NCBI GenBank assembly: GCA_947259095.1
Contig: CAMYLA010000013.1
Coordinates: forward strand, 62,001 to 126,000
DNA length: 64,000 nt
From: an uncultured Acidimicrobiaceae bacterium
GTDB lineage: Bacteria; Actinomycetota; Acidimicrobiia; Acidimicrobiales; SZUA-35
Direction of reading: 5' to 3'
Part shown: positions 1-64,000 of the stretch, one piece after another
How positions within the stretch are numbered: the first letter of the stretch is position 1
How the letters are laid out: the number at the start of each line of letters is the position of its first letter
Notes under the pieces: model-generated
Databases searched by the model: none
Told to the model about the DNA's origin: nothing
The model's input: only the letters and a program-made list of their open reading frames with translations
Position numbers and translations under genes: made by a program

Positions 1-306
1 GTGGCCAACGACCCCTATCTGCTCATCTCGGCCAACGCCTTTGCCATCATGGGGCTCCGGGCCATGTATTTCCTGTTGGCCGACGCCCGGGAGCGCTTCC
101 ACTACCTCTCCCATGCACTGGGAGCGATCCTGCTGTTCGTCGGGGTGAAACTGGTGGTCACCCCCTGGTACCACATCCCCATCTCCTACTCGCTGGGCAT
201 CATCGTCGTGATCTTGGCCCTGGCCATTGGGTTCAGCATCTGGAAGGCCCGCCAGGTCGAAGGCACCGACTCCGAGCAACCGACCGGCAAACACGACCAC
301 AGCTAG
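1..306 (+). CDS. TerC-family integral membrane protein, C-terminal part (cut by window start)
   Basis: This is the last 101 residues of a membrane protein whose beginning lies before the window, so the GTG at base 1 is probably an internal codon. It starts with the NDPYLLISANAFAIMGLRA stretch followed by YFLLADARERFHYL and a GVKL helix, the order seen near the C-terminus of TerC/Alx proteins. These are multi-helix proteins linked to tellurite resistance and manganese or other metal export. Two hydrophobic helices are visible, at about residues 37-53 and 59-80, and the tail is polar with a histidine-rich end (KHDHS). Substrate cannot be told from this fragment. Confidence 0.8.
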   Translation: MANDPYLLISANAFAIMGLRAMYFLLADARERFHYLSHALGAILLFVGVKLVVTPWYHIPISYSLGIIVVILALAIGFSIWKARQVEGTDSEQPTGKHDHS

Positions 307-619
307 CGCGGTGGCACCAACGCTCGCTCCGGTTTCGGCGAGTCCATGGCGTTCCTGTGAGCGTAAGAGGGGCCACGAGGCTCGAGGGGCGCCAAAGGCC
401 GACCAGACACCGCAGGGTCGGTGGTCGCGGCACGAGCGTCGGGCCCGCCATCACCGTCGGTGAGTTGCTCGAAGGCGGTCACTGCGAAACACTGGGATTC
501 GAGGCCCGATCACCACCGAGCCCGGTCCGCAGCGGTGATGAACGGGGCTGCGGACGGCCGGAAATCGACCCCACGGAACCGTGGCGGTCGTCGGTGATCA
601 AGAGTCGTGGAGGAAACCG
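307..619. other. Intergenic region without a recognisable gene
   Basis: This stretch of about 313 bases separates the TerC-like gene from the P450. Open frames here are short, have no family resemblance and lack ribosome binding sites. A weak hairpin (CTCGC at 323-327 pairing with GCGAG at 338-342) could end the first transcript. The P450 promoter is expected here, but I cannot point to a convincing -35/-10 pair. Confidence 0.5.
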
Positions 620-1942
620 GTGACCGAGTCCAGCGTCAACAGCTACCACCAGCCCCGCCCTGAGATCCCGCCTCCACCGGTCGGTTGCCCCGTCGAGCAC
701 CACTGGAGCCCACTCGACGACGACTACCTGGCAGATCCCTACCCCATTGCGGCCGAGCTTCGAGAGGATCACCCCACCTTCTACGCCGAGCAGCTCGGCT
801 ATGTGGTGGTGACCAGAATGGAGGACATCGAGGCGGTGTTCACCGACCCGGACACCTACGCATCGACCAACGTCCAGGATCCGGTCTTCCCCCTGGCCCA
901 GGAGGCCACCGACATCCTGTCGGCCGAGGATTTCAACCCGGTGGCGGTCATGTCGAACCGTCCCGAACCGGACCACCAGCGGATCAGGGTCTACACGAAA
1001 CGAGGGTTCTCCAAGCGCAGACTCAAGACCCTGGAGCCCTACGTGAGGCGTCGCAGCCACGAGCTGATCGATGCGATGCTCGCCGCCGGCTCGCCTGCGG
1101 AGTTCATCGAAGCCTTCGCCTTCCCGCTGCCCGGCGAGACGGTGTTCCGTTTCATCGGCTTCCCCGAGTCCGACGACGAGATGCTCAAGAACTGGTGCGG
1201 TGAACGAAAGGCGTTCTCCTGGGGGAAACCAACGGCGACCGAACAGACCGAGATCGCCGAGAAGATGTTGTCCTACTGGCGGTATTGCCGGGATTTCACC
1301 GCAGCCAAGCGCGACGAGCGGGCCGACGACTTCGCCTCCGAACTTCTCGACGCCCACGATGCCGATGCCGACGAGCTGAGCTACCGAGAGGTCGAATCGG
1401 TCATCTACGGCCTGTCGTTCGCCGGCCATGAGGCCGTCACCAGCCTGATCTGCAACTGCCTCGTCAACCTGTTGTCCCGGCGGGACCAGTGGGACGAGAT
1501 CTGCGCAGATCCGTCGCTGATCCCCAACGCCGTCGAGGAGGTACTCCGATTCGATTCCAGCCAGATCTCCTGGCGCCGGGTCACCACCCGGGACACCGTG
1601 TTGAACGGCTTCGACATTCCGGCCGGAACGGGCGTCTTCATGAATTTTGCCGCCGCCAACCGGGAACCGCGCCTGTTCGACGATCCACACCGGTTCGACA
1701 TCCACCGGGGAAACGCCAGGCGCCACATCTCGTTCGGGAAGGGCATCCATTTCTGCCTCGGGGCCAACATGGCCCGGTTCGAGGCGACCATCGTCCTGGG
1801 GATCCTGGCCGAGCGGATACCCTCGCTTCGGCTGGTCGCCGATCAGGCGATCACCTCGTTCCCCAACATCACATTTCGAGGACCCGAGCGCCTTGTGGTG
1901 GAATGGGACGCCGAACAGGCGGCCGCAGCCCCAACGAGTTGA
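620..1942 (+). CDS. Cytochrome P450
   Basis: A soluble bacterial P450 of about 440 residues, the usual size, predicted to monooxygenate an unknown substrate with electrons from a ferredoxin. The I-helix reads FAGHEAVTS, in which the usual acid-threonine pair is Glu-Ala with a threonine two residues later. The K-helix has the ExxR motif (EEVLR), and the haem-binding loop is FGKGIHFCLG with the cysteine ligand. GTG at 620 is chosen because GGAGG lies six bases upstream; the frame is open 13 codons further. The sequence resembles CYP107/CYP125-like actinobacterial enzymes only in general layout. A short-chain dehydrogenase follows 76 bases downstream on the same strand and may act on the same compound. 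No ferredoxin gene is adjacent. Confidence 0.92.
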   Translation: MTESSVNSYHQPRPEIPPPPVGCPVEHHWSPLDDDYLADPYPIAAELREDHPTFYAEQLGYVVVTRMEDIEAVFTDPDTYASTNVQDPVFPLAQEATDILSAEDFNPVAVMSNRPEPDHQRIRVYTKRGFSKRRLKTLEPYVRRRSHELIDAMLAAGSPAEFIEAFAFPLPGETVFRFIGFPESDDEMLKNWCGERKAFSWGKPTATEQTEIAEKMLSYWRYCRDFTAAKRDERADDFASELLDAHDADADELSYREVESVIYGLSFAGHEAVTSLICNCLVNLLSRRDQWDEICADPSLIPNAVEEVLRFDSSQISWRRVTTRDTVLNGFDIPAGTGVFMNFAAANREPRLFDDPHRFDIHRGNARRHISFGKGIHFCLGANMARFEATIVLGILAERIPSLRLVADQAITSFPNITFRGPERLVVEWDAEQAAAAPTS

Positions 1943-2018
1943 GGGCCACGCCGTGGAAGCGGCATCCTGGTGCGGCACAAGACGACAACACTGACAACGA
2001 CACAGCAAGGATGAACCC

Positions 2019-2798
2019 ATGCCCCGAATGAATCTTGACGGAGCCTCAGCGCTGGTGACCGGAGGTGCCTCGGGCATCGGCGAGGCTTCGGCCGAGCAGC
2101 TGGCGGCCCTCGGGGCCCGGGTGGTCATCGCCGACCTCAACGAGCAGGCCGGTGAGGCTGTTGCGTCGCGACTCGGTGGGCTGTTCGTCAAGTGCGACGT
2201 GTCCAGCGAGGAAGACGGTGCGGCGGCGGTTGCGGCCGCCACCGAGATGGGGCCGTTGCGGGCGCTGGTGAACTCCGCCGGCCTTGGCCGAGCGGGGCGA
2301 ACCGTCGATCGCAACAACGACCCGATGCCACAGAAGGACTTCGATTTTGTTGTCCGCATCAACCTGCTCGGCTCGTTCAACATGTTGCGACAGTCGGCCG
2401 CGGCCATGGCAAAGACCGATCCGGTCGACGATGACGGGTCTCGCGGTGCCATCGTCAACATGGCCTCGGTTGCCGCCTTCGACGGCCAGATCGGCCAGGC
2501 CTCCTATTCGGCCTCCAAGGGCGGGGTTGTCGGTATGACGCTGCCCATCGCCCGGGATCTCTCGGCGGTGGGGATCAGGGTCAACACCATCGCCCCCGGC
2601 CTCATCGACACCCCGATCTACGGCGAGGGCGAGGACTCCGAGAAGTTCAAGGCCCATCTCGGGCAGTCCGTGCTGTTCCCGAAGCGACTGGGTACGGCCG
2701 AGGAGCTGGCGTTCATGGTGATCGATCTGATCACGAACCCCTACATGAACGCCGAGGTCATCCGGGTCGACGGCGGCATCCGGATGCCGCCAAAGTAG
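2019..2798 (+). CDS. Short-chain dehydrogenase/reductase, 3-hydroxyacyl-CoA dehydrogenase type 2-like
   Basis: An NAD(P)-dependent classical SDR of 259 residues. The nucleotide-binding motif is TGGASGIG near residue 15 and is followed by the Asp of IADLNE, which suggests NAD preference. NSAG, the catalytic YSASK and the IAPGLIDTPI segment are all present. The overall pattern, including the RLGTAEELA stretch near the end, is that of HSD17B10-like 3-hydroxy-2-methylbutyryl/3-hydroxyacyl-CoA dehydrogenases of beta-oxidation and isoleucine breakdown. The start at 2019 has AAGGA about eight bases upstream; an ATG nine bases later is an alternative. It probably shares a transcript with the P450 upstream. 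Exact substrate is unknown. It faces the FHA gene tail to tail with only 16 bases between. Confidence 0.88.
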   Translation: MPRMNLDGASALVTGGASGIGEASAEQLAALGARVVIADLNEQAGEAVASRLGGLFVKCDVSSEEDGAAAVAAATEMGPLRALVNSAGLGRAGRTVDRNNDPMPQKDFDFVVRINLLGSFNMLRQSAAAMAKTDPVDDDGSRGAIVNMASVAAFDGQIGQASYSASKGGVVGMTLPIARDLSAVGIRVNTIAPGLIDTPIYGEGEDSEKFKAHLGQSVLFPKRLGTAEELAFMVIDLITNPYMNAEVIRVDGGIRMPPK

Positions 2799-2814
2799 CC
2801 GGCAACGGCAAGCC

Positions 2815-3630
2815 TCAGTCGAGCACGGTCAGACGGGTCCAGGCTCCGACGAAGATAGGCACCCCTGGCTTGACCTCCATCGGCACGCCATGGGTGATCG
2901 CCTCGGAATCCACGGCGTCGAGAAAGGTCCCGTTTGTGGAGCCGACGTCGACGATGGTGAGGCTGCCATCGTTGGCGACCCGCAGGATCGCATGGCGGCT
3001 GGAGACCGCCTGGTCCTCGGTCAGCGCCGCCACGTCGATATCGGGGTGGATGGCCCTGCTCTCGCTGGTCCGTCCGATGTGCAGTTCGGTGCCGGGGAGG
3101 TCCAACTCCTGATCGGCGGGCGCCGGATCGGGGAAGTCGATCTCGCCGTCGTTCACCACCTCATCGAAGAAGCCACGGTCCACGGCCACCGACATCCGCA
3201 GCCTATGGACCTCCGGCACCGGGCCGGCACCGGGGCCACCCCCCTCGATGGCGGCACCGGCAACAGCCCGACCGGGGGCGGCCCCGTCGGGATCGGCGTC
3301 GGGGTCGGCTGCGGCCGGCCCGGCCCCTGACAGCTCGCCCGGGCCATCGAGAATCGACGGTGGCCCGCCAACACCCGGCCCGCCGGCGGCGCCGGCCGCC
3401 AGCTCGCCGGTGACGTCCCGACCGGCATCGCCGACGGCGCCTTGGCCGGCGGGGTCACCGCCCGGTGCGGCAGCCGATGAGCCGGGCTTCGGATTCGATG
3501 GGGCGGGCGGCACCGGACCACCACCCTCGACCGGCAGCGATCCGGTGATGAAGTCGTAGCCACAATTCTCACAGAACATGTCGTCGGGGCCGTATGGCAC
3601 GTCACAGTTCTGGCAGTTCCTGGTGCTCAT
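2815..3630 (-). CDS. Zinc-ribbon and FHA-domain protein
   Basis: A 271-residue protein with a four-cysteine zinc ribbon at the N-terminus (C6, C9, C20, C23), a long Pro/Ala/Gly-rich linker (about 30-140) and a C-terminal forkhead-associated domain (about 165-265). The FHA signature residues are visible: GRTSES, SSRHA and STNGTF. FHA domains bind phosphothreonine, so this is a probable substrate or reader of the kinase encoded three genes upstream. It is the last gene of the minus-strand cluster with kinase, phosphatase and VWA protein, 27 bases after the VWA gene. In mycobacteria the FHA protein GarA is the main PknG target. This protein has a comparable C-terminal FHA domain but a different N-terminus and lacks an evident GarA-type threonine motif. 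Confidence 0.85.
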   Translation of the reverse strand: MSTRNCQNCDVPYGPDDMFCENCGYDFITGSLPVEGGGPVPPAPSNPKPGSSAAAPGGDPAGQGAVGDAGRDVTGELAAGAAGGPGVGGPPSILDGPGELSGAGPAAADPDADPDGAAPGRAVAGAAIEGGGPGAGPVPEVHRLRMSVAVDRGFFDEVVNDGEIDFPDPAPADQELDLPGTELHIGRTSESRAIHPDIDVAALTEDQAVSSRHAILRVANDGSLTIVDVGSTNGTFLDAVDSEAITHGVPMEVKPGVPIFVGAWTRLTVLD

Positions 3631-3657
3631 CGATCGTCCTTTGTTCCAACCACGCCA

Positions 3658-4935
3658 CTATCCCCGGTTGACCCGGACGGTCCGAGTCGATCGTACATCG
3701 AGGGCCATCTCGTCGGCCTTGTCGACCTGCCGCTTCAACCGGACGGTTCCGGTGGCCGGATCGTCGACATCGACCACCTTCTGCAACAACCGGACGGTAT
3801 CGCCATTGCCGGCCTGGTGGGCGATCTGGACCGCCCGACCCAGTTTCACCGTTGCCGCCTTCTGATCGCCGGCGTCGCGGGCCGCCAGCCCCTCGGCGAT
3901 CACGTCTGCCAATTCGGCCTGGCCGGTGTAGTGGGCGACCTCCCGGTTGATCCTGGTCGAGAGCCGCTCGTCATCGGTCCAGATCGCCCGGACCAGGGCG
4001 GCCGGCTGGTCCACACCATCGATCACCAGCATCACCCTGGCCGCCAACCGCTCGTCGCCCACATTGCCGATCGGGATCCGGATGCGGACGTGGTAGTCCC
4101 GCTCCTCCTCTCCGGCCCACGAGCCGAGCGGGAAGTCGCTGGTCAGAGGGTTGACCGACTGGGCGGTATGGGTCAGATCTTCGAGGGTCGGGGCAACCTG
4201 CTTCACGAACTCACTGGCCGAACCCTTCGGGGTCCACAACCGCAGCGACACGCTGCCCACCTGCTTGCCCATCGCCGCCTCGGTCAGCCTGGTGAATTCG
4301 GCTTCCATGTCCTCGGGTCGGGGGATGATGTCGACCGTGCCCAGCAGTGCACTCGAGACCTTGCGCATCTCCTCGATGTTCCAGTCGGAGCCGAGACCCC
4401 TGGCATCGCATTGGAACAGTCCGACGCAGCTGGCGATGGCGCTGTCGAGCACCCAATCCTCTTCGTGCTGGTTCTTGCCGTCGGTGAGCAGCAGGCAGTG
4501 GGCGATGGCCCCCGGCCGCAGCCCGGCCAGATAGGCCGCGGCCTTGAGCCACGTCCCGATGGCGGTCCCCCCGTTGGCCTGGGTCCGGTTCACCATCTGC
4601 TTTGCCTCCTCCCTGGTGCGGGGATCGGAGATGGCCAGACCTTCGTGGGGGTAGATCATGTAGGCGCCGGCGTTGCCACCGACGATGGCGAAGTACACGC
4701 CGTCGTCGATGGTGTCGATGGCGGCCTGGGTGGCAGACTTGGCGGCCCGCATCTTGCGGCCACCCTCCTCCTGCATCGACCCCGAGGTGTCGATCACGAT
4801 CATCTCCACCGCATCCTTGCGAACGGTCCCCACTGCGCCGTCACCGGCCGACCGGACCGTCACCACGGCGTCGATGGTGTCGGCTGCCGTCGGCAGGAAC
4901 TCGTTCTGGAACACCTCGGCGGTGAAGCTGGTCAT
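3658..4935 (-). CDS. von Willebrand factor A domain protein
   Basis: A 425-residue protein with a VWA domain at about residues 40-220. The metal-ion-dependent adhesion site reads DTSGS at residues 49-53, and the later threonine and aspartate positions are plausible (NGGTAIGTW, LTDGKNQ). There is no signal peptide, so it is probably cytoplasmic, as are most VWA proteins in bacterial signalling and TerY-like clusters. The C-terminal half looks like a beta-rich domain followed by a short helical TPR-like end. It lies 12 bases after the phosphatase gene and 27 before the FHA gene, so the set is surely cotranscribed. A role as a phosphorylation-controlled scaffold or metal-dependent binder is inference. 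Confidence 0.85.
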   Translation of the reverse strand: MTSFTAEVFQNEFLPTAADTIDAVVTVRSAGDGAVGTVRKDAVEMIVIDTSGSMQEEGGRKMRAAKSATQAAIDTIDDGVYFAIVGGNAGAYMIYPHEGLAISDPRTREEAKQMVNRTQANGGTAIGTWLKAAAYLAGLRPGAIAHCLLLTDGKNQHEEDWVLDSAIASCVGLFQCDARGLGSDWNIEEMRKVSSALLGTVDIIPRPEDMEAEFTRLTEAAMGKQVGSVSLRLWTPKGSASEFVKQVAPTLEDLTHTAQSVNPLTSDFPLGSWAGEEERDYHVRIRIPIGNVGDERLAARVMLVIDGVDQPAALVRAIWTDDERLSTRINREVAHYTGQAELADVIAEGLAARDAGDQKAATVKLGRAVQIAHQAGNGDTVRLLQKVVDVDDPATGTVRLKRQVDKADEMALDVRSTRTVRVNRG

Positions 4936-4947
4936 CGTGCATGTCTC

Positions 4948-6126
4948 CTAGATGGGTCCTGAACCCGGGGTTGGGGTCGGTGTCGGGGTGGGGGTTGGTG
5001 TCGGGGTAGGGGTCGGGCTGTCGACGTGTTCCCACAGCGCGACCGAGATGTTGTCGTGGCCGCCACCCTCGTTCGCAAAGTCGACCATGGCCGAAGCCAG
5101 GTCGAGCCCACGGTGGCCGTCTGATATCAAACGCCGAACGAGCTCGTCGAGTTCCCCCGGTTCCTCGGCGTAGCGCCACAGCCCGTCGCTGCAGACCACC
5201 ACATGGCCCGACCCGCTGACGGTGGTGACCGCAATGTCCGGGGTCGGGTCGACGCTGTCGGCACCGAGCCACCGCACCAGGCTCCCTTCGATCTCGTGGT
5301 CGGCCTCGCTGAGGCGGAGGGGCTCGTCGCCGACCCAGTAGGCCCGACTGTCGCCCACCCAGGCGGTGGAGAGCTCGGCTCCGTCGGCGAAGGGGCGTAC
5401 GATCACCGCAACGAAGGTGGACGATGGCGGGCCACCGTCGTCGCCGTCATCGGGCTCGTGGACCCCGGTCGACGACGCCTCCTGCTGGGCCGCAGCCACC
5501 GCTCGCCGCAGCAGGCTGTTCTTGTCGAGAGCCGGATCACCGGCCGATGCCGGATCCGGATCGGCCCCCACCGCCGGACCGGGATTGTCGGCGGTTGGTG
5601 TCCCGTCGGGCGGTGTCTCGGCGGCCGGCGTCACTGCGGTCGGTGTCTCGGGGGCGGCTTCGGCGGCGGAACCGGCCGAGCCGTCCGCTTCCGGGGTTGC
5701 CACCGCCGGCGGCGAGCCGGGGTTGTCTGGAAAAGGGTGCTCGGTCAGGCCGGCGACCAGCAGGTCCCGGGCCACCACCGCCGCCCTGAGCGAGGCCTCG
5801 GCCGAACCGGCGGTGGTCGACACACCGTCACACACCACCAGGACCGAGCCGCCGTCGGGGGTGGCGGCGATGGCCACCGCATCCTCGTTGTGACGGTGCC
5901 TGCGGCCGCGGTCGGTCACCGCCACCGCGGGACCGTCCTCGAACTCCATGTGATCACGTTCGGCGGGCTGTTTGTGGCCACAGGACAGGCAGTAGCCCTC
6001 CTCGGCCACCTCCCGCTCACCACAGGACACGCAGGCCGGGAGCGGCTCGGTGTGCAGGTCCTGGCCGCAGGCCTCGCACCATTTTGTGTCCGGTGGGGCC
6101 TCTTCGCCGCAGCTCGGGCAGCCCAC
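4948..6126 (-). CDS. PP2C-family Ser/Thr phosphatase with N-terminal zinc ribbons
   Basis: A 392-residue protein. Two zinc-ribbon halves lead the protein (C3, C6, C17, C20 and C32, C35, C46, C49). The PP2C domain spans about 65-370 with DRG at 72-74, NED at 80-82, the metal-binding CDG near 100, SDGLWRY, and GGHDNISVAL near the end. A low-complexity Pro/Ala/Thr insert of about 75 residues lies between the early and middle motifs. The protein ends in a run of Thr-Pro repeats. Its predicted role is to remove phosphate from targets of the PknG-like kinase, whose stop codon overlaps this start by one base. The similar zinc ribbons in kinase, phosphatase and FHA protein suggest the three meet on a shared partner. 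Confidence 0.92.
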   Translation of the reverse strand: MGCPSCGEEAPPDTKWCEACGQDLHTEPLPACVSCGEREVAEEGYCLSCGHKQPAERDHMEFEDGPAVAVTDRGRRHRHNEDAVAIAATPDGGSVLVVCDGVSTTAGSAEASLRAAVVARDLLVAGLTEHPFPDNPGSPPAVATPEADGSAGSAAEAAPETPTAVTPAAETPPDGTPTADNPGPAVGADPDPASAGDPALDKNSLLRRAVAAAQQEASSTGVHEPDDGDDGGPPSSTFVAVIVRPFADGAELSTAWVGDSRAYWVGDEPLRLSEADHEIEGSLVRWLGADSVDPTPDIAVTTVSGSGHVVVCSDGLWRYAEEPGELDELVRRLISDGHRGLDLASAMVDFANEGGGHDNISVALWEHVDSPTPTPTPTPTPTPTPTPGSGPI

Positions 6127-8735
6127 TAGAACAGGCTCCGGGGCCGTACCGAGTTGGCCCTGTCGACCAGGCGGATGCGTTCCTCATCCGAGGTGGCCAG
6201 CCTGGCCAGCACCCGGTAGGTCTGCTCCAGGCCCTCCCGCAGTGACCGTTCGTTGAGCTCGCGACCAAGCATCTCCCCGGCATCGGCCTGGATCCGGCCG
6301 TCCTCGACACCGGCCAGGGCCCGCTCGAAGATGTCGGCCGACAGGGCGGCCCGCTCGGCGGCATCGAGCTGGAGCCGCTCGATGGTGGCCGATGCCGCGG
6401 TCAGATCCTCCAGCGCCGGCTGGCCGGTCGGCCCCCCGGCCACCAGGGCCCGTGCTGCTGCCACCTGGGCGTCGTAGTGGGCCGCCGAACTGGTCGGCAC
6501 CCGGTTGAATGCCGCCACCACCCCATTGTGATCGCTCAGCTGCCAGTTGCAGCGGGCCATCCCGAACGCGGCCGACACGAAAGACGAATCGGAGCTGATC
6601 ACCAGGTCGTAGAGTTCGAGGGCGCGCTCGTATTCCCCGGCCAACTCGGCGGAGAGCGCCACCGCCATCTTGGGGGCGGTCTCCCCCGGCAGTTCGGTCC
6701 ACACCCGGCTGAAACCCTCGGCTGCGGCCGCGGCCAGGCCGCCCTGCAGGTGCATGATCGATCGGTACCAGTGCACCCGCCATTCCCAGGGGTTCGACAG
6801 CTCGACCTGGCGGAGAACCTGCTCGGGGTTGTCCTGGGGAATCTCGCCACCGATCCTCAGCAACCCGCTGACGGCAACGGCCCGGTTGGCCGCCGCAGCA
6901 CCGTTGCCGGGCCCGGCTCCGGCCGGCCGCAGATCGGCCCGAGCGAGATCGGCCCTGGCCCGGAGTTGGATCAGCTCCCAGGCGAATCGCAGGTAGACCT
7001 CGTCCGACGGTGTGACCTGGCCGGCGTCGATGGCGTTCTTGATCGCTCGGGCCGCCCTTGCCGGATTTGCCTCCGGCAGCCCCATCAGCAGCGGCGCCGC
7101 CGGGTCGACCTCGTTGATCCTGGCCCCCGGCAGGACCCGCCAGTCGGCCGCGGTCACGTCGTAGCTCTCGGCGCTGGCCACCAGCATGTCGGCCAGCTGG
7201 TCGCCTTCGAACAGGGTGGAGGCGGTTGGTCGTGGCCGTCCTTCGGTCAGCGCCACGATCTCCCGGAGCACGCCGGTCAGTTGTTCGGCCATCTCCTCGG
7301 CGCTCTGGAACCGGTCGTCGGGGTGGTAGGCGGTCGACCTGAGCAGGAACCGGTACAGCGACTCCCAGCGGGCGAACAGCGGCGCTTCGGCCGGGCTCGG
7401 CAGCGAGTACAGGTAGGTGCCGTCGTGGAAGACGAACCGGATGATCAGCACCGACAACGTTCGACCAACGGTGTAGAGGTCGGAGGCCACCGACGGCCCG
7501 CTGCTTGCCACCTCCGGAGCCTGGAAACCCTGGGTTCCGAAGATGGCGGCCTGACGGTCGTCGATGCGCATCACCGCACCGACATCGATCAGCTTGACCT
7601 CGTCGCCAACGGCCATGATGTTGGCCGGCTTGAGATCGTTGTAGACCAGGCCCCTGCCGTGGAGGTACCCGAGGGCGGGCAGGATGCCGAGGACGTAGGC
7701 GATGGCGTCGGTCACCGGGAGCGGATCATGGATGCCCCCATTGGCCTTGCGCCTTGTCTTGAGCTTGGCGTTGAGCGATTCACCGCCCACCATCTCCATC
7801 ACGATGTACCCGGCGCCACGGTGGGTCACGAAGTTGTAGATGTTGACGATGTTGGCGTGCTCGATCTGGGCCAGGAATTGCCGCTCGGCCACCGCCGCGG
7901 CAACCGCATCCGGGTCGTCCTCGTTGAGCAGCCCCTTCAACACCACCCACCGGTTCGACACCGCCCGATCCCGGCCGAGATAGACCCAGCCCATGCCGCC
8001 ATGGGCCAGGGTTCCGATGATCTCGTACTGGCCGGCAACAATCTCGCCCCGATCGAGCGACGGCTCGTTTGTGACGAAGTCGAAGGCGGTCCGGCAGCTG
8101 CCGCAGAATCCCTTGACCCGGCCCGCTCGATCACCGTTGCCTCGGCCGACCGGGTTGCCGCAGGTTGCGCAGTTCCGGTCCTTCTCCGGCACGATCCCCA
8201 TCTCGGCCTGGATCTCGGCATCGGTCATCACCGCCGCGGCCGGGTCGCCGACGGTGGTGGGCAGCACCGACACCAGGCCGAGCCCGATCCCACTGCGGGC
8301 CGAGCCGGTTCGCCGTGAGGCACTGGTGGTGGTCCGGCTGCGGGCGGTGGCGGTACCGGCGCCGGGAATCCTGGCCGAGGTGTCGGGGGCGGTCGGGACC
8401 GCAATCGACGGGATGGCGTCGGAGTCCGGGTCGAGGTTGGCCAGGACCGGCGCGGCCCGAACCCGACCCCCGGCGCTGTCGGCGGCCAGGCCGCAGGTGT
8501 CGCAGTAGCCGTCGGCGGCGATGGCCCCGGTGCAGCCGTCGCGGCCGCACAACGATCCGGCCGGCCGGGCGGTGTTGTCCGAGGCACCGTTGCCCGCAGG
8601 CGAACCGTCGTCGGTGGGCGGGGCTGCGCCGCCCGTGCCCCGGTCGGGGGCGGCCGATGGTTTCACCCCGCAGGTGTCGCAGTAGCCGTCGGGGGCGATG
8701 GTGCCGCCGCAGTCGATCTCGGTACAGGCGGTCAT
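6126..8735 (-). CDS. pknG: PknG-type serine/threonine protein kinase
   Basis: At 869 residues this is longer than mycobacterial PknG (about 750). Two near-identical zinc modules of the form GTIAPDGYCDTCG / GAIAADGYCDTCG occur at about 4-23 and 63-82. They are followed by a low-complexity linker and a rubredoxin-like pair of CxxC motifs (C189/C192 and C211/C214). The kinase domain (about 237-490) has the AHGGMGWVYLG loop, K267, the PknG-type YNDLKPANIM catalytic loop with D367, and DVG at 384-386. The rest is a helical TPR-like region. This layout is diagnostic for PknG, a soluble kinase that controls 2-oxoglutarate and glutamate metabolism through FHA proteins. It overlaps the preceding gene by four bases and the phosphatase by one. 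Confidence 0.95.
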   Translation of the reverse strand: MTACTEIDCGGTIAPDGYCDTCGVKPSAAPDRGTGGAAPPTDDGSPAGNGASDNTARPAGSLCGRDGCTGAIAADGYCDTCGLAADSAGGRVRAAPVLANLDPDSDAIPSIAVPTAPDTSARIPGAGTATARSRTTTSASRRTGSARSGIGLGLVSVLPTTVGDPAAAVMTDAEIQAEMGIVPEKDRNCATCGNPVGRGNGDRAGRVKGFCGSCRTAFDFVTNEPSLDRGEIVAGQYEIIGTLAHGGMGWVYLGRDRAVSNRWVVLKGLLNEDDPDAVAAAVAERQFLAQIEHANIVNIYNFVTHRGAGYIVMEMVGGESLNAKLKTRRKANGGIHDPLPVTDAIAYVLGILPALGYLHGRGLVYNDLKPANIMAVGDEVKLIDVGAVMRIDDRQAAIFGTQGFQAPEVASSGPSVASDLYTVGRTLSVLIIRFVFHDGTYLYSLPSPAEAPLFARWESLYRFLLRSTAYHPDDRFQSAEEMAEQLTGVLREIVALTEGRPRPTASTLFEGDQLADMLVASAESYDVTAADWRVLPGARINEVDPAAPLLMGLPEANPARAARAIKNAIDAGQVTPSDEVYLRFAWELIQLRARADLARADLRPAGAGPGNGAAAANRAVAVSGLLRIGGEIPQDNPEQVLRQVELSNPWEWRVHWYRSIMHLQGGLAAAAAEGFSRVWTELPGETAPKMAVALSAELAGEYERALELYDLVISSDSSFVSAAFGMARCNWQLSDHNGVVAAFNRVPTSSAAHYDAQVAAARALVAGGPTGQPALEDLTAASATIERLQLDAAERAALSADIFERALAGVEDGRIQADAGEMLGRELNERSLREGLEQTYRVLARLATSDEERIRLVDRANSVRPRSLF

Positions 8736-9934
8736 GTCCGAAGCCTCGTTGCCAGCTCGGTGATCATCGCCTCGGCGGCCGGCAGGTCGGTTGGGGCGGT
8801 GTAGAGCTCGGCTCGGGCCCGGTCCAGCAACTCGGCCAGCTCGAGGTCCTCGGCCCGACCCAGCGCGGCGATCTTGGCCGAGTAGGCCCGAAGCCGGCCA
8901 CGGAGCTCATTGCGGGCCTCCAGCGGGGCTCGGTTGGCGTCGGCCGCCCGCAGGAGCTGGGTCTCGAGCTTGCGGGCCGAGTTCAACCAGGCATCGAGCA
9001 GGCTGCGTTTCTGGGTCCAGGCGCTGGTCGCCGCCTTGTCGAGCAGATCGTCGAGCCGCTGGGCCAGACCGTCGGGGCCATCGAGCAGGCTGGAATCGGG
9101 GAGGCGTACCAGGCCATCGGGTTCGACGATCTTGGTCATGGCCTCGACCCTGGCCGCCTCGGCCCTGGCCAACAGGACCCGCAACGAGGCCAGGAGCTCC
9201 TCGGTGGCGTTGAAATCGTCGTCGAGGTGGTCATGGCCGGTGCGCAGCGCCGACATCTGCTTGGCTGCGTTCGCCACCTGGAGATCGAGGTTCGATCCGT
9301 CCTGGATCGAAACGCTGCCGGGGTCGGAGACCAACCGCTCGGCCAGGTCGTCGGCCAGGGCCTTGGCCCGCCCGATCAGCGGCTCGATCACCGCCAGCTC
9401 GGCGGCCTCGGCGTCCAGCCGGTCCAGGGTGGCTCTGGCCGCCTCGACCCTTGGCAGCACCGACACCCACAACCGGTCGATCTCGGTCACCCCGACCCGG
9501 ACCGCTCCGTAGCGGCGACGGATCTCAGCCAGGATCTGCGACACCGAGTAGTTCCGGGTCGAGCCGTCGGCGGTGGTGACGGCCAGCCTCGGCTCCTCCA
9601 GCAGCCGACGGAGCTCAACCCCGTTCGAGCCGTTGGCGCCGTTGGCCTCGAAATGGGACCGGGCCACCCCCAGCTGGGCCGATGCGGCGTCGATGAACAC
9701 CCACAGGTCCCGTGCGTCACGGGCCGCCGCGGCGTACTTGCGGGCGGTCTCGCCGGTTGGTGCTGCGTCGTTCAGCAACAGGAACGACGGTGAGCCCTCG
9801 ATCTCGGCGATCCCGTTGCGCAAGCCGTCCAACGAGACTTCGAAGTGCTCGAGCGCCCCGACGACATCGGTTCCGATGGCGCGACCGGTCGATCGATCGG
9901 GGGACGCCGGGCCTTGTGATGAATAGGACGTCAC
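8732..9934 (-). CDS. Helical protein of unknown function in the PknG operon
   Basis: A 400-residue, charged, alanine- and leucine-rich protein without signal peptide or membrane segment. Several stretches (about 150-220, 240-275 and 310-395) look like amphipathic or coiled-coil helices. I do not recognise a named family. It is the first gene of the minus-strand kinase cluster and overlaps the kinase start as ATGA, so translational coupling with PknG is likely. It is transcribed divergently from the GlnX-like gene across 81 bases, where promoters for both directions must sit. It could be an adaptor that links the membrane sensor to the kinase; this is inference from position only. Confidence 0.75.
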   Translation of the reverse strand: MTSYSSQGPASPDRSTGRAIGTDVVGALEHFEVSLDGLRNGIAEIEGSPSFLLLNDAAPTGETARKYAAAARDARDLWVFIDAASAQLGVARSHFEANGANGSNGVELRRLLEEPRLAVTTADGSTRNYSVSQILAEIRRRYGAVRVGVTEIDRLWVSVLPRVEAARATLDRLDAEAAELAVIEPLIGRAKALADDLAERLVSDPGSVSIQDGSNLDLQVANAAKQMSALRTGHDHLDDDFNATEELLASLRVLLARAEAARVEAMTKIVEPDGLVRLPDSSLLDGPDGLAQRLDDLLDKAATSAWTQKRSLLDAWLNSARKLETQLLRAADANRAPLEARNELRGRLRAYSAKIAALGRAEDLELAELLDRARAELYTAPTDLPAAEAMITELATRLRT

Positions 9935-10015
9935 TGTCGTTTGAGCCTACTGGCCGGGTCGGCCGGTCACAGCCCGCCCGCAACCCCACCGAGGCGGCAC
10001 TAGTGTGGATCCGTC
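9935..10015. promoter_or_regulatory. Divergent promoter region of the kinase and GlnX-like operons
   Basis: These 81 bases separate two divergent start codons, 9934 on the minus strand and 10016 on the plus strand, so promoters for the kinase cluster and the sensor/binding-protein pair must lie here or just inside the genes. I see no clear operator palindrome. Confidence 0.4.
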
Positions 10016-11353
10016 ATGAGTGCGGTCCGACAACCCCCGTTACCTCCTCCGGAGATCGTCGCCCCCGGGGCGGCGGTCACCGAGCTGAAGGCCAGGGGCT
10101 TCCGGCGACCGGTTTCGCCGACGCCGACCCGCGGCACCCCGGGGTTTCTCCGTCGGTGGAACGTGATCCTGCTGGTGTTGGTTGCGGCGTTCGCCGTCGT
10201 CGGCTCGATCGCCAGCCTGGTGATGAGATCGGCCTCGCAGACAACGGCCGACAACACCGCGCCGGCGCTGATCGGCATCCAGGATCTGTTCGCCAGCGTG
10301 GCCGAGGCCAACACCGCGGCCACCGCCGCCTACCTGTCGACCAGGACCACCGGCACCGAGGACCGGGTCAACCGCAACCTCTACCAGGACGCGATCCGCC
10401 GGGCCAGCGCCCAGACCGAAGAGGTGTCGGCCACGATCGGCTCGGACCGACAGGCCCACGATGCGTTGAAGGCGATCGGCATCGCACTGAACGAGTACAG
10501 CGGGCGGATCGAGGCGGCCCGGATCGCCAACGAGAACCAGCTGCCCGAAGCCGACGGCATCCTCCGGGAAGCCCTTCGGGTGGTCCAGGACGACGTCGGC
10601 ACCGCGGTCGACACCGTCAATCAGCGGGGCCAGTCCCAACTGGCGAGCGAAAGAACCGAGGGCCGAATCCCGACCTGGGTGGCGGTGGCCCTGGGCGTCG
10701 TCACGCTGCTGGCGCTGTTGAAGGTCCAGGTCGGGCTGTTGCAGCGGACGAACCGCATTCTCAATCCGCTCCTGGCGCTGGCCACCCTGCTCATCGCCGC
10801 CGTGGTCGGCTACCTCGTCGTCGGACCCGTCGTTCGGGGCCAGACCCTGGACAACGCCTCGACCGGCGGCTACGACGCCATCGCCACCACCTCGCAGATC
10901 CAGACCGCGGCGTTCAACCTCCAGTCGCAGTTGAGCCTGCACCTGCTGGAGGGCACCGGGGGCGATCTCGAGCCGCTGTACGCCGAGGTCGATGTCACGA
11001 TCGATCGGCTGGCGGCCGGAGCCGACTCGCCCCGGGAGGAGGCCGCCGCCACCACCCTGGCGATCCGCTGGGACCGGTACCAGGAGGCGGCCCGGCTCAT
11101 CGAGTCGTTGAAGAACGGCGGCGACACCGAGGCCGCGGTCGCACTGTTCCAGGGCGAAGGGCTCTCATCGTTCAACGGCCTCAACACCGCCATCGAGAGT
11201 GCGCTCTCCGACAACCGCACACAATTCCTGACCGGCGTGAACGACGCCGCCGATGCGGTTGGCACCACCCCATACCTCACGATCGTCCTCCCGGTTCTGG
11301 CCGCCCTGGCCATCATGTTGGCCATCCAGCGGCGACTGGGGGAATACCGATGA
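10016..11353 (+). CDS. GlnX-like four-helix membrane sensor protein
   Basis: A 445-residue membrane protein with helices at about 48-70, 219-240, 250-272 and 420-438. Two similarly sized, helix-rich loops (about 71-218 and 273-419) would both face outside, while short segments and the N-terminal 47 residues stay in the cytoplasm. This topology, the size and the position next to pknG match mycobacterial GlnX, which with the lipoprotein GlnH senses amino acids outside the cell and controls PknG. The downstream gene, overlapping as ATGA, encodes a binding lipoprotein, again as in glnX-glnH-pknG. The difference is that this pair is transcribed divergently from the kinase operon. The call rests on topology and context, not a residue-level match. 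Confidence 0.75.
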   Translation: MSAVRQPPLPPPEIVAPGAAVTELKARGFRRPVSPTPTRGTPGFLRRWNVILLVLVAAFAVVGSIASLVMRSASQTTADNTAPALIGIQDLFASVAEANTAATAAYLSTRTTGTEDRVNRNLYQDAIRRASAQTEEVSATIGSDRQAHDALKAIGIALNEYSGRIEAARIANENQLPEADGILREALRVVQDDVGTAVDTVNQRGQSQLASERTEGRIPTWVAVALGVVTLLALLKVQVGLLQRTNRILNPLLALATLLIAAVVGYLVVGPVVRGQTLDNASTGGYDAIATTSQIQTAAFNLQSQLSLHLLEGTGGDLEPLYAEVDVTIDRLAAGADSPREEAAATTLAIRWDRYQEAARLIESLKNGGDTEAAVALFQGEGLSSFNGLNTAIESALSDNRTQFLTGVNDAADAVGTTPYLTIVLPVLAALAIMLAIQRRLGEYR

Positions 11354-12516
11354 GCCCCCGTCGGATCAGCGGGCCGGCCCCGACGGCCATCGGCCGGCGA
11401 CAGTTCCTCCTCGGGCTCGGCGCAGTCGGCCTGGCCGCCTGCGCCACCGGCGGTCAGGCACCGGACTTCGACCTCGGCGGCCGCGGCCGGCTGCGGATGC
11501 TCAACTGGCCCGACTACATCGATGTCGATGACGAAGGCAACCCGTTCTACACCGGCGGCACCCTGGCCGACGTGGCGGCGATCGAGGCCGTCACGGTGGA
11601 CTACGAGCCCTCCTACACCGACAACAGCTCCGGTTTCGACCTCATCGTCGCCTCCTCGGTGCAGACACAACCGCCGCAGTACGACATCGTCGTCCCCACC
11701 AACTGGCGGGCGGCCCAGATGATCGCCAACGGGTGGGCCGAGCCGTTGCCGATCGAGATCATCGACAACCACGTCAATATCGACCCGGCATTCCTGACCA
11801 ACGCCTGGGATCGAGGCTGTCGATACCAGATGCCGTGGCAGGCCGGGATCACCGGCATCGCCTACGATCCGGCCGCCACCGACCGCCCGTTGACCTCGGT
11901 CAACGATCTGTTCGACCGGTCGCTGGCCGGGCGGGTGGGATTCATCGGCGAGATGCGGGAAGGGGTCGGCCTGGCGATGCTGGCAAACGGCGACGACCCC
12001 AGCCGGCCGACAAAGGCCACCGCCGAGGCCGGCTTCGACAGGATCGCCGATGCCGAGGCCGCCGGTCAGGTCGGTGCCTTCACCTTCGAGGACTTCGCCC
12101 CGAAGCTGGCCAGCGGTGAACTGGCGGCGGCGATGGCGTGGTCCGGCGACGTTGCCATCCTCCAGGCCCAACGGCCGGATATCGAGTTCGTGGTCCCCGA
12201 GGAGGGGGCCATCCAGTGGTTCGACACGATGGTCATCCCCACCGGTTCGGCAAACGTCGCCGCCGCGGGGGCGTTCATGAACTTCGTCTACGACCCGGCC
12301 AATGCGGCCAGGATCACCGAGTGGGTCCAGTACATCTCCCCGGTCATCGGGGTTCAGGACGAGCTGGCCCGGCTGGGCGGTGCGGCCGCCGAGCTGGCCC
12401 GGAGCCAGGTGTTGTTCCCAGATGCCGCCACCAGAGCGAGGTTGTTCACCTGGGGCGGCCTCGATCAGGCCGACGAGGACGACCTCGACGCCCGCTACGC
12501 CGCCCTTGTGGGCTGA
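11350..12516 (+). CDS. PotD-like extracytoplasmic binding lipoprotein (in the GlnH position)
   Basis: A 388-residue binding protein. The N-terminus has a twin-arginine motif (RRQFLLGLG at 16-24) and a lipobox ending at C31, so it is a probable Tat-exported lipoprotein. The mature start LRMLNWPDYID, and later PWQAGITGIAYDP and GEMREGVGLAMLANG, are typical of spermidine/putrescine-binding PotD/PotF proteins (SBP_bac_8 type). Usually this family feeds an ABC importer, but no permease or ATPase gene is nearby. The ATG overlaps the stop of the GlnX-like gene, so it is more likely the ligand-sensing partner of that protein. Mycobacterial GlnH belongs to a different, amino-acid-binding family. A polyamine-like ligand is therefore plausible, but unproven. 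Confidence 0.87.
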   Translation: MSPRRISGPAPTAIGRRQFLLGLGAVGLAACATGGQAPDFDLGGRGRLRMLNWPDYIDVDDEGNPFYTGGTLADVAAIEAVTVDYEPSYTDNSSGFDLIVASSVQTQPPQYDIVVPTNWRAAQMIANGWAEPLPIEIIDNHVNIDPAFLTNAWDRGCRYQMPWQAGITGIAYDPAATDRPLTSVNDLFDRSLAGRVGFIGEMREGVGLAMLANGDDPSRPTKATAEAGFDRIADAEAAGQVGAFTFEDFAPKLASGELAAAMAWSGDVAILQAQRPDIEFVVPEEGAIQWFDTMVIPTGSANVAAAGAFMNFVYDPANAARITEWVQYISPVIGVQDELARLGGAAAELARSQVLFPDAATRARLFTWGGLDQADEDDLDARYAALVG

Positions 12517-12549
12517 GGGGCCGAAGGCCCGGGGAGGACTGCGTTCGCC

Positions 12550-13911
12550 ATGATGCACGACTACACCGACGACACCGACGAGCTGGCGGACCGGATCGTG
12601 GAGTTCGCCCGCTGGCGGACGAGGCTCGACCCGATTCCCCTCGGTCAAGCCAGAACCGAAGAGGAACTGCAGCAGCTGGTCGGTGCGACGGTCACCACAG
12701 ACGGGGTCGGCGGCCATCGGGCCCTCGAGCTGTTCCGTGACGTACTGGCGCCGTCGTGCCTGTCGGTCGATTACACCAAGTACCTGTCGTTCGTTCCCGC
12801 CGCTCCCACCGAGGCGGCGGTGCTCTTCGACCTGGTGGTCGGTGCGTTCTCGATCTACGGCGGCTCGTGGATCGAGGGCTCCGGCGCCGCCTTCGCCGAG
12901 AACGAGGCCTTGCGCTGGCTGTCCGACCTGTGCGGCCTCGATCGGCGGGCCGGTGGGGTGTTCGTCTCCGGGGGCACCATCGGCAACCTGTCGGCCCTGG
13001 TCGGAGCCCGGGGGGCGGCCAAGGCCAGGCTCGATGCGGCCGGCAGACCCCGGCCCGATCGCTGGGCGTTCCTGGTGTCGAAGACCGCCCACTCCTCCAT
13101 CCCGTCGGCCACCGCGGTCATGGACGCCGATGCCATTGCGGTCGACACCGACGAGGACCGCCGCCTCACCGGCCCGGCGGTCGAGGCCGCCCTCGACGAG
13201 CACGGCGATCGGATCGCCGGCGTCGTCGCCACCGCCGGGACGACCAACCTGGGGGTGATCGACGACCTCCGGGCGGTTGGCCAGGTCTGTCACGATCGAG
13301 ACGTGTTCTTCCATGTCGATGCGGCCTACGGTGGCGGCGCCCTGGCGGCACCGTCGGCCCGCCCGATGTTCGACGGCATCGAACTGGCCGACTCGGTGAT
13401 CATCGATCCCCACAAGTGGCTGTTCGCCCCGTTCGACTGTTGCGCCCTGCTCTGGCGTGACCCAGACCAGGCCAGGGCCGTCCACGCCCAACACGCCGGG
13501 TACCTGGAGTTCCTCGATGCCTACGGCGACTGGAATCCCAGCGACTTCGCCATTCACCTGACAAGGCGTTCCCGCGGGCTGCCGTTCTGGTTCTCCCTGG
13601 CCACCTATGGCACCGAGGCCTACGCCGAGGCGGTGCAGGTCACCCTCGACCTGGCGGTCGAAGCCGGTCGCCGGATCGACGCCGCCGAGCATCTCCGGCT
13701 GGTGTGGGAACCACAGCTCAGCGTGGTGGTGTTCGAACGAATCGGCTGGGACGCAGCCCGGTACCAGACCTGGACCGAGTCGATGATGGACGACGGCTCG
13801 GCCTTCGTGGTCCCCAGCCGACACGACGATCAACCGGTGTTCCGATTCTGTTTCGTCAACCCCAAGACCACCGTCGCCCAGATCGACGAGATCATCGACG
13901 CCCTCCGGTGA
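12550..13911 (+). CDS. Pyridoxal-dependent group II amino-acid decarboxylase
   Basis: A 453-residue PLP enzyme of the aromatic-amino-acid/glutamate decarboxylase group. Landmarks are SGGTIGNLSAL near residue 140, VDAAYGGGAL with the cofactor aspartate, and SVIIDPHKWLFAPFDC with the Schiff-base lysine, then a C-terminal small domain. It removes the carboxyl group of an amino acid to give an amine. The substrate (aromatic, aspartate-like or glutamate-like) cannot be read from sequence alone. The start ATG follows GGGAGG-like bases 14 upstream, and the gene sits 33 bases after the PotD-like gene. That closeness hints at a shared transcript and a possible link between an amine ligand and amine production, which is speculative. 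Confidence 0.9.
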   Translation: MMHDYTDDTDELADRIVEFARWRTRLDPIPLGQARTEEELQQLVGATVTTDGVGGHRALELFRDVLAPSCLSVDYTKYLSFVPAAPTEAAVLFDLVVGAFSIYGGSWIEGSGAAFAENEALRWLSDLCGLDRRAGGVFVSGGTIGNLSALVGARGAAKARLDAAGRPRPDRWAFLVSKTAHSSIPSATAVMDADAIAVDTDEDRRLTGPAVEAALDEHGDRIAGVVATAGTTNLGVIDDLRAVGQVCHDRDVFFHVDAAYGGGALAAPSARPMFDGIELADSVIIDPHKWLFAPFDCCALLWRDPDQARAVHAQHAGYLEFLDAYGDWNPSDFAIHLTRRSRGLPFWFSLATYGTEAYAEAVQVTLDLAVEAGRRIDAAEHLRLVWEPQLSVVVFERIGWDAARYQTWTESMMDDGSAFVVPSRHDDQPVFRFCFVNPKTTVAQIDEIIDALR

Positions 13912-13961
13912 CGCCCGGCCGCTCTGGCTCCCAACCCGGCCCGCCGGTACGGTGTCGGTGA

Positions 13962-15095
13962 ATGGACGAATCCACCGAACCGGTCGGAGGGGCCGGCGAT
14001 CCCGCCCGATCGCTGTTGGAACACAACGGCATTGATCGCTCGTGGCTCACCGAGACCCTCAACCGCGCCGGGTTCGACGGCCGGTTGTCGGCGGTGGGGG
14101 CAACGCTGGTCGGCACCGGCCAGGTTGGCGAGAACGTCCGCTGCGGTCTCACCTGGGACGGCGACGAACCCGGACCCACCGCCGGCGCCGGTGGCGACCG
14201 CCCCGATTCGGTCATCATCAAGCTGGCATCGTCGAACGCCGCCAGCCGGGCTGCAGCCGAGGCAACGAGAACCTACATCCGCGAGGTCGGCTTCTACCGT
14301 GATCTGGCCGATTCGGTGGCGATCAGGGTTCCCACCGTGCACCACGTTTCGGAGGATCGGGCGGCCAACCGGTTCGTGTTGGTCATGGAAGACATCAGCC
14401 CGGCCGAGGCCGGCGATCAACTCACCGGCGCCAGCCCGGCGCAGGCCGAGCTGGCGGTGGAGGCGGCGGCCGACCTGCACGGCTCGACCTGGCACCGGAC
14501 CGACCTGGCCGACTTCGACTGGATCGATGAGATCTCCGAGGAGAAGATCGGCGAGCGGGTGCAACTGTTCCACCTGGTCTATCCCGGCTTTGTCGACCGG
14601 TACCGCCACCGACTCGATCCGGAGACCCTGGCCTTCGGCCAGTGGCTGGCCGATCGGTTCGAGCGGTGGATCGCGGCCCGACCCGAGCCGCAGTGCCTGG
14701 TCCACGGCGACTTCCGGCTCGACAATCTGCTGTTCGGCCTCGGTGACCCTGCGCCCCCGCTCACCACCGTCGACTGGCAGACGGTCAGCCGTGGTGGGGC
14801 CCTCAGCGACGTGGCCTACCTGCTCAGCGGGAGCCTGGACCGGGCCGCTCTGCGAAGCTCCGAGACGGAGCTGCTGGCCACCTACCGGCGGCGGCTGGCC
14901 GGCTACGGCGTGGTCGTAACCGCCGACCAGGCCTGGTCGGCATACCGGCTGGCGGCGCCGGCCGGCTACGTCATGGCGGTGATCGCCTCCCAGATCGTCG
15001 GCCAGACCGATCGAGGTGACGACATGTTCATGGTCATGGCCGGTGGCTCGGCCGCGATGTCGATCGACCTCGACACCGCCTCCCTGGTCGACTGA
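13962..15095 (+). CDS. Phosphotransferase of the APH/ecdysteroid-kinase-like family
   Basis: A 377-residue protein kinase-like enzyme that probably phosphorylates a small alcohol or sugar with ATP. The nucleotide-binding lysine is in VIIKLASS, a FVLVMEDISPAEAGDQ hinge follows, and the catalytic loop is LVHGDFRLDNLLF with the Asp and Asn, then TTVDWQTVS in place of the DFG-type metal-binding aspartate. This arrangement is common to aminoglycoside phosphotransferase (APH) and the DUF1679/ecdysteroid kinase group, many of which have nothing to do with antibiotics. It lies 50 bases after the decarboxylase and 13 before a P450, all on one strand. Substrate unknown. Confidence 0.85.
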   Translation: MDESTEPVGGAGDPARSLLEHNGIDRSWLTETLNRAGFDGRLSAVGATLVGTGQVGENVRCGLTWDGDEPGPTAGAGGDRPDSVIIKLASSNAASRAAAEATRTYIREVGFYRDLADSVAIRVPTVHHVSEDRAANRFVLVMEDISPAEAGDQLTGASPAQAELAVEAAADLHGSTWHRTDLADFDWIDEISEEKIGERVQLFHLVYPGFVDRYRHRLDPETLAFGQWLADRFERWIAARPEPQCLVHGDFRLDNLLFGLGDPAPPLTTVDWQTVSRGGALSDVAYLLSGSLDRAALRSSETELLATYRRRLAGYGVVVTADQAWSAYRLAAPAGYVMAVIASQIVGQTDRGDDMFMVMAGGSAAMSIDLDTASLVD

Positions 15096-15108
15096 CCGCG
15101 GGCAGACG

Positions 15109-16212
15109 ATGGCGGCTTCCGGCGGCGGCAACCCGGCCAGGCACTCTCCGGTGGGCGGCGCCATCGATCGGGCGGACCTGGAGGGCGATCCCCATCCGGC
15201 GCTCGACGCCCTCAGGCGGGCCGAGCCGGTGTCGTGGATCCCGGCAATCGACGGCTGGCTGATCACCGACCGAGACCTCGTGATCGCCGCCATGCGCGAC
15301 CCGGCAACCTTCACCGTGGACGACCCTCGGTTCTCCACCGGGCTGGTGGTCGGACCGAGCATGCTGTCACTGGAGGGAAGCCGGCAGCGACGCCACCGCC
15401 GCCCCTTCGTCCCACCGTTTCGGCCCGCTGCGGTACAGGCGGCCCAGGGCGACGAGATCCGCGGTCATGCCCGCCGCCTGGTCGAGGGGCTACGACCCGC
15501 AGGCCGGGCCGAGCTTCGCACCGAGCTGGCGGGGCCGCTGGGCCGGCGGATCGAACGAACCGTCCGACCCTCAACGGCTGGATCCTCCGGACCCCGGCCG
15601 CTCCTCGGCGCCATCGCCGACTCGGCCGACCTGACCCATGACGAGCTCTGTTCCAACGTCGCGGTGCTGATGTTCGGGGCGGTGGAAACGTCGGAGGCGA
15701 TGACGGCAAACGCCCTGTTCCACCTGCTGTCCCATCCCGACCAGCTGGCCGCACTCCGGCGGGACCGGTCGCTGCTCGGCAATGCCATCGACGAGTCGCT
15801 CCGGCTGGAACCGGCTGCGGCGGTGGTCGACCGGTACGCCACCGCCGATGTTCGCTTTGGCCGGCCCGGGGCCGAGCAGTCGATCAGGAGGGGCGATCTG
15901 GTCCGGCTCTCGTTGACCGCGGCGAACCACGACCCCTCGACCTACGTCGACCCACACCGGTTCGATATACGCCGCCCAAACGCCGCCGGCCACCTGGCCT
16001 TCGTCCAGGGCCCCCATGCCTGCATCGGGATCCACATGGCCAAGCTGGAGACCGCAGCCGGTTTGCAGGCGGTACTCGACCTCCTCCCCGGCATCACCGC
16101 CGACGACCCGGCCCTGGCCCGGCCGACCGGTCTCATCTTCCGGAAACCGGACCGGCTCGACGCAACCTGGCCTGCGGGGGCGGTGGCTGCTACATCATGC
16201 CCTGACGGCTGA
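15109..16212 (+). CDS. Short cytochrome P450 lacking the F/G-helix region
   Basis: A P450 of only 367 residues against about 400 usual. The haem loop FVQGPHACIG, the ExxR motif in DESLRLE, the PHRFDIRRP segment and an I-helix of the form FGAVETSEAMT are intact. Between GPLGRRIERTV (about residue 145) and DSADLTHDELC (about 175) there are about 30 residues where roughly 80-90 are expected. The E to G helices that cover the substrate pocket are therefore shortened or missing, without a frame break. It could be a degenerate enzyme, a divergent member with a very open active site, or the product of an in-frame deletion. It overlaps the convergent gene by 23 bases at the 3' end. Confidence 0.82.
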   Translation: MAASGGGNPARHSPVGGAIDRADLEGDPHPALDALRRAEPVSWIPAIDGWLITDRDLVIAAMRDPATFTVDDPRFSTGLVVGPSMLSLEGSRQRRHRRPFVPPFRPAAVQAAQGDEIRGHARRLVEGLRPAGRAELRTELAGPLGRRIERTVRPSTAGSSGPRPLLGAIADSADLTHDELCSNVAVLMFGAVETSEAMTANALFHLLSHPDQLAALRRDRSLLGNAIDESLRLEPAAAVVDRYATADVRFGRPGAEQSIRRGDLVRLSLTAANHDPSTYVDPHRFDIRRPNAAGHLAFVQGPHACIGIHMAKLETAAGLQAVLDLLPGITADDPALARPTGLIFRKPDRLDATWPAGAVAATSCPDG

Positions 16213-16765
16213 CGTTTCGCTGGCTCACCTCATCAAGCTCACCCCGGCGGATCACATAGGACACCACCCGGTCCACCGAGTGCCGGCCGCCCCTGGCCTT
16301 GCCGGAAACCACGTCGAGCTCCATCCCCTCCAGGGCCGGGACCAGGGCCACCGCCCGGAACCCGTTGCGCTCGCCGGGGATTGAGCGCTTGTCCTCACGG
16401 ATGAGTTCGTGGCTGTCCCAGACCCAGATGTCGTTGACATTGACGAATCGGCAGACATGGCTGGCCCGGCTCGACCAGATCAGCCCTCCTGGACACACCA
16501 CCACCGTGGCCTCGATCCATGGCAGGGTGGCCAACCCGTCGTTGCCGAAACCGGTTTCGAAGGCCTGAGCGATGATCTCGTCGAGGTCCCCCCGGGCCAC
16601 CGCACGGCTGCTCTGCTCCTGGGAAACGGCGTCACCGAGGTTGGCCAGCTGGGCGTCGTCGAGCTTGGCGACCACCCGCCCGACCTCGTCGGGCTCGATC
16701 AGCAGCTTGGCCGCAGCGTTGATCCGCCGTGTCGACGCCGGAGCGTCGGCGATTCGGTTGGACAC
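16190..16765 (-). CDS. Conserved-looking protein of unknown function downstream of meaB
   Basis: A 191-residue protein that I do not recognise. The N-terminal 70 residues look helical and charged. The middle reads like a beta-rich fold (LPWIEATVVVCPGG, FVNVNDIWVWDSHELI) and the end is basic with many arginines. There is no signal or membrane segment. Its GTG start overlaps the last base of the meaB stop codon, so it is coupled to the mutase operon. Its tail runs 23 bases into the convergent P450. A role linked to mutase or CoA metabolism is suggested only by position. Confidence 0.7.
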   Translation of the reverse strand: MSNRIADAPASTRRINAAAKLLIEPDEVGRVVAKLDDAQLANLGDAVSQEQSSRAVARGDLDEIIAQAFETGFGNDGLATLPWIEATVVVCPGGLIWSSRASHVCRFVNVNDIWVWDSHELIREDKRSIPGERNGFRAVALVPALEGMELDVVSGKARGGRHSVDRVVSYVIRRGELDEVSQRNVSRQGMM

Positions 16766-17781
16766 TACCGGGGGCCGAGAAGTCGATCGAGCAGCTTGGC
16801 GCTGGCCGAGGATGGTGAGAGGCTCGCCTGCTCAACCATGGCCACGAGGTCGTTTCCCATATCGGAGTTCATAGCGTCGGCGATCCGGCTTGCCAACGTC
16901 TGCTCCATCCTGGCCCGGATCTCGGTTCTGATGCGGTGGCGACGCCGAACCGCCCGGCGGCCGGTCTCGTCAAGCAGACGGAGATGATCCTCGACCGCGA
17001 CCCAGACCATGTCGGCCCCCTCGCCGTCGAGGGCCGAACTCATCACGATCGGTGGCCGGTAGCCGTCCTCGTCCTCCTGGCCGGTCATGTGGCTGAGGTC
17101 CAGCATCAGGTTGAGGTCCCGGCGGACGTCATCGGCACCGGGCCGGTCGGCCTTGTTGACCACGAACACGTCTGCCACTTCGAGCAGCCCGGCCTTGTTG
17201 GCCTGCACCGCATCACCCATGCCGGGTGTCATGACCACCACGGCAGTGTCGGCCGCGCCGACAACGTCGACCTCGACCTGGCCGACGCCGACCGTCTCGA
17301 TGATGACCGGGTCATAGCCCATGGCGTCGAAGAGGCGAACCGCCAGCGGCACCGCCAGTGCCAGCCCGCCGGAGTGGCCCCGGGTGGCCATCGAACGTAT
17401 GAAGACCTTCTCACTGGCCACGTCATCGGCCACCGGGGTGTTGAACCCCGAAGCGTTCCAGTCGTCCATCCTGATGCGGTCGCCGAGGATGGCGCCCCCG
17501 GTCAGGGGCGATGAGGGATCGACCGCCAGCACCGCAGGCCGGCGTCCGGCTGTGGCCAACAGGCCAACCAACCGGCCGGTCAACGTCGACTTTCCGGCTC
17601 CCGGGGCGCCGGTGATCCCGACGATGTGGGCCCTGCCGGCATCGGGGGTTGCCAACTCACTGATCAGCTCGGCGTCATGACCGCCCCGTTCGACCATGGT
17701 CAGCAGCCGCCCGAGGGCCAGCCGTCGGCCCTGTTTCGCTTCGGTGTACAGCTCGTCGACCGAGGAGCGCTTTCGTGGCAT
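16765..17781 (-). CDS. meaB: MeaB-type GTPase, chaperone of the B12-dependent acyl-CoA mutase
   Basis: A 338-residue G3E-family GTPase. The P-loop is GAPGAGKST near residue 60, the switch region is DPSSPLTGGAILGDRIRM, the Walker B-like segment is ETVGVGQVEVDV, and the guanine-specificity motif is NKAD. MeaB proteins gate loading of adenosylcobalamin onto the mutase and help remove the damaged cofactor. The gene sits 17 bases after the B12-binding subunit, on the same strand as both mutase subunits, as expected. Full length, nothing unusual. The older name ArgK (arginine transport kinase) for this family is misleading. Confidence 0.94.
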   Translation of the reverse strand: MPRKRSSVDELYTEAKQGRRLALGRLLTMVERGGHDAELISELATPDAGRAHIVGITGAPGAGKSTLTGRLVGLLATAGRRPAVLAVDPSSPLTGGAILGDRIRMDDWNASGFNTPVADDVASEKVFIRSMATRGHSGGLALAVPLAVRLFDAMGYDPVIIETVGVGQVEVDVVGAADTAVVVMTPGMGDAVQANKAGLLEVADVFVVNKADRPGADDVRRDLNLMLDLSHMTGQEDEDGYRPPIVMSSALDGEGADMVWVAVEDHLRLLDETGRRAVRRRHRIRTEIRARMEQTLASRIADAMNSDMGNDLVAMVEQASLSPSSASAKLLDRLLGPR

Positions 17782-17798
17782 CGGCGTGGTCCGGCCGG

Positions 17799-18221
17799 TC
17801 AGAGGGCGGCGGCCGACACCGCGTCCCGTACGGTCTTTGCGACCTCCCCGGCCGATGCGCCGGGGCCGATGACCGCGGCGACGCCGGCCTCGAGCAACGG
17901 GCCGACGTCCTCGTCCGGCACGATCCCGCCCACCACCACCGGGATGTCGAGGTGGGCGTCCTTGAGCGCCTTGACCATATTGGGGGCCAACGTCATGTGG
18001 CCGGCGTTGTGCATCGAGAGGCCGATGGCGTCGGCGTCCTCCTGCTCGGCGGCCGACACGATGCTGTCGGTGGTCTGGCGCAGCCCGAGATAGATGACCT
18101 CCATGCCGGCATCGCGCAGGATCCGAGCCACCACCTTCAGGCCCCGGTCGTGACCGTCGAGGCCCAGCTTGGCCAGGACGACCCGCAGCGGCCCATCGGT
18201 ACCGTCGGTCCCATCACTCAT
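17799..18221 (-). CDS. icmB: Acyl-CoA mutase small subunit, cobalamin-binding
   Basis: A 140-residue B12-binding domain. The base-off/His-on motif DxHxxG is D22-G-H24-D-R-G27 after KLGLDGHDRG, followed by the SMHNAGH loop and VVVGGIVP, which hold the nucleotide tail of adenosylcobalamin. It works with the large subunit encoded just upstream to form an active carbon-skeleton mutase. A separate small subunit of this size is characteristic of isobutyryl-CoA mutase (IcmB, about 136 residues), though split methylmalonyl-CoA mutases also exist. A GGAGG lies nine bases before the start. It is separated from the large-subunit gene by a block of hairpin repeats. Confidence 0.92.
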   Translation of the reverse strand: MSDGTDGTDGPLRVVLAKLGLDGHDRGLKVVARILRDAGMEVIYLGLRQTTDSIVSAAEQEDADAIGLSMHNAGHMTLAPNMVKALKDAHLDIPVVVGGIVPDEDVGPLLEAGVAAVIGPGASAGEVAKTVRDAVSAAAL

Positions 18222-18239
18222 CTCGCATCGCCTCCGCTC

Positions 18240-18340
18240 GGGGCCATCAGACGATGGCCGTCACCCGGGGCCATCAGACGATGGCCGTCACCCGGGGCCA
18301 TCAGACGATGGCCGTCACCCGGGGCCATCAGATGATGGCC
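18240..18340. repeat. Tandem 27-base hairpin repeat between the mutase subunit genes
   Basis: Four copies of a small palindrome, GGCCATC-AGAC-GATGGCC, occur with an exact spacing of 27 bases (the CCAT of each begins at 18244, 18271, 18298 and 18325). The first three units are identical, including the spacer GTCACCCGGG. The fourth has loop AGAT and contains the last codons and TGA stop of the large-subunit gene. In the minus-strand mRNA this gives a row of stable seven-pair hairpins directly after the large-subunit stop codon. They could slow decay or reduce readthrough to the small-subunit gene. Confidence 0.9.
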
Positions 18341-20007
18341 TTTTCGACGTAGGTCCCGAACACGGTTTCCATCGACGCCACCACTTCTTCCAGCGTGGCG
18401 TAGGCCCGAACCGCATCGAGAATCGGGGGCATGAGGTTCGCCGTCGGGTCCTCGGCGGTCGTGGTGACCGCAGCCAAAGCGGCGGCGACGGCCTCACCGT
18501 CTCGTTTGTGCTTGACGTCCTCCAGCCGCTTGAGCTGATAGTCCTCGACCTCGCCACCGATCCTCAGCAGGTCCCGCTGGCCCTCATCGCCGTCGGTGAA
18601 CTGGTTGACCCCCACGATGATCCGTCGGTCGGCGTTGACGTCCCGCTCGAACCGGTAGGAGGCGTCGGCGATCTCACCGACGAAGTAGCCGTTCTCGATG
18701 CCGGCGTAGACCCCTTCCAGGATCGAGCCGTTCCCAAGGTCGTCGAGGTGGGAGAAGATGGCCTCGGCCTGCCGTTCCATCTCGTCGGTCATCCACTCCA
18801 CGTACGGCGAGCCGCCGAGCGGATCGGCCACGTTGGTCACCCCGGTCTCGTGGGCCACGATCTGCTGGGTCCGCAGCGCGATTCGGGCCGCCTTCTCGGT
18901 CGGCAGGGCCAGCGCCTCGTCGTAGGAGTCGGTGTGGAGGCTCTGGGTGCCGCCGAGGGCACCGGCCAACGCCTGGATGGCAACCCGGGCGATGTTGTTC
19001 TCCGGCTGCTGGGCGGTCAACGACACGCCTGCGGTCTGGGTGTGGAACCGGCACAGCATCGAACGCTCGCTCTTCGCCCCGTACCGCTCCTTCATCCACC
19101 GGGCCCAGATCCTTCTGGCCGCCCGGAACTTGCCGATCTCCTCGAAGAAGTCGATGTGGCTGTTGAAGAAGAAGCTCAACCGCCCGGCGAACTCGTCGAC
19201 GTCGACACCGGCCGCCACCGCCGCTTCGACATAGGCGAAGCCGTTGGCCAGGGTGAACGCCAGCTCCTGGGCCGCCGTGCTGCCGGCCTCGCGGATGTGG
19301 TAACCCGAGATCGAGACCGGATGCCATTTCGGCATCTCGGTCGAGGTGAACTTGATCATGTCGGTGACGATACGAACCGACGGCCGCGGCGGGTAGATGT
19401 ACTCCTTCTGGGCCTGGTACTCCTTGAAGATGTCGTTCTGGATGGTCCCGGCAAGATCCTTGCGGGCCACCCCGTTCTTCTCCCCCACGGCCACGTACAT
19501 GGCCAACACGATGGCGGCCGGCCCGTTGATGGTCATCGACGTGGAGACCGAGCCGAGGTCGATCCCGGCATACAGGTCCTCCATGTCGGCCAGGGTGTCG
19601 ACCGCCACCCCGGCCCGGCCGACCTCACCCACCGACCACGGGCTGTTGGAATCCCGGCCCATCAGCGTCGGCATGTCGAATGCGGTGGACAGCCCGGTGC
19701 CACCGTTGCGGAGGATGTCGTGGAAGCGGGCATTGGTGTCCTCGGCGGTACCGAAACCGGCGAACATCCGCATGGTCCACAGCCGTGACCGGTACATGCT
19801 GGGGTAGACCCCGCGGGTGTACGGATACTGGCCGGGATAGGGGCCCTCGCCGTAGACCGGCTCCACCGGAACACCCGACATGGTCTCGAACGGGACATCC
19901 CGGAGCTTCGACCCCTGGTAGGCCTCACGGAACGCCTGGTATCGGGGATCATCCTCGTCCGGGGTGTGACGACGGCTGTCCTCGGTTTCGCTCATTGCAG
20001 CATCCAT
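18328..20007 (-). CDS. icmA: Acyl-CoA mutase large subunit, isobutyryl-CoA mutase type
   Basis: A 559-residue TIM-barrel subunit of a B12-dependent mutase (IcmA is about 566; full methylmalonyl-CoA mutases exceed 700). The motif region RGVYPSMYRSRLWTMRMFAGFGT, AFDMPTLMGRDS and SGYHIREAGSTAAQEL are typical. The two residues that set substrate choice appear to be F82 (MFAGF) and Q200 (YQAQKEY). They are 118 apart, exactly as Phe80/Gln198 in isobutyryl-CoA mutase, whereas methylmalonyl-CoA mutase has Tyr89/Arg207. I therefore favour interconversion of isobutyryl- and butyryl-CoA or a related branched acyl-CoA. An ATG 12 bases in (19995) is an alternative start. The operon continues with the small subunit and MeaB. 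Methylmalonyl-CoA activity is not excluded. Confidence 0.88.
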   Translation of the reverse strand: MDAAMSETEDSRRHTPDEDDPRYQAFREAYQGSKLRDVPFETMSGVPVEPVYGEGPYPGQYPYTRGVYPSMYRSRLWTMRMFAGFGTAEDTNARFHDILRNGGTGLSTAFDMPTLMGRDSNSPWSVGEVGRAGVAVDTLADMEDLYAGIDLGSVSTSMTINGPAAIVLAMYVAVGEKNGVARKDLAGTIQNDIFKEYQAQKEYIYPPRPSVRIVTDMIKFTSTEMPKWHPVSISGYHIREAGSTAAQELAFTLANGFAYVEAAVAAGVDVDEFAGRLSFFFNSHIDFFEEIGKFRAARRIWARWMKERYGAKSERSMLCRFHTQTAGVSLTAQQPENNIARVAIQALAGALGGTQSLHTDSYDEALALPTEKAARIALRTQQIVAHETGVTNVADPLGGSPYVEWMTDEMERQAEAIFSHLDDLGNGSILEGVYAGIENGYFVGEIADASYRFERDVNADRRIIVGVNQFTDGDEGQRDLLRIGGEVEDYQLKRLEDVKHKRDGEAVAAALAAVTTTAEDPTANLMPPILDAVRAYATLEEVVASMETVFGTYVEKAII

Positions 20008-20178
20008 TCCATCGAGATTCGCTCCATCGATCCGGGCTCGTCACCGGATGACCCAACGACCAGTGTATGGATCCGTTCCCAGCCGTACCGCATTGGAGGC
20101 GCCGGCCGGCCGCCGATCTCCTCGGGCCGACCCCGGCCTGGTCGAAGTGGGCCGCCGTGACAGCTACCATCGGCTGCC

Positions 20179-20892
20179 ATGAGCGGCAACGGGGCGACCG
20201 AGCGATCGGGGGCGGAGGGCGAGATCCCGGCCACCACCGCCGGGCCGCAGCCGGTGGTCCACGTCGAGGTCGACAACGCACTCGACGAGCGGCCCGGGCT
20301 CGTACTCGACGAGTTCGACGAGAAGCTGGATGCGTTCAATGCGCTGCGCAAGAGCGACGTGGCGGCCGCAGACCGGATCCTCGACCAGGTCGGCGCCACC
20401 GACAGTGTCGACCGCCAGATCATCCTGGAGCTGGCCTCGAAGCGGCCGTTGGGTCACCCCGAACGGTTCCCCGAGGCCCACGCCGGAGCGATGCGGGCGC
20501 TGGAGGTGTTGGATCGCAACGCCTCCGGCGGGGTCCGGGTGTCCGGCGTGGGGCCGTTGGCGCCGCTCGCCCAGTACGCGGTGCAACAGGTTGTGCATTT
20601 CCTGGTCAAATCCCACCTGCGGAACGTGGTCAACAACCTCTCGCACCTGTACGGCCGACGGGAGGCGGCGGCGTTGAAGGACGACCCCCTGCTCAAGGGG
20701 GCCGCCATCGCCCGGCGCCGTATCAAGCTCACCACCGATCAACCGCTGGACGCCCTGTACCAGACCGTCGGGCGTTGCGGCCGCCCCCCGCAGGACCAGG
20801 CCAGGCTCTTTGCGCTGGTGGCATTGATCCTGATGGCGCTGGCCTGGGTGGCGGTGCCGGTCGGGCTCGGCGTCTCGATCGTTGCCAACTGA
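20179..20892 (+). CDS. Tail-anchored protein of unknown function
   Basis: A 237-residue protein I do not recognise. It has a disordered acidic start (about 1-30) and a helical body with HVEVDNALDERPGLVLDEF and ASKRPLGHPERFPEAHAGAMRALEVLDRN, the latter like a conserved domain. A single hydrophobic helix lies at about 211-233, near the end, which would anchor it in the membrane with the bulk in the cytoplasm. It stands alone on the plus strand between the mutase and kynurenine operons, and its stop codon lies inside a hairpin shared with the convergent tryptophan dioxygenase gene. Confidence 0.72.
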   Translation: MSGNGATERSGAEGEIPATTAGPQPVVHVEVDNALDERPGLVLDEFDEKLDAFNALRKSDVAAADRILDQVGATDSVDRQIILELASKRPLGHPERFPEAHAGAMRALEVLDRNASGGVRVSGVGPLAPLAQYAVQQVVHFLVKSHLRNVVNNLSHLYGRREAAALKDDPLLKGAAIARRRIKLTTDQPLDALYQTVGRCGRPPQDQARLFALVALILMALAWVAVPVGLGVSIVAN

Positions 20893-20936
20893 CCGGCCGA
20901 CGGGCTCGGGTCGACCCTGCCCGGTTGTCCGGTCAG
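20889..20936. terminator. Hairpin between convergent genes, probable bidirectional terminator
   Basis: CTGACCGG at 20889-20896 pairs perfectly with CCGGTCAG at 20929-20936. A second inner stem, CGGGC at 20901-20905 with GCCCG at 20919-20923, would strengthen it. Both flanking genes end inside or at the hairpin (stop at 20890-20892 on the plus strand, stop at 20933-20935 on the minus strand). There is no U-run, so it may stop transcription only weakly. Confidence 0.5.
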
Positions 20937-21784
20937 AGTGCGGCGCGGATGGCCCACAGATCGGGGAACGCCGGCCGGAACAACGTCGAGCGCAGGTACT
21001 CCACCCCCGAGGAGCCACCGGTGCCCATCTTGGACCCGATGGTCCGTTGCACCATCATCACATGGCGATAGCGCCACTCCTGCAGGCCCTCGTCCAGGTC
21101 GGTCAGCGACTCGCACAGGCGCGACATCGCCGCATCGTTGCGGTAGATGTCGATCAACGCCCGCTGGACGCCTGCCGAGTACCCGACCGCCTGGCGGACG
21201 TCGCGGTAGAGGAACTCATCCGGGATCTCATAGCCCTGGCGGTGCACGTAGTGGATGAAGCCATCCCACAGGCAGGGCTGCTCGTACCGGCGGGTCAGGT
21301 TGGCGTACTCCCGCTCGTTGCCGACGAACCGTTCGAAGTGGTCGCTGTTCTTCTGGCCGAGCAGGAACTCCAGCTCCCGGAACTGGGCCGACTGGAAGCC
21401 GCTCGAATTGGCCAGGAAGCTGCGGAACGACGTGAACTCCAGCGGGGTCATGGTCTCCAGCACGTCGAGCTGGATGATCAGGGTCTTGAAGATCTTCAGC
21501 ACCCGCTTCAACTGGTGGCCGCTCAGCGCCGGACGATCGTCGTTGAGGTGGTCGGCCAGCTCGTCGAGCTCATGGAGCACCTGTTTGAACCACAGCTCGT
21601 AGACCTGATGGATGACGATGAACAACATCTCGTCGTGCTCGACCGGGCGGGACCTCGGCTGCTGCAGGCTCAACAGCTCGTCGATCTTCAGGTAGTTGCC
21701 GTAGCTCATCTCCGGTACCGACCCGACCTCCGGTGGCATCCGGGTGCCGATCGCCGAATCGGTTGGCTCGGGATCATCGTTCAT
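20933..21784 (-). CDS. kynA: Tryptophan 2,3-dioxygenase
   Basis: A 283-residue haem enzyme that opens the indole ring of L-tryptophan to N-formylkynurenine. The family landmarks are in place: MSYGNYLKIDELLSLQ, the EHDEMLFIVIHQVYELWFK helix with the active-site histidine, the substrate-carboxylate arginine in EFTSFRSFL, and the proximal haem histidine in RYRHVMMVQRTIG followed by KMGTGGSSG. Length is normal. It is the last gene of the kynurenine operon, 15 bases after the monooxygenase gene. No N-formylkynurenine formamidase is present in the cluster, so the next step must be done by an enzyme coded elsewhere or by an unrecognised hydrolase. Confidence 0.96.
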   Translation of the reverse strand: MNDDPEPTDSAIGTRMPPEVGSVPEMSYGNYLKIDELLSLQQPRSRPVEHDEMLFIVIHQVYELWFKQVLHELDELADHLNDDRPALSGHQLKRVLKIFKTLIIQLDVLETMTPLEFTSFRSFLANSSGFQSAQFRELEFLLGQKNSDHFERFVGNEREYANLTRRYEQPCLWDGFIHYVHRQGYEIPDEFLYRDVRQAVGYSAGVQRALIDIYRNDAAMSRLCESLTDLDEGLQEWRYRHVMMVQRTIGSKMGTGGSSGVEYLRSTLFRPAFPDLWAIRAAL

Positions 21785-21799
21785 TGCCGTCCTCCTGGC

Positions 21800-23248
21800 T
21801 CAAATTGGTGCCGGCAGCGGGCTGAGGGTGCGAACCAGCTCGGCGGCCCGATCAAAATCCACCTGATCGAGGCTCGGTGCCCCGGCGATCAGCTCGGCGA
21901 AGATCTCCTGTTGACGCTCCGCTCGTTTCTTGACCTCGGCATAGCGGCGGGTGCTGAACATCACCATGCCGTAGCGGGCGGCGATCTTGTCCGGGAAGCG
22001 TCGCTCCAGCTCCAGGGCCAGCTCCCGCTTGATCAGATAGTCGGGGTCGACGACACCGGCCCGCATCTCGACATAGTTGTCCAGTGCCATGTCGGCGATG
22101 GCGTCGGCGTCGGGCTTGCGGTCGGCTTCGAACTTCCGGAACGCCAGCGCCAGGTCGTCCGGGTACTCCCGTATGGTCCGGTCCAGCAACCGGCACGACT
22201 CCATGGCCAGGTTCATCCCCTGGCCATGGAACGGCACGATGGCGTGGGCCGCGTCGCCGAGCAGGACCGCATCGCCGCCGAGGCTCCAACCGGTGTTGCG
22301 GATGGTGGAGAGCCGGCCGGTGGGGTTGGCGAAGAACTGGCTGGTGAGGTCCGGCACCAGCGGCACGAAGTCGGGAAACTCCCGTTTGAAGAAACCCTCG
22401 ACGTCGGCCTCGGTCTTCAGGTCGGCGAAGCTGGCGGTGGCGCCCGGCCCGTCATCGTTCGGCATGAACAGGGTGACGGTGAAATCGCCCTCCGGGTTGG
22501 CAAGGGCGATCAGCATGAACTCGCCCCGGGGCCAGATGTGCAGTGCGTTCGGCTCGATCTGGAACGAACCGCCCGGGCCTGGCGGGATGTTCAACTCCTT
22601 GTAGCCGTGGTCGAGCTCAGCCTCGGTCGAGGTGCCCCCGTTGACCGCCAGCATGGCGTTGCGGACCTCGGAACTGGAGCCGTCGCAGCCGAACAGGGTG
22701 CCGAAGGGCACGACCGAGACGGCCGTCTCGTCGTTCCGGTCGGTGACGGTGAGCACCTTGCGATCGAAGTCGACCTGCCGACACCGGACATCGAAGGTGA
22801 CCTCGACGTTGCCGGTGGCCTCGGCGGCGTCGAGCAGGATGGCGTTGAGGTCGCTGCGGGACACGGCGTGGATCACGTCTTCGGGATGCAGGCCGTAGGG
22901 CTGGAGCCCGGCGTCGCCGTCGATCTCGTGGACCATGCGCCCGGCCATCGGCACCAGGATCGGTTCCAACGAGGGGTACACTCCGAGCTCCTTGAGGGGC
23001 ACGATCCCCCGTGTGGCCAGCGCCAGGTTGATCGACTTGCCGGCATCGATGTCCACCCGGCGGAGGTCGGGCCTGCTTTCCAACACCCGGACCCGGTGGC
23101 CCTGACGAGCCAGGTACAACGCCATCAGGGCCCCGGCCTGACCGCCGCCGGCGATCACGATCGGGCCGCCCGCGGCCAGCGATTTCCGGTCGGCCTGCGG
23201 TGTCGGTTCGAGCGGCTGGTTCCCAGAGTGGTTCACGGGGTGGTTCAC
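21800..23248 (-). CDS. kmo: Kynurenine 3-monooxygenase
   Basis: A 482-residue FAD-dependent aromatic hydroxylase that converts L-kynurenine to 3-hydroxykynurenine with NADPH and oxygen. The dinucleotide-binding motif is IVIAGGGQAGALMALYLARQG near residue 25, and the second FAD motif is LLGDAAHAIVPFHGQGMNLAMES. The KSINLALATRG segment is typical of kynurenine monooxygenases. The GTG start at 23248 overlaps the kynureninase stop as GTGA, and further in-frame codons upstream lie inside that gene. The C-terminal membrane anchor of eukaryotic enzymes is absent, as in other bacteria. It acts between tryptophan dioxygenase and kynureninase. Confidence 0.95.
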   Translation of the reverse strand: MNHPVNHSGNQPLEPTPQADRKSLAAGGPIVIAGGGQAGALMALYLARQGHRVRVLESRPDLRRVDIDAGKSINLALATRGIVPLKELGVYPSLEPILVPMAGRMVHEIDGDAGLQPYGLHPEDVIHAVSRSDLNAILLDAAEATGNVEVTFDVRCRQVDFDRKVLTVTDRNDETAVSVVPFGTLFGCDGSSSEVRNAMLAVNGGTSTEAELDHGYKELNIPPGPGGSFQIEPNALHIWPRGEFMLIALANPEGDFTVTLFMPNDDGPGATASFADLKTEADVEGFFKREFPDFVPLVPDLTSQFFANPTGRLSTIRNTGWSLGGDAVLLGDAAHAIVPFHGQGMNLAMESCRLLDRTIREYPDDLALAFRKFEADRKPDADAIADMALDNYVEMRAGVVDPDYLIKRELALELERRFPDKIAARYGMVMFSTRRYAEVKKRAERQQEIFAELIAGAPSLDQVDFDRAAELVRTLSPLPAPI

Positions 23249-24537
23249 AGCAGCCCATCCAGGATCTCGACGAATCGGTGAATGTCGGCGAACGAGGTGT
23301 ACAGCGGCACCGGGGCGACCCTGATGACCCGGGGATGGCGCCAGTCGCAGGCGACGCCGGCATCCTCCAGTGCGGCGTGGACCAGCTTGCCGTCGCGGCT
23401 CTCGTCGGTGACCCGAAGGGCGAACTGGCAGCCTCGCTGCTCGAGAGGGCGGGGATTGATGGCCTCGATCCGATCGCCGATCACCTCGTCGAGCAGCTGG
23501 TCGAGGTAGGCGATCTGGCGCTCCGATTTCGCCCGCAGCGCCGTCATACCGCCGGCGGCGTCGATCACGTCGAGCGAGGCCCGGAGCGCCGCCATCATCA
23601 GGATCGGTGGGTTGGAGAGCTGCCAGGACTCGACGGTGGGGATCGGATCGAAGACGGTCTTCATCTCGAATCGTTCGGCCTTGTTTGTCCCCCACCAGCC
23701 GAGGAACTTCGGCAGGGTCCGGTCGGCGATATGGCGGTTGTGGACGAAGCATCCGGCAATCGCCCCCGGTCCGGCGTTGAGGTACTTGTAGTTGCACCAG
23801 ACGGCGAAGTCGGCACCCCAGTCGTGCATCTCCAGCGGGATGTTGCCTGCGGCATGGGCCAGATCGAAGCCAACCGTCGCACCGACCTCGTGCCCGGCTC
23901 TGACGATGTCGGCCATCGCCATGACCTGGCCGGTGTAGTACTGCACCCCCGGCAACATGATCACCGCCAGCTCCTCGCCGTGGCGACCGATGGCATCGAT
24001 GATGTCGGCCGGGTCGATGGTGTCGTGGCCCGGCCGGGGGCCAACGGTGATCAACGACGTCGCCGGGTCGAGCCCACGCTGGCGGATCTGGGATTCGACT
24101 GCGAAGTGGTCGGAAGGGAAGGCGTGGTCCTCGATGAGGATCTTGTGCCGCTGCGGGGTCGGTCGGTAGAAGCTCACCAGCAGGAGGTGGAGGTTGACCG
24201 TCAGGCCGTTCATCACCACCACCTCCTCCGGACGAGCGCCGACGACGGCCGACATCTGATCGGTCAACAGTTCGTGATAGGGGGCCCAGGCGGTCTCGCC
24301 GGTGAAATGGCCGGCCACGCCAAGGGTGGCCCAGCGATCGAGCTCGTCGTCGACGTACCGCTTCGTGGCCACCGTCGGGAGGCCAAGCGAGTTGCCGACC
24401 AGGTACACCTGCTCGGTTCCGTCATCGTGGCGGGGTATGAGGAACTCCCGCCGCATTGCCGCCAGCGGGTCCTCGGCGTCGAGTGCGGCCGCGGCTGCCG
24501 CCTCTGAGGCCGATCGTTGACGGTGGTGGCTGCCCAT
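23245..24537 (-). CDS. kynU: Kynureninase
   Basis: A 430-residue PLP enzyme that cleaves 3-hydroxykynurenine (or kynurenine) to 3-hydroxyanthranilate and alanine. Visible features are VYLVGNSLGLPTVATKRYV, DHAFPSDHFAVESQ, GFDLAHAAGNIPLEMHDW with the cofactor aspartate, and WCNYKYLNAGPG with the Schiff-base lysine, followed by FLGWWG. Full length. It overlaps the monooxygenase start by four bases and follows the 3-hydroxyanthranilate dioxygenase gene by 42 bases. The presence of both the monooxygenase and the 3,4-dioxygenase indicates the 3-hydroxykynurenine branch rather than the anthranilate branch. Confidence 0.96.
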   Translation of the reverse strand: MGSHHRQRSASEAAAAAALDAEDPLAAMRREFLIPRHDDGTEQVYLVGNSLGLPTVATKRYVDDELDRWATLGVAGHFTGETAWAPYHELLTDQMSAVVGARPEEVVVMNGLTVNLHLLLVSFYRPTPQRHKILIEDHAFPSDHFAVESQIRQRGLDPATSLITVGPRPGHDTIDPADIIDAIGRHGEELAVIMLPGVQYYTGQVMAMADIVRAGHEVGATVGFDLAHAAGNIPLEMHDWGADFAVWCNYKYLNAGPGAIAGCFVHNRHIADRTLPKFLGWWGTNKAERFEMKTVFDPIPTVESWQLSNPPILMMAALRASLDVIDAAGGMTALRAKSERQIAYLDQLLDEVIGDRIEAINPRPLEQRGCQFALRVTDESRDGKLVHAALEDAGVACDWRHPRVIRVAPVPLYTSFADIHRFVEILDGLL

Positions 24538-24579
24538 GTGAAAGCCTCGGTTCGGTCGGAGCGTGGTCAGGAGATCAAG

Positions 24580-25233
<654 letters not shown>

Positions 25234-26049
25234 TCAGTTGAACCCGGCCCCTGCCAGCGTGTCGAGCACTTTCTCGGCAATCGACGGGTCCATCGCCTCT
25301 CGGGGGGCGAAGATGGTCGATTCGAGCCAGGATCGCGCCGTTTCGGACCGGAGCCCGTATCGCCGGGCCAACTCCCGGTCGATGCCCGGCCGATCGTGCA
25401 GTGCTGCGGCCTGGGCGGTCACCGCGTCGACCACCCGACCGACCTCGGTGGTCCGACCGGTCAGGATGTCATTGCGCACCGCCACCACGAACGACGGCCA
25501 CGGGGTCTCCAAGGCGTCGATCTGGCGGAAACGGCCGGCTTCGACGTGGGGGGTCGTCATGTACTGGTCCCACAGGAACAGCTCGGACTCCCCGGCGGCG
25601 AACGAGTCGATCGCTCCCTGCAGATCCCCCACCATCACGAAACGATCGTCGGTCAGGGTCCAGCCATTGGCCCTGGCCAGTATGAAGGCCATGAGGTGGC
25701 TGCCCGAATTCGGACGGGAGATGGCGATCCTGGCCTGGTCGAGCTCCGCCACCTTCTCGAACCGTGAATCCGGCGGCACGAAGACTCCCCACCGCAGCGG
25801 ACTGACAACATAGACCTGGAGGATCGTCAACGCCGCCCCCTTGGCGATGGCCGACACCGTGCCTTCGGTGAGGATGCTCACCATGTCGAGGTCGGCTGCG
25901 GCCAACTTGGCCAGCATCTCCCCCGTTCCCCCGTGCTGATCCTCCCACCGCAGGTCGAGATCGTGGCAGGCCGGTGATTCGATGGCCAGATGCCACGGGA
26001 GGTTGAAGTGCTCGGGAACCCCGCCCAGCTTGAGCGGCCGCGTTGTCAT
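25234..26049 (-). CDS. Ca3427-like periplasmic-binding-fold protein without signal peptide
   Basis: A 271-residue protein with a type 2 binding-protein fold. It begins KLGGVPEHFNLPWHLAI and continues with WEDQHGGTGEMLAKLAAADLDMVSILTEG and QVYVVSPLRWGVFVP. This series matches the Ca3427-like group first described in Candida and shared by bacteria and fungi. There is no export signal, so it is probably cytoplasmic and not an ABC transporter component. It is the first gene of the kynurenine operon, 27 bases before the 3-hydroxyanthranilate dioxygenase. It may bind a pathway intermediate or act as an enzyme of unknown reaction; the missing formamidase step is one idea, without direct support. Confidence 0.75.
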   Translation of the reverse strand: MTTRPLKLGGVPEHFNLPWHLAIESPACHDLDLRWEDQHGGTGEMLAKLAAADLDMVSILTEGTVSAIAKGAALTILQVYVVSPLRWGVFVPPDSRFEKVAELDQARIAISRPNSGSHLMAFILARANGWTLTDDRFVMVGDLQGAIDSFAAGESELFLWDQYMTTPHVEAGRFRQIDALETPWPSFVVAVRNDILTGRTTEVGRVVDAVTAQAAALHDRPGIDRELARRYGLRSETARSWLESTIFAPREAMDPSIAEKVLDTLAGAGFN

Positions 26050-26170
26050 ATCGAAAGCCTAGGTTGAGGCCCGAGCCGCAGCCACGCCAGGACAACTGTC
26101 ACACCTGGCCGCCGCTCCCGCCGCCAACCGGCGCGGCCCCCGGGGCCAGGTCATGGTGGGGTACCGTTGG

Positions 26171-26887
26171 ATGATGGCCGTGTATCAGTCGGATCCCGGG
26201 GTCGCCCGTGCGACCGGTATCGACTCGCTGGCCGCGGCCGGCGACCTGTTCGCCCGGTGCTGGTCACCGCGACTGCTGGTTGGCGGCCTGACCGTGGCGG
26301 CCGTGGCCAGGGTCGCCGTCGGCGTGGCGGTGACCTGGTGGGATCTGGTGGCGCTGTCGATCGTGGCGGTGCTGGTCCCGTTCGTGGAGTGGCTGATCCA
26401 CCTGGTCGTGCTCCACGCCCGGCCCCGTCGGGTCGGCCGGTTGCTGATCGATCCCGGGGCCGGTCATCGCCAGCATCACCTCGAACCGTCCTCGGTGAAC
26501 CGGGTGCTGCTGCGGGGGCCGGACGCAGCGCTGTTCCAGGTCATCAATGCCGGGTTGGTGGTCGTGGTGGTCGGTGGACCCTTGTGGTTGCTGGGGGCGG
26601 AGCCGATCGGGCCGATCCTGACCGGCGTGGTGGCGGCGCTGGCTGCGCTGGTGCACTACGAGTGGTCACACCTGCTGTTCCACACCGCCTACCGGCCACG
26701 GACCCGCTACTACCGCAGGCTGAAGTCGAACCACCGGCTCCACCACTGGCGCAACGAGCGATACTGGCTCGGCATCACCTCCAATGCCGCCGACCGGCTG
26801 CTCGGAACCTACCCGTCTTCGCGCGCCGCGGTGCCGCTGTCGCCCACGGCCCGGGACCTCGGCATCGATCCCGAACCGAACCGGTAG
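26171..26887 (+). CDS. Fatty acid hydroxylase/sterol desaturase superfamily membrane protein
   Basis: A di-iron membrane hydroxylase of about 238 residues. Histidine clusters are HLVVLH, GHRQHH, HYEWSH and HRLHHWRNE, in the order HxxxH, HxxHH, HxxxH and HxxHH that binds two irons in this superfamily. Hydrophobic helices lie at about 35-57, 62-80, 120-140 and 145-165. Likely substrates are fatty acids, sterols or carotenoids. ATG 26171 is favoured because GTGGGG lies nine bases upstream; ATGs at 26153 and 26174 are alternatives. It is divergent from the kynurenine operon across about 120 bases and ends nine bases before a convergent gene. Confidence 0.85.
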   Translation: MMAVYQSDPGVARATGIDSLAAAGDLFARCWSPRLLVGGLTVAAVARVAVGVAVTWWDLVALSIVAVLVPFVEWLIHLVVLHARPRRVGRLLIDPGAGHRQHHLEPSSVNRVLLRGPDAALFQVINAGLVVVVVGGPLWLLGAEPIGPILTGVVAALAALVHYEWSHLLFHTAYRPRTRYYRRLKSNHRLHHWRNERYWLGITSNAADRLLGTYPSSRAAVPLSPTARDLGIDPEPNR

Positions 26888-26896
26888 CGGCTGCGC

Positions 26897-27988
26897 TCAG
26901 TCGGCGAAGGCGACGTACTGGAAGTCGTTGTGGCTCGGTGGCCCCCAGGCGGCCCAGAAGTCGAGGGTCTTTGGCCGCATCACGGCCGCCCCACTGGTCT
27001 CGACGAAGTACGGGGCGACCGGCACCTGGCAGATGGCGTCCGGCTCCCTGGTCAGCGCCATGAGATCCTCGGCGGTCACACCGGTTCTGTCCAGCAGCCG
27101 CTCGGCGGTGGCCAACCGCCTGATGGAACCGGTCGTCAACTGCTCGGCCCGCTCCCCCTCCACCGCTCCGGCCGCCTCGTCGAGGGTGTGGTTGGTGTGG
27201 GCCAGTGGCTCGGCCGCCAGCTCGGTCACCGGGCGGGTGGTCGGCATGGCCTCGATGTTGTAGCCCTCACCCTGACGGTCGAAGACCATGAAGTTGTGAC
27301 CGCCGGCAAGATCGGCCTGCTCGATGGCCACCAGGCCGTCCTTGGCGTTCGATTTCGACAGCACGTCGCGCACGACCGACGGCCAGGTGACCCCGACCCG
27401 GCCGTCGTCCGCGGTGAGGTTGTTGATGCCGACGCACAGCCCCTCCTCGTTCATGCCCAGCTGGCCGAGGCAGCCGGTGGTGGTGAAGATCAAGGCCGCC
27501 GGTCCGTCCTGGGGTCGGGTTCGCAACAGCAGAACATGGTCGGTGGCAGCGTTGTGCATGTCCCAGGTCTGGGCGTAGAACCCGGCACCGTCGGCCCGGT
27601 GGTCTGGCACGACAACCGCGGTGCAGTCGTCCTCCATGACCTGTTCCGGGTGAGGGCCACCCCGCAGCGCCCGCACCGTGTCCACGAAGTCGGTGAAACC
27701 GCCGACCACCACCGCCTCGGCCTGGCTGATCCCGGCGCCCTCGGCGATGCCGACCAGCTCGGCGTGCAGCGCCGGCGAGTGTCGCTCATGGGCCGGCAGC
27801 ATCGATGCCGCCAGCTCAAGCACCTCGCCCGGCGCCAGCGGCCCGCCGCTCCACAACCCGGACCCCACCAACGACACCCGCTCGTCGCAGTACCGGCGGA
27901 TCTCTTCGGCGAAGGCCCGGCCGTGGGTCACCCCCATGGCCTCCGGCGTTCCGGCCACGTCGAGCACTCGGATCGGGGGACGCTTCAT
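26897..27988 (-). CDS. Peptidase C45 / acyl-CoA:6-aminopenicillanate acyltransferase-like Ntn hydrolase
   Basis: A 363-residue Ntn-hydrolase-type protein. The motif HGRAFAEEIRRYC near residue 23, then DDCTAVVVPDH near 124 with the expected nucleophile cysteine, and TWDMHN, LGQLGMNEEGLCVGINNL are usual for family C45. In this family the chain is cut just before the cysteine to expose it as nucleophile; fungal members attach acyl groups to 6-aminopenicillanate, while most bacterial ones act on unknown amides. There is no signal peptide. The start has GAGG five bases upstream. The gene lies 138 bases after the binding-protein gene of the ABC transporter and may belong to the same uptake region. 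No evidence for a role in penicillin chemistry. Confidence 0.88.
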   Translation of the reverse strand: MKRPPIRVLDVAGTPEAMGVTHGRAFAEEIRRYCDERVSLVGSGLWSGGPLAPGEVLELAASMLPAHERHSPALHAELVGIAEGAGISQAEAVVVGGFTDFVDTVRALRGGPHPEQVMEDDCTAVVVPDHRADGAGFYAQTWDMHNAATDHVLLLRTRPQDGPAALIFTTTGCLGQLGMNEEGLCVGINNLTADDGRVGVTWPSVVRDVLSKSNAKDGLVAIEQADLAGGHNFMVFDRQGEGYNIEAMPTTRPVTELAAEPLAHTNHTLDEAAGAVEGERAEQLTTGSIRRLATAERLLDRTGVTAEDLMALTREPDAICQVPVAPYFVETSGAAVMRPKTLDFWAAWGPPSHNDFQYVAFAD

Positions 27989-28126
27989 GGGAACCTCGCA
28001 CGTCGGTTGTGGAAACGGGACTGCGATCCCGAACCTACAGGCGGCCGTCGCCCCGGCGCCACGTCGGCCAGGAAGGCCGGCGCAGGCGCCGAGGGAACCG
28101 CACGATGACTTCGTGACCGGGTGCGA

Positions 28127-29359
28127 CTACTCGCCGCCCGGCAGTAGTTCGACCTCGCTACGCACCCAGTCGGCCCCGATGACGTCGACGCCCTTCTCCT
28201 CCAGAAGCACAACCGCCGCTTCGGCGTACTCGGTCGTGAATGCGCTGTCATCGGGTGCCTCGGTCAGTACGTCTTCACTGACCGAGATCTCGATGGTCTG
28301 ATCCCACAGGGCCTGGTCCATCACCCCGGCGCCGCCGGGCGACGGCCAGATCAGCCCGTTGACCTCGTTGAGCTGCCAAGCCTGGTGGGAGACCCCGAGG
28401 GTGGTGCCGTTGTCGAGAACCACGTCCACGCAGGCCTCGGCGTTGTCCCGGCACCAGGCCCAACCCTGGATCGATCCGGCGATGAACCGGGTGGTCCGAT
28501 CCTGGTAGTCGGCATCGGCCAGCCGCTCGCCGCTGGCCCAGACGGCGTCCTGGAGCATCGCGGTGCCGACATCGTTCCAATCGATGACCGTGAGGTCCTC
28601 CGGCTGATAGAGCTCGCCGGTCTCCTCGTTGACCGTCTCCAGCACCTGGGCGTACTCGTTGTAGATCATGGCCTGGGCGGCGTCGATCTCACCGCTGATC
28701 AGGGCAGTCATGTCGAAGTTCTGCTGGATCAGCTCGTAGTCGACCCCGGGCTCGACGCCATTGGCCCGGCTTCCGGCCAGCAGTTCGAACTCGTTGCCGA
28801 AGCCCCAGTTGCCGACCTTGCGCCCGGCGAAGTCTCCCGGGCTGGTGATGCCGGCGTCGGCGAACGAAACCTGGAGGGTGCCCGATCGCTGATACACCTG
28901 GGCCACGTTCACGATGTCGATCCCTTCGGCCCGCGAGACCAGGGCCTTGGGAACCCAGGCGATCGCATAGTCGACGGCGCCGGAGCCAAGCTGCTGCTGG
29001 GGCACGATGTCGACGCCGCCCTCGACGATCGTCACGTCGAGGCAGAAGTCCTCATAGAAACCCTGGTCGACGGCGGCGTAGTAGCCGGCGAACTGGGACT
29101 GTGCCACCCATTGCATCTGCAGACTGACCTCATCGAGCGACTCGCACTCGGCCGCCGATGCCGATCCGCCATCGTCGGAGCCTTCCTCCGAGCCATCCGA
29201 ACCGTCTGCGGCTTCGGTGGTGTCCGAACCATCTGTGGCTTCGGTGGTGTCGGTGGTTTCGGTGTCGGTCGAGGCGTCGTCGGAATCGTCGCCGCACGAG
29301 GCGGCCACCATCGCCAGTGCCAGTAGCGCGGCCAGCAACCCCAAACGTTTGTTGTTCAT
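28127..29359 (-). CDS. NMT1/ThiY-like ABC substrate-binding lipoprotein
   Basis: A 410-residue secreted lipoprotein. The signal peptide ends in the lipobox AASC, and an acidic Thr/Ser-rich linker of about 45 residues follows. The mature domain starts SLQMQWVAQSQFAGYYAAVDQGFYEDF, the hallmark of THI5/NMT1-type binding proteins that capture pyrimidines, riboflavin or hydantoin-like rings. ATG 29359 is chosen because GGGAGAG lies just upstream and the signal peptide then has a normal length. It is the last gene after ATPase and permeases. Together with dihydropyrimidinase and carbamoyl-amidase genes close by, a pyrimidine or hydantoin is the best-guess ligand. Confidence 0.92.
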   Translation of the reverse strand: MNNKRLGLLAALLALAMVAASCGDDSDDASTDTETTDTTEATDGSDTTEAADGSDGSEEGSDDGGSASAAECESLDEVSLQMQWVAQSQFAGYYAAVDQGFYEDFCLDVTIVEGGVDIVPQQQLGSGAVDYAIAWVPKALVSRAEGIDIVNVAQVYQRSGTLQVSFADAGITSPGDFAGRKVGNWGFGNEFELLAGSRANGVEPGVDYELIQQNFDMTALISGEIDAAQAMIYNEYAQVLETVNEETGELYQPEDLTVIDWNDVGTAMLQDAVWASGERLADADYQDRTTRFIAGSIQGWAWCRDNAEACVDVVLDNGTTLGVSHQAWQLNEVNGLIWPSPGGAGVMDQALWDQTIEISVSEDVLTEAPDDSAFTTEYAEAAVVLLEEKGVDVIGADWVRSEVELLPGGE

Positions 29360-29435
29360 CTGATCTCTCCCATTGGTCATGACCCACCGCCAGAGGTTGG
29401 TCGATCCTCCTGATGGTGGGTCCGAGAACTACTTT

Positions 29436-30239
29436 CTAGTCGGTTTCCGGCGCCGGCGCGCCCCGCCACGGCACCAGCCGCTCCGCCGCAACCGCCAGCA
29501 TGAACAGGGCCAGACCGAGCACGCTGGCCATCACGATCGCGGCCCAGGCCGTGTCGTAGCGGGCAAAGCTGGCGTTCTGGGTGATGACCGGGCCGAGTCG
29601 ATTCTGGGGGCCGCCGAAGTACTCGGCAACGATGGCGGCGATCACGCTCAACGGGGCGGCCAATCGCAGCGAGGTGAGGAAGAACGGCAACGCATTGGGG
29701 ATTCTCACCCGGGCCAGCACCGTCCAGCCCGATGCGGCATAGGACCGCATCAGCTCCAGCTGTGCCGGGTCGACCGAAGACAATCCCTTGGCGGTGTTGA
29801 GGAACACCGGGAAGAAGACAACGGCCACCACGACCGCTTGGTTGCTTCGGTAGCCGGTGATCCCGAACCAAGCGTTGAAGATGGGGGCCAGGGCGATGAT
29901 CGGGGTGGCGTTGACCGCAACCGCAAGCGGGGTGGCGGCGTCGCGAAGCCACAGGAACCGGGAGACGAACAACGCCAGGACTGCGCCGACGAACACCCCG
30001 ATCACCAGGCCGCTGACCGCGATGATGCCGGTCTGGACCACCGCTTCCCACAGGATCGACCACTCCGACCCGAGGGCGGCGGCGATCGACGACGGCTTTG
30101 GCAGCAGGAACTCGTCGATCCCGAACGCCCGCACCGCCACCTCCCACAGACCGAGGAACCCGACGCCGACAAGCAGCGGCGGCAATACGGCGTCCCAACG
30201 CCGCGCCGGTCCCGCCGATCGGGATGGGGCGACGGTCAT
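29436..30239 (-). CDS. ABC transporter permease, NitT/TauT type (second of two)
   Basis: A 267-residue inner membrane protein with six predicted helices and the EAA loop region LELMRSYAASGWTVLARVRIPNALPFFLTSLR, the contact site for the ATPase. This size and pattern are standard for the SsuC/TauC/ThiX group. Its start codon overlaps the ATPase stop as ATGA, so the two are translationally coupled. The transporter has a second permease encoded upstream. The pair probably forms a heterodimer rather than the homodimer usual in this group. Confidence 0.92.
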   Translation of the reverse strand: MTVAPSRSAGPARRWDAVLPPLLVGVGFLGLWEVAVRAFGIDEFLLPKPSSIAAALGSEWSILWEAVVQTGIIAVSGLVIGVFVGAVLALFVSRFLWLRDAATPLAVAVNATPIIALAPIFNAWFGITGYRSNQAVVVAVVFFPVFLNTAKGLSSVDPAQLELMRSYAASGWTVLARVRIPNALPFFLTSLRLAAPLSVIAAIVAEYFGGPQNRLGPVITQNASFARYDTAWAAIVMASVLGLALFMLAVAAERLVPWRGAPAPETD

Positions 30240-31084
30240 CGCCGCCGCTCGTCGCCCGCCGCCGCAGTCCCATCGGCGGCGGCAACCGACTCGACGGCCC
30301 GAAGGGCTTCGCGGACCTCGGTGTTTCGTTCGAAGAAGGTGGCCGACTCCCGGGTGTCTTCATCGCGGGTCCCCAGGTCGACATCGACGATGCTGTGGAT
30401 CCGACCCGGACGGGGCGAGAGCACCACCACCCGGTCCGACAGGTAGACCGCCTCGGAGATCGAGTGGGTGACGAACACCACCGAGGTGCCGAGCTCCCGG
30501 TAGATGCGCAGCAGCTCGGTCTGCATGTACTCCCGGGTCATCTCGTCGAGGGCACCGAACGGCTCGTCCATCAGCAGCAGCGCCGGCTCGAACGAGAGAG
30601 CCCGGGCGATGGCCACCCGTTGCTGCATGCCTCCCGACAGCTGCCATGGATAGTGATCTGCGAACTCACCCAGCCGCACCAGGTCGAGCATTTCCGCCGA
30701 GCGGCGGGCCCGATCCCGTTTCGGCCAGCCGGCGATCTCCAGCGGCACTTCGATGTTGGCCGCAATCTTGCGCCAGTCGAACAGGCCGGCGCTCTGGAAG
30801 GCCATGCCGTACAACCGATCCCGGCGGGCCTCCGCCGCCGATCGGCCGAACACCGACACCGTCCCGGCGGTCGGTGACAGTAGGTCGGCGATGACCCGGA
30901 GCAAGGTCGACTTGCCGCAACCCGACGGGCCGATCAGCGACACGAACTCGCCGTCGGCCACGTCGAGGGTGATCCCGTCCAGCGCCCTGATCCGGTTGTC
31001 GGTTCCCGGGTTGAACTCCATGTCGAGCGCCGACACCGACACCGCCATCCCGCTGTCGCCGTCGGCCTGCGCACCCTCGGTCAT
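30236..31084 (-). CDS. ABC transporter ATP-binding protein, NitT/TauT type
   Basis: A 282-residue ATPase. Walker A is GPSGCGKST, the Q-loop lies in [14 protein letters not shown], the signature is LSGGMQQR, Walker B is [13 protein letters not shown], and the switch histidine is in FVTHSISEA. All are complete. The last 35 residues form an arginine- and alanine-rich tail. The start at 31084 overlaps the stop of the upstream permease (ATGA), and the stop overlaps the start of the downstream permease, so gene order is permease, ATPase, permease, binding protein. The substrate is set by the binding protein; pyrimidine or hydantoin is suggested by neighbours. Confidence 0.94.
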
Positions 31085-31968
31085 GAACCCTCCTCGATCG
31101 GTCGGCCCCGAAGCAGGAGCCGCTCCGCGGCCGAGACGATGGCGAACACCGCCAGCCCGAGCAGCGCCGCGCCGACCACGCTGGCGTAGAGTTTGCTCGG
31201 TCCGGTGCTGTAGCGGGATGCGAACTCGAGGATCACCCTCCCCAGCCCACCCCGGACACCGGCCGAGATCTCGCCGACGATGGCCCCGACCACGCTGAGC
31301 GTCGCCGCCAGCTTGAATGCCGGGAACAGGTACGGTCTGGCGGCCGGGAACCGCAGCTTGAACAGCACGTCCCGGTCGCTGGCGGCGTAGGAGCGGAGCA
31401 GTTCGAGGTCGGCCGCGGCCGGCGATTGCAGCCCCTTCAGGGCATTGACCGCCACCGGGAAGAAGGTGAGGTAGGTGGCGATGAGGGCAACAGACAGCCC
31501 GTCTGAGAGAAACGTGGTCCGACCCCAGGTGACCACGATCGGGGCCAAGGCGATCAGCGGCACGGTCTGGGAGATGTTGATCCACGGCAGCAGGCCCCGC
31601 TCGGCGAACCGGGATCGGAGCATGAGCACCGCCAGGCCAAGGCCGATGACGACGCCGGCGGCGAACCCCAGTGCCGCCTTCCAGAAGGTCCGCAACGCCG
31701 CTTTGAAGAGGAACACGGCCAGGATCTCGTCACGACCCCGCTGGACCGGATCCCACAACGTCGACCAGATGTCGGCCACATGGGGCATGGTGAGGTCGTC
31801 GGTCTTGACCGGGAGGGCCCAGTCGGTTCCCGGCCACACGTCGCCGGTCGTTCGACCGAGCCACTTGTATCCCTCCCACAACCCGATCAGCACGACCAGG
31901 CCGGCAATGACCGCCACCACCTTTCGCAGCACCGGCACGAGGCGGCGCCATGGCGTCCCGCCCCTCAC
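31081..31968 (-). CDS. ABC transporter permease, NitT/TauT type (first of two)
   Basis: A 295-residue permease with about six to seven helices and an EAA loop of the same type as its partner (LELLRSYAASDRDVLFKLRFPAARPYLFPAFK). It has a larger external loop after the first helix (about residues 35-75) than the second permease, and a GTG start. It follows the LLM oxidoreductase gene by 109 bases. The two permeases share the RSYAAS core and were probably a duplication. Confidence 0.92.
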   Translation of the reverse strand: MRGGTPWRRLVPVLRKVVAVIAGLVVLIGLWEGYKWLGRTTGDVWPGTDWALPVKTDDLTMPHVADIWSTLWDPVQRGRDEILAVFLFKAALRTFWKAALGFAAGVVIGLGLAVLMLRSRFAERGLLPWINISQTVPLIALAPIVVTWGRTTFLSDGLSVALIATYLTFFPVAVNALKGLQSPAAADLELLRSYAASDRDVLFKLRFPAARPYLFPAFKLAATLSVVGAIVGEISAGVRGGLGRVILEFASRYSTGPSKLYASVVGAALLGLAVFAIVSAAERLLLRGRPIEEGS

Positions 31969-32077
31969 AACGTCACCGTTTCAAACCTTCGCCGAGCCAC
32001 CACGTCCCCGCCTCACCGTCGAATCCGCTCCAACGCCCGCCCTCGCCACTGCTGCCCGTCTCCATGGCGTCACTGCG

Positions 32078-33076
32078 CTACCGGAAGGCGGGGATGATCT
32101 TCTGCCCGTAGGCGTTCAGGGTGGCGTCCTTGTCATCGTGCATCAGGTAGATGGCGAACTGATCGACCCCGAGATCCCGGAGCTGTTCCAACCTGGCGAT
32201 GTGGTCCTCAGGCGGGCCGAGCAGGCAGAAGCGGTCGATGATCTCATCGGGCACGAAGTCGGTGTGGGTGTTGCCGGCCTTGCCATGTTCGGCGTAGTCG
32301 TACCCCTGGCGTTCCTTGATGTAGTCGGTGAGCGCCTGGGGAACCACGTCGGAATCCGAGCCGTACCTCTCGACCAGGTCGGCCACATGGTTGCCGACCA
32401 TGCCCCCGAACCAGCGCACCTGATCCCGCTGATGTTCGATGTTGTCGCCGACGTAGGCTGGGGCGGCGACACAGATGTGCAGGTCGTCGGGATCGCGGCC
32501 GGCCTCTGCTGCCGCTGAGCGCACTGCACCGATGGTCCACTCGGCGAGCTGGGGGTCGGCGAGCTGGAGGATGAATCCGTCGGTCTCGCTGCCGGCCAGG
32601 TGGAGGGCTTTCGGCCCGTAGGCCGCCATCAGGATCGGCAGCTCGGAGTTGGTCGACCACGGGAGCTGCTGCTCGGTGCCGTTGTAGGTGACCGCTTCGC
32701 CCTCGGCCAGCCCCTTGATCACCTTCATCGCCTCGGAGAGGGTGCTGAGCTTGGACGGGGTGTGGCCGAGCACCCGCATCGCCGAATCGCCACGGCCGAT
32801 ACCGCAGATGGTTCGGTTGCCGAACATGTCGTTGAGGGTGGCGAACAGCGAGGCGGTGACGGTCCAGTTCCTGGTGCCGGGGTTCGTGACCATCGGACCA
32901 ACGGTCATCTTCCTGGTGGCGGCCAGCATCTGGCTGTAGATCACATACGGCTCCTGCCACAGGACATGACTGTCGAACGTCCACCCGTAGCTGAAACCGA
33001 GGGTCTCGGCCTGCCTGGCCAGTTCCACCACCCGCCACGCCGGGGGGTCGGTTTGCAGTACCACACCGAAATCCAT
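32078..33076 (-). CDS. LLM-class (luciferase-like) flavin/F420-dependent oxidoreductase
   Basis: A 332-residue TIM-barrel oxidoreductase of the luciferase-like family. It begins MDFGVVLQTDPPAWRVVELARQAE and contains FSYGWTFDSHVLWQEPYVIY, GTRNWTVTASLFATLNDMFGNR and GIGRGDSAMRVLG, typical of the F420- or FMN-dependent members found next to hydantoinase/dihydropyrimidinase genes in several bacteria. Start 33076 is chosen because GGGAGG is six bases upstream; the ATG at 33082 abuts that site. Its place upstream of the transporter and near the ring-opening hydrolases suggests a redox step on a pyrimidine or related ring. Cofactor (F420 or FMN) is not certain. Confidence 0.88.
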   Translation of the reverse strand: MDFGVVLQTDPPAWRVVELARQAETLGFSYGWTFDSHVLWQEPYVIYSQMLAATRKMTVGPMVTNPGTRNWTVTASLFATLNDMFGNRTICGIGRGDSAMRVLGHTPSKLSTLSEAMKVIKGLAEGEAVTYNGTEQQLPWSTNSELPILMAAYGPKALHLAGSETDGFILQLADPQLAEWTIGAVRSAAAEAGRDPDDLHICVAAPAYVGDNIEHQRDQVRWFGGMVGNHVADLVERYGSDSDVVPQALTDYIKERQGYDYAEHGKAGNTHTDFVPDEIIDRFCLLGPPEDHIARLEQLRDLGVDQFAIYLMHDDKDATLNAYGQKIIPAFR

Positions 33077-33249
33077 GCGCATCCTCCCTGGTTGGCCGAG
33101 TCTAGACCGCGGTGACCGGCCCCGTTCCGATTGCCGGTCCGAAAGAACTAGAGGCCGTGGGCAATCCACCTCCCTGTGTATTTCTGCGGTGACCGGAGCC
33201 GGCTGACCCCCAGTACCCTCCATGGTGACGGACCGACAGCGGAGGCGGC

Positions 33250-34689
33250 ATGTCGATGCAACCCGACCCTCAGTCGGCATTGAACCGGTTCTCGACCCGG
33301 GAGCACGACAACCTCCACGAGGTCGTCGAGATGCTGACCACGATGGAGCGGCTTCGCGACGCCGGCCTCGAGTTCGACCAGATCGCCGATCGAATGGGGG
33401 CTTCGCACCACGATCCGCCGGGCGGCGGCTCGTGGAACCCCGCGCTGGTTGCCAAGGTTCTGGGCGTCGTCAACACCGTCAGGAGTGAGCAGGGTCAAAC
33501 GGCAGACGATGTTCGGCCCGACGAAAAACCACCACAACCGTCGCCCAGCGCACCGGAACCCTCGGCCGAGGCCGACCCGTCGCCGCCGGAGCTGTGGCCC
33601 ACCGGACCCGATCCGATTGCGGTGGACACCGGACGCCCGGCCGGGCCACCGACCACGTCGCTCTCCCCGCTTGGCCAGCGACGGGCCGAACCGTCGGCCT
33701 CCCAAGACACCGACCCCGGCACCGCCGCCGGCCGTGCCATGACGGTGGAGGTGACCGATCACGAGCTGAGTCGGCACGAGCCCGACCCGGGCCACTCGGC
33801 ACCGGAGCGGAAACGACGACGATTGGTCGCCGCATCGATGGTGGCCCTGCTCACCGTCGTCGGCGGCGTTGCCGCCGCGGCGTTGCTGGTCGACGACTCC
33901 CGACCGTCGAGCACAACACAGTCCAATGCCCTGGCCAGCGAGCCCACCACGGCAACCTCCACCGCCGGCCTCACGGCCACCACCGCCGGCCCCGACCGGA
34001 CGGAAGGGACCGACGGGTCGGCGAGCGGGCAGGCCGGGGGATCCGAACAGCCCGGAACCGAGACCGCGGACGACGAAGACACGATGACCATCCGGGTCGA
34101 GCCCGAGGCACCGGAGCTGATCGATCCCGAGACCGGTGAAACCATTCGGGCCGCATCGGCGACCATCCGGGCCGACGGCCTGTTGCACCTCGAGGGTGCG
34201 TTCCCCAGCGAGGCGGTGGCGCAGCGACACATCGAGGGAATGGCCGACGTGTTCGGCAGGACCAACATCGTCGAGAGCTATGACATCAACCCGGCGGCAC
34301 CGCTCCCCCGGGCCTCCGACGTTGCGCTCGACAAGCCGGTCCTGTTCGAGTCGGGTACCGCCACTATCGAACCCTCCTACCTGCCGTTTCTGGAGGCCTG
34401 CGGCGACGTGCTGCGGCTCAACCCCCAGATCACGATGTCGATCGCCGCCTTCACCGACTCGAGCGGCCCGGCCGAATTCAACCTGGAGCTCTCCCGGCAA
34501 CGGGCGCAGGCGATCTTCGACTTCTACCGATCCGTCGACGTCGATGCATCACAGCTGCAGCCGCTGGCCTTCGGTGAGGTCGATCCGGTGGCCGGCAACG
34601 ACACCGAGGCCGGGCGGCGGCAGAATCGGCGGGCCATGCTTCGCCTGCTCGGCGTCCTCGCCGGTCAACCCGGGGCCGCAGCAAACTGA
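33250..34689 (+). CDS. Single-pass membrane protein with C-terminal OmpA domain
   Basis: A 479-residue protein with an N-terminal helical cytoplasmic part (1-75), a long Pro/Ser-rich linker, one membrane helix (about 197-218) after KRKRRRL, and an exterior Thr/Gly/Glu-rich spacer. A BON-like segment (about 305-355, with LHLEGAFPSEAVAQRHIEGMADVFG) comes next, then an OmpA domain to residue 470 (PVLFESGTATIEPSYLPFLEACGD, GPAEFNLELSRQRAQAIFDFY, GRRQNRRAMLRL). OmpA domains bind peptidoglycan, so this is a cell-wall tether. A similar arrangement occurs in mycobacterial ArfA (OmpATb). It is the only plus-strand gene in this stretch and starts with GGAGG seven bases upstream. Confidence 0.88.
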   Translation: MSMQPDPQSALNRFSTREHDNLHEVVEMLTTMERLRDAGLEFDQIADRMGASHHDPPGGGSWNPALVAKVLGVVNTVRSEQGQTADDVRPDEKPPQPSPSAPEPSAEADPSPPELWPTGPDPIAVDTGRPAGPPTTSLSPLGQRRAEPSASQDTDPGTAAGRAMTVEVTDHELSRHEPDPGHSAPERKRRRLVAASMVALLTVVGGVAAAALLVDDSRPSSTTQSNALASEPTTATSTAGLTATTAGPDRTEGTDGSASGQAGGSEQPGTETADDEDTMTIRVEPEAPELIDPETGETIRAASATIRADGLLHLEGAFPSEAVAQRHIEGMADVFGRTNIVESYDINPAAPLPRASDVALDKPVLFESGTATIEPSYLPFLEACGDVLRLNPQITMSIAAFTDSSGPAEFNLELSRQRAQAIFDFYRSVDVDASQLQPLAFGEVDPVAGNDTEAGRRQNRRAMLRLLGVLAGQPGAAAN

Positions 34690-34704
34690 CGGTCCTCGAC
34701 CACC

Positions 34705-34740
34705 ATGAGCTCGACCTCCATGAGCTCGACCTCCATGAGG
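34705..34740. repeat. Direct 15-base repeat after the OmpA gene
   Basis: ATGAGCTCGACCTCC occurs twice in a row (34705-34719 and 34720-34734), and ATGAGG begins a third partial copy. It lies between the convergent stops of the OmpA gene and the aldehyde dehydrogenase gene. The outer CCACC and GGTGG could pair. No function is evident. Confidence 0.7.
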
Positions 34741-34776
34741 TGGTGTTGGCGCAAGGCCGCCAGCGGGGCCGTCGAG

Positions 34777-36264
34777 TTACTGGTTGGTGGGGAATCCCAG
34801 GTTGACGGCGCTGGTCGACGGGTCGGGCCAACGTTCGGTGATCACCTTGGCCTTGGTGTAGAACCGAACACCCTCCGGGCCGTACATCGTGGTGTCACCG
34901 AACAGGGAGTCCTTCCAGCCGCCGAAGCTGTGGTAGGCAACCGGGACCGGGATCGGCACGTTGATGCCGATCATCCCTGCGTCGGCGTCGTCCTGGAACC
35001 GACGAGCGGCGCCGCCGTCGCGGGTGAAGATGGCGGCCCCGTTGCCCCAGGGGTTGGTCTTGATGAGGTCGACCGCCTCCTGGTAGGTGTCGACCCTGAC
35101 GACCGACAGCACCGGCCCGAAGATCTCGTCCCGATACACACTCATGTCGGTGGTGACACGATCGATCAGGCTGGCCCCCAGGAAATAGCCGCCGCCGTCG
35201 AAGTTCTTGTCCCGACCGTCGACCACCACCGTGGCACCCGCATCCGCACCCTGCTGGATGTAGCCTGCGACACGTTCCCTGGCGTCGGAGGTGATCAGCG
35301 GCCCCATCTCCGACGAGGGCTGATCGCCGGGCCCGATCACCAGCTTGTCGATGCGCTGTTGGACCGCAGCCACCAGGTCGTCGGCGATGTCGCCCACGGC
35401 CACCGCAACCGAGATGGCCATGCATCGCTCACCGGCCGATCCGTAGGCGGCCGAGACCGCGGCATCGGCGGCCAGATCGAGGTCGGCGTCTGGGAGCACG
35501 ATCATGTGGTTCTTGGCCCCGGCCAGGGCCTGGACGCGCTTGGCGTTCTCGTTTGCGGTGTTGAACACGTACCTGGCGATGGGGGTGGAGCCGACGAAGC
35601 TCACCGCGGCGATGTCGGGATGGTCCAGCAGGCGATCGACGGCCTCCTTGTCACCGTTGACCACGTTGAGCACCCCGGGAGGAAAACCGGCCTCATGGGC
35701 CAGTTCGGCGATGAACATCGGCGCCGAGGGATCCCGCTCCGAGGGCTTCAACACGAAGGTGTTCCCGGTGGCGAGGGCGTTGGGGATCATCCACAGCGGC
35801 ACCATGGCCGGGAAGTTGAACGGGGTGATGCCGGCGACGACACCGAGGGGTTGACGAACGGTGTAGACGTCGACCCCGCTCGATGCCTGCTCGTTGTAGC
35901 CCCCCTTGAGCAGCTCGGCGATGCCGCAGGCGAACTCGATGTTCTCCAACCCTCGGGCCACCTCACCCAGGGCGTCGGACTTCACCTTGCCGTGCTCGGC
36001 GGTGAGCCTGCGGGCTATCTCATCGGCGTTTCGTTCGACCAGCGCCCGGTAGGCGAACATCAGCTTCGTCCGCTGTGCCAGGCTGGAGTGACGCCACTCC
36101 TCGAACGCCGCAGCGGCGACGGCGACCGCCGAATCGACCTCGGCCACCGAGGCCAGCGAGAGCTCCGCGCTCTGTTGGCCGGTGGCGGGGTTGTAGACTG
36201 CGGCCGTCCGGCCGGAGGCCCCCTCGACGACCTCGCCCCCTACCAGGTGATGAATCTTGTCCAT
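34777..36264 (-). CDS. mmsA: CoA-acylating methylmalonate-semialdehyde dehydrogenase
   Basis: A 495-residue aldehyde dehydrogenase. The nucleotide region is GITPFNFPAMVPLWMIPNALATGN, the glycine motif is FVGSTPIA, and the catalytic cysteine is in GSAGERCMAIS. The catalytic Glu of other aldehyde dehydrogenases is replaced in the GAKNHMIVLPDAD segment, as expected for the CoA-acylating MmsA group. The enzyme turns malonate or methylmalonate semialdehyde into acetyl-CoA or propionyl-CoA, the last step of uracil, thymine, beta-alanine or valine breakdown. The start at 36264 has GGGAGG upstream. It fits directly after the aminotransferase encoded nearby. Confidence 0.95.
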   Translation of the reverse strand: MDKIHHLVGGEVVEGASGRTAAVYNPATGQQSAELSLASVAEVDSAVAVAAAAFEEWRHSSLAQRTKLMFAYRALVERNADEIARRLTAEHGKVKSDALGEVARGLENIEFACGIAELLKGGYNEQASSGVDVYTVRQPLGVVAGITPFNFPAMVPLWMIPNALATGNTFVLKPSERDPSAPMFIAELAHEAGFPPGVLNVVNGDKEAVDRLLDHPDIAAVSFVGSTPIARYVFNTANENAKRVQALAGAKNHMIVLPDADLDLAADAAVSAAYGSAGERCMAISVAVAVGDIADDLVAAVQQRIDKLVIGPGDQPSSEMGPLITSDARERVAGYIQQGADAGATVVVDGRDKNFDGGGYFLGASLIDRVTTDMSVYRDEIFGPVLSVVRVDTYQEAVDLIKTNPWGNGAAIFTRDGGAARRFQDDADAGMIGINVPIPVPVAYHSFGGWKDSLFGDTTMYGPEGVRFYTKAKVITERWPDPSTSAVNLGFPTNQ

Positions 36265-36345
36265 TGGCGCCTGACCTCCCGTCCGTACCGCGTCTCGATG
36301 AGCTACAACATAGAGGCTCCGAGATCGCCGCAACAGCGCCGATCA

Positions 36346-36765
36346 CTAGTGGAGGCAGAACTCGTTGCCCTCCGGGTCCCGCATGACCGCCCAGCGGTGG
36401 CCAGGGTGCTGACCGAAGTTCACGAGCTCGGCACCGGTGGCCTGCAGCCGGGCAACTTCGACATCGAGCTGGTCCGGGTCGACCGGCACGTCGAGGTGGA
36501 CCCGATTCTTTGCCGTTTTCGGCTCCGGGACCAGCTGGAACAGCAACCGAGGCCCGGCACCGGCCGGGGCGGTGGCCACCGCCTCCCTGAAGAAGAGCCG
36601 ACCGTCGATCTCCACCACATCAGCATCGGCGATGACGCCGTCGGCCAGCAGGCCGGCAATCATGTCGTGCCCGTCCTCGATCTCGTAGCCGAGCAGATCG
36701 GACCACCAGGCCGCCAGCCGATGGGGATCGGCGGCATCGAAGGTGATCTGCAGACCTCGAACCAT
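36346..36765 (-). CDS. VOC-family (glyoxalase-like) protein
   Basis: A 139-residue vicinal-oxygen-chelate fold protein. It begins with GLQITFDAADPHRLAAWWSDLLGYE, ends with GHRWAVMRDPEGNEFCLH, and has NRVHLDVPVDPDQLD in the middle. This is the Glyoxalase_6-type single-domain form, often of unknown substrate. Metal ligands may be the histidine in VHLDV and the glutamate in GNEFCLH. It lies between the aldehyde dehydrogenase and dihydropyrimidinase genes with 31 and 81 bases on each side and is probably cotranscribed. Confidence 0.85.
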   Translation of the reverse strand: MVRGLQITFDAADPHRLAAWWSDLLGYEIEDGHDMIAGLLADGVIADADVVEIDGRLFFREAVATAPAGAGPRLLFQLVPEPKTAKNRVHLDVPVDPDQLDVEVARLQATGAELVNFGQHPGHRWAVMRDPEGNEFCLH

Positions 36766-36796
36766 GACGTCTCCGCTCCCCGACCTCGACCCCCGC

Positions 36797-38209
36797 TCAG
36801 AGCAGGTACTGGCTCAGGCCCCGGCGGAGGTACCTGCCGTCGCCTTTCGCCCCCAGGTAGCTCTGGTTCTCGATGATGACCTTGCCTCTCGACAGCACCG
36901 TGTCGACCCGGCCCTGGACCTCGAAGCCCTCATAGGCCGAGTAGTCCATGTTCATGTGGTGATTGTCGACGCTGATACTCCAGGTCGCCTCGGGGTCGTA
37001 CAGCACGATGTCGGCGTCGGCCCCGGGCTGGATCGTGCCCTTCTGGGGGTAGAGACCGAACATCCTGGCCGGTGTGGTGGCGCACAGCTCGACCCAGCGG
37101 GGCAGGCTGATCTCACCCTGGACCACACCCTGGTAGATCAGGTCCATGCGGTGCTCGACCCCGCCGATGCCGTTGGGGATGGCCCGGAAGTCGTCGACCC
37201 CGAGGTCCTTCTGGTCCTTCATGCAGAACGGGCAGTGGTCGGTGGCGACCACGCTGAGATCGTTGGTTCGCAGCCCGGTCCAGAGGTCCTCGTGGTGGTG
37301 CTCGTGCTTGGACCGCAGCGGTGTCGAGCACACGTAGCCTGCGCCGGCGAACCCGGGAGCGCCGAGATGATCCTCCAGATTCAGGTAGAGATACTGGGGG
37401 CAGGTCTCGGCGAACACGTTGGCCCCCTTCCCCCTTGCGATCGCCACCTGCTCCAGGGCCTCCGAGGCCGACAGGTGCACGATATAGAGCGGCGACGCTC
37501 CCACCTTGGCCAGCTGGATGGCCCGATGGGTCGCTTCGCTCTCGAGCTCGGCCCGCCGCACGTAGCCGTGGTTGATCGGGGCGGTTTCACCCCGTTCCAC
37601 GGCCTGCTCGGCCAGCAGGTCGATGGCTATGCCGTTCTCGGCATGCATCATGATCATGCCGCCGTTGGATGCCGCCTGCTGCATCGCCAGCAGGATCTGC
37701 CGATCGTCTGACAGGAACACCCCGGGGTAGGCCATGAACAGCTTGAAGCTGGTGATGCCTTCGTTGACCAGCACATCCATGGCCTTCAGTGAGGCCTCGT
37801 TTACGTCGCCGACGATCATGTGGAAGCCGTAGTCGATGGCGCAGTTGCCCTCGGCCTTGGCGAACCAGGTGTCGAGGCTCTCCTGGACCTGCTGGCCGAA
37901 GCTCTGGACCGCGAAGTCGACGATGGTCGTGGTGCCACCCCAGGCCGCGGCCTTGGTCCCGTTCTCGAAGTCGTCGGAGGCGAACGTGCCACCGAACGGC
38001 AGCTCCATGTGGGTGTGACAGTCGACGCCGCCGGGGATGACGTACTTGCCCGTTGCGTCGATCACCCGCTCGGCTCCGGTTTCGGCGCTGTCTGCCAACG
38101 TCGAACCGGGCTGCAGCACGGCGACGATCTGCTCACCGTCTATGAGGACCTCGGCCGGGTCGGCCCCGGTTGCACTTACGACGGTCCCGCCTTTGATGAG
38201 TGTGGTCAT
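36797..38209 (-). CDS. hydA: Dihydropyrimidinase / D-hydantoinase
   Basis: A 470-residue cyclic amidohydrolase that opens dihydrouracil, dihydrothymine or 5-substituted hydantoins to N-carbamoyl amino acids. The binuclear metal ligands are visible: HTHME, the carboxylated lysine in SFKLFMAYPG, the histidine of MMHAENG, IVHLSASEAL, and the aspartate in VATDHCPF. GGTTTIVDFAVQ and the C-terminal DPEATWSISVDNHHMNMDY are typical. Full length. The next gene in transcription order is the VOC protein, and the aminotransferase and amidase precede it. The clustering favours pyrimidine catabolism over a stand-alone hydantoinase. Confidence 0.95.
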   Translation of the reverse strand: MTTLIKGGTVVSATGADPAEVLIDGEQIVAVLQPGSTLADSAETGAERVIDATGKYVIPGGVDCHTHMELPFGGTFASDDFENGTKAAAWGGTTTIVDFAVQSFGQQVQESLDTWFAKAEGNCAIDYGFHMIVGDVNEASLKAMDVLVNEGITSFKLFMAYPGVFLSDDRQILLAMQQAASNGGMIMMHAENGIAIDLLAEQAVERGETAPINHGYVRRAELESEATHRAIQLAKVGASPLYIVHLSASEALEQVAIARGKGANVFAETCPQYLYLNLEDHLGAPGFAGAGYVCSTPLRSKHEHHHEDLWTGLRTNDLSVVATDHCPFCMKDQKDLGVDDFRAIPNGIGGVEHRMDLIYQGVVQGEISLPRWVELCATTPARMFGLYPQKGTIQPGADADIVLYDPEATWSISVDNHHMNMDYSAYEGFEVQGRVDTVLSRGKVIIENQSYLGAKGDGRYLRRGLSQYLL

Positions 38210-38266
38210 GCTTGCTCTCCTTTTCGAACGCCCGGTGTGCGTTTCTTGCGTCTCGACCTATCCTGG

Positions 38267-39556
38267 TCAGCTCAATTCGGCGATGGCGTCGACCAGGGCG
38301 GCAGCACCCTCGTCGATCTCGGCCTCGCTCACGTTCAGCATCGGGGCGATCCGCAGCACGTTGCCGTAGAGGCCGCCCTTGCCGATCAACAGCTTGCGCC
38401 TGCGGCATGCCTCCAGCAGAGCTGCCGACCTTGCCGCATCGGGTTGAATGGAGCCGGGCTGCACCGTCTCGATGGCCTGCATGAGGCCGGCACCCCGGAG
38501 CTCGACGATCCAATCGGTGGCGTCGACCGTCGGCGTCAGCTTGTCGACGAGACGATCACCCATGGCCTTGGCGTTGGCCTGCATGCCCTCGTCGATCACG
38601 GCCCGGATGGTGGCCAGGCCGGCGGCGGCCGAGAGCGGGTTGCCGCCGAAGGTGGAGAACGAGGTGGCGCCGATGGCGTCCATGATCTCGGGACGAGCGA
38701 CACAGCCGGCGAGCGTGATGCCGTTGCCGACCCCCTTGGCGAAGGTCAACATGTCCGGCACGATGTCGTGGGCCTGATAGCCCCAGAAGTGCTCGCCGGT
38801 TCGACCCCAACCGGTCTGGACCTCGTCGCTGATGAAGAGGATGTTGCTCTCCGACAGCACCTTGTGCATCGAACCGAAGAAACCCTTGGGCGGCACGGCG
38901 AATCCGCCGACCCCCTGGATCGGCTCGGCGATCAGGGCCGCCACATCGCCGGCGCTCATCATGTCGAGGATCTGGATGAGGTCGTCGGTGGCGGCTCTGG
39001 TGTAGGCGTCGTCATCCAGCTCCCGGAAGGGGCTGCGGAGCCGGTAGCCACCCTGCACGAAGTTGACGTCGAGCCCCGAGATGCTGGTCGAGGACCACGA
39101 CCGGTGGGAGGTGATGGCCTGGGCGGTGAACGACCGGCCGTGGTAGCTGTTGCGCATGGCCAGGATCTGGTTCGACTTGCGGTAGCAGGTGGCCAGCAGC
39201 AGGGCCGTGTCGTTGGCCTCGGTTCCCGAGGTGGTGAAGAACACCTGGGCGTCCGGGATACCGGAGAGCTCGGCGATGAGCTCGGCCAGCTCGATCATCG
39301 GCTCCGACAGGTACAGCGTCGAGGTGTGCATGGTCTTGGCCGCCTGAGCCTGCACCGCCGCCACCACCTCGGGGTGGGAGTGGCCGATCATGGTTGTCAA
39401 CACCCCACCGAAGAAATCGAGGTAGCGGTCGCCATCCAGGGTGTGGATGTAGCTGCCCTCACCCCGGTCGATGGAGATCGGCTCCTCGAAGAAGGGGTGG
39501 ACGAATGACGGGAGGACGGCCTGGTACCGCTGGTAGAGCTCGGAATCTGTGGTCAT
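38267..39556 (-). CDS. Class III aminotransferase, beta-amino acid type (AGXT2-like)
   Basis: A 429-residue PLP-dependent aminotransferase. Features are SGTEANDTALLLA, NSYHGRSFTAQAI, ALIAEPIQGVGGF, ISDEVQTGWGRTGEHFWGY, and the cofactor lysine in DMLTFAKGVGNG. In this context it most likely transfers the amino group of beta-alanine or 3-aminoisobutyrate to pyruvate or glyoxylate, giving the semialdehydes used by the MmsA enzyme. It follows the amidase gene by 34 bases and precedes the hydantoinase gene by 57, so it is part of the operon. Confidence 0.93.
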   Translation of the reverse strand: MTTDSELYQRYQAVLPSFVHPFFEEPISIDRGEGSYIHTLDGDRYLDFFGGVLTTMIGHSHPEVVAAVQAQAAKTMHTSTLYLSEPMIELAELIAELSGIPDAQVFFTTSGTEANDTALLLATCYRKSNQILAMRNSYHGRSFTAQAITSHRSWSSTSISGLDVNFVQGGYRLRSPFRELDDDAYTRAATDDLIQILDMMSAGDVAALIAEPIQGVGGFAVPPKGFFGSMHKVLSESNILFISDEVQTGWGRTGEHFWGYQAHDIVPDMLTFAKGVGNGITLAGCVARPEIMDAIGATSFSTFGGNPLSAAAGLATIRAVIDEGMQANAKAMGDRLVDKLTPTVDATDWIVELRGAGLMQAIETVQPGSIQPDAARSAALLEACRRRKLLIGKGGLYGNVLRIAPMLNVSEAEIDEGAAALVDAIAELS

Positions 39557-39590
39557 CGTGCTATCCGATCGGTCGCGGTCGAGCGAACAT

Positions 39591-40433
39591 CTATGACTCG
39601 GTCAGCGGGCCGTACATGTCGGGCCGGCGGTCGCGGTAGAAGGCCCACTGGGCCCGGGTCTCGTCGATCAGGTCGAGGTCGAGGTCGCGGATCAGCAGTT
39701 CCTCTTCGGAATCGGAGGCCGTGCCCTCGACGAACTGGCCCCGCGGGTTGGCGAAGTAGGTGGTGCCGTAGAAGTCGTTGTCGCCAAGCGGTTCGATGCC
39801 GATCCGGTTGATGGCCCCCACGTAGTACATGTTGGCCGCCGCCGATGCGGTCTGCTCCAGTTGCCACAGGTAGGCCGACAGCCCACGGCTGGTTGCCGAC
39901 GGATTGAAGACCATCTGGGCTCCGTTGAGCCCCAGGGCCCGCCATCCCTCGGGGAAGTGCCGGTCGTAGCAGATGTAGACCCCGACCCGGCCGACCGAGG
40001 TCTCGAACACCGGGTAGCCGAGGTTGCCGGGACGGAAGTAGAACTTCTCCCAGAAACCCTTCACCTGGGGGATGTGGGTCTTGCGGTACTTGCCGAGGTA
40101 GCTGCCGTCGGCGTCGATCACCGCTGCGGTGTTGTAGAGGATGCCCGGCTGCTCCTGCTCGTACATCGGCAGCACCAGGACCATGCCCAGCTCGGCGCAG
40201 AGCTCCTGGAACCGCTTGGTGGTTGGCCCGTCGGGGATGGCCTCGGCGTAGGAGTAGTACTCGGCGTCCTGGACCTGGCAGAAGTACGGGCCGTAGAAGA
40301 GCTCCTGGAAACACATCACCCGGGCGCCGGCCTCGGCCGCCTCACGCATGTACTTCTCGTGGACGTCGATCATCGAGTCCTTGTCTCCGGTCCACTCCGC
40401 CTGCAGCAGTGCGGCTTTCACCGTGTTCGCCAT
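39591..40433 (-). CDS. Carbon-nitrogen hydrolase: beta-ureidopropionase / N-carbamoyl-amidase
   Basis: A 280-residue nitrilase-superfamily amidase. The catalytic triad is in FQELFYGPYF (Glu), KYRKTHIPQ (Lys) and ICYDRHFPEGWR (Cys). Length and motifs match N-carbamoylputrescine amidase, beta-ureidopropionase and N-carbamoyl-D-amino acid hydrolase. Since the dihydropyrimidinase is in the same operon, the likely reaction is removal of CO2 and ammonia from N-carbamoyl-beta-alanine to give beta-alanine. ATG 40433 is selected for AGGAGG eight bases upstream. It is the first gene of this operon, with a 231-base leader region that holds direct repeats. Confidence 0.93.
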   Translation of the reverse strand: MANTVKAALLQAEWTGDKDSMIDVHEKYMREAAEAGARVMCFQELFYGPYFCQVQDAEYYSYAEAIPDGPTTKRFQELCAELGMVLVLPMYEQEQPGILYNTAAVIDADGSYLGKYRKTHIPQVKGFWEKFYFRPGNLGYPVFETSVGRVGVYICYDRHFPEGWRALGLNGAQMVFNPSATSRGLSAYLWQLEQTASAAANMYYVGAINRIGIEPLGDNDFYGTTYFANPRGQFVEGTASDSEEELLIRDLDLDLIDETRAQWAFYRDRRPDMYGPLTES

Positions 40434-40510
40434 GGGCTGACTCCTCCTTGTTGCTTCGGCGGGCCGGTGCAAGCGCTCGCTTGGCCGCTGTTGCGCCCCG
40501 GTCGAGCCGA

Positions 40511-40600
40511 GACGTCGCCGCTGGTTCCTCTTGGTCGCGGCGCCTGACGGCGCCGCTGGTTCCTGGGTCGCAACACCTGACGGCGCCGCTGGTTCCTGGG
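40511..40600. repeat. Direct repeats with GGCGCC hairpins upstream of the amidase operon
   Basis: The block GACGGCGCCGCTGGTTCCTGG occurs at 40546 and again at 40579 (period 33), with a diverged first copy at about 40511 (GACGTCGCCGCTGGTTCCTC). One unit contains GGCGCC-TGAC-GGCGCC, a six-pair hairpin. The block lies 80-170 bases before the amidase start and could influence its expression. No known element is recognised. Confidence 0.75.
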
Positions 40601-40664
40601 ATCAAGAAGTCTTGCAGAGAAATCGAATGCAGCCAAGGGACCGACGAAAGCTGCCGCCGGCGTC

Positions 40665-41993
40665 TCAGCGCACGGCGACGATCTTGTTCAGCTCGCCGTT
40701 CCAGTTCACGGTGTAGAGCTCGCCGTCATTGTCGACCCCGAAGCTGGTCACCTGCCCGACCTCGGACAGCTCCGTGGTCCAGTCTGCCTGGTCGACGACC
40801 CGACCCTCGGCGAAGCGGAAGCTCCTGACCAAACCCTCGCACCAGTCGCCGTAGAAGTAGTGACCGTCGAACTCGGGGATGGCCGCGCCCCGATAGACGT
40901 GGCCCCCGGTGACCGAGCAGCCGTCGTCATGGCTGTACTGGAGGACCGGGATGGTTTTGTCCGATGCATCGCAGCCCGATCGGAAGCAACGGTCGCCCTC
41001 CATCTCCAACCAACCGAAGTTGGTCCCCGCCCCTCCATCGAGCGACACGACGTTGATCTCCTCGAACCGATCCTGGCCGACGTCGCCGATGTAGACCAGA
41101 CCGTCGACCGGGTCGATGGAGAATCGCCACGGGTTCCGCAGGCCATAGACCCAGATCTCGTTGCCGAACGGGTTGCCGGCCGGGACCGCCGCCGGACCGT
41201 CGCCCGACACGTCGAGCCGGAGAATGGCGCCGAGCGGGTTGCTGGTGTCCTGGGCCGACCCGCCGCCGTCGCCGCCGTCTCCCAGCGCCAGGTACAGCAG
41301 GCCGTCTGGGCCAAACTGCATCATGCCGGCGTTGTGGCGCTCGGCCGGCTGATCGACCTGGAGCACCACCTGCTCACTGGCCCGGTCGGCCACCAGCGGC
41401 GACCGGGCCAGGAACCGACCGAGCCTGCTGTCACCTTCGGGATCGGTCCAGTAGGCGTAGAACGTCCGGTTGGTCCCGAAGTCGGGATCGAAGGCCAGGC
41501 CGAGCAGGCCCTGTTCGATGCTCGACGACTGCAGGTCATCGGTCAGATCGAGAAACGGCTGCTCGGCGACGACCCCGTCCATCACCACCTTGACGACGCC
41601 CTGGCGTTCGACGATGTAGAGGGCGTCGGTACCGGGAGCCCCGGTGACCAGCACCGGCTGGTCGAATCCGCTGGCCACCGGCTCGGCCTTCAGCGCGAGC
41701 AACGGGTCGAGGGGTTGGCTGGTGGCGGTCACCTCCGCCGTCGAGTCGCCACCGTCGGGCTCCCCATTGCCGGCCCCAGCCTCCGGACCGTCGTCGGTGG
41801 CAGCCAGCTCGGCCGCCGGCTGTCCTGAGCCGTCGTCGGCCGATGACGGCGGGCCGAGCGTGGTCGCCGCATCGAAGGTGGCGGTTGTCTCGTCGCCGGC
41901 GATGCAGCCGGCCAGCACGACCGCCCCGACCACGCTCACGATGGCGGCAGCCAGTCCTCGCGGTAGTTCCCGTTGGCGTTCCACAGCAGCCAT
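40665..41993 (-). CDS. PQQ-dependent sugar dehydrogenase-like lipoprotein
   Basis: A 442-residue beta-propeller protein of the soluble glucose/sorbosone dehydrogenase group. The lipobox is VVLAGC near residue 30, and a low-complexity linker to about 95 follows. The propeller holds GLLGLAFDPDFGTNRTFYAYWT, HNAGMMQFGPDGLLYLALGDGGDGG and YGLRNPWRFSIDP, typical of Asd/YliI-like enzymes that oxidise aldoses with PQQ. A short cysteine-rich insert (C near FRSGCDASD and DDGCS) could form disulfides. It would act outside the membrane. PQQ synthesis genes are not in the window. The coding region overlaps the upstream glycosidase by 58 bases, which preserves its signal peptide. Confidence 0.9.
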   Translation of the reverse strand: MAAVERQRELPRGLAAAIVSVVGAVVLAGCIAGDETTATFDAATTLGPPSSADDGSGQPAAELAATDDGPEAGAGNGEPDGGDSTAEVTATSQPLDPLLALKAEPVASGFDQPVLVTGAPGTDALYIVERQGVVKVVMDGVVAEQPFLDLTDDLQSSSIEQGLLGLAFDPDFGTNRTFYAYWTDPEGDSRLGRFLARSPLVADRASEQVVLQVDQPAERHNAGMMQFGPDGLLYLALGDGGDGGGSAQDTSNPLGAILRLDVSGDGPAAVPAGNPFGNEIWVYGLRNPWRFSIDPVDGLVYIGDVGQDRFEEINVVSLDGGAGTNFGWLEMEGDRCFRSGCDASDKTIPVLQYSHDDGCSVTGGHVYRGAAIPEFDGHYFYGDWCEGLVRSFRFAEGRVVDQADWTTELSEVGQVTSFGVDNDGELYTVNWNGELNKIVAVR

Positions 41994-43300
41994 CCTGCCC
42001 CTCGTTTTTCGGCTTCATCGATCTGGGCCCGAACCTGTGCACCGTTGTAGTAGAAGGCCTGGAGCCACGGCCGCAGCACCGCCGTCGGTGCGAGGCGATC
42101 TCCGCCCTGCTCCATGGCATCGGCCACGACCGGGCCAGGTTGAGCGTTGGGATCGGCGAATCCCAACCAGCCCTTGTTGTAGTGGCTGGGGTAGATCATC
42201 GGGCTGACGACGTCGACCGCCCCGGAGACCGCCTCCACCGTCTGACCGATGCCCTCGTCGGTGGGGCTGGACATGACGATGCCGAAGATGGCGGCCGACG
42301 TGCCGCAGCCGAGGGGCCGCAGCTCGGCCGTGGCCTGCTCCAGGAAGCCGGCGATCACCTCGGCCCGGGCCTCGCCGGTGGGAGGCAGCCGCCCGGTGGC
42401 CGCGTCGGCGGTCCGGCCCGCCGGATAGCGGACGTAGTCGAACTGGATTTCCTGGAATCCGAGCCGGCAGGCCTCGATGGCCAGGTCGATCGGATAGCGC
42501 CAATTGGCCTCGTCGGTGGCATCGACCCATCGGCCGGCCAGCTTGGCCTCCGGATCGGCGGCGGCCCAGATCCGGTCCTCGAACGTCACCACCCGGGTGA
42601 CGGTGTAGAGACCCCGTTCCCGGGCCAACGCCAACAGCTCGGCCGGGTCATAGCCAGCGTCCACAGCGGCGATCGACCGGGCGAAGTCGACCTCGGTCTC
42701 GTATTGGACGAAGCCGCTCTCGTCCTTGGTGTCGAACACCAGGGTGTTGACGGTGGACCCCTCGGCCAGGGCCAGGAGGGCCCCGAACCTGTCGGGGTCG
42801 GCCGCCACCGGCCGGGCGACCCGTAGCCCCCGGGCCACGAACGGTCGGAGCTCGACCGTGACCGTCGGCCGGTCGACGTCGAGCTCGACCACCTCGGTCT
42901 GCCAACCCGATCTGGCAACGGTGATGGTGAGATCGGAGCCATCGACGCCGACCAGCGAGAACGTCCCGTCGGGATCGGTCACCGCTTCGGCGTCGCCGGC
43001 CGTCACCACCGCACCGGCCAGGGGCGAACCGCTGGTTGCGGCAAACACGATCCCGTCGACCGCCACGGTCGGCTCCTCCTCCGCCACCGGTGCCGATCGA
43101 TCGGCCTGCCCGTTCCCTCCGGAGGTGTCGGTAGCCTCGGTCGCGGCGCCCGTGGTGGTGCCGTCGGCCCCGGCCTCGTCGCCCGGCGCTCCCACACCGG
43201 GGCCCTGATCGGCGGCGGCCGGCGCCGCGCTCGGGTCGTTGCCGCCGCAGCCGACGAGCACCGTGAGCCCCACCGCCAGGAGAACCGTTTGCGCCAGCAC
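41936..43300 (-). CDS. DUF4015-like putative glycoside hydrolase, lipoprotein
   Basis: A protein of about 454 residues with a lipoprotein signal (AVGLTVLVGC), an acidic Ala/Thr-rich linker, a carboxypeptidase-regulatory-like beta domain (about 75-140, VDGIVFAATSGSPLAGAVVTAGD) and a TIM-barrel glycosidase domain (about 160-450). The barrel holds FQEIQFDYVRYPAG, typical of DUF4015, and VSPMIYPSHYNKGW. Family members are predicted to cut polysaccharides outside the cell; no activity can be assigned. The start is uncertain. No ATG lies at a sensible place, and GTG 43300 gives a signal peptide lacking a positive charge, so a rarer codon slightly upstream is possible. Confidence 0.8.
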   Translation of the reverse strand: MLAQTVLLAVGLTVLVGCGGNDPSAAPAAADQGPGVGAPGDEAGADGTTTGAATEATDTSGGNGQADRSAPVAEEEPTVAVDGIVFAATSGSPLAGAVVTAGDAEAVTDPDGTFSLVGVDGSDLTITVARSGWQTEVVELDVDRPTVTVELRPFVARGLRVARPVAADPDRFGALLALAEGSTVNTLVFDTKDESGFVQYETEVDFARSIAAVDAGYDPAELLALARERGLYTVTRVVTFEDRIWAAADPEAKLAGRWVDATDEANWRYPIDLAIEACRLGFQEIQFDYVRYPAGRTADAATGRLPPTGEARAEVIAGFLEQATAELRPLGCGTSAAIFGIVMSSPTDEGIGQTVEAVSGAVDVVSPMIYPSHYNKGWLGFADPNAQPGPVVADAMEQGGDRLAPTAVLRPWLQAFYYNGAQVRAQIDEAEKRGAGWLLWNANGNYREDWLPPS

Positions 43301-43377
43301 GAGACCGAGCGTAATCCGACTTGGCGTCGCAACGGTCGCAGCGGAATTTCCGTTCCCCGGCCACCGTTGCAGCCAAC

Positions 43378-43690
43378 ATGAGCGAGACCACCAACGCCGC
43401 CGTTGTCCACGCCCGGGTCGAACCGAACCCGAAGTGGATTCGGGCCAGGATCGGCGACCGGACCATCGTCGACAGCCGCCGGGGCGGCCGTCGGCCATCC
43501 CGACGGACCGATCGACGAGCTCCGGGGCCGGGTCAGGTTCTCCTGGTCGGCGATGGACCGGTGGTTCGAGGAGGAGGTCGAGGTCTTCGTCCACCCTCGC
43601 TCCCCCTACACCCGGGTCGACGTGCTGCCGTCAGCCCGGCGAGATCGACGGCGAGTCGATGGCCAGGCCGGCCACCAAGTTCTCCTGAGG
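43378..43690 (+). pseudogene. Decayed DUF427 gene
   Basis: The first 35 codons from ATG 43378 read HARVEPNPKWIRARIGDRTIVDSR, a typical DUF427 opening. The frame is then lost, and the C-terminal part of the same domain continues from about 43490 in the next frame (RGRVRFSWSAMDRWFEEEVEVFVHPRSPYTRVDVLPSA). A third frame holds a likely continuation (EIDGESMARPATKF) that ends with a stop at 43688-43690. About 40 or more codons in the middle are missing as well. Known DUF427 proteins have these segments in one frame. I conclude an internal deletion plus at least two frame changes, so the gene is non-functional. Confidence 0.75.
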
Positions 43691-43767
43691 GTTCCGGGCC
43701 GGACGGGCCGACGGGGCGGGCCATACCCAGCCCGTGGTCCGGAGGCGGCCGACACCGAACGAGGCGC

Positions 43768-44682
43768 TCAGCCGATCACCAACAGTTCGGTGGCGGCCAT
43801 GGCGGCCACGAAACCGAGGCCATGGGTCCTGGTCATGCGCTCGCCCAGGATCAGCCGGGCCAGGATGACCGTCGAGATCGGATACAGCGCCGACAGCACC
43901 GACACGACCGCCAGCTGACCGATGTTGGAGGCATAGAGGAAGGTGGCATTGGAGCCGGTGTCGAAGACACCGACCAGTGCGATCAGCCACAACGACCGGC
44001 GATCGGTTGGCACCACCGGGCGGCCCTGCCTGCGAGATGCGACGAACAGGATCGTGGCCACCACGGAGCCGGTGAAAATCCTGGCCCCGGCAACCGGCCA
44101 GGGAGCGCTGGCACCGTCGGTGGCATCCAGGAAGATGAACATCATCCCGAACCCGACCCCGGCCAACAACGATTCGATCACCACCGCCATGGTGACCGGG
44201 GCCGAACCGTCCCCAACCGCCATGGTGACCGTTGCCGAACCATCGCCGGCATGCTCGGTGACCGAGGCCGGACCATCGCCGGGGTTGATCGAGACCAACA
44301 ACACCGCCAGGAGACCGAGCCCGACCCCGAGCCAGCCGATGGCCGACAGCCGATCGCCGTCCATCGCACCCCAGGCGGTCGGCACCACGGCCGAGGTGAT
44401 GGCGGTGAGCGGGGCCACCACGCTCATCGGCCCGACCGCCAGCCGTCGATACAGCAACGCAACACCGATGACCCCGAACCCGCCGCCGATCACGCCGAGC
44501 AGCACATCACCGACATCGAACCGCTCGGCCAGGACCAGGGCGGCGATCGTGGCCCCGACCGCCCCGACCAGATGGGACCCGGCGACGACCTGCAGCACCC
44601 GGGCCCGCTTTGCGGCCAGACCGCCACAGAAGTCACCGACGCCGAAGACCACAGCCGTGACCAAGGAGAGGACGATCGCCAA
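43768..44682 (-). CDS. EamA/DMT-family transporter with a repeat insertion
   Basis: A 304-residue membrane protein with about ten helices in two halves, typical of drug/metabolite transporters (EamA). Each half has the usual pattern, such as VFGVGDFCGGLAAKRA and ALVGVFDTGSNATFLYAS. Between the two halves, residues about 133-165 form three copies of an 11-residue unit (GDGSATVTMAV-like) not part of the family fold. The start is unsure: the likely codon is TTG at 44682, without a clear ribosome binding site. Its substrate is unknown. It is the last minus-strand gene before the decayed DUF427 gene and follows the ABC operon by 94 bases. Confidence 0.87.
   Translation of the reverse strand: MAIVLSLVTAVVFGVGDFCGGLAAKRARVLQVVAGSHLVGAVGATIAALVLAERFDVGDVLLGVIGGGFGVIGVALLYRRLAVGPMSVVAPLTAITSAVVPTAWGAMDGDRLSAIGWLGVGLGLLAVLLVSINPGDGPASVTEHAGDGSATVTMAVGDGSAPVTMAVVIESLLAGVGFGMMFIFLDATDGASAPWPVAGARIFTGSVVATILFVASRRQGRPVVPTDRRSLWLIALVGVFDTGSNATFLYASNIGQLAVVSVLSALYPISTVILARLILGERMTRTHGLGFVAAMAATELLVIG
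44188..44286. repeat. Three 33-base repeats inside the EamA gene
   Basis: Units begin at 44188, 44221 and 44254. Each has the pattern CATGGTGACCG..GCCGAACC or a close variant. They code in frame for an 11-residue repeat in the central loop of the transporter. Confidence 0.85.
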
Positions 44683-44776
44683 GGTGACGTTCTATCGCCT
44701 GTGATCGAGAACCGCCCCCGCCCTGGTTGACCCGGGCCCGGGGCTGGCAACGGCTTCCCGCCGCAGCGCGGGCCGG

Positions 44777-45864
<1,088 letters not shown>

Positions 45865-45868
<4 letters not shown>

Positions 45869-47595
45869 TCCGTGGCCCCCTGACCGTTGGCCTCGCCGCC
45901 GACGGTGGCCCCTTGCCCGTCGAGGTTGCTCAGATCCGGGAAGTGGCAGGCCACATAGTGGTCGTCGTCGACCTTTCGTATCTCCGGTTCCTCCTGGGCA
46001 CACTTCTCCCTGGCGGCCGGACAGCGGGTCCGGAACCGGCACCCGCTCGGCGGGTTGATCGGCGACGGCAGGTCGGCGGCGATCTGGGTCACCCTGGCCT
46101 CGATCAGCGGATCGGGATGGGGAATGGCCGAGAGCAACAGCTTGGAGTAGTGGTGCGTCGGCGCGGCATACAACGAGTCGGGTTTTGCCACCTCGCAGAT
46201 CTTGCCGAGATACATGACCGCCACCCGGTCGCTGACGTTCTTGACCACCGCCAGATCGTGGGCGATGAACACCAGGGTCAGCCCGTAGCGCTGCTTCATG
46301 TCCTCCAGCAGGTTGAGGATCTGAGCCTGGACCGACACGTCGAGCGCCGAGACCGGTTCGTCGCAGATGATGACCTTGGGGTCCATGATCAGGGCCCTGG
46401 CGATCGACAATCGCTGGGCCTGCCCACCGGAGAACTCGAACGGCTTGCGGTCGAGAGCCTGGTCCGGGTTCATGCCGACCGTCTCCAACATCTCACGGAC
46501 CTTCGGCTCGGCCCGCTCCCGGAGCTCGTTGCGGCGGATCTGGAGCTGACGGCGCACCACCCGGTACAGCCCGTAGTTGATGGCAACCGTTGCCACCAGA
46601 ACCGCCAACTTGGGGATCCCGTCCAGACCGGTGATGAAGAAGATCTGGAGCCCCACCACCGCCACCAACGCCGCGGCGATCCCCGATGCCCCGGCTCTGG
46701 CCGGCTTGACCATGGCGGCCAGGAACCACGCCGCCAAGCCGACGGCGATGGCCATCATCACCGCCCGAAGGACCCAGGCCGGGAAACCGGCGAAGCTGTC
46801 CCAGGTCCGGTAGACCATGAACACCGACACCGCCACGGCGAACCCCGCCCCCGCCAGTCCCACCGCGTTCGACACCGTCCCCATCACCCTCGACACCACG
46901 CCGAACGGCACGATGATGGCCAGGGCACACCACACCAGCCCGAGGATGAACAGCGCGCCGCCGACGGCGACCAGTACCGCCAGGACCGGGAAGCCGATGA
47001 TCTGGGCCGGTACCTGGAGCCACCCGAGCTGGTCTTCGAACCGGCGTCCCTCGGCCGCCTCACTGACGATCCACAGCACCAGCGCCAGCAGGGCCACCGG
47101 CAGCACATAGCGCAGCGGTTTGATGGCGAGCCCTGCCACCCGCTGGAAGAACTTGCCGAACTTCTCGAACCAGATCGATGTCGGGGGCCGACCGGCATCC
47201 TCCTCCCACCAGATCATCAGCGGTTCGCCGATGATGTCGCGAACGGTCCGACGGGGGTTGAGGGCCGAGATGGGATCCTGGAAGATCATCTGCAGCACCG
47301 GCCGGGTCCGCCGCAGGGTCTCGTCGTCGAGGCCGGTCAGCTCGACCTGATCGAGCACCACCGATCCGGACGTCGGCTGGGGGACCTGCATGATCGCCTT
47401 GCCGGTGGTCGACTTGCCGCAACCGGACTCGCCGACCAGCCCCAGGGTCTCCCCCTGGATCAGGTCGATGGAGATGCCGCTGACCGCATGGACCACATCG
47501 CCCGAGGTGCCGACCGGGAACTCGACCACCAGGTCCTCGGCACGCAGCAGGGTGTCGCCGGAGTCTCTGAGGTGTGCCTTGCCGCTGCCGGCCAC
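45865..47595 (-). CDS. OppF-like ABC ATPase with an inserted multi-helix membrane domain (system B)
   Basis: A 576-residue protein that has all ATPase motifs of OppF: Walker A GESGCGKST (55-63), Q-loop FQDPISALNPRR with Q106, signature FSGGQ (388-392), Walker B with D412/E413, and the C-terminal cysteine cluster. Between residues about 128 and 362 lies a block with about six or seven hydrophobic helices (near 162-178, 194-213, 214-231, 243-262, 273-295, 303-321 and 329-346), flanked by basic segments. In the paralogue at 55953-56975 the EPL-to-FSGGQ gap is 35 residues; here it is 261, so 226 are extra. The insert sits in the alpha-helical subdomain that touches the permease. The GTG start overlaps the permease stop by one base and matches the paralogue start (AGSGKAHLR). 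It could anchor the ATPase to the membrane or make it respond to lipid or another membrane protein. Confidence 0.93.
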
Positions 47596-48518
47596 TACAA
47601 CACCGACTCCCTCGGCTCGTATCGTTCCTGGAGTTTGTCGCCGACGAAGTTCAACGCCAGCACCGTCAGGAACATGGCGGCGGCGGGAACGAGGCTGATG
47701 TGGGCCGAGGTGTCGAGATCGGTGCGGCCCTTGTTGATCATGTCTCCCCAGGTCGGCGTTGGGGGCCGGACCGAGAGCCCGAGAAAGGCGACCGCCCCCT
47801 CGACCACGATCAGGTTGGCCATGACGATCAGCGAGTAGCTGACAAGCGCCGGTGCGACGTTCGGCAGCACCTCCCGGAACATCACCCTGCCGTTGCGGGC
47901 CCCCATCGTCTTGGCCGCAAGGACGAACTCCCGCTCCGACCACACCAGGGTCGAGGCCCGGACCACCCTGGCGATCGGTGCGATCGACAGCAGCACGAAC
48001 ACCAGGATCAGGATGAAGACCCGCCGGGTGGCGTCGCTGTCGAGGAACAGGATCAGCGACAGGGCCAGGATCAACGGCGGGATGACCAGGGTGGCGTCGG
48101 TGAAACCGGTGATCATCGTGTCGACCCGACTGCGATAGTAGCCGGCGGCCATGCCGATCGTGCCACCGATCATCAGGGCCAGCATCGCTCCGATCGAGGC
48201 CACGATCAGGCTGACCTGGGCACCGTAGATGACCCGGGAGAAGATGTCGCGGCCGGCCCCGTCGGTGCCGAACCAGAACTCCGAGTTCGGCCCCACCCGA
48301 TTCTGGCCTGCGAAGGTCTGGGCAGGGTCCTTCAGCGGCAGGGCCTCGGCGAAGATGGCGGCCAGGGTGAGGGCGACCAGAAAGCCGACCGCCAGCCAGA
48401 ACACAAAACCGACGGCCTTCGCCCTGCGGACCCCGGCCCCGGCCGCCGGGGCCGCCGCCGGTGCAACGACGGCGGCCGGCGCAACGGTCGGCAACCCTGT
48501 TTCCTGATCAGCCACCAT
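47595..48518 (-). CDS. Oligopeptide ABC transporter permease, DppC/OppC-like (system B)
   Basis: A 307-residue permease. A disordered Ala/Pro-rich 32-residue start is followed by the first helix, an external region with FWFGTDGAGRDIFSRVIYGAQVSL (typical of DppC), five further helices, and the EAA loop ASTLVWSEREFVLAAKTMGA. Full length. It overlaps the DppB-like gene by 11 bases and the ATPase gene by one. It pairs with the extended DppB-like permease to form the channel of system B. Confidence 0.93.
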   Translation of the reverse strand: MVADQETGLPTVAPAAVVAPAAAPAAGAGVRRAKAVGFVFWLAVGFLVALTLAAIFAEALPLKDPAQTFAGQNRVGPNSEFWFGTDGAGRDIFSRVIYGAQVSLIVASIGAMLALMIGGTIGMAAGYYRSRVDTMITGFTDATLVIPPLILALSLILFLDSDATRRVFILILVFVLLSIAPIARVVRASTLVWSEREFVLAAKTMGARNGRVMFREVLPNVAPALVSYSLIVMANLIVVEGAVAFLGLSVRPPTPTWGDMINKGRTDLDTSAHISLVPAAAMFLTVLALNFVGDKLQERYEPRESVL

Positions 48519-49797
48519 CGCCTCCTAAGCCGCTCCCGCCGGTTCTCAGCCGGGGATCGAGAGCAAGGTACGAGAAGTCGACCATCACCAGGATCAGGAC
48601 GTACAGGGTGGCGATGACCATCGTCCCCCCCTGGACCGCGATGAAGTCTCGCTGGGTGATGGCGTTGAACATGTACCCGCCGATGCCGGGGAGCACGAAG
48701 ATGATCTCGGTGATCAGCGCCCCACCGATCAGTGCCCCCACCGTGAAGCCCATGACCGTGAGCAGGGTGAACATCGACGGGCGGAGGGCGTGGCGCCACA
48801 GGATGCGCCGGGTTCGCAGCCCCTTCGATCTGGCCAGGTCGATGAAGGGCTGACGAAGAGTCCCGATCATGTCGGCCCGCAACAGCCGCATGAACACCGC
48901 GGCCTGGCCGAGGGCGAGCGACACCGCAGGCAGGAGCATGTGCTTGAAGTGGTCCACCTTGCTCTCCCCGAACGGTACATAGCGGGAGCCGGGCAGGATC
49001 TTCAATCCGATGTCGACGCCGAACACGGTCACACCACCGATGGCCAGGAACAGGATCAGGGTGATGGCCAGGACGAACGGCGGGACGGCGAAGAACCCGA
49101 GCATCACCGTGTTGATGGTGCGATCGGCGCGCTGGCCGTTGCGGTAGGCGGCGTAGACGCCCAGTGGGAACGAGATCACGGTCGCCAGGATGAGGGCGTA
49201 GAGCATCAACTGCAGCGACGGCGTGATCGAACGGGAGATCCCGTCTGCGACATCCTCCCGGAGCAGGACCGACGTGCCGAGATCGCCGACCATGGCGTCG
49301 CCGAGCCAGTTGCCGTACCGGGCGAAGAACGGTTCGTCGAGACCCATCTCGGCATTGACCCTGGCCACCGCGTCTGGGGTGGCGGAAGGGCCGAGGATGT
49401 TGATGGCCGGGTCGCCGGGAAGTGACGCCATCAGTGAGAACACGACGAACGAAACCGCCAACATGATGGGGATCACCCCCAACACCCGACGCACCGCATA
49501 GGGCCCGTTGGTGAGGAACGCGGCGGTGGTCCCGACCAGGACCACCAGGGCGAAGGTCCAACTGATCGGCGGTCGTTCGACGAAGGCCCAGACGATGGTC
49601 GCACCGGTGCCGACAACGGCCAGCGCACCGGCTCCCTGCCTGGCTGCAATGGCCACCAGGGAGGAGGCGATGACCGTGAGCACCATGATGGCGAACGACC
49701 ACGCCGAACGCTGCGACGAGGCGGCTGACAACCCGATGGCCAGGACCGCGCCGGCGGACATGACCAACAGAGCCGGTTTGCCCATCGCTGTGCGCAC
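48508..49797 (-). CDS. Oligopeptide ABC permease, DppB-like, with extra N-terminal helices (system B)
   Basis: From the GTG start at 49797 this permease has about 429 residues against about 310-320 usual. The canonical part begins at RRVLGVIPIMLAVSFVVFSL followed by ASLPGDPA and has the EAA loop LLRADMIGTLRQPFIDLARSKGLR. Before it lie about 100 residues with four hydrophobic segments (starting ALLVMSAGAVLAIG, WSFAIMVLTVIA, ALAVVGTGATIV and WTFALVVLVGTT) that DppB/OppB proteins do not have. An AAGGAG lies 11 bases before the GTG; an ATG at 49857 would add 20 residues. The same operon has a membrane insertion in the ATPase, so the two extra domains may work together. Confidence 0.9.
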   Translation of the reverse strand: MRTAMGKPALLVMSAGAVLAIGLSAASSQRSAWSFAIMVLTVIASSLVAIAARQGAGALAVVGTGATIVWAFVERPPISWTFALVVLVGTTAAFLTNGPYAVRRVLGVIPIMLAVSFVVFSLMASLPGDPAINILGPSATPDAVARVNAEMGLDEPFFARYGNWLGDAMVGDLGTSVLLREDVADGISRSITPSLQLMLYALILATVISFPLGVYAAYRNGQRADRTINTVMLGFFAVPPFVLAITLILFLAIGGVTVFGVDIGLKILPGSRYVPFGESKVDHFKHMLLPAVSLALGQAAVFMRLLRADMIGTLRQPFIDLARSKGLRTRRILWRHALRPSMFTLLTVMGFTVGALIGGALITEIIFVLPGIGGYMFNAITQRDFIAVQGGTMVIATLYVLILVMVDFSYLALDPRLRTGGSGLGGDGG

Positions 49798-49986
49798 TGT
49801 CGGTTTCGCTCCTTCCGCTCGGGTTCGAGTCAGGGGATTGGCCGGCGACCCCACCATCTCCCCTTGGGGAGATCGAGGGTCGGCTGCACCCTCTGCGCAG
49901 TGACGCCGGTTCTTCTGCCTACGTTGGTTCCGGGTCCTCGTTGACCACTGCGTCGTGTCCTGGGCCTGGGTCCTGTGGCGGTGGGG

Positions 49987-51864
49987 CTACCCCTGGCAGT
50001 TGCCGTCGGTGCACCAGATCTGGGTCAGGTGGTGTTTGCCTGCGATCACCGGCTTGGTCAAGCCGTAGCCCGGAATCTCGAGGTCGGTGATGTTCTGGAC
50101 CCTCTGGTTGGCTACAACGCCCCACAGCGTCCAGACGGTCCAGAAATTCCAGACGTTCTCGCCGAACAGCCGGTTGACCGCTTCGGTGGCCTCCTGGCGG
50201 GCTGCGGGGTCGGGGTTCTGGCGGATCGTGGTGTAGGCGGCGTCCATGTCGGCATCCTGGAACCGGCCGAAGTTGAGAGCCAGCTCCGGAACGCTGGGAT
50301 CGATTGGGCTGGCCGTGGCCGAGTTCCACCAGTACCACTGCTCGGTGGGATCGACCCCGGCGTGGTTGCGCCAACCCTGCGCCTGGAACGTCCCGGCCAG
50401 GGCAAGGCCGATGTACTGACCCTGTTCGATCGGGGTGATGCTGACCTCGATCTCGTCGGCGAAGGCGTCCCGCCACATCGAGGCGATCAGCTCGTTGGTC
50501 TCGACGTTGAAGGCGTCATTGGTGGTGTTGAAGCTGAAGGCGATCGGCACCGTGCCGTGATCGGTCTTGCAGGTCTCCCACTCGGTGGCCGCCGCCTCGA
50601 GGTCGAAGCCGGGGTAGCCGGTGTCCTCGAGGTGGCCGATCGAGCCCGGCGGGAACGGGCCATTGGCCGGGCTGACGATGCCGGCATATCGCTCGTCGGC
50701 CACCCGTTGCTGGTCGATGGCGTGGGCCAGGGCACGGCGACAGCTCAACTGCAGCAGCGGACTGGACGAGTTCGCATCGCCGGGGTCCATGGCCAGGCCG
50801 TCGAGCCCACGGACGAAGGCCAGCGTCGGGTTCTCGCCGGCGCCGACGTTCAACAGGATGTAGTTCGTCTCGCCGAAGTCGTTGGCCTGGAGCAACACGA
50901 ACTCGCCGTCGCTCTCGTACTTGGCGATCTCATCGGCGTTGGCGGTGTGGATGATGTCGAACTGCCCCGACTTGAGGCCGTTGGACCGTCCCTGGATGTC
51001 GACCGCCACCACCAACTCGACCTCGTCGAGGTATGGCAGCCCCTCACCGGTGGCATTCGGTCCGTCGCCCCGCCAGTAGTCCTCGTTGCGTTCGGCCATG
51101 AAGCTGTTGCCGTTGCCGGGGGTGTAGGACACGAACTTGAACGGGCCGAGCCCCACCGGCTCGGACGGGTTGCCCGTGGCCGCCGCTGCCTCCTCCTCGG
51201 TGAGGAGAGGGTTGTTGGACAGTGTTTGCATCCAGGTCGGCGAGAGCATCATGCCGCAGACCTCGGTCCGCAACGCCTTCGGCCCGAGCGCCTCAGGAGC
51301 GCTGTAGCTCAGGGTGACCGTCTGACCGTCGGCGGTGACCTCGTCGAGTCCGAGGAACGCCGGCCCGGTCAGTGGGCTGAACCGGCAGGCGTCGATGTTG
51401 TACTTGACGGCCGCACCGTCGAACGGGGTGCCGTCGTGGAAGGTGATGCCCTCCCGGATGGTCATCGTCCACTCGGTGAAGTCCTCGTTCGGTTCGACGG
51501 TCTCCACCAGGTAGGGCTGGATCTCGCCGTTCTCGTCTGTGATGAACAGACCGTCGGTGATGGTCCGCAGGATCATCCGGCAGGAGATGGCGCAGGAGGT
51601 TGCGTAGTGGGTCCAGGGGTTGGCGGAGTCGGCCTCGATGCCGTAGATCAGCCGACCGCCTCGAACCGGCCCTTCGGCGGTGTCCCGCCCGTCACCGCCT
51701 TCGGCGTCGCCTTCGTCGCGGTCCTGGGTTTCGACCTGCTGATCCCCGTCCTCGGAACCGGTGGTGACGTCACTGCTCTCGTCGTCGCCATCGCTCCCGC
51801 AAGCGGCGGCGATCAGCGACAATGCCAGCGCAATGGCCAGCAACCTTGCAATGCGAGACGACAT
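49987..51864 (-). CDS. Oligopeptide/dipeptide-type substrate-binding lipoprotein (system B)
   Basis: A 625-residue SBP_bac_5-type binding protein. A short signal peptide with lipobox LIAAAC is followed by an acidic linker (about 22-60) and then GGRLIYGIEADSANPWTHYATSC. Other features are WTMTIREGITFHDGTPFDGAAVKYN and GPFKFVSYTPGNGNSFMAERNEDYW. A pair of cysteines in the early mature part (ATSCAISCRM) could form a disulfide. ATG 51864 is preferred because GGGGGAGAGG is just upstream; codons further up are possible but would lengthen the signal. The ligand could be peptides or nickel, sugars or other solutes, which this fold also binds. It is the first gene of system B. Confidence 0.93.
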   Translation of the reverse strand: MSSRIARLLAIALALSLIAAACGSDGDDESSDVTTGSEDGDQQVETQDRDEGDAEGGDGRDTAEGPVRGGRLIYGIEADSANPWTHYATSCAISCRMILRTITDGLFITDENGEIQPYLVETVEPNEDFTEWTMTIREGITFHDGTPFDGAAVKYNIDACRFSPLTGPAFLGLDEVTADGQTVTLSYSAPEALGPKALRTEVCGMMLSPTWMQTLSNNPLLTEEEAAAATGNPSEPVGLGPFKFVSYTPGNGNSFMAERNEDYWRGDGPNATGEGLPYLDEVELVVAVDIQGRSNGLKSGQFDIIHTANADEIAKYESDGEFVLLQANDFGETNYILLNVGAGENPTLAFVRGLDGLAMDPGDANSSSPLLQLSCRRALAHAIDQQRVADERYAGIVSPANGPFPPGSIGHLEDTGYPGFDLEAAATEWETCKTDHGTVPIAFSFNTTNDAFNVETNELIASMWRDAFADEIEVSITPIEQGQYIGLALAGTFQAQGWRNHAGVDPTEQWYWWNSATASPIDPSVPELALNFGRFQDADMDAAYTTIRQNPDPAARQEATEAVNRLFGENVWNFWTVWTLWGVVANQRVQNITDLEIPGYGLTKPVIAGKHHLTQIWCTDGNCQG

Positions 51865-51904
51865 GCCTCTCCCCCTGTTGGTGCGTTGACGAGCCATCGT
51901 TACA

Positions 51905-51940
51905 AACAACCCCGTGTGACGCAAGTTACACCGGGTTGTT
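51905..51940 (-). terminator. Strong hairpin between the two oligopeptide operons
   Basis: AACAACCCCGTGT (51905-51917) pairs with ACACCGGGTTGTT (51928-51940) with one mismatch across a 10-base loop. On the minus strand it follows the DppC stop of system A by 24 bases and the second arm runs into GTTTGT, so it can act as a terminator or attenuator before the system B binding-protein gene. Confidence 0.65.
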
Positions 51941-51964
51941 GGTGACGGGCCGAGCGCCAGGAAT

Positions 51965-52951
51965 CTACAGGGCCGAGCTGCGGTACGCCGCCCGCTTCTG
52001 GAACCAATCGCCGACCTGGTTCAGCGACAGCACGGTGAACACCAGCGCCAGCGCCGGCGCCACCACCTGCAACAGGTTGATGTCGATGTCGCGCCGGGCC
52101 TGGTTGATCATGTTGCCCCATGTCGAGGTTGGCAATTGCACGCTGAGGCCGAGGAAGCTCAGCGAGCCCTCGACCACGATCACGAACGCCGCCGCCACCA
52201 TGGCGTATGACAGCACCGTCGGCGCCACATTGGGGACGATCTCCCGCCGGAGAATGGTGGCCGGCTTGGTGCCGATGGCGCGAGCCGCCAACACGAACTC
52301 CCGGTTGCTGATGGCCAGGCTGATCGCTCGGGACACCCTGGTGTAGGCCGGGATCGACAGGAAGCCGATCACCATGCTGATGACGAACAGATCCCGGACC
52401 TTGAAGATCGAGACCATGGCCAGCAGCAGGATGAGGGCGGGGAAGGCGAGGATGACGTCGATGATCGACATGATCACCGTCTCGGTCCGACCCCGGACAT
52501 AGCCGACCAGGGAACCGAGGAAGCCGCCGACGATCACACCGAAACCGGCGGCCACGGTGGCGACGATGAGGCTGACCCAGCCGCCGTGGACGATACGGGC
52601 GAAGGTGTCGCGGGCGATGGCATCGGTGCCGAGCCAGTGCTGGGCCGATGGACCCTCGATCGGTTCGCCGGTTCCGAACTCGCCGGTGTCGGGATTGAAG
52701 TTGTTGGTCTGGAAGTTCGGGTCCTGCAATGGCAGTGCACCGTCGAACACCACGACGTCGATCTTGGCGTAGATGGCGCCACCGAAAACGAGGATCAACC
52801 AGATACTGGACAGCTTGACCAGGATCGGCATGTCCCGGAAGACCTCGCGAGGCGAGGCCCGCTTCGGCTTCCCACCGCCGGGCGAGCCCGGAACGATGTT
52901 GCCGGCGAAGATCTCCTCCGTCGGGGTCACCGGCGTCATCGCATCCGCCAT
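51965..52951 (-). CDS. Oligopeptide ABC transporter permease, DppC/OppC-like (system A)
   Basis: A 328-residue permease of the DppC type. After about 35 disordered residues comes the first helix, an external segment with AQHWLGTDAIARDTFARIVHGGWVSL, then five helices and the EAA loop AISLAISNREFVLAARAIGTK. Length is normal. It lies four bases after the DppB-like gene. Its partner and ATPases are of conventional size, so system A gives a reference for the unusual system B. Confidence 0.94.
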   Translation of the reverse strand: MADAMTPVTPTEEIFAGNIVPGSPGGGKPKRASPREVFRDMPILVKLSSIWLILVFGGAIYAKIDVVVFDGALPLQDPNFQTNNFNPDTGEFGTGEPIEGPSAQHWLGTDAIARDTFARIVHGGWVSLIVATVAAGFGVIVGGFLGSLVGYVRGRTETVIMSIIDVILAFPALILLLAMVSIFKVRDLFVISMVIGFLSIPAYTRVSRAISLAISNREFVLAARAIGTKPATILRREIVPNVAPTVLSYAMVAAAFVIVVEGSLSFLGLSVQLPTSTWGNMINQARRDIDINLLQVVAPALALVFTVLSLNQVGDWFQKRAAYRSSAL

Positions 52952-52955
52952 GGGT

Positions 52956-53912
52956 TCAGCTCCTTCGAATCCGTGGATCGAGCACCGTGTAGAACAGATC
53001 GACCACGGTGTTGATGATCACGTATGCCACCGCCACGAACACCGTGATGCCCTGGATGACCAGGATGTCACGCTGGTTGATGGCATTGATCAGCCGGAAG
53101 CCGAGGCCGGGGATGGCGAAGAGTGTCTCGATGACGACGGTGCCGCCCAGCAGTGCGCCGAAGTTGATGCCGACGATGGTTGCCAGGCTCAGCGAGCTGG
53201 GACGCAGTGCATGGCGGAGCAGGATGTAGCGGTCGGACAGGCCCTTGGCTCTGGCCGAGAGAATGAAGTTCTCCTGCAGCGTGGCGATCATGTCGGATCG
53301 GATGAGCCGGGAGAAGATCGCCATCTGGGTCAGGGCCAGGGCGGTGGCGGGCAGGATTGCGGTCTTGAGGTTCTCCACCAGGCCCTTGTCGCTGATCCGG
53401 TTCCAGTTCGATGCCGGTAACCATTTCAGTTGGACCGCGAACAACCAGATCAACATGATCCCGGTGATGAAGTTCGGCACCGAGAGCGCAACCTGCACCC
53501 CCGCCGAGGTGGTCTGATCCTGCCACTTACCCTGGCGGTAGGCACCGATCACCCCGATGGGGATGGCCAGTATCACCGCGATGAGGATCGCCATGAACGC
53601 CAGCTGGGCGGTGACCGGCAGGCGATCTTTGATGGTCTGGGAAACCGACTGGCCGCTGTTGATGTAGGACTCGCCGAGATCACCCTGAAGGGCGCTGCCG
53701 AGCCATTTCACGTAGCGGACCGGGAGCGGTTCGTCGAGCCCCAGATCGGCCCGGACCTCTTCGAGCAGCGCCTCGTTCTGGATGCCCTCCTGGCCCAGCA
53801 CTGCGGCGGCCGGATCGCCGGGGAGGAGCGAGGTCATGAGAAATGACAGCAGCGTCACTGCGAACAGTGTTGCCACCAGCCGCAACAGCCTTGTTGCAAC
53901 GATTCTTCCCAT
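52956..53912 (-). CDS. Oligopeptide ABC transporter permease, DppB/OppB-like (system A)
   Basis: A 318-residue permease that starts directly with the canonical first helix (RLLRLVATLFAVTLLSFLM, then TSLLPGDPA) and has the usual QEGIQNEALLEEVRADLGLDEPLPVRYVKWL region and the EAA loop LIRSDMIATLQENFILSARAKGL. It has no N-terminal extension, in contrast to the system B paralogue. It lies 51 bases after the binding-protein gene. Confidence 0.94.
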   Translation of the reverse strand: MGRIVATRLLRLVATLFAVTLLSFLMTSLLPGDPAAAVLGQEGIQNEALLEEVRADLGLDEPLPVRYVKWLGSALQGDLGESYINSGQSVSQTIKDRLPVTAQLAFMAILIAVILAIPIGVIGAYRQGKWQDQTTSAGVQVALSVPNFITGIMLIWLFAVQLKWLPASNWNRISDKGLVENLKTAILPATALALTQMAIFSRLIRSDMIATLQENFILSARAKGLSDRYILLRHALRPSSLSLATIVGINFGALLGGTVVIETLFAIPGLGFRLINAINQRDILVIQGITVFVAVAYVIINTVVDLFYTVLDPRIRRS

Positions 53913-53963
53913 GAGCGCTCGCTCCCCCTTTACCGACGAACCTTCAGAGTAACCGGCCCGGCC

Positions 53964-55778
53964 CTACTGGGCGATCCAGGCCATGCTCCAGCGGCCCTCG
54001 GCGTTGGGATGCCCAGCGCCGAGCGTGCCGTTCGGCAGCTCCCAGCTGTTCAGGCCCATGATGTCGTCCCGCACGCCGAGGGCGGTTGCGGTGTGACCGG
54101 AGAACCAGATCGGCAGATCTTCCGCCAGCTGCAACATGACTTCTTCGTAGAGCGCATAGCGCGCATCGAAGTCATCGGTCTGGACGGCGGCGACCAGGTT
54201 GGCGAACACATCGGCGTTGAAGTAGTTCGACCAGTTGAGGGGCGACGGGGCGGGCACTCCGGCGGCCTCGGCGATCTCCGCCGTCGGCGGCGCCAGGGCC
54301 GGGTTCAGGAAGGTCGACGGATCCTCATCGCTGGCCACACGCCAGCAGTGGGTGGTGTGCTGACCGACGAAGCCGTTGTCGGAACCGAGTGCATAGTCGA
54401 TGTGGGTCTGCTGATCGTAGTTCGTCAGCTCGACGTTCACCAGCTCGCTCCCGCTCCAGGTCTGCTCCAGCACCTGCATGGCGGCGATCAGGGTCGGATC
54501 GGGCGGGCAGGACAGCTCGGTGTCGATCGGCTCGCCGACGGCCTTGCCGTCGGAGCGCTCCGGGTCGTCGATGTACTCCTGCAGCGACGCAACGCCGGCT
54601 TCGAAGTCGAACTGCGGCCATGCCGCTGCGGCCGCCTCGGAGTACCACGGGGAGTCGGGGCTGAACCACTGGGTACCGGGCAACGAGATGCCGGTGCCGC
54701 CGAGGGCTTCGATCACGTTCTCCTGGCTGTTCATCTGGGTCAGGCCTCGCCGAACCCGGATGTCGTCGAACGGCGGGACGAGCACATTGAACATGCCACC
54801 GCCGACGTTGTTGCCCTGGAACTCGAACAGGAAGATCTCGGAACCCTCCTCGATGGCGACCCTGGCGTCACGGATGGTGCCCTGACGCAGGGTGTGCATG
54901 ACCTGGGTGGTGCCCGAAAGCAGGGAATCGAGCCGGGTCCCCTCATCGGGGATGGGACGGAAGCTGATCCTGTCGAGGTACGGCAGCTGCGTGCCGTTGG
55001 CATCGACACCCCAGTAGTCGGGGTTACGCTCGACGATGGTTTCGTTGTCGAGGTCGCGGCTGACGAACAGGAATGGACCGGTACCGATTGGGTTGTCGTT
55101 GTAGCCGTCGGGATCCGACGCCGCCAGCGACGGTTCGAAGACCATGCCCAGTGGAGCCCGGGACAGGTAGGCCGGGAAGGCCGAGTTGGATGCGCTCAGG
55201 GTGTAGGTGACCTCGAGCTCGCCGGTCGCCTCGACCCCGATGAGGTTCGATGCCGTCACCTGGCCGGCCGAGGTGGTACCGGTCTGCTGAACCGGGAACA
55301 TGTCGGCGATGGTCTGGGCGGTCAACGGCGTGCCGTCGTGGAACGAGATCCCGGACCGCAGGTTGCCGGTCCAGATGGTGAAGTCCTCGTTTGAGGAGAT
55401 GTCCTCCAGCAACCAGCCTTCGTAGGTACCGTCGGACGTGGTCTCCATCAGCTTGTCGTAGATGGTCGGCAACACGTTCATGCAGGGTGACCCGCAGGTG
55501 TCCTCCCAGGGCCGCATGCCGACGATCTCGGCTTCGAGACCGATGGCGATCTCGCCGCCTTGGGTGGCGACCGCATCGGAGGCCGCGACCTCGGTATCGA
55601 CATCACCTTCGGCTTCTTCGCCGGCGGAGGTTTCGGTTTCCCCGTCGCCGTCGGTTTCGGTTTCGCTCGACTCGCCGCTTGCCTCTGCGTCGTCCCCGTC
55701 GTCGCTGCCACATGCGGCCGCGACGAGAGTGAACGCAAGAAGCAACGCGAAGAGCCTGTACAAGCTTCGCTTTGTCAT
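53964..55778 (-). CDS. Oligopeptide/dipeptide-type substrate-binding lipoprotein (system A)
   Basis: A 604-residue SBP_bac_5-type lipoprotein. The lipobox is LVAAAC near residue 22, and an acidic Glu/Thr/Ser linker of about 45 residues follows. The mature part has GGEIAIGLEAEIVGMRPWEDTCGSPCMN, NLRSGISFHDGTPLTAQTIADMF and GPFLFVSRDLDNETIVERNPDYWG. The two early cysteines (TCGSPC) resemble the pair in system B and may bridge. ATG 55778 has GGAGAGGAAA upstream. Sequence is only distantly like the system B protein, so ligand spectra probably differ. Confidence 0.93.
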   Translation of the reverse strand: MTKRSLYRLFALLLAFTLVAAACGSDDGDDAEASGESSETETDGDGETETSAGEEAEGDVDTEVAASDAVATQGGEIAIGLEAEIVGMRPWEDTCGSPCMNVLPTIYDKLMETTSDGTYEGWLLEDISSNEDFTIWTGNLRSGISFHDGTPLTAQTIADMFPVQQTGTTSAGQVTASNLIGVEATGELEVTYTLSASNSAFPAYLSRAPLGMVFEPSLAASDPDGYNDNPIGTGPFLFVSRDLDNETIVERNPDYWGVDANGTQLPYLDRISFRPIPDEGTRLDSLLSGTTQVMHTLRQGTIRDARVAIEEGSEIFLFEFQGNNVGGGMFNVLVPPFDDIRVRRGLTQMNSQENVIEALGGTGISLPGTQWFSPDSPWYSEAAAAAWPQFDFEAGVASLQEYIDDPERSDGKAVGEPIDTELSCPPDPTLIAAMQVLEQTWSGSELVNVELTNYDQQTHIDYALGSDNGFVGQHTTHCWRVASDEDPSTFLNPALAPPTAEIAEAAGVPAPSPLNWSNYFNADVFANLVAAVQTDDFDARYALYEEVMLQLAEDLPIWFSGHTATALGVRDDIMGLNSWELPNGTLGAGHPNAEGRWSMAWIAQ

Positions 55779-55952
55779 GGATTTCCTCTCCCGTTTGATA
55801 CTTGCATTGCGTCGGAGCTTCCTGGCCCTGACGCCTGTCTGAATGAATACATGATTCGCTGTCGACCACATGGTCAGCAACGACAATCGTCGCCAGGTCG
55901 ACATCGGAACGTCCGCCGGCTCGGCCCTCTGCTCGGAGACTGCTTCGAAACG

Positions 55953-56975
55953 CTACACGACCTCCGCCTCGGCGGTATCCAGCTCCACCAAGGGATGATG
56001 GCAGGCAACGAAATGATCCTCTGACACTCTCCGCATCTGTGGCTCCGCCCGCTCACAGATCTCGTCGGCCAGGGGACAGCGGGTCCGGAACCGGCACCCG
56101 GAGGGAGGATCGATCGGTGATGGCAGATCTCCCTCCGCTTCGACCGACTCGTCGAGCTTCACCAGCGGATCGGGAATGGGACTGGAGCCGAGCAGGAGTT
56201 GGGTATAGGGGTGGGCCGGATGGGCGTAGAGCTCGTCCGATTCGGACATCTCGCACATCTTGCCCAGGTACATCACCGCCACCCGGTCGCTGATGTTCTT
56301 CACCACTGCGAGGTCGTGGGCGATGAACACCAGCGTCAGGCCGTACTTCTGCTTCAGATCCTCCAGCATGTTCAGGATCTGGGCCTGGACCGAGACGTCG
56401 AGGGCCGACACCGGCTCGTCGCAGATGATCAGCTCCGGCTCCATGACCAGCGCCCTGGCGATCGAGATCCGCTGGCACTGCCCGCCGGAGAACTCATGGG
56501 GCCGCTTGTAGCGGGCCGCATCGGGATCGATGCCGACGGCGTGGAGCAACTCGCTCACCAGCGCCCACTGCTCGTCGTTGTCTGACGGGCCCCAGACCCG
56601 GAGGGGCTCGGCCACCACATCACCGATCCGCCGCCGAGGATTCAACGAAGAGATCGGATCCTGGAAGATCATCTGGAGATCGGTACGGTGCTCCCGCATC
56701 TGCTCCGGCCCGAGCTGGGTGAGGTCCTCGCCGTCGAGGACCACCGCGCCCGACGTCGGCTTCGGGAGTTGCAGCAGCGCCCGACCGGTGGTGGATTTGC
56801 CACACCCGGACTCACCGACGAGGCCGAGGGTCTCCCCCCGGGCGATGTCGAAGCTGATGCCGCTGACCGCATGGACCTTCCTGCCACGCCCGGCGTCAAA
56901 CTCCACGGTGAGACCTTCCACCCTCAGCAGCGTCTCGTCCTCTGGCCGAAGGTGGGCCTTCCCCGAGCCGGCCAT
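55953..56975 (-). CDS. Oligopeptide ABC transporter ATP-binding protein, OppF-like (system A)
   Basis: A 340-residue ATPase of ordinary size. Walker A is GESGCGKST, the Q-loop is MIFQDPISSLNPRRRI, the signature is FSGGQCQRIS, Walker B is LIICDEPVSALD, and the switch histidine is FIAHDL. The C-terminal cysteine cluster is GCRFRTRCPLADEIC and FVACH. It is the closest relative of the system B ATPase in the window; both start AGSGKAHLR. It has only 35 residues between the EPL of the Q-loop region and the signature. Its ATG overlaps the OppD-like stop by one base. Confidence 0.95.
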   Translation of the reverse strand: MAGSGKAHLRPEDETLLRVEGLTVEFDAGRGRKVHAVSGISFDIARGETLGLVGESGCGKSTTGRALLQLPKPTSGAVVLDGEDLTQLGPEQMREHRTDLQMIFQDPISSLNPRRRIGDVVAEPLRVWGPSDNDEQWALVSELLHAVGIDPDAARYKRPHEFSGGQCQRISIARALVMEPELIICDEPVSALDVSVQAQILNMLEDLKQKYGLTLVFIAHDLAVVKNISDRVAVMYLGKMCEMSESDELYAHPAHPYTQLLLGSSPIPDPLVKLDESVEAEGDLPSPIDPPSGCRFRTRCPLADEICERAEPQMRRVSEDHFVACHHPLVELDTAEAEVV

Positions 56976-58054
56976 CAGCCTGTCACTCCCTGGTCGATGA
57001 GCTCCTCGGTGGCCTGGATCTCCCCCGCCACCGCCAGGGCCTGAGGCAGACCCGCCTCGAGGTTGTGCTCGTAGGCCCGACGGTTCTCCTCGCTCCCCAC
57101 CGGAAACCAGCAGGCGAAGGTGTGATCGGGGCCGGCCGCGGGGGCCAGCGGCGGCTCCTCCTCACGGCAACGGGCTTGGGCGTATGGGCAGCGGGGGGCG
57201 AAGCTGCAGCCCGTCGGCGGGCTCATCAGATCCGGCGGGCGGCCGGCGATCGCCGCCAGCTTGGTGTGTTTCGGCTGGTCCACCTTGGGGATGGCCTTGA
57301 GCAGCGCCTCGGTGTAGGGGTGGCGCATGTCGGCGAACAACTGGCCGGTCGGTGCCTTCTCGACGACCTTGCCGGCATACATCACGGCGATCTGATCGGT
57401 CCGGCCGGCCACGACCCCGAGATCGTGGGTGACCAGGATCATCGTCATGAAACGGTCCCGCTGCTGGCTGGCCAGGAGATTGAGGATCTGATGCTGGACC
57501 GTGACATCGAGGGCGGTGGTCGGCTCGTCTGCGAACAGCATCTTGGGCCCGCAGGCCAGGGCAATGGCGATACAGACCCGTTGCCGCATCCCCCCGGACA
57601 GCTCGTGTGGGTAGTTGGATATCCGGGCCTCGGGTTCGGGAATTCGAACGCTCCGCAGGAGCTGGACCGCGTTCTCCTCGGCCTCGGACTTCGAGAAGTC
57701 GAGGTGGTAGCGGAGGTGCTCGGTGAGCTGCCGGCCGATCTTGACCACCGGGTTGAGCGACGTCATCGGGTCCTGGAACACCATGGCCATCTCGATGCCC
57801 CAGAGCTTCTTCATCTCCTTTGCCGAGAGATCGAGCAGCTCGGTTCCGTCGTAGATCACCGAGCCGGTGGAGATGGCGTTGTCTGCGATGTTCAGCCGCA
57901 TGACCGACCGGCTGAGAACGGTTTTACCGGAGCCCGATTCGCCGACGATGCCGAGGGTGGAGCCACGAGGCAACGAGAACGACACCCCATCGACCGCCTT
58001 GACCACGCCGGCCTGGGTCTCGAAATGGGTTCGGAGATCGTCGACGACCAGCAG
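56975..58054 (-). CDS. Oligopeptide ABC transporter ATP-binding protein, OppD-like (system A), unusual start
   Basis: An OppD-type ATPase with Walker [11 protein letters not shown]-loop [13 protein letters not shown], signature LSGGMRQRV, Walker [13 protein letters not shown] and the C-terminal cysteine cluster ([15 protein letters not shown]). The frame is open up to a stop at 58109-58111, and residues upstream of the first GTG (58006) match the family start: [16 protein letters not shown]. No ATG, GTG or TTG lies in frame between 58006 and 58108. I place the start at the CTG at 58054, preceded by GAGG (58060-58063), but this is a guess. If the protein began at 58006 it would lack the first beta strand. 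It is the first gene of system A. Confidence 0.85.
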
Positions 58055-58203
58055 GTCACCCTCGGGCCAACGGCGCCGATCGTCGATGTCTCTGATGTAG
58101 CAAGATGCTTATGGCACCACACATCGGGCCCCAGCGCAATAATCGACCATCGACCACAACCGAGGTGTCACAAAACCTTCAACCACGGAGAACGGCCCGA
58201 CCG

Positions 58204-59298
58204 CTATCGCGCCCGGACCACATCGGCGGTCTCCCGTAGACCGAGCGGTTCGTGAGGCCCGACGATCAACAGCTCGAGCACCCCGGTCCCCCGGCGATCA
58301 CCGCTGCGGGCCTCGACGATGTGCTGGACGTGGAAGTTCCCGGGATGAGCGGGATCGAGCTCGTCGAGCACGACCCGCTCGACCTCCACCACGTCGTCGC
58401 CGACCCACGAGCCATGGCGGAATCTGGGATGGCCGTAGCCGACGCCGGACATCTGGAATCGAGCCAGCGGCGTCAGTTCGACGACGATCTCCTCGGCCCG
58501 CCACGGCTGCAGCCGGAGGCCGGCGGTTCGCATCCACCGCGTCCCCGGTTCCAGTTCCAGGTCGTAGTCGACCGAGGCCATCTGCTCGACCGGCTGCAAC
58601 CATGGCTCGGTCCCCGGCCGTAACAGGTCGGCGGCGAAGCCACCGTCGTGCCATCGGGAGCCGTCGGCACGCTCGTTGACATCGAGGTGAATTGCGCCAT
58701 CGTCGAAGTTGACCGGGGTCCACAGCCAGAAGAACTGCGGGGCAACCGGCGGGCTGTCGGTCCCCCGTCCACCCCGCTGACCCCACGACCGGTCCCGACA
58801 GCCCCTCGTGCCGGTCACGTCGATGGTCGAGCCGTCGACCCGGGCGCTGCCGGTCCAGTCACCGAACTGGGTGTATCGGGTGTAGTCGAAGACGCCGAGC
58901 GAGAGGTGGTGGTTTGAGAAGCGGGGCTCCTCGATCGGCGGGGTCCTGGCTGCGAACCGGGCCTCGATGCCGACCTCGGGATGATCGACGGCGATCGTGA
59001 TGGCCGACATCGGCCGATCGATGTCGATCGTGATCGGGCCCACGGTGGTGCGGCGGCGATCGGCCCCCAGCCGCCCGCTGGCGTAGACGGAGTGCTGGAC
59101 CCCGTCGACCATGACGCACAGGGCGCCGTCGATGATCCGCCGGTTGGGATACACCCCGAGAGCCAGGGCGAAGAACACCGAACCATCGGCGCTGTAGCCG
59201 TTGAAGAAGTAGCGGTCGTAGGCGTTGGTCCCGAGGCTGTTCTCGGTGATCGACACCGGCGTCTGGTGGATCGGGAAGTCATCGAGTGGGTCGAGCAT
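58204..59298 (-). CDS. Lipocalin-like protein of unknown function (AttH/CrtC-like fold suspected)
   Basis: A 364-residue, beta-strand-rich protein with many aromatic and arginine residues, for example YDRYFFNGYSADGSVFFALALGVYPNR, TGTRGCRDRSWGQRG and PQFFWLWTPVNFDDGAIHLD. Two-domain proteins with this RDRSWG stretch belong to the hydroxyneurosporene synthase (CrtC)/AttH-like and DUF7064/7065 group, in which a lipocalin-like pair acts on or binds hydrophobic terpenoids. I cannot see a substrate. There is no signal peptide. It follows the hydrolase gene by 56 bases on the same strand and is probably cotranscribed with it. Confidence 0.72.
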   Translation of the reverse strand: MLDPLDDFPIHQTPVSITENSLGTNAYDRYFFNGYSADGSVFFALALGVYPNRRIIDGALCVMVDGVQHSVYASGRLGADRRRTTVGPITIDIDRPMSAITIAVDHPEVGIEARFAARTPPIEEPRFSNHHLSLGVFDYTRYTQFGDWTGSARVDGSTIDVTGTRGCRDRSWGQRGGRGTDSPPVAPQFFWLWTPVNFDDGAIHLDVNERADGSRWHDGGFAADLLRPGTEPWLQPVEQMASVDYDLELEPGTRWMRTAGLRLQPWRAEEIVVELTPLARFQMSGVGYGHPRFRHGSWVGDDVVEVERVVLDELDPAHPGNFHVQHIVEARSGDRRGTGVLELLIVGPHEPLGLRETADVVRAR

Positions 59299-59354
59299 GA
59301 CCAGCGGATCTCCTGGGTCGTTTCTTCGGTTTCAGCGGCCCGCCTCCCGGGTCC

Positions 59355-60293
59355 TCAATGCCCGAGCTCGTCGGCGAGGAACTCATCGACGGTTCGGATC
59401 GCTTCCTGCAGGTGGGCCCGGCCGTCGGGGCCGGTGTAGTAGTGGGTTGCACCCACGATCTGGTGGATTCGTTTCCGATCGTGGGGTATCACCTCGAACA
59501 ACCGGTTGGTGTGGCTCGGGGTGCAGGCATCGTCGGCGGTGTTGCCCACCACCAGCACCGGCACGCTCACACCCGCTGCGGCGCCAAGGGCATCGCCCCG
59601 GGCGTGATCGAAGCTCCATTGGCTGAGCCAGCTGCGCAGGGTCGAGAACCGGGCCAGGCCGACCGGCCCGTCGTTGACGATGCGTGGATCGCCGAGGTAG
59701 CACCAGCCCGGTCGGCGGTCGCTGGGATCGATGGCCGGATCGAGCCATCGTGGATCGGCCATGGTCCCGTTGACGATGAAGGCCCGCTCCTCGTTGTGGC
59801 GGCCCTCGGCCCGCAGCGCCCCAAGTTGAGCCAGCACCCAATCGGTGATGCGGCGGTTGCGGGCGACCTGGGCCTCACGGAACCGGGTCACATAGTCGGC
59901 CCGGTACGGCGGCTGGTTCGGATTGGCCGGATCGTAGAGGTTGAGTTCGGGGTCGCGGTCGGACACGACCTTCTCCATGATCAGCGCCGAATCGCTCCCC
60001 CGGTAGCGGGAGTTGGCCCAGATCACGTGATGACCGGCCCTGGCCAGACCGGACACGATCGGCAGGTACATCCCGCCACCGGTGGGGTGCATGAAGATGA
60101 GCGCGGTTCGATCCTCGGCCACCGAACCGGCAGGCCGGACCAGGTGGCAGTCGAGGCCGATCACATCACCGCCACCACCGTAGGTGTCGCTGAACGCCGC
60201 ATCCTCACGATGGACGACCACATAGGCGACCCGCTCGCAGCCCGGTGGTGTTCCCGGCGGAGGTGCGCTCCGGTCGTGGTTCGGCTCACTCAC
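59355..60293 (-). CDS. Alpha/beta-hydrolase-like protein
   Basis: A 312-residue protein with an alpha/beta-hydrolase layout. The oxyanion-type segment is FMHPTGGG, followed by the ANSRYRGSDSAL strand. The expected nucleophile elbow is not a classic GxSxG; the region near QWSFDHARGD may hold the serine. A VPVLVVGNTADDACTP loop carries the acid, and GATHYYTGP carries the histidine. The GTG start overlaps nothing, and no good ribosome site is visible. The context with a lipocalin-like gene suggests action on a lipid or terpenoid ester, which is inference. Confidence 0.8.
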   Translation of the reverse strand: MSEPNHDRSAPPPGTPPGCERVAYVVVHREDAAFSDTYGGGGDVIGLDCHLVRPAGSVAEDRTALIFMHPTGGGMYLPIVSGLARAGHHVIWANSRYRGSDSALIMEKVVSDRDPELNLYDPANPNQPPYRADYVTRFREAQVARNRRITDWVLAQLGALRAEGRHNEERAFIVNGTMADPRWLDPAIDPSDRRPGWCYLGDPRIVNDGPVGLARFSTLRSWLSQWSFDHARGDALGAAAGVSVPVLVVGNTADDACTPSHTNRLFEVIPHDRKRIHQIVGATHYYTGPDGRAHLQEAIRTVDEFLADELGH

Positions 60294-60413
60294 CGGCCCA
60301 TTGTCACGCAAACGCCGGGCTTCGTCGATCCACACCGGCTCAGAGCGCCCGCTCGGAGCGGGCCCCGGGGGATCGGGCCGGGCCCGCTCCCCCGGTGCTA
60401 TCGTTGTCCGCCG

Positions 60414-60752
60414 ATGGCACGGACCCACCGGCAGCGCCGGATCTACGACCAGCCGCAGGCCGAGGTACGTCAGGCCGTCGAGCGGGCAATGTACGAGTTG
60501 GGTCTGGAGATCAAGCCGGACTCCACCGAGTACGAGGTTCGCGGGGTCCACTCGATGAGCACCCTGTCCTGGGGGGAGCAGGTCAAGGTGCTGCTGGCCA
60601 CCTTCCCCGGTGGCGGCACCCAGGTCGTCGCCGAATCGAAGCTGGTCTTCGGCTTCGTCGACTGGGGCCGGAACACCTCAAACGTCGAGGGGCTGTTCGG
60701 CTCCATGGCCGCATTGCTCGGACCCGGGGAGGCGGCCCCACTGGAACCGTAA
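60414..60752 (+). CDS. Small protein of unknown function
   Basis: A 112-residue basic protein with an alternating fold: helix AEVRQAVERAMYELGLEI, strand-rich STEYEVRGVHSMSTLSWGEQVKV, then FPGGGTQVVAESKLVFGFVDWGRN and a helix to the end. It lacks signal and membrane parts. It looks like a small conserved domain but I cannot name the family. It is transcribed away from the hydrolase across 120 bases. Confidence 0.7.
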   Translation: MARTHRQRRIYDQPQAEVRQAVERAMYELGLEIKPDSTEYEVRGVHSMSTLSWGEQVKVLLATFPGGGTQVVAESKLVFGFVDWGRNTSNVEGLFGSMAALLGPGEAAPLEP

Positions 60753-60851
60753 GCGTTCCAGCAAAGACATCAGAACCGGAATCGTAAGAATTCCCCGATG
60801 TAAACGCCCGGCCGCTTCTGCACTAAGGTGCCAATGGGGTCAACGGGAATC

Positions 60852-61910
60852 ATGACGGCGGACGAAGGGTCGAACCCACAGCAGCGGCAACCACACCGTC
60901 GGCGCGCCATCATTTGGCTGCTCGGCGCCGCCGCGCTGGCGCTGCTGGTCGGCTGCGGCGGGGAGGCGTCCTCGGGTCTTGGCAACGAGCCCCTGCCCGC
61001 GACCACCCGCCCCACCCCCACGACCATCCCCGTCGACACCGGCCCCACCATCGACTTCGACCGGCTGCCAAACCAGAGCAGCACCCCACTGCCGGAGGAC
61101 GCAACCGCAACCGAGGTGGCGGCGGTGGTCGACGACATGCGGGGCCCGACCGACGACATCTCCGAACAGCTGGCCCGGCTGGCTCCGTTCGTCGATTTCG
61201 AGACACCGACGAATTCGCAGATCACCGACCTCTCCCTCTCGGTGGCCACCGCCGATGAGGAGCAAGTCCGGATCTCGGCTCGGGTTGCGCTGCGAAGCCC
61301 GTTGCCGCCGGCCGAGCTGGCAGAGCACTTCGACATCGATCGCCGGTCCGAGGCCTGGTTCATGGTCAGCGAGGTCGACGAAATCGTTGACCGGGCGGCC
61401 AGGATCACCCAGGTCTATCGAAAGCCTGGCCGCTCAGGTGACGAGACCGAACTGACGGTCACCATCACCGACGGACCGTTCACGGTCTACGAGGTGGACT
61501 ACCGGGTCGAGATCGAGCCCGACGCCGAAGACGGCGCAGATGACGACGCAGCAGACAGCGTGGACACCCTGGCGTCGTTGCTGGCCTGGCAGGAGGCCAT
61601 CCGGCTGCCCCAGTCGGCCGACTTCGTCGAAACGAGGATCAGCACCGCCGACGATCTCGGCAAGCTCGAAGTGGTCTACGAGATCCCCGGCGAAACGGCG
61701 GCCGCAGTCCGGGAGAACATCAGCCGGCTGGTTCGCCCCGCCGAGTTCGAAACTCCGGCGTCCGACGGCAGCGGAGAGAATGCGGCGCCGCTGGTGTTGG
61801 TCGACACCGACCAGCGGCGATTCCTGGTGGAGTTCGCGGTCACGAGGGAGCCGGAGCTCATCGAGACCATCATCTCCACCGAGTTCGGACTGCAACCGAT
61901 CGATCCCTGA
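60852..61910 (+). CDS. Lipoprotein of unknown function
   Basis: A 352-residue protein. After RRRAIIWLLGAAALALLVGC (lipobox LVGC) there is a Thr/Pro linker, then acidic alpha/beta stretches. Two halves have partly similar wording, around ISARVALRSPLPPAELAEHF and KLEVVYEIPGETAAAVRENI, so it may be a duplicated domain. ATG 60852 follows a GGGA; ATG 60834 or GTG 60828 are possible. Function unknown; it would sit on the outer face of the membrane. Confidence 0.78.
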   Translation: MTADEGSNPQQRQPHRRRAIIWLLGAAALALLVGCGGEASSGLGNEPLPATTRPTPTTIPVDTGPTIDFDRLPNQSSTPLPEDATATEVAAVVDDMRGPTDDISEQLARLAPFVDFETPTNSQITDLSLSVATADEEQVRISARVALRSPLPPAELAEHFDIDRRSEAWFMVSEVDEIVDRAARITQVYRKPGRSGDETELTVTITDGPFTVYEVDYRVEIEPDAEDGADDDAADSVDTLASLLAWQEAIRLPQSADFVETRISTADDLGKLEVVYEIPGETAAAVRENISRLVRPAEFETPASDGSGENAAPLVLVDTDQRRFLVEFAVTREPELIETIISTEFGLQPIDP

Positions 61911-61935
61911 GCCCCGGCGGCGATCGCACCGAACA

Positions 61936-62184
61936 TCAAGGCCGGCAGCCGAGCACCTCCCAGCCGACCTCGGCCGGATCCCAGGCCAGCACCGGTCTGC
62001 GGCCATCGACCGGGGGCAATTCGAGGGTCACCCCGCAATCGGACACCCGCAGTACTGCGTCGCCACCGCCGCCGGTCTCGACCGGCTCGTTCCCCATCGG
62101 CTCGCTGTCGGGCTCGGAGATCGTCAACGCCAGACCGTGACCGGTCGGGCGATACTGCACACACACTTTTCGGATTGCAGCCAT
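61936..62184 (-). CDS. Small protein of unknown function
   Basis: An 82-residue frame with codon use like the neighbours (third positions mostly G or C). It reads MAAIRKVCVQYRPTGHGLALT, a variable acidic middle, DCGVTLELPPVDGRRPVL and GWEVLGCRP. A polypeptide of strand-turn type with three cysteines is suggested. No strong ribosome site was seen, so the call is modest. It is between the lipoprotein and the dehydroquinase, facing the lipoprotein tail. Confidence 0.5.
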   Translation of the reverse strand: MAAIRKVCVQYRPTGHGLALTISEPDSEPMGNEPVETGGGGDAVLRVSDCGVTLELPPVDGRRPVLAWDPAEVGWEVLGCRP

Positions 62185-62353
62185 ACCATTGAGACGCACC
62201 AACCGGGACGTTGGTTCTGACGATTGCGTTACGAACCCGTCTCGACCGGACCGAGCTGTCGATGGGAGTGGTCGTGTCACCCGAAACATGCGCCGAAAGA
62301 CCCTGGGCCACCCGATCGTCGGCGATCGACGAAACCGTCCGGGCCTTTGACCG

Positions 62354-62806
62354 ATGAGCGATCGTCGGGTTCTGGTTCTCAACGGGCCGAACCTCAACCT
62401 GCTCGGCACGAGGGAGCCGGAGATCTACGGCTCGGAATCGCTGGCCGAGATCATCGACCGGCTGACCGTCGCCGGCCGTGAGCTCGGGTGCGAGATCCGG
62501 CACCTGCAGTCCAACGCCGAAGGGGCGTTGATCGACGCCATCCACGACGCCATGTCGTGGGCCGACGGCGTGGTGTTCAACGCCGGCGGCTACACCCACA
62601 CAAGTGTGGCCCTGCGCGACGCCATCAGCGCCTGCCGGCTGCCGGTGGTGGAGACCCACCTCTCGAACGTGCACGCCAGGGAGGAGTTCCGCCACCGATC
62701 CCTGCTGGCCCCGGTATGCCTCGGGGTGGTGGCCGGCTTCGGGTCAGACGGTTACCGGATCGCCCTCACCGGACTCCTCAACCACCTCGAGCGGACCGGG
62801 AGCTGA
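62354..62806 (+). CDS. aroQ: 3-dehydroquinate dehydratase, type II
   Basis: A 150-residue dodecamer-forming enzyme of the shikimate pathway that removes water from 3-dehydroquinate. The start VLVLNGPNLNLLGTREPEIYG holds the active-site arginine and tyrosine (R of GTRE, Y of EIYG). NAGGYTHTSVALRDAI, VVETHLSNVHAREEFRH with the catalytic histidine, and GFGSDGYRIAL follow. Full length. No other shikimate genes are nearby. Its last 63 bases overlap the convergent efflux pump gene. Confidence 0.96.
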   Translation: MSDRRVLVLNGPNLNLLGTREPEIYGSESLAEIIDRLTVAGRELGCEIRHLQSNAEGALIDAIHDAMSWADGVVFNAGGYTHTSVALRDAISACRLPVVETHLSNVHAREEFRHRSLLAPVCLGVVAGFGSDGYRIALTGLLNHLERTGS

Positions 62807-64000
62807 CTCGTCGGCCCCGGTGCCGCCGGGGCGCATCGACTTGGGCCGCCACGGGGTGACGATCTTGTCCCGAACCGTCTCGATGGCCAGGTAGTAGTAG
62901 GGAAAGGCCACCAGGACGAGGAACGTGCTCGAAAGCAGGCCGAAGATGATGGTGTAGCCGAGCGCCTCCCAGAACGGATCGGAGAGAGCGAGGGGCAGCA
63001 CGCCGGCCACCGTGGTCAGCGACGTTGCCACCAGCGGACGGAACCGCCGCCGAAGGGCGATCTCGATGGCCTGTTTGCGGTTGGCGCCGGCCCGACGCTC
63101 CTGGTTGGCGAAGTCGGTGAGCAGGATGGTGTTGTTGACCGCGATACCGATCAGGCCCAGCAACCCCAGCATCACGAAGAAGCTCAGCACGTTGTCGGTC
63201 AGCAGCAGGCCGCCGAACACACCGAAGAAGCTGAACGGGATGGCCAGGAAGACCAGCACCCACTGCACCAGCGAGCGGAACTGGATCAGCAGCAGCAGGA
63301 ACATCCCGCCGAGGGCGATGGCGAAGGCGAACGGGATCGACGCGAACGACTCCTGGTTGTCGGTCTCGAGCCCGAAGTCGAACTGGAGGGCGTCGGGTTC
63401 GAGGCCGAGGGCGGCCAGCTCGGTCGGGCCGTAGTTGTCCTCGACGAAGGCCTGCGTCTCGGCGGTGGTGGTGGTGACGTCGTCGGCGTCGAATCTGGCT
63501 CTGACCTCGATCAGCCGGCTGCCATCCTGACGGGACACCACATCGGTCAGTGCCACATCGGTCTCCACCACGGTGAACGTGGTGCCGTTCGGTCGCTCGA
63601 TCTCCGCTCCCAGCAGCGAGATGGCAAGCTCGACGCCGGCTGCCTCCAGCACCTGAGGGTCCTCGTCCTGGATCTGCATCTGGAACGGGAACAGCGCCTC
63701 GGGCGGCCCCGCCGAGAGCTGGTTGAACACGACCCTTGCCCCCTCCACCGATTCACCGAGCGGTGTCAGCTTCTCGTCGACCAGATCCGGGGCGACGGTC
63801 CGGCCGCCGATCTCGGTCAGCGTGAATTGGGTGTAGGCCTCCCGCTGGTTGCCGACGTAGGTGTAGCCGCGAACGAGGTCGGCGCCCAGGAGTTCGGCCG
63901 CCTGCTGGTTGACATCGAGCGACAGCGCCTTGGCCTGCTCGACCGTCGTCCCCGGTTCGAAGGTGAACTCGGCCGCGATCTCGGTCGAGTCCTTCTGAGG
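62744..64000 (-). CDS. RND-family efflux transporter, C-terminal part (cut by window end)
   Basis: The frame is open from the stop at 62744 to the end of the window, about 418 residues, so the N-terminus lies beyond. It begins QKDSTEIAAEFTFEPGTTVEQAKAL, a periplasmic (porter) region of AcrB-type pumps. The final membrane half has NQESFASIPFAFAIALGGMFLLLLIQFRSL, GIAVNNTILLTDFANQERRAGANRKQAIEIALRRRFRPLVATSLTTVAGVLPLAL, with the proton-relay-type region and the conserved LRPI-like RFRPLVATS. The tail is acidic. These transporters export drugs, metals or lipids by proton exchange; the substrate is unknown. Confidence 0.93.
   Translation of the reverse strand, partial: PQKDSTEIAAEFTFEPGTTVEQAKALSLDVNQQAAELLGADLVRGYTYVGNQREAYTQFTLTEIGGRTVAPDLVDEKLTPLGESVEGARVVFNQLSAGPPEALFPFQMQIQDEDPQVLEAAGVELAISLLGAEIERPNGTTFTVVETDVALTDVVSRQDGSRLIEVRARFDADDVTTTTAETQAFVEDNYGPTELAALGLEPDALQFDFGLETDNQESFASIPFAFAIALGGMFLLLLIQFRSLVQWVLVFLAIPFSFFGVFGGLLLTDNVLSFFVMLGLLGLIGIAVNNTILLTDFANQERRAGANRKQAIEIALRRRFRPLVATSLTTVAGVLPLALSDPFWEALGYTIIFGLLSSTFLVLVAFPYYYLAIETVRDKIVTPWRPKSMRPGGTGADESAPGPLEVVEESGEGDPVTV

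Follow-up and report, generated by a model that had tools for sequence, protein, structure and literature searches.

The ATPases of ABC importers are taken to be soluble proteins that dock on their permease from below, and in type I importers the first transmembrane helix of DppB would lie near the partner subunit. An interrupted ABC ATPase is familiar from Rad50 and the SMC proteins, in which the domain is split by a long insert that separates Walker A from the signature, and the two parts refold into one head. That insert is a soluble coiled coil, whereas the insert described here is hydrophobic and its protein would be an importer motor. The nucleotide-binding domain of ABC-F proteins such as EttA has an internal Arm subdomain, which varies in length and has been lost in some lineages; the Arm is charged, touches the ribosome and has no membrane part (PMC6723617), in contrast to our hydrophobic insert.

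The window, a stretch of 64,000 nucleotides from an uncultured Acidimicrobiaceae bacterium, encodes a DppF-like protein whose best sequence and fold matches are the Escherichia coli importers DppBCDF (8z1v) and OppBCDF (8z21) and the Mycobacterium tuberculosis importers OppABCD (8j5q) and DppABCD (8wd9). The DppF/OppF subunits of these type I peptide importers share the ATPase motifs, the C-terminal cysteine domain and the partner subunits with the window system, but in the alignments shown, with chain lengths of 333–334, they have no insert of this kind. According to published work (PMC12136057), E. coli DppB and DppC possess six transmembrane helices each, DppF docks on DppC through N113 and E124, among other residues, the four cysteines of its C-terminal domain are the ligands of a [4Fe-4S] cluster, and the helical subdomain rotates by ∼20 degrees during the cycle. 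The initial annotation knew of no described ABC ATPase with a membrane domain inside the alpha-helical subdomain. No such protein was found among the matches listed from the open-licence literature, judged by titles and the beginnings of abstracts, although such an absence is weak. As far as we have seen, a membrane domain between Walker A and the signature of an ABC ATPase is undescribed.

The dppF-like frame runs on the minus strand from a GTG at 47595 to a TGA (45865–45867). Its start codon overlaps the dppC stop by 1 base and its stop overlaps the dppD ATG by 4 bases (ATGA). In the 576-residue product, Pfam recognized ABC_tran in two separate stretches as well as oligo_HPY (PF08352), the latter with 57.1 bits against a cut-off of 27.1. 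Walker A, Q-loop, ABC signature, Walker B, D-loop and H-switch are invariant in the 16-row and 8-row alignments, as are four C-terminal cysteines (C519, C525, C532 and C550) in the 16-row alignment. Judged by these motifs, the gene is a DppF/OppF-type ABC ATPase with an intact catalytic apparatus, as had been stated when the frame was annotated. The protein scored 357.4 bits with the NCBIfam equivalog model for OppF (NF011659, cut-off 540) and 276.6 bits with that for DppF (NF043071, cut-off 660). These missed cut-offs say little, because the ordinary, insert-free paralogue P0003 in the same window also falls short of both (397.6 and 298 bits).

The P-loop-to-signature distance is 333 residues in the window DppF versus 108 in P0003, and amounts to 114 in both DppD partners within the window. 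After its EPL motif the window protein has ∼225 extra residues that are absent from the paralogue at 55953–56975, and pairwise alignment with P0003 placed the borders at EPL..W before and at a V..ML..VG helix after the insert. Both the ∼226 extra residues originally noted between the Q-loop region and the signature and the use of this paralogue to mark the insertion point were thus confirmed. Whereas the helical subdomain is uninterrupted in soluble DppF/OppF proteins, that of the window protein is broken by the 333-residue gap and its hydrophobic segments, solubility being a predicted property here. Within its EPL region the window DppF has an N113 and an E124 (8-row alignment), and from the +1 offset with which the match of P0003 to 8z1v_D opens we infer that they correspond to the DppC-contacting N113 and E124 of E. 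coli DppF. The insert begins a few residues past this pair, directly after the EPL motif.

The insert itself had no significant match in Pfam, where only HrpB4 appeared under the cut-off in one of eight members (E 0.024), or among PDB sequences (only 6q5v, at E 0.94). When the model of the whole DppF was submitted to Foldseek, the best 50 of 1403 matches were ABC ATPases and none of these was specific to the insert alone. An intein or other removable element was considered and dropped, as the loop that harbours the block is variable and no family of this kind was matched. Coordinates of all features are given in Table 1.

Table 1. Features of the insert-bearing operon and of the control paralogues (window positions).
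Feature	Coordinates	Strand	Basis or remark
dppF-like gene (576 aa) for an ABC ATPase interrupted by a hydrophobic domain	45868..47595	-	ORF; Pfam ABC_tran in two stretches and oligo_HPY
Insert, ~residues 128-359	46519..47214	-	Alignment with paralogue; no significant Pfam/PDB sequence match
Hydrophobic helix 1, residues 163-181	47053..47109	-	Hydropathy; within AF2 helix 138-182
Hydrophobic helix 2, long, residues 200-237	46885..46998	-	Part of AF2 helix 187-237; split by crude predictor in window protein and some members
Hydrophobic helix 3, residues 243-264	46804..46869	-	AF2
Hydrophobic helix 4, residues 271-296	46708..46785	-	AF2
Hydrophobic helix 5, residues 302-323	46627..46692	-	AF2
Hydrophobic helix 6, residues 326-350	46546..46620	-	AF2 helix continues to residue 372, into ATPase
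dppD-like ATPase, motif spacing 114, no insert	44780..45868	-	
dppC-like permease	47598..48518	-	
dppB-like permease, extended at its N-terminus; position of start codon uncertain	48511..49857	-	ATG candidates 111, 87, 79 and 54 residues before core
DppB N-terminal extension as cut (49821 is our cut, not a start codon)	49507..49821	-	Four extra hydrophobic segments before canonical TM1
Substrate-binding protein of insert operon, start uncertain	49990..51924	-	
Paralogous dppB without extension, control	52959..53912	-	
Paralogous dppF without insert (P0003), control	55956..56975 (frame 55953-56975)	-	Motif gap 108

Seven non-overlapping 19-residue windows with a mean Kyte–Doolittle value of at least 1.3 were found in the whole DppF, and all fall inside the insert. 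AlphaFold2 (AF2) modelled the window protein with low confidence (mean pLDDT 63, pTM 0.54, 16-row alignment) and predicted six insert helices, comprising residues 138–182, 187–237, 243–264, 271–296, 302–323 and 326–372. The first would begin four residues after ATPase helix 118–133, and the sixth would be continuous with the next ATPase helix. A crude hydropathy segmenter returned six segments in 5/8 long inserts and seven in the other three, which include the window protein; in the shorter inserts of relatives described below it counted two segments in 2/4 and three in 2/4. The odd counts arise because the long second hydrophobic stretch gets split. The segmenter is also loose, since it reports a segment or two within the ATPase portions of these proteins and one in P0003. 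Lysine plus arginine averaged 4.7 and 7.1 in the two insert flanks versus 0.9–1.8 in any loop. However, the flanks are longer than the loops and also carry aspartate plus glutamate (3.5 and 5.3), and predicted inner loops (1.1 and 1.8) barely differ from outer loops (1.3, 0.9 and 1.0), so that charge lends the topology weak support. An even number of crossings is favoured by the AF2 model, and also because the chain has to return to the ATPase. The six or seven hydrophobic helices of the initial annotation were recovered as such by the segmenter and as six by AF2. Its argument for even parity was sustained in part: the six modelled helices and the occurrence of two size classes speak for it, and the odd segment counts in three of the eight long and two of the four short inserts speak against it.

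Among 61 near genomes, the window's included, the full-length insert protein was present in three further genomes (G011, G013 and G023) at 72–79% identity. A shorter insert of about two helices occurs on another contig (C7) of the window genome and in G024 and G009, with gaps of 215, 226 and 226, respectively; G233 contains a fourth with a gap of 230, and G389 a contig-end fragment. The four short inserts align to the first part of the long insert only and lack its later motifs. With the window genome counted, an insert profile matched 6/39 genomes of the family, where every candidate was scored, and 14/397 genomes (6/203 genera) of the order. In the scans of the phylum (396 genomes; alignment A1 at E 1e-8) and of the class (395 genomes; alignment A3 at E 1e-6) the window genome alone was matched. 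At order, phylum and class level, up to six candidates per genome were scored in the rows shown, so that divergent inserts may have escaped notice.

A scan of named genome contigs gave 14 actinobacterial records of metagenome-assembled genomes (MAGs) with the long insert (eight Acidimicrobiia, two Acidimicrobiales, two Acidimicrobiaceae, one Microthrixaceae and one uncultured actinobacterium), all at a gap of 333; L041, L042 and L043 are the same genomes as G023, G013 and G011, and other records may overlap genomes of the order scan. The spacing was exact in 15/15 proteins of the six-helix class tested. The window operon is complete, comprising genes for a substrate-binding protein (SBP), DppB, DppC, DppF and DppD, and the same order was seen in 13 of the 14 loci, the remaining one (L045) beginning inside dppC. 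A search for other carriers and their operons had been named as a check in the initial annotation. At the short-insert locus L019, DppD and the SBP are encoded on the opposite strand beside DppF-DppC-DppB. Because 14 MAG records share the insert at identical spacing, an assembly error is very unlikely. The window genome is itself a MAG with 7.1% contamination, which would suit an assembly error, a fusion of frames or a helical block that stays out of the membrane; given this recurrence, the hydrophobicity of the block and the purifying selection acting on it, we consider such explanations barely credible.

The inserts are only 42–71% identical to that of the window, yet their spacing is exact. 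In an eight-row alignment of the six-helix class, the two ends of which still consist of ATPase residues, 63/259 columns are invariant, including S55, E56, R61, E64, W69, P73, R140-T141-W142, R177-A178-G179, G200-L201-D202-G203 and K206 (alignment numbering). Polar loop motifs, SE....R..E, RTW.S, P.RAG and GLDG..KL, are invariant in this class. Such residues suggest more than a greasy anchor, and the block is wired into a subdomain that moves during the cycle (PMC12136057). It could accordingly be a sensor or regulator of membrane state or of a ligand that tunes the ATPase rate via the helical subdomain, independently of anchoring. We regard this as rather unlikely, as no sensor family was matched and the four short members align without the later motifs.

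Selection was analysed for 15 proteins, using 90 pairs with an insert dS of 0.05–1.5. In the 40 pairs listed, which start from the lowest insert dS and all fall among L045–L054, omega was 0–0.23 for the insert and 0–0.13 for the ATPase, the insert value being the higher in 36. The median over all 90 pairs, saturated ones included, was 0.33 for the insert versus 0.11 for the ATPase. Comparison of close relatives thus shows purifying selection on the insert that is weaker than that on the ATPase, with the clean evidence coming from one group of relatives (L045–L054). The weaker constraint is consistent with a neutral ornament, an ancient tolerated insertion kept only since its loss would misfold the ATPase. 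We find this improbable in view of the exact spacing at such divergence, the number of invariant columns and the low omega in close pairs. The original proposal of a membrane domain interrupting an OppF-like ATPase is supported in that the hydrophobic block is shared by relatives and constrained, its insertion into the membrane being predicted.

Beyond that proposal, we observed both a family of inserts of two sizes and an N-terminal extension of DppB. The window DppB has up to ∼110 residues before TM1, and taking the nearest ATG as the start would leave two of the extra segments. Nine of the 12 matched NCBIfam permease models start at residue 120–124 of the window DppB or later, and no position of these nine corresponds to the extension. 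For the piece as cut, AF2 predicted helices at 16–34, 38–60, 64–82 and 86–132 (mean pLDDT 58). Two extra segments were found in 12/14 extended rows counted and four in 2/14, the window DppB and that of L043 having four.

The extension was present at 18/18 insert loci with DppB in view versus 0/29 insert-free loci, the former including several near-identical relatives. The 18 consist of 17/17 loci plus L090, with L041–L043 left out as copies of L022–L024 and L045 for lack of DppB; at the four short-insert loci the extension was judged by eye from the sequence rather than by the segment finder. The extension was absent from 30 DppB rows. For 29 of these an ATPase is in view and is insert-free, whereas L065 has no ATPase in view; L081 gave no DppB. 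At L062 the insert-free ATPase is on the other strand, and the ATPases of L062 and L064 are of the DppD type by our rule. The ideas that the insert derives from the DppB extension, or arose by internal repeat, were rejected: hhalign found no relation between insert and extension and no repeats within the insert, where the sole high score (TM34 versus TM56) came from columns placed in both pieces. Contig C26 of the window genome also encodes an orphan DppB-like permease (L059:3354-4553) that has additional hydrophobic segments at its N-terminus. It matches extended DppBs best (34–39% identity), and no partner DppC, DppD, DppF or SBP was recognised in the 8 kb analysed.

A tree of four genes (DppB core, DppC, DppD and DppF without the insert; 1255 columns, 32 operons, midpoint root) united all 12 of its insert operons on a single branch (99/97), within which the six-helix class had values of 100/100 and the short class 94/83. 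A tree of DppF alone was too weak and was set aside; it gave two changes for the insert label, and one change in 15% of bootstrap trees. Given the single branch, the insert and the DppB extension fit one shared origin rather than repeated co-occurrence, and by the four-gene tree both traits would fit one event on an ancestral branch, kept together since. Because one branch carries it, the link between DppB and the insert may reflect shared ancestry only.

Extra helices in both permease and ATPase on the same branch, and conserved polar residues in the six-helix version, would also be expected if the block added to the translocation path, for example by giving a hydrophobic or otherwise unusual substrate a lateral entry or a third membrane domain. 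Neither the SBPs, which resemble typical members of their family, nor the DppD spacing is out of the ordinary, however, which makes this a doubtful explanation. We give similarly little credence to a polytopic-motor class of importer, in which the membrane block and the DppB extension would together form a third membrane module acting in gating or substrate passage.

With moderate confidence, we instead propose that DppF has become an integral membrane protein, anchored alongside the permease and probably close to the DppB extension. The helix block (six helices, or two in relatives) would occupy the loop that joins the first and second helices of the ABC helical subdomain, immediately behind the stretch touching the DppC coupling helix. 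The chain would leave the ATPase fold, make an even number of membrane crossings and then re-enter, so that both ATPase halves fold in the cytoplasm. We infer that the block lies against DppC, close to the additional N-terminal helices of DppB, and thereby gives the ATPase a permanent, private tether to its own permease while moving with the rotation of the helical subdomain. The low confidence of the AF2 model, the odd segment counts, the orphan extended DppB and the lack of an hhalign relation between insert and extension weigh against this proposal. Likely uses of such a tether would be private pairing among the many Dpp/Opp paralogues of the genome, or tighter coupling. If this is true, the coupling (helical) subdomain of an importer motor can carry a membrane domain, and a genome rich in Dpp/Opp paralogues would offer a natural system for studying private versus promiscuous pairing of ATPase and permease.

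The window contains two complete Dpp-type systems in tandem on the minus strand (44780–58006), one of which has the insert. At eight loci (L046–L052 and L054) two genes flagged as SBPs stand in tandem before the insert operon, and at L053 there is one. Amidohydro_3 genes are found near insert operons of different size class (L042:11812-13542 and L019:4485-6218). In the window, minus-strand genes for an aldehyde dehydrogenase, a dihydropyrimidinase (TIGR02033, over the cut-off), a class III aminotransferase and a carbon-nitrogen hydrolase follow each other in a row (34780–40472). By its gene content this row resembles a pyrimidine or hydantoin breakdown cluster, and it is located 4–10 kb from the transporter.
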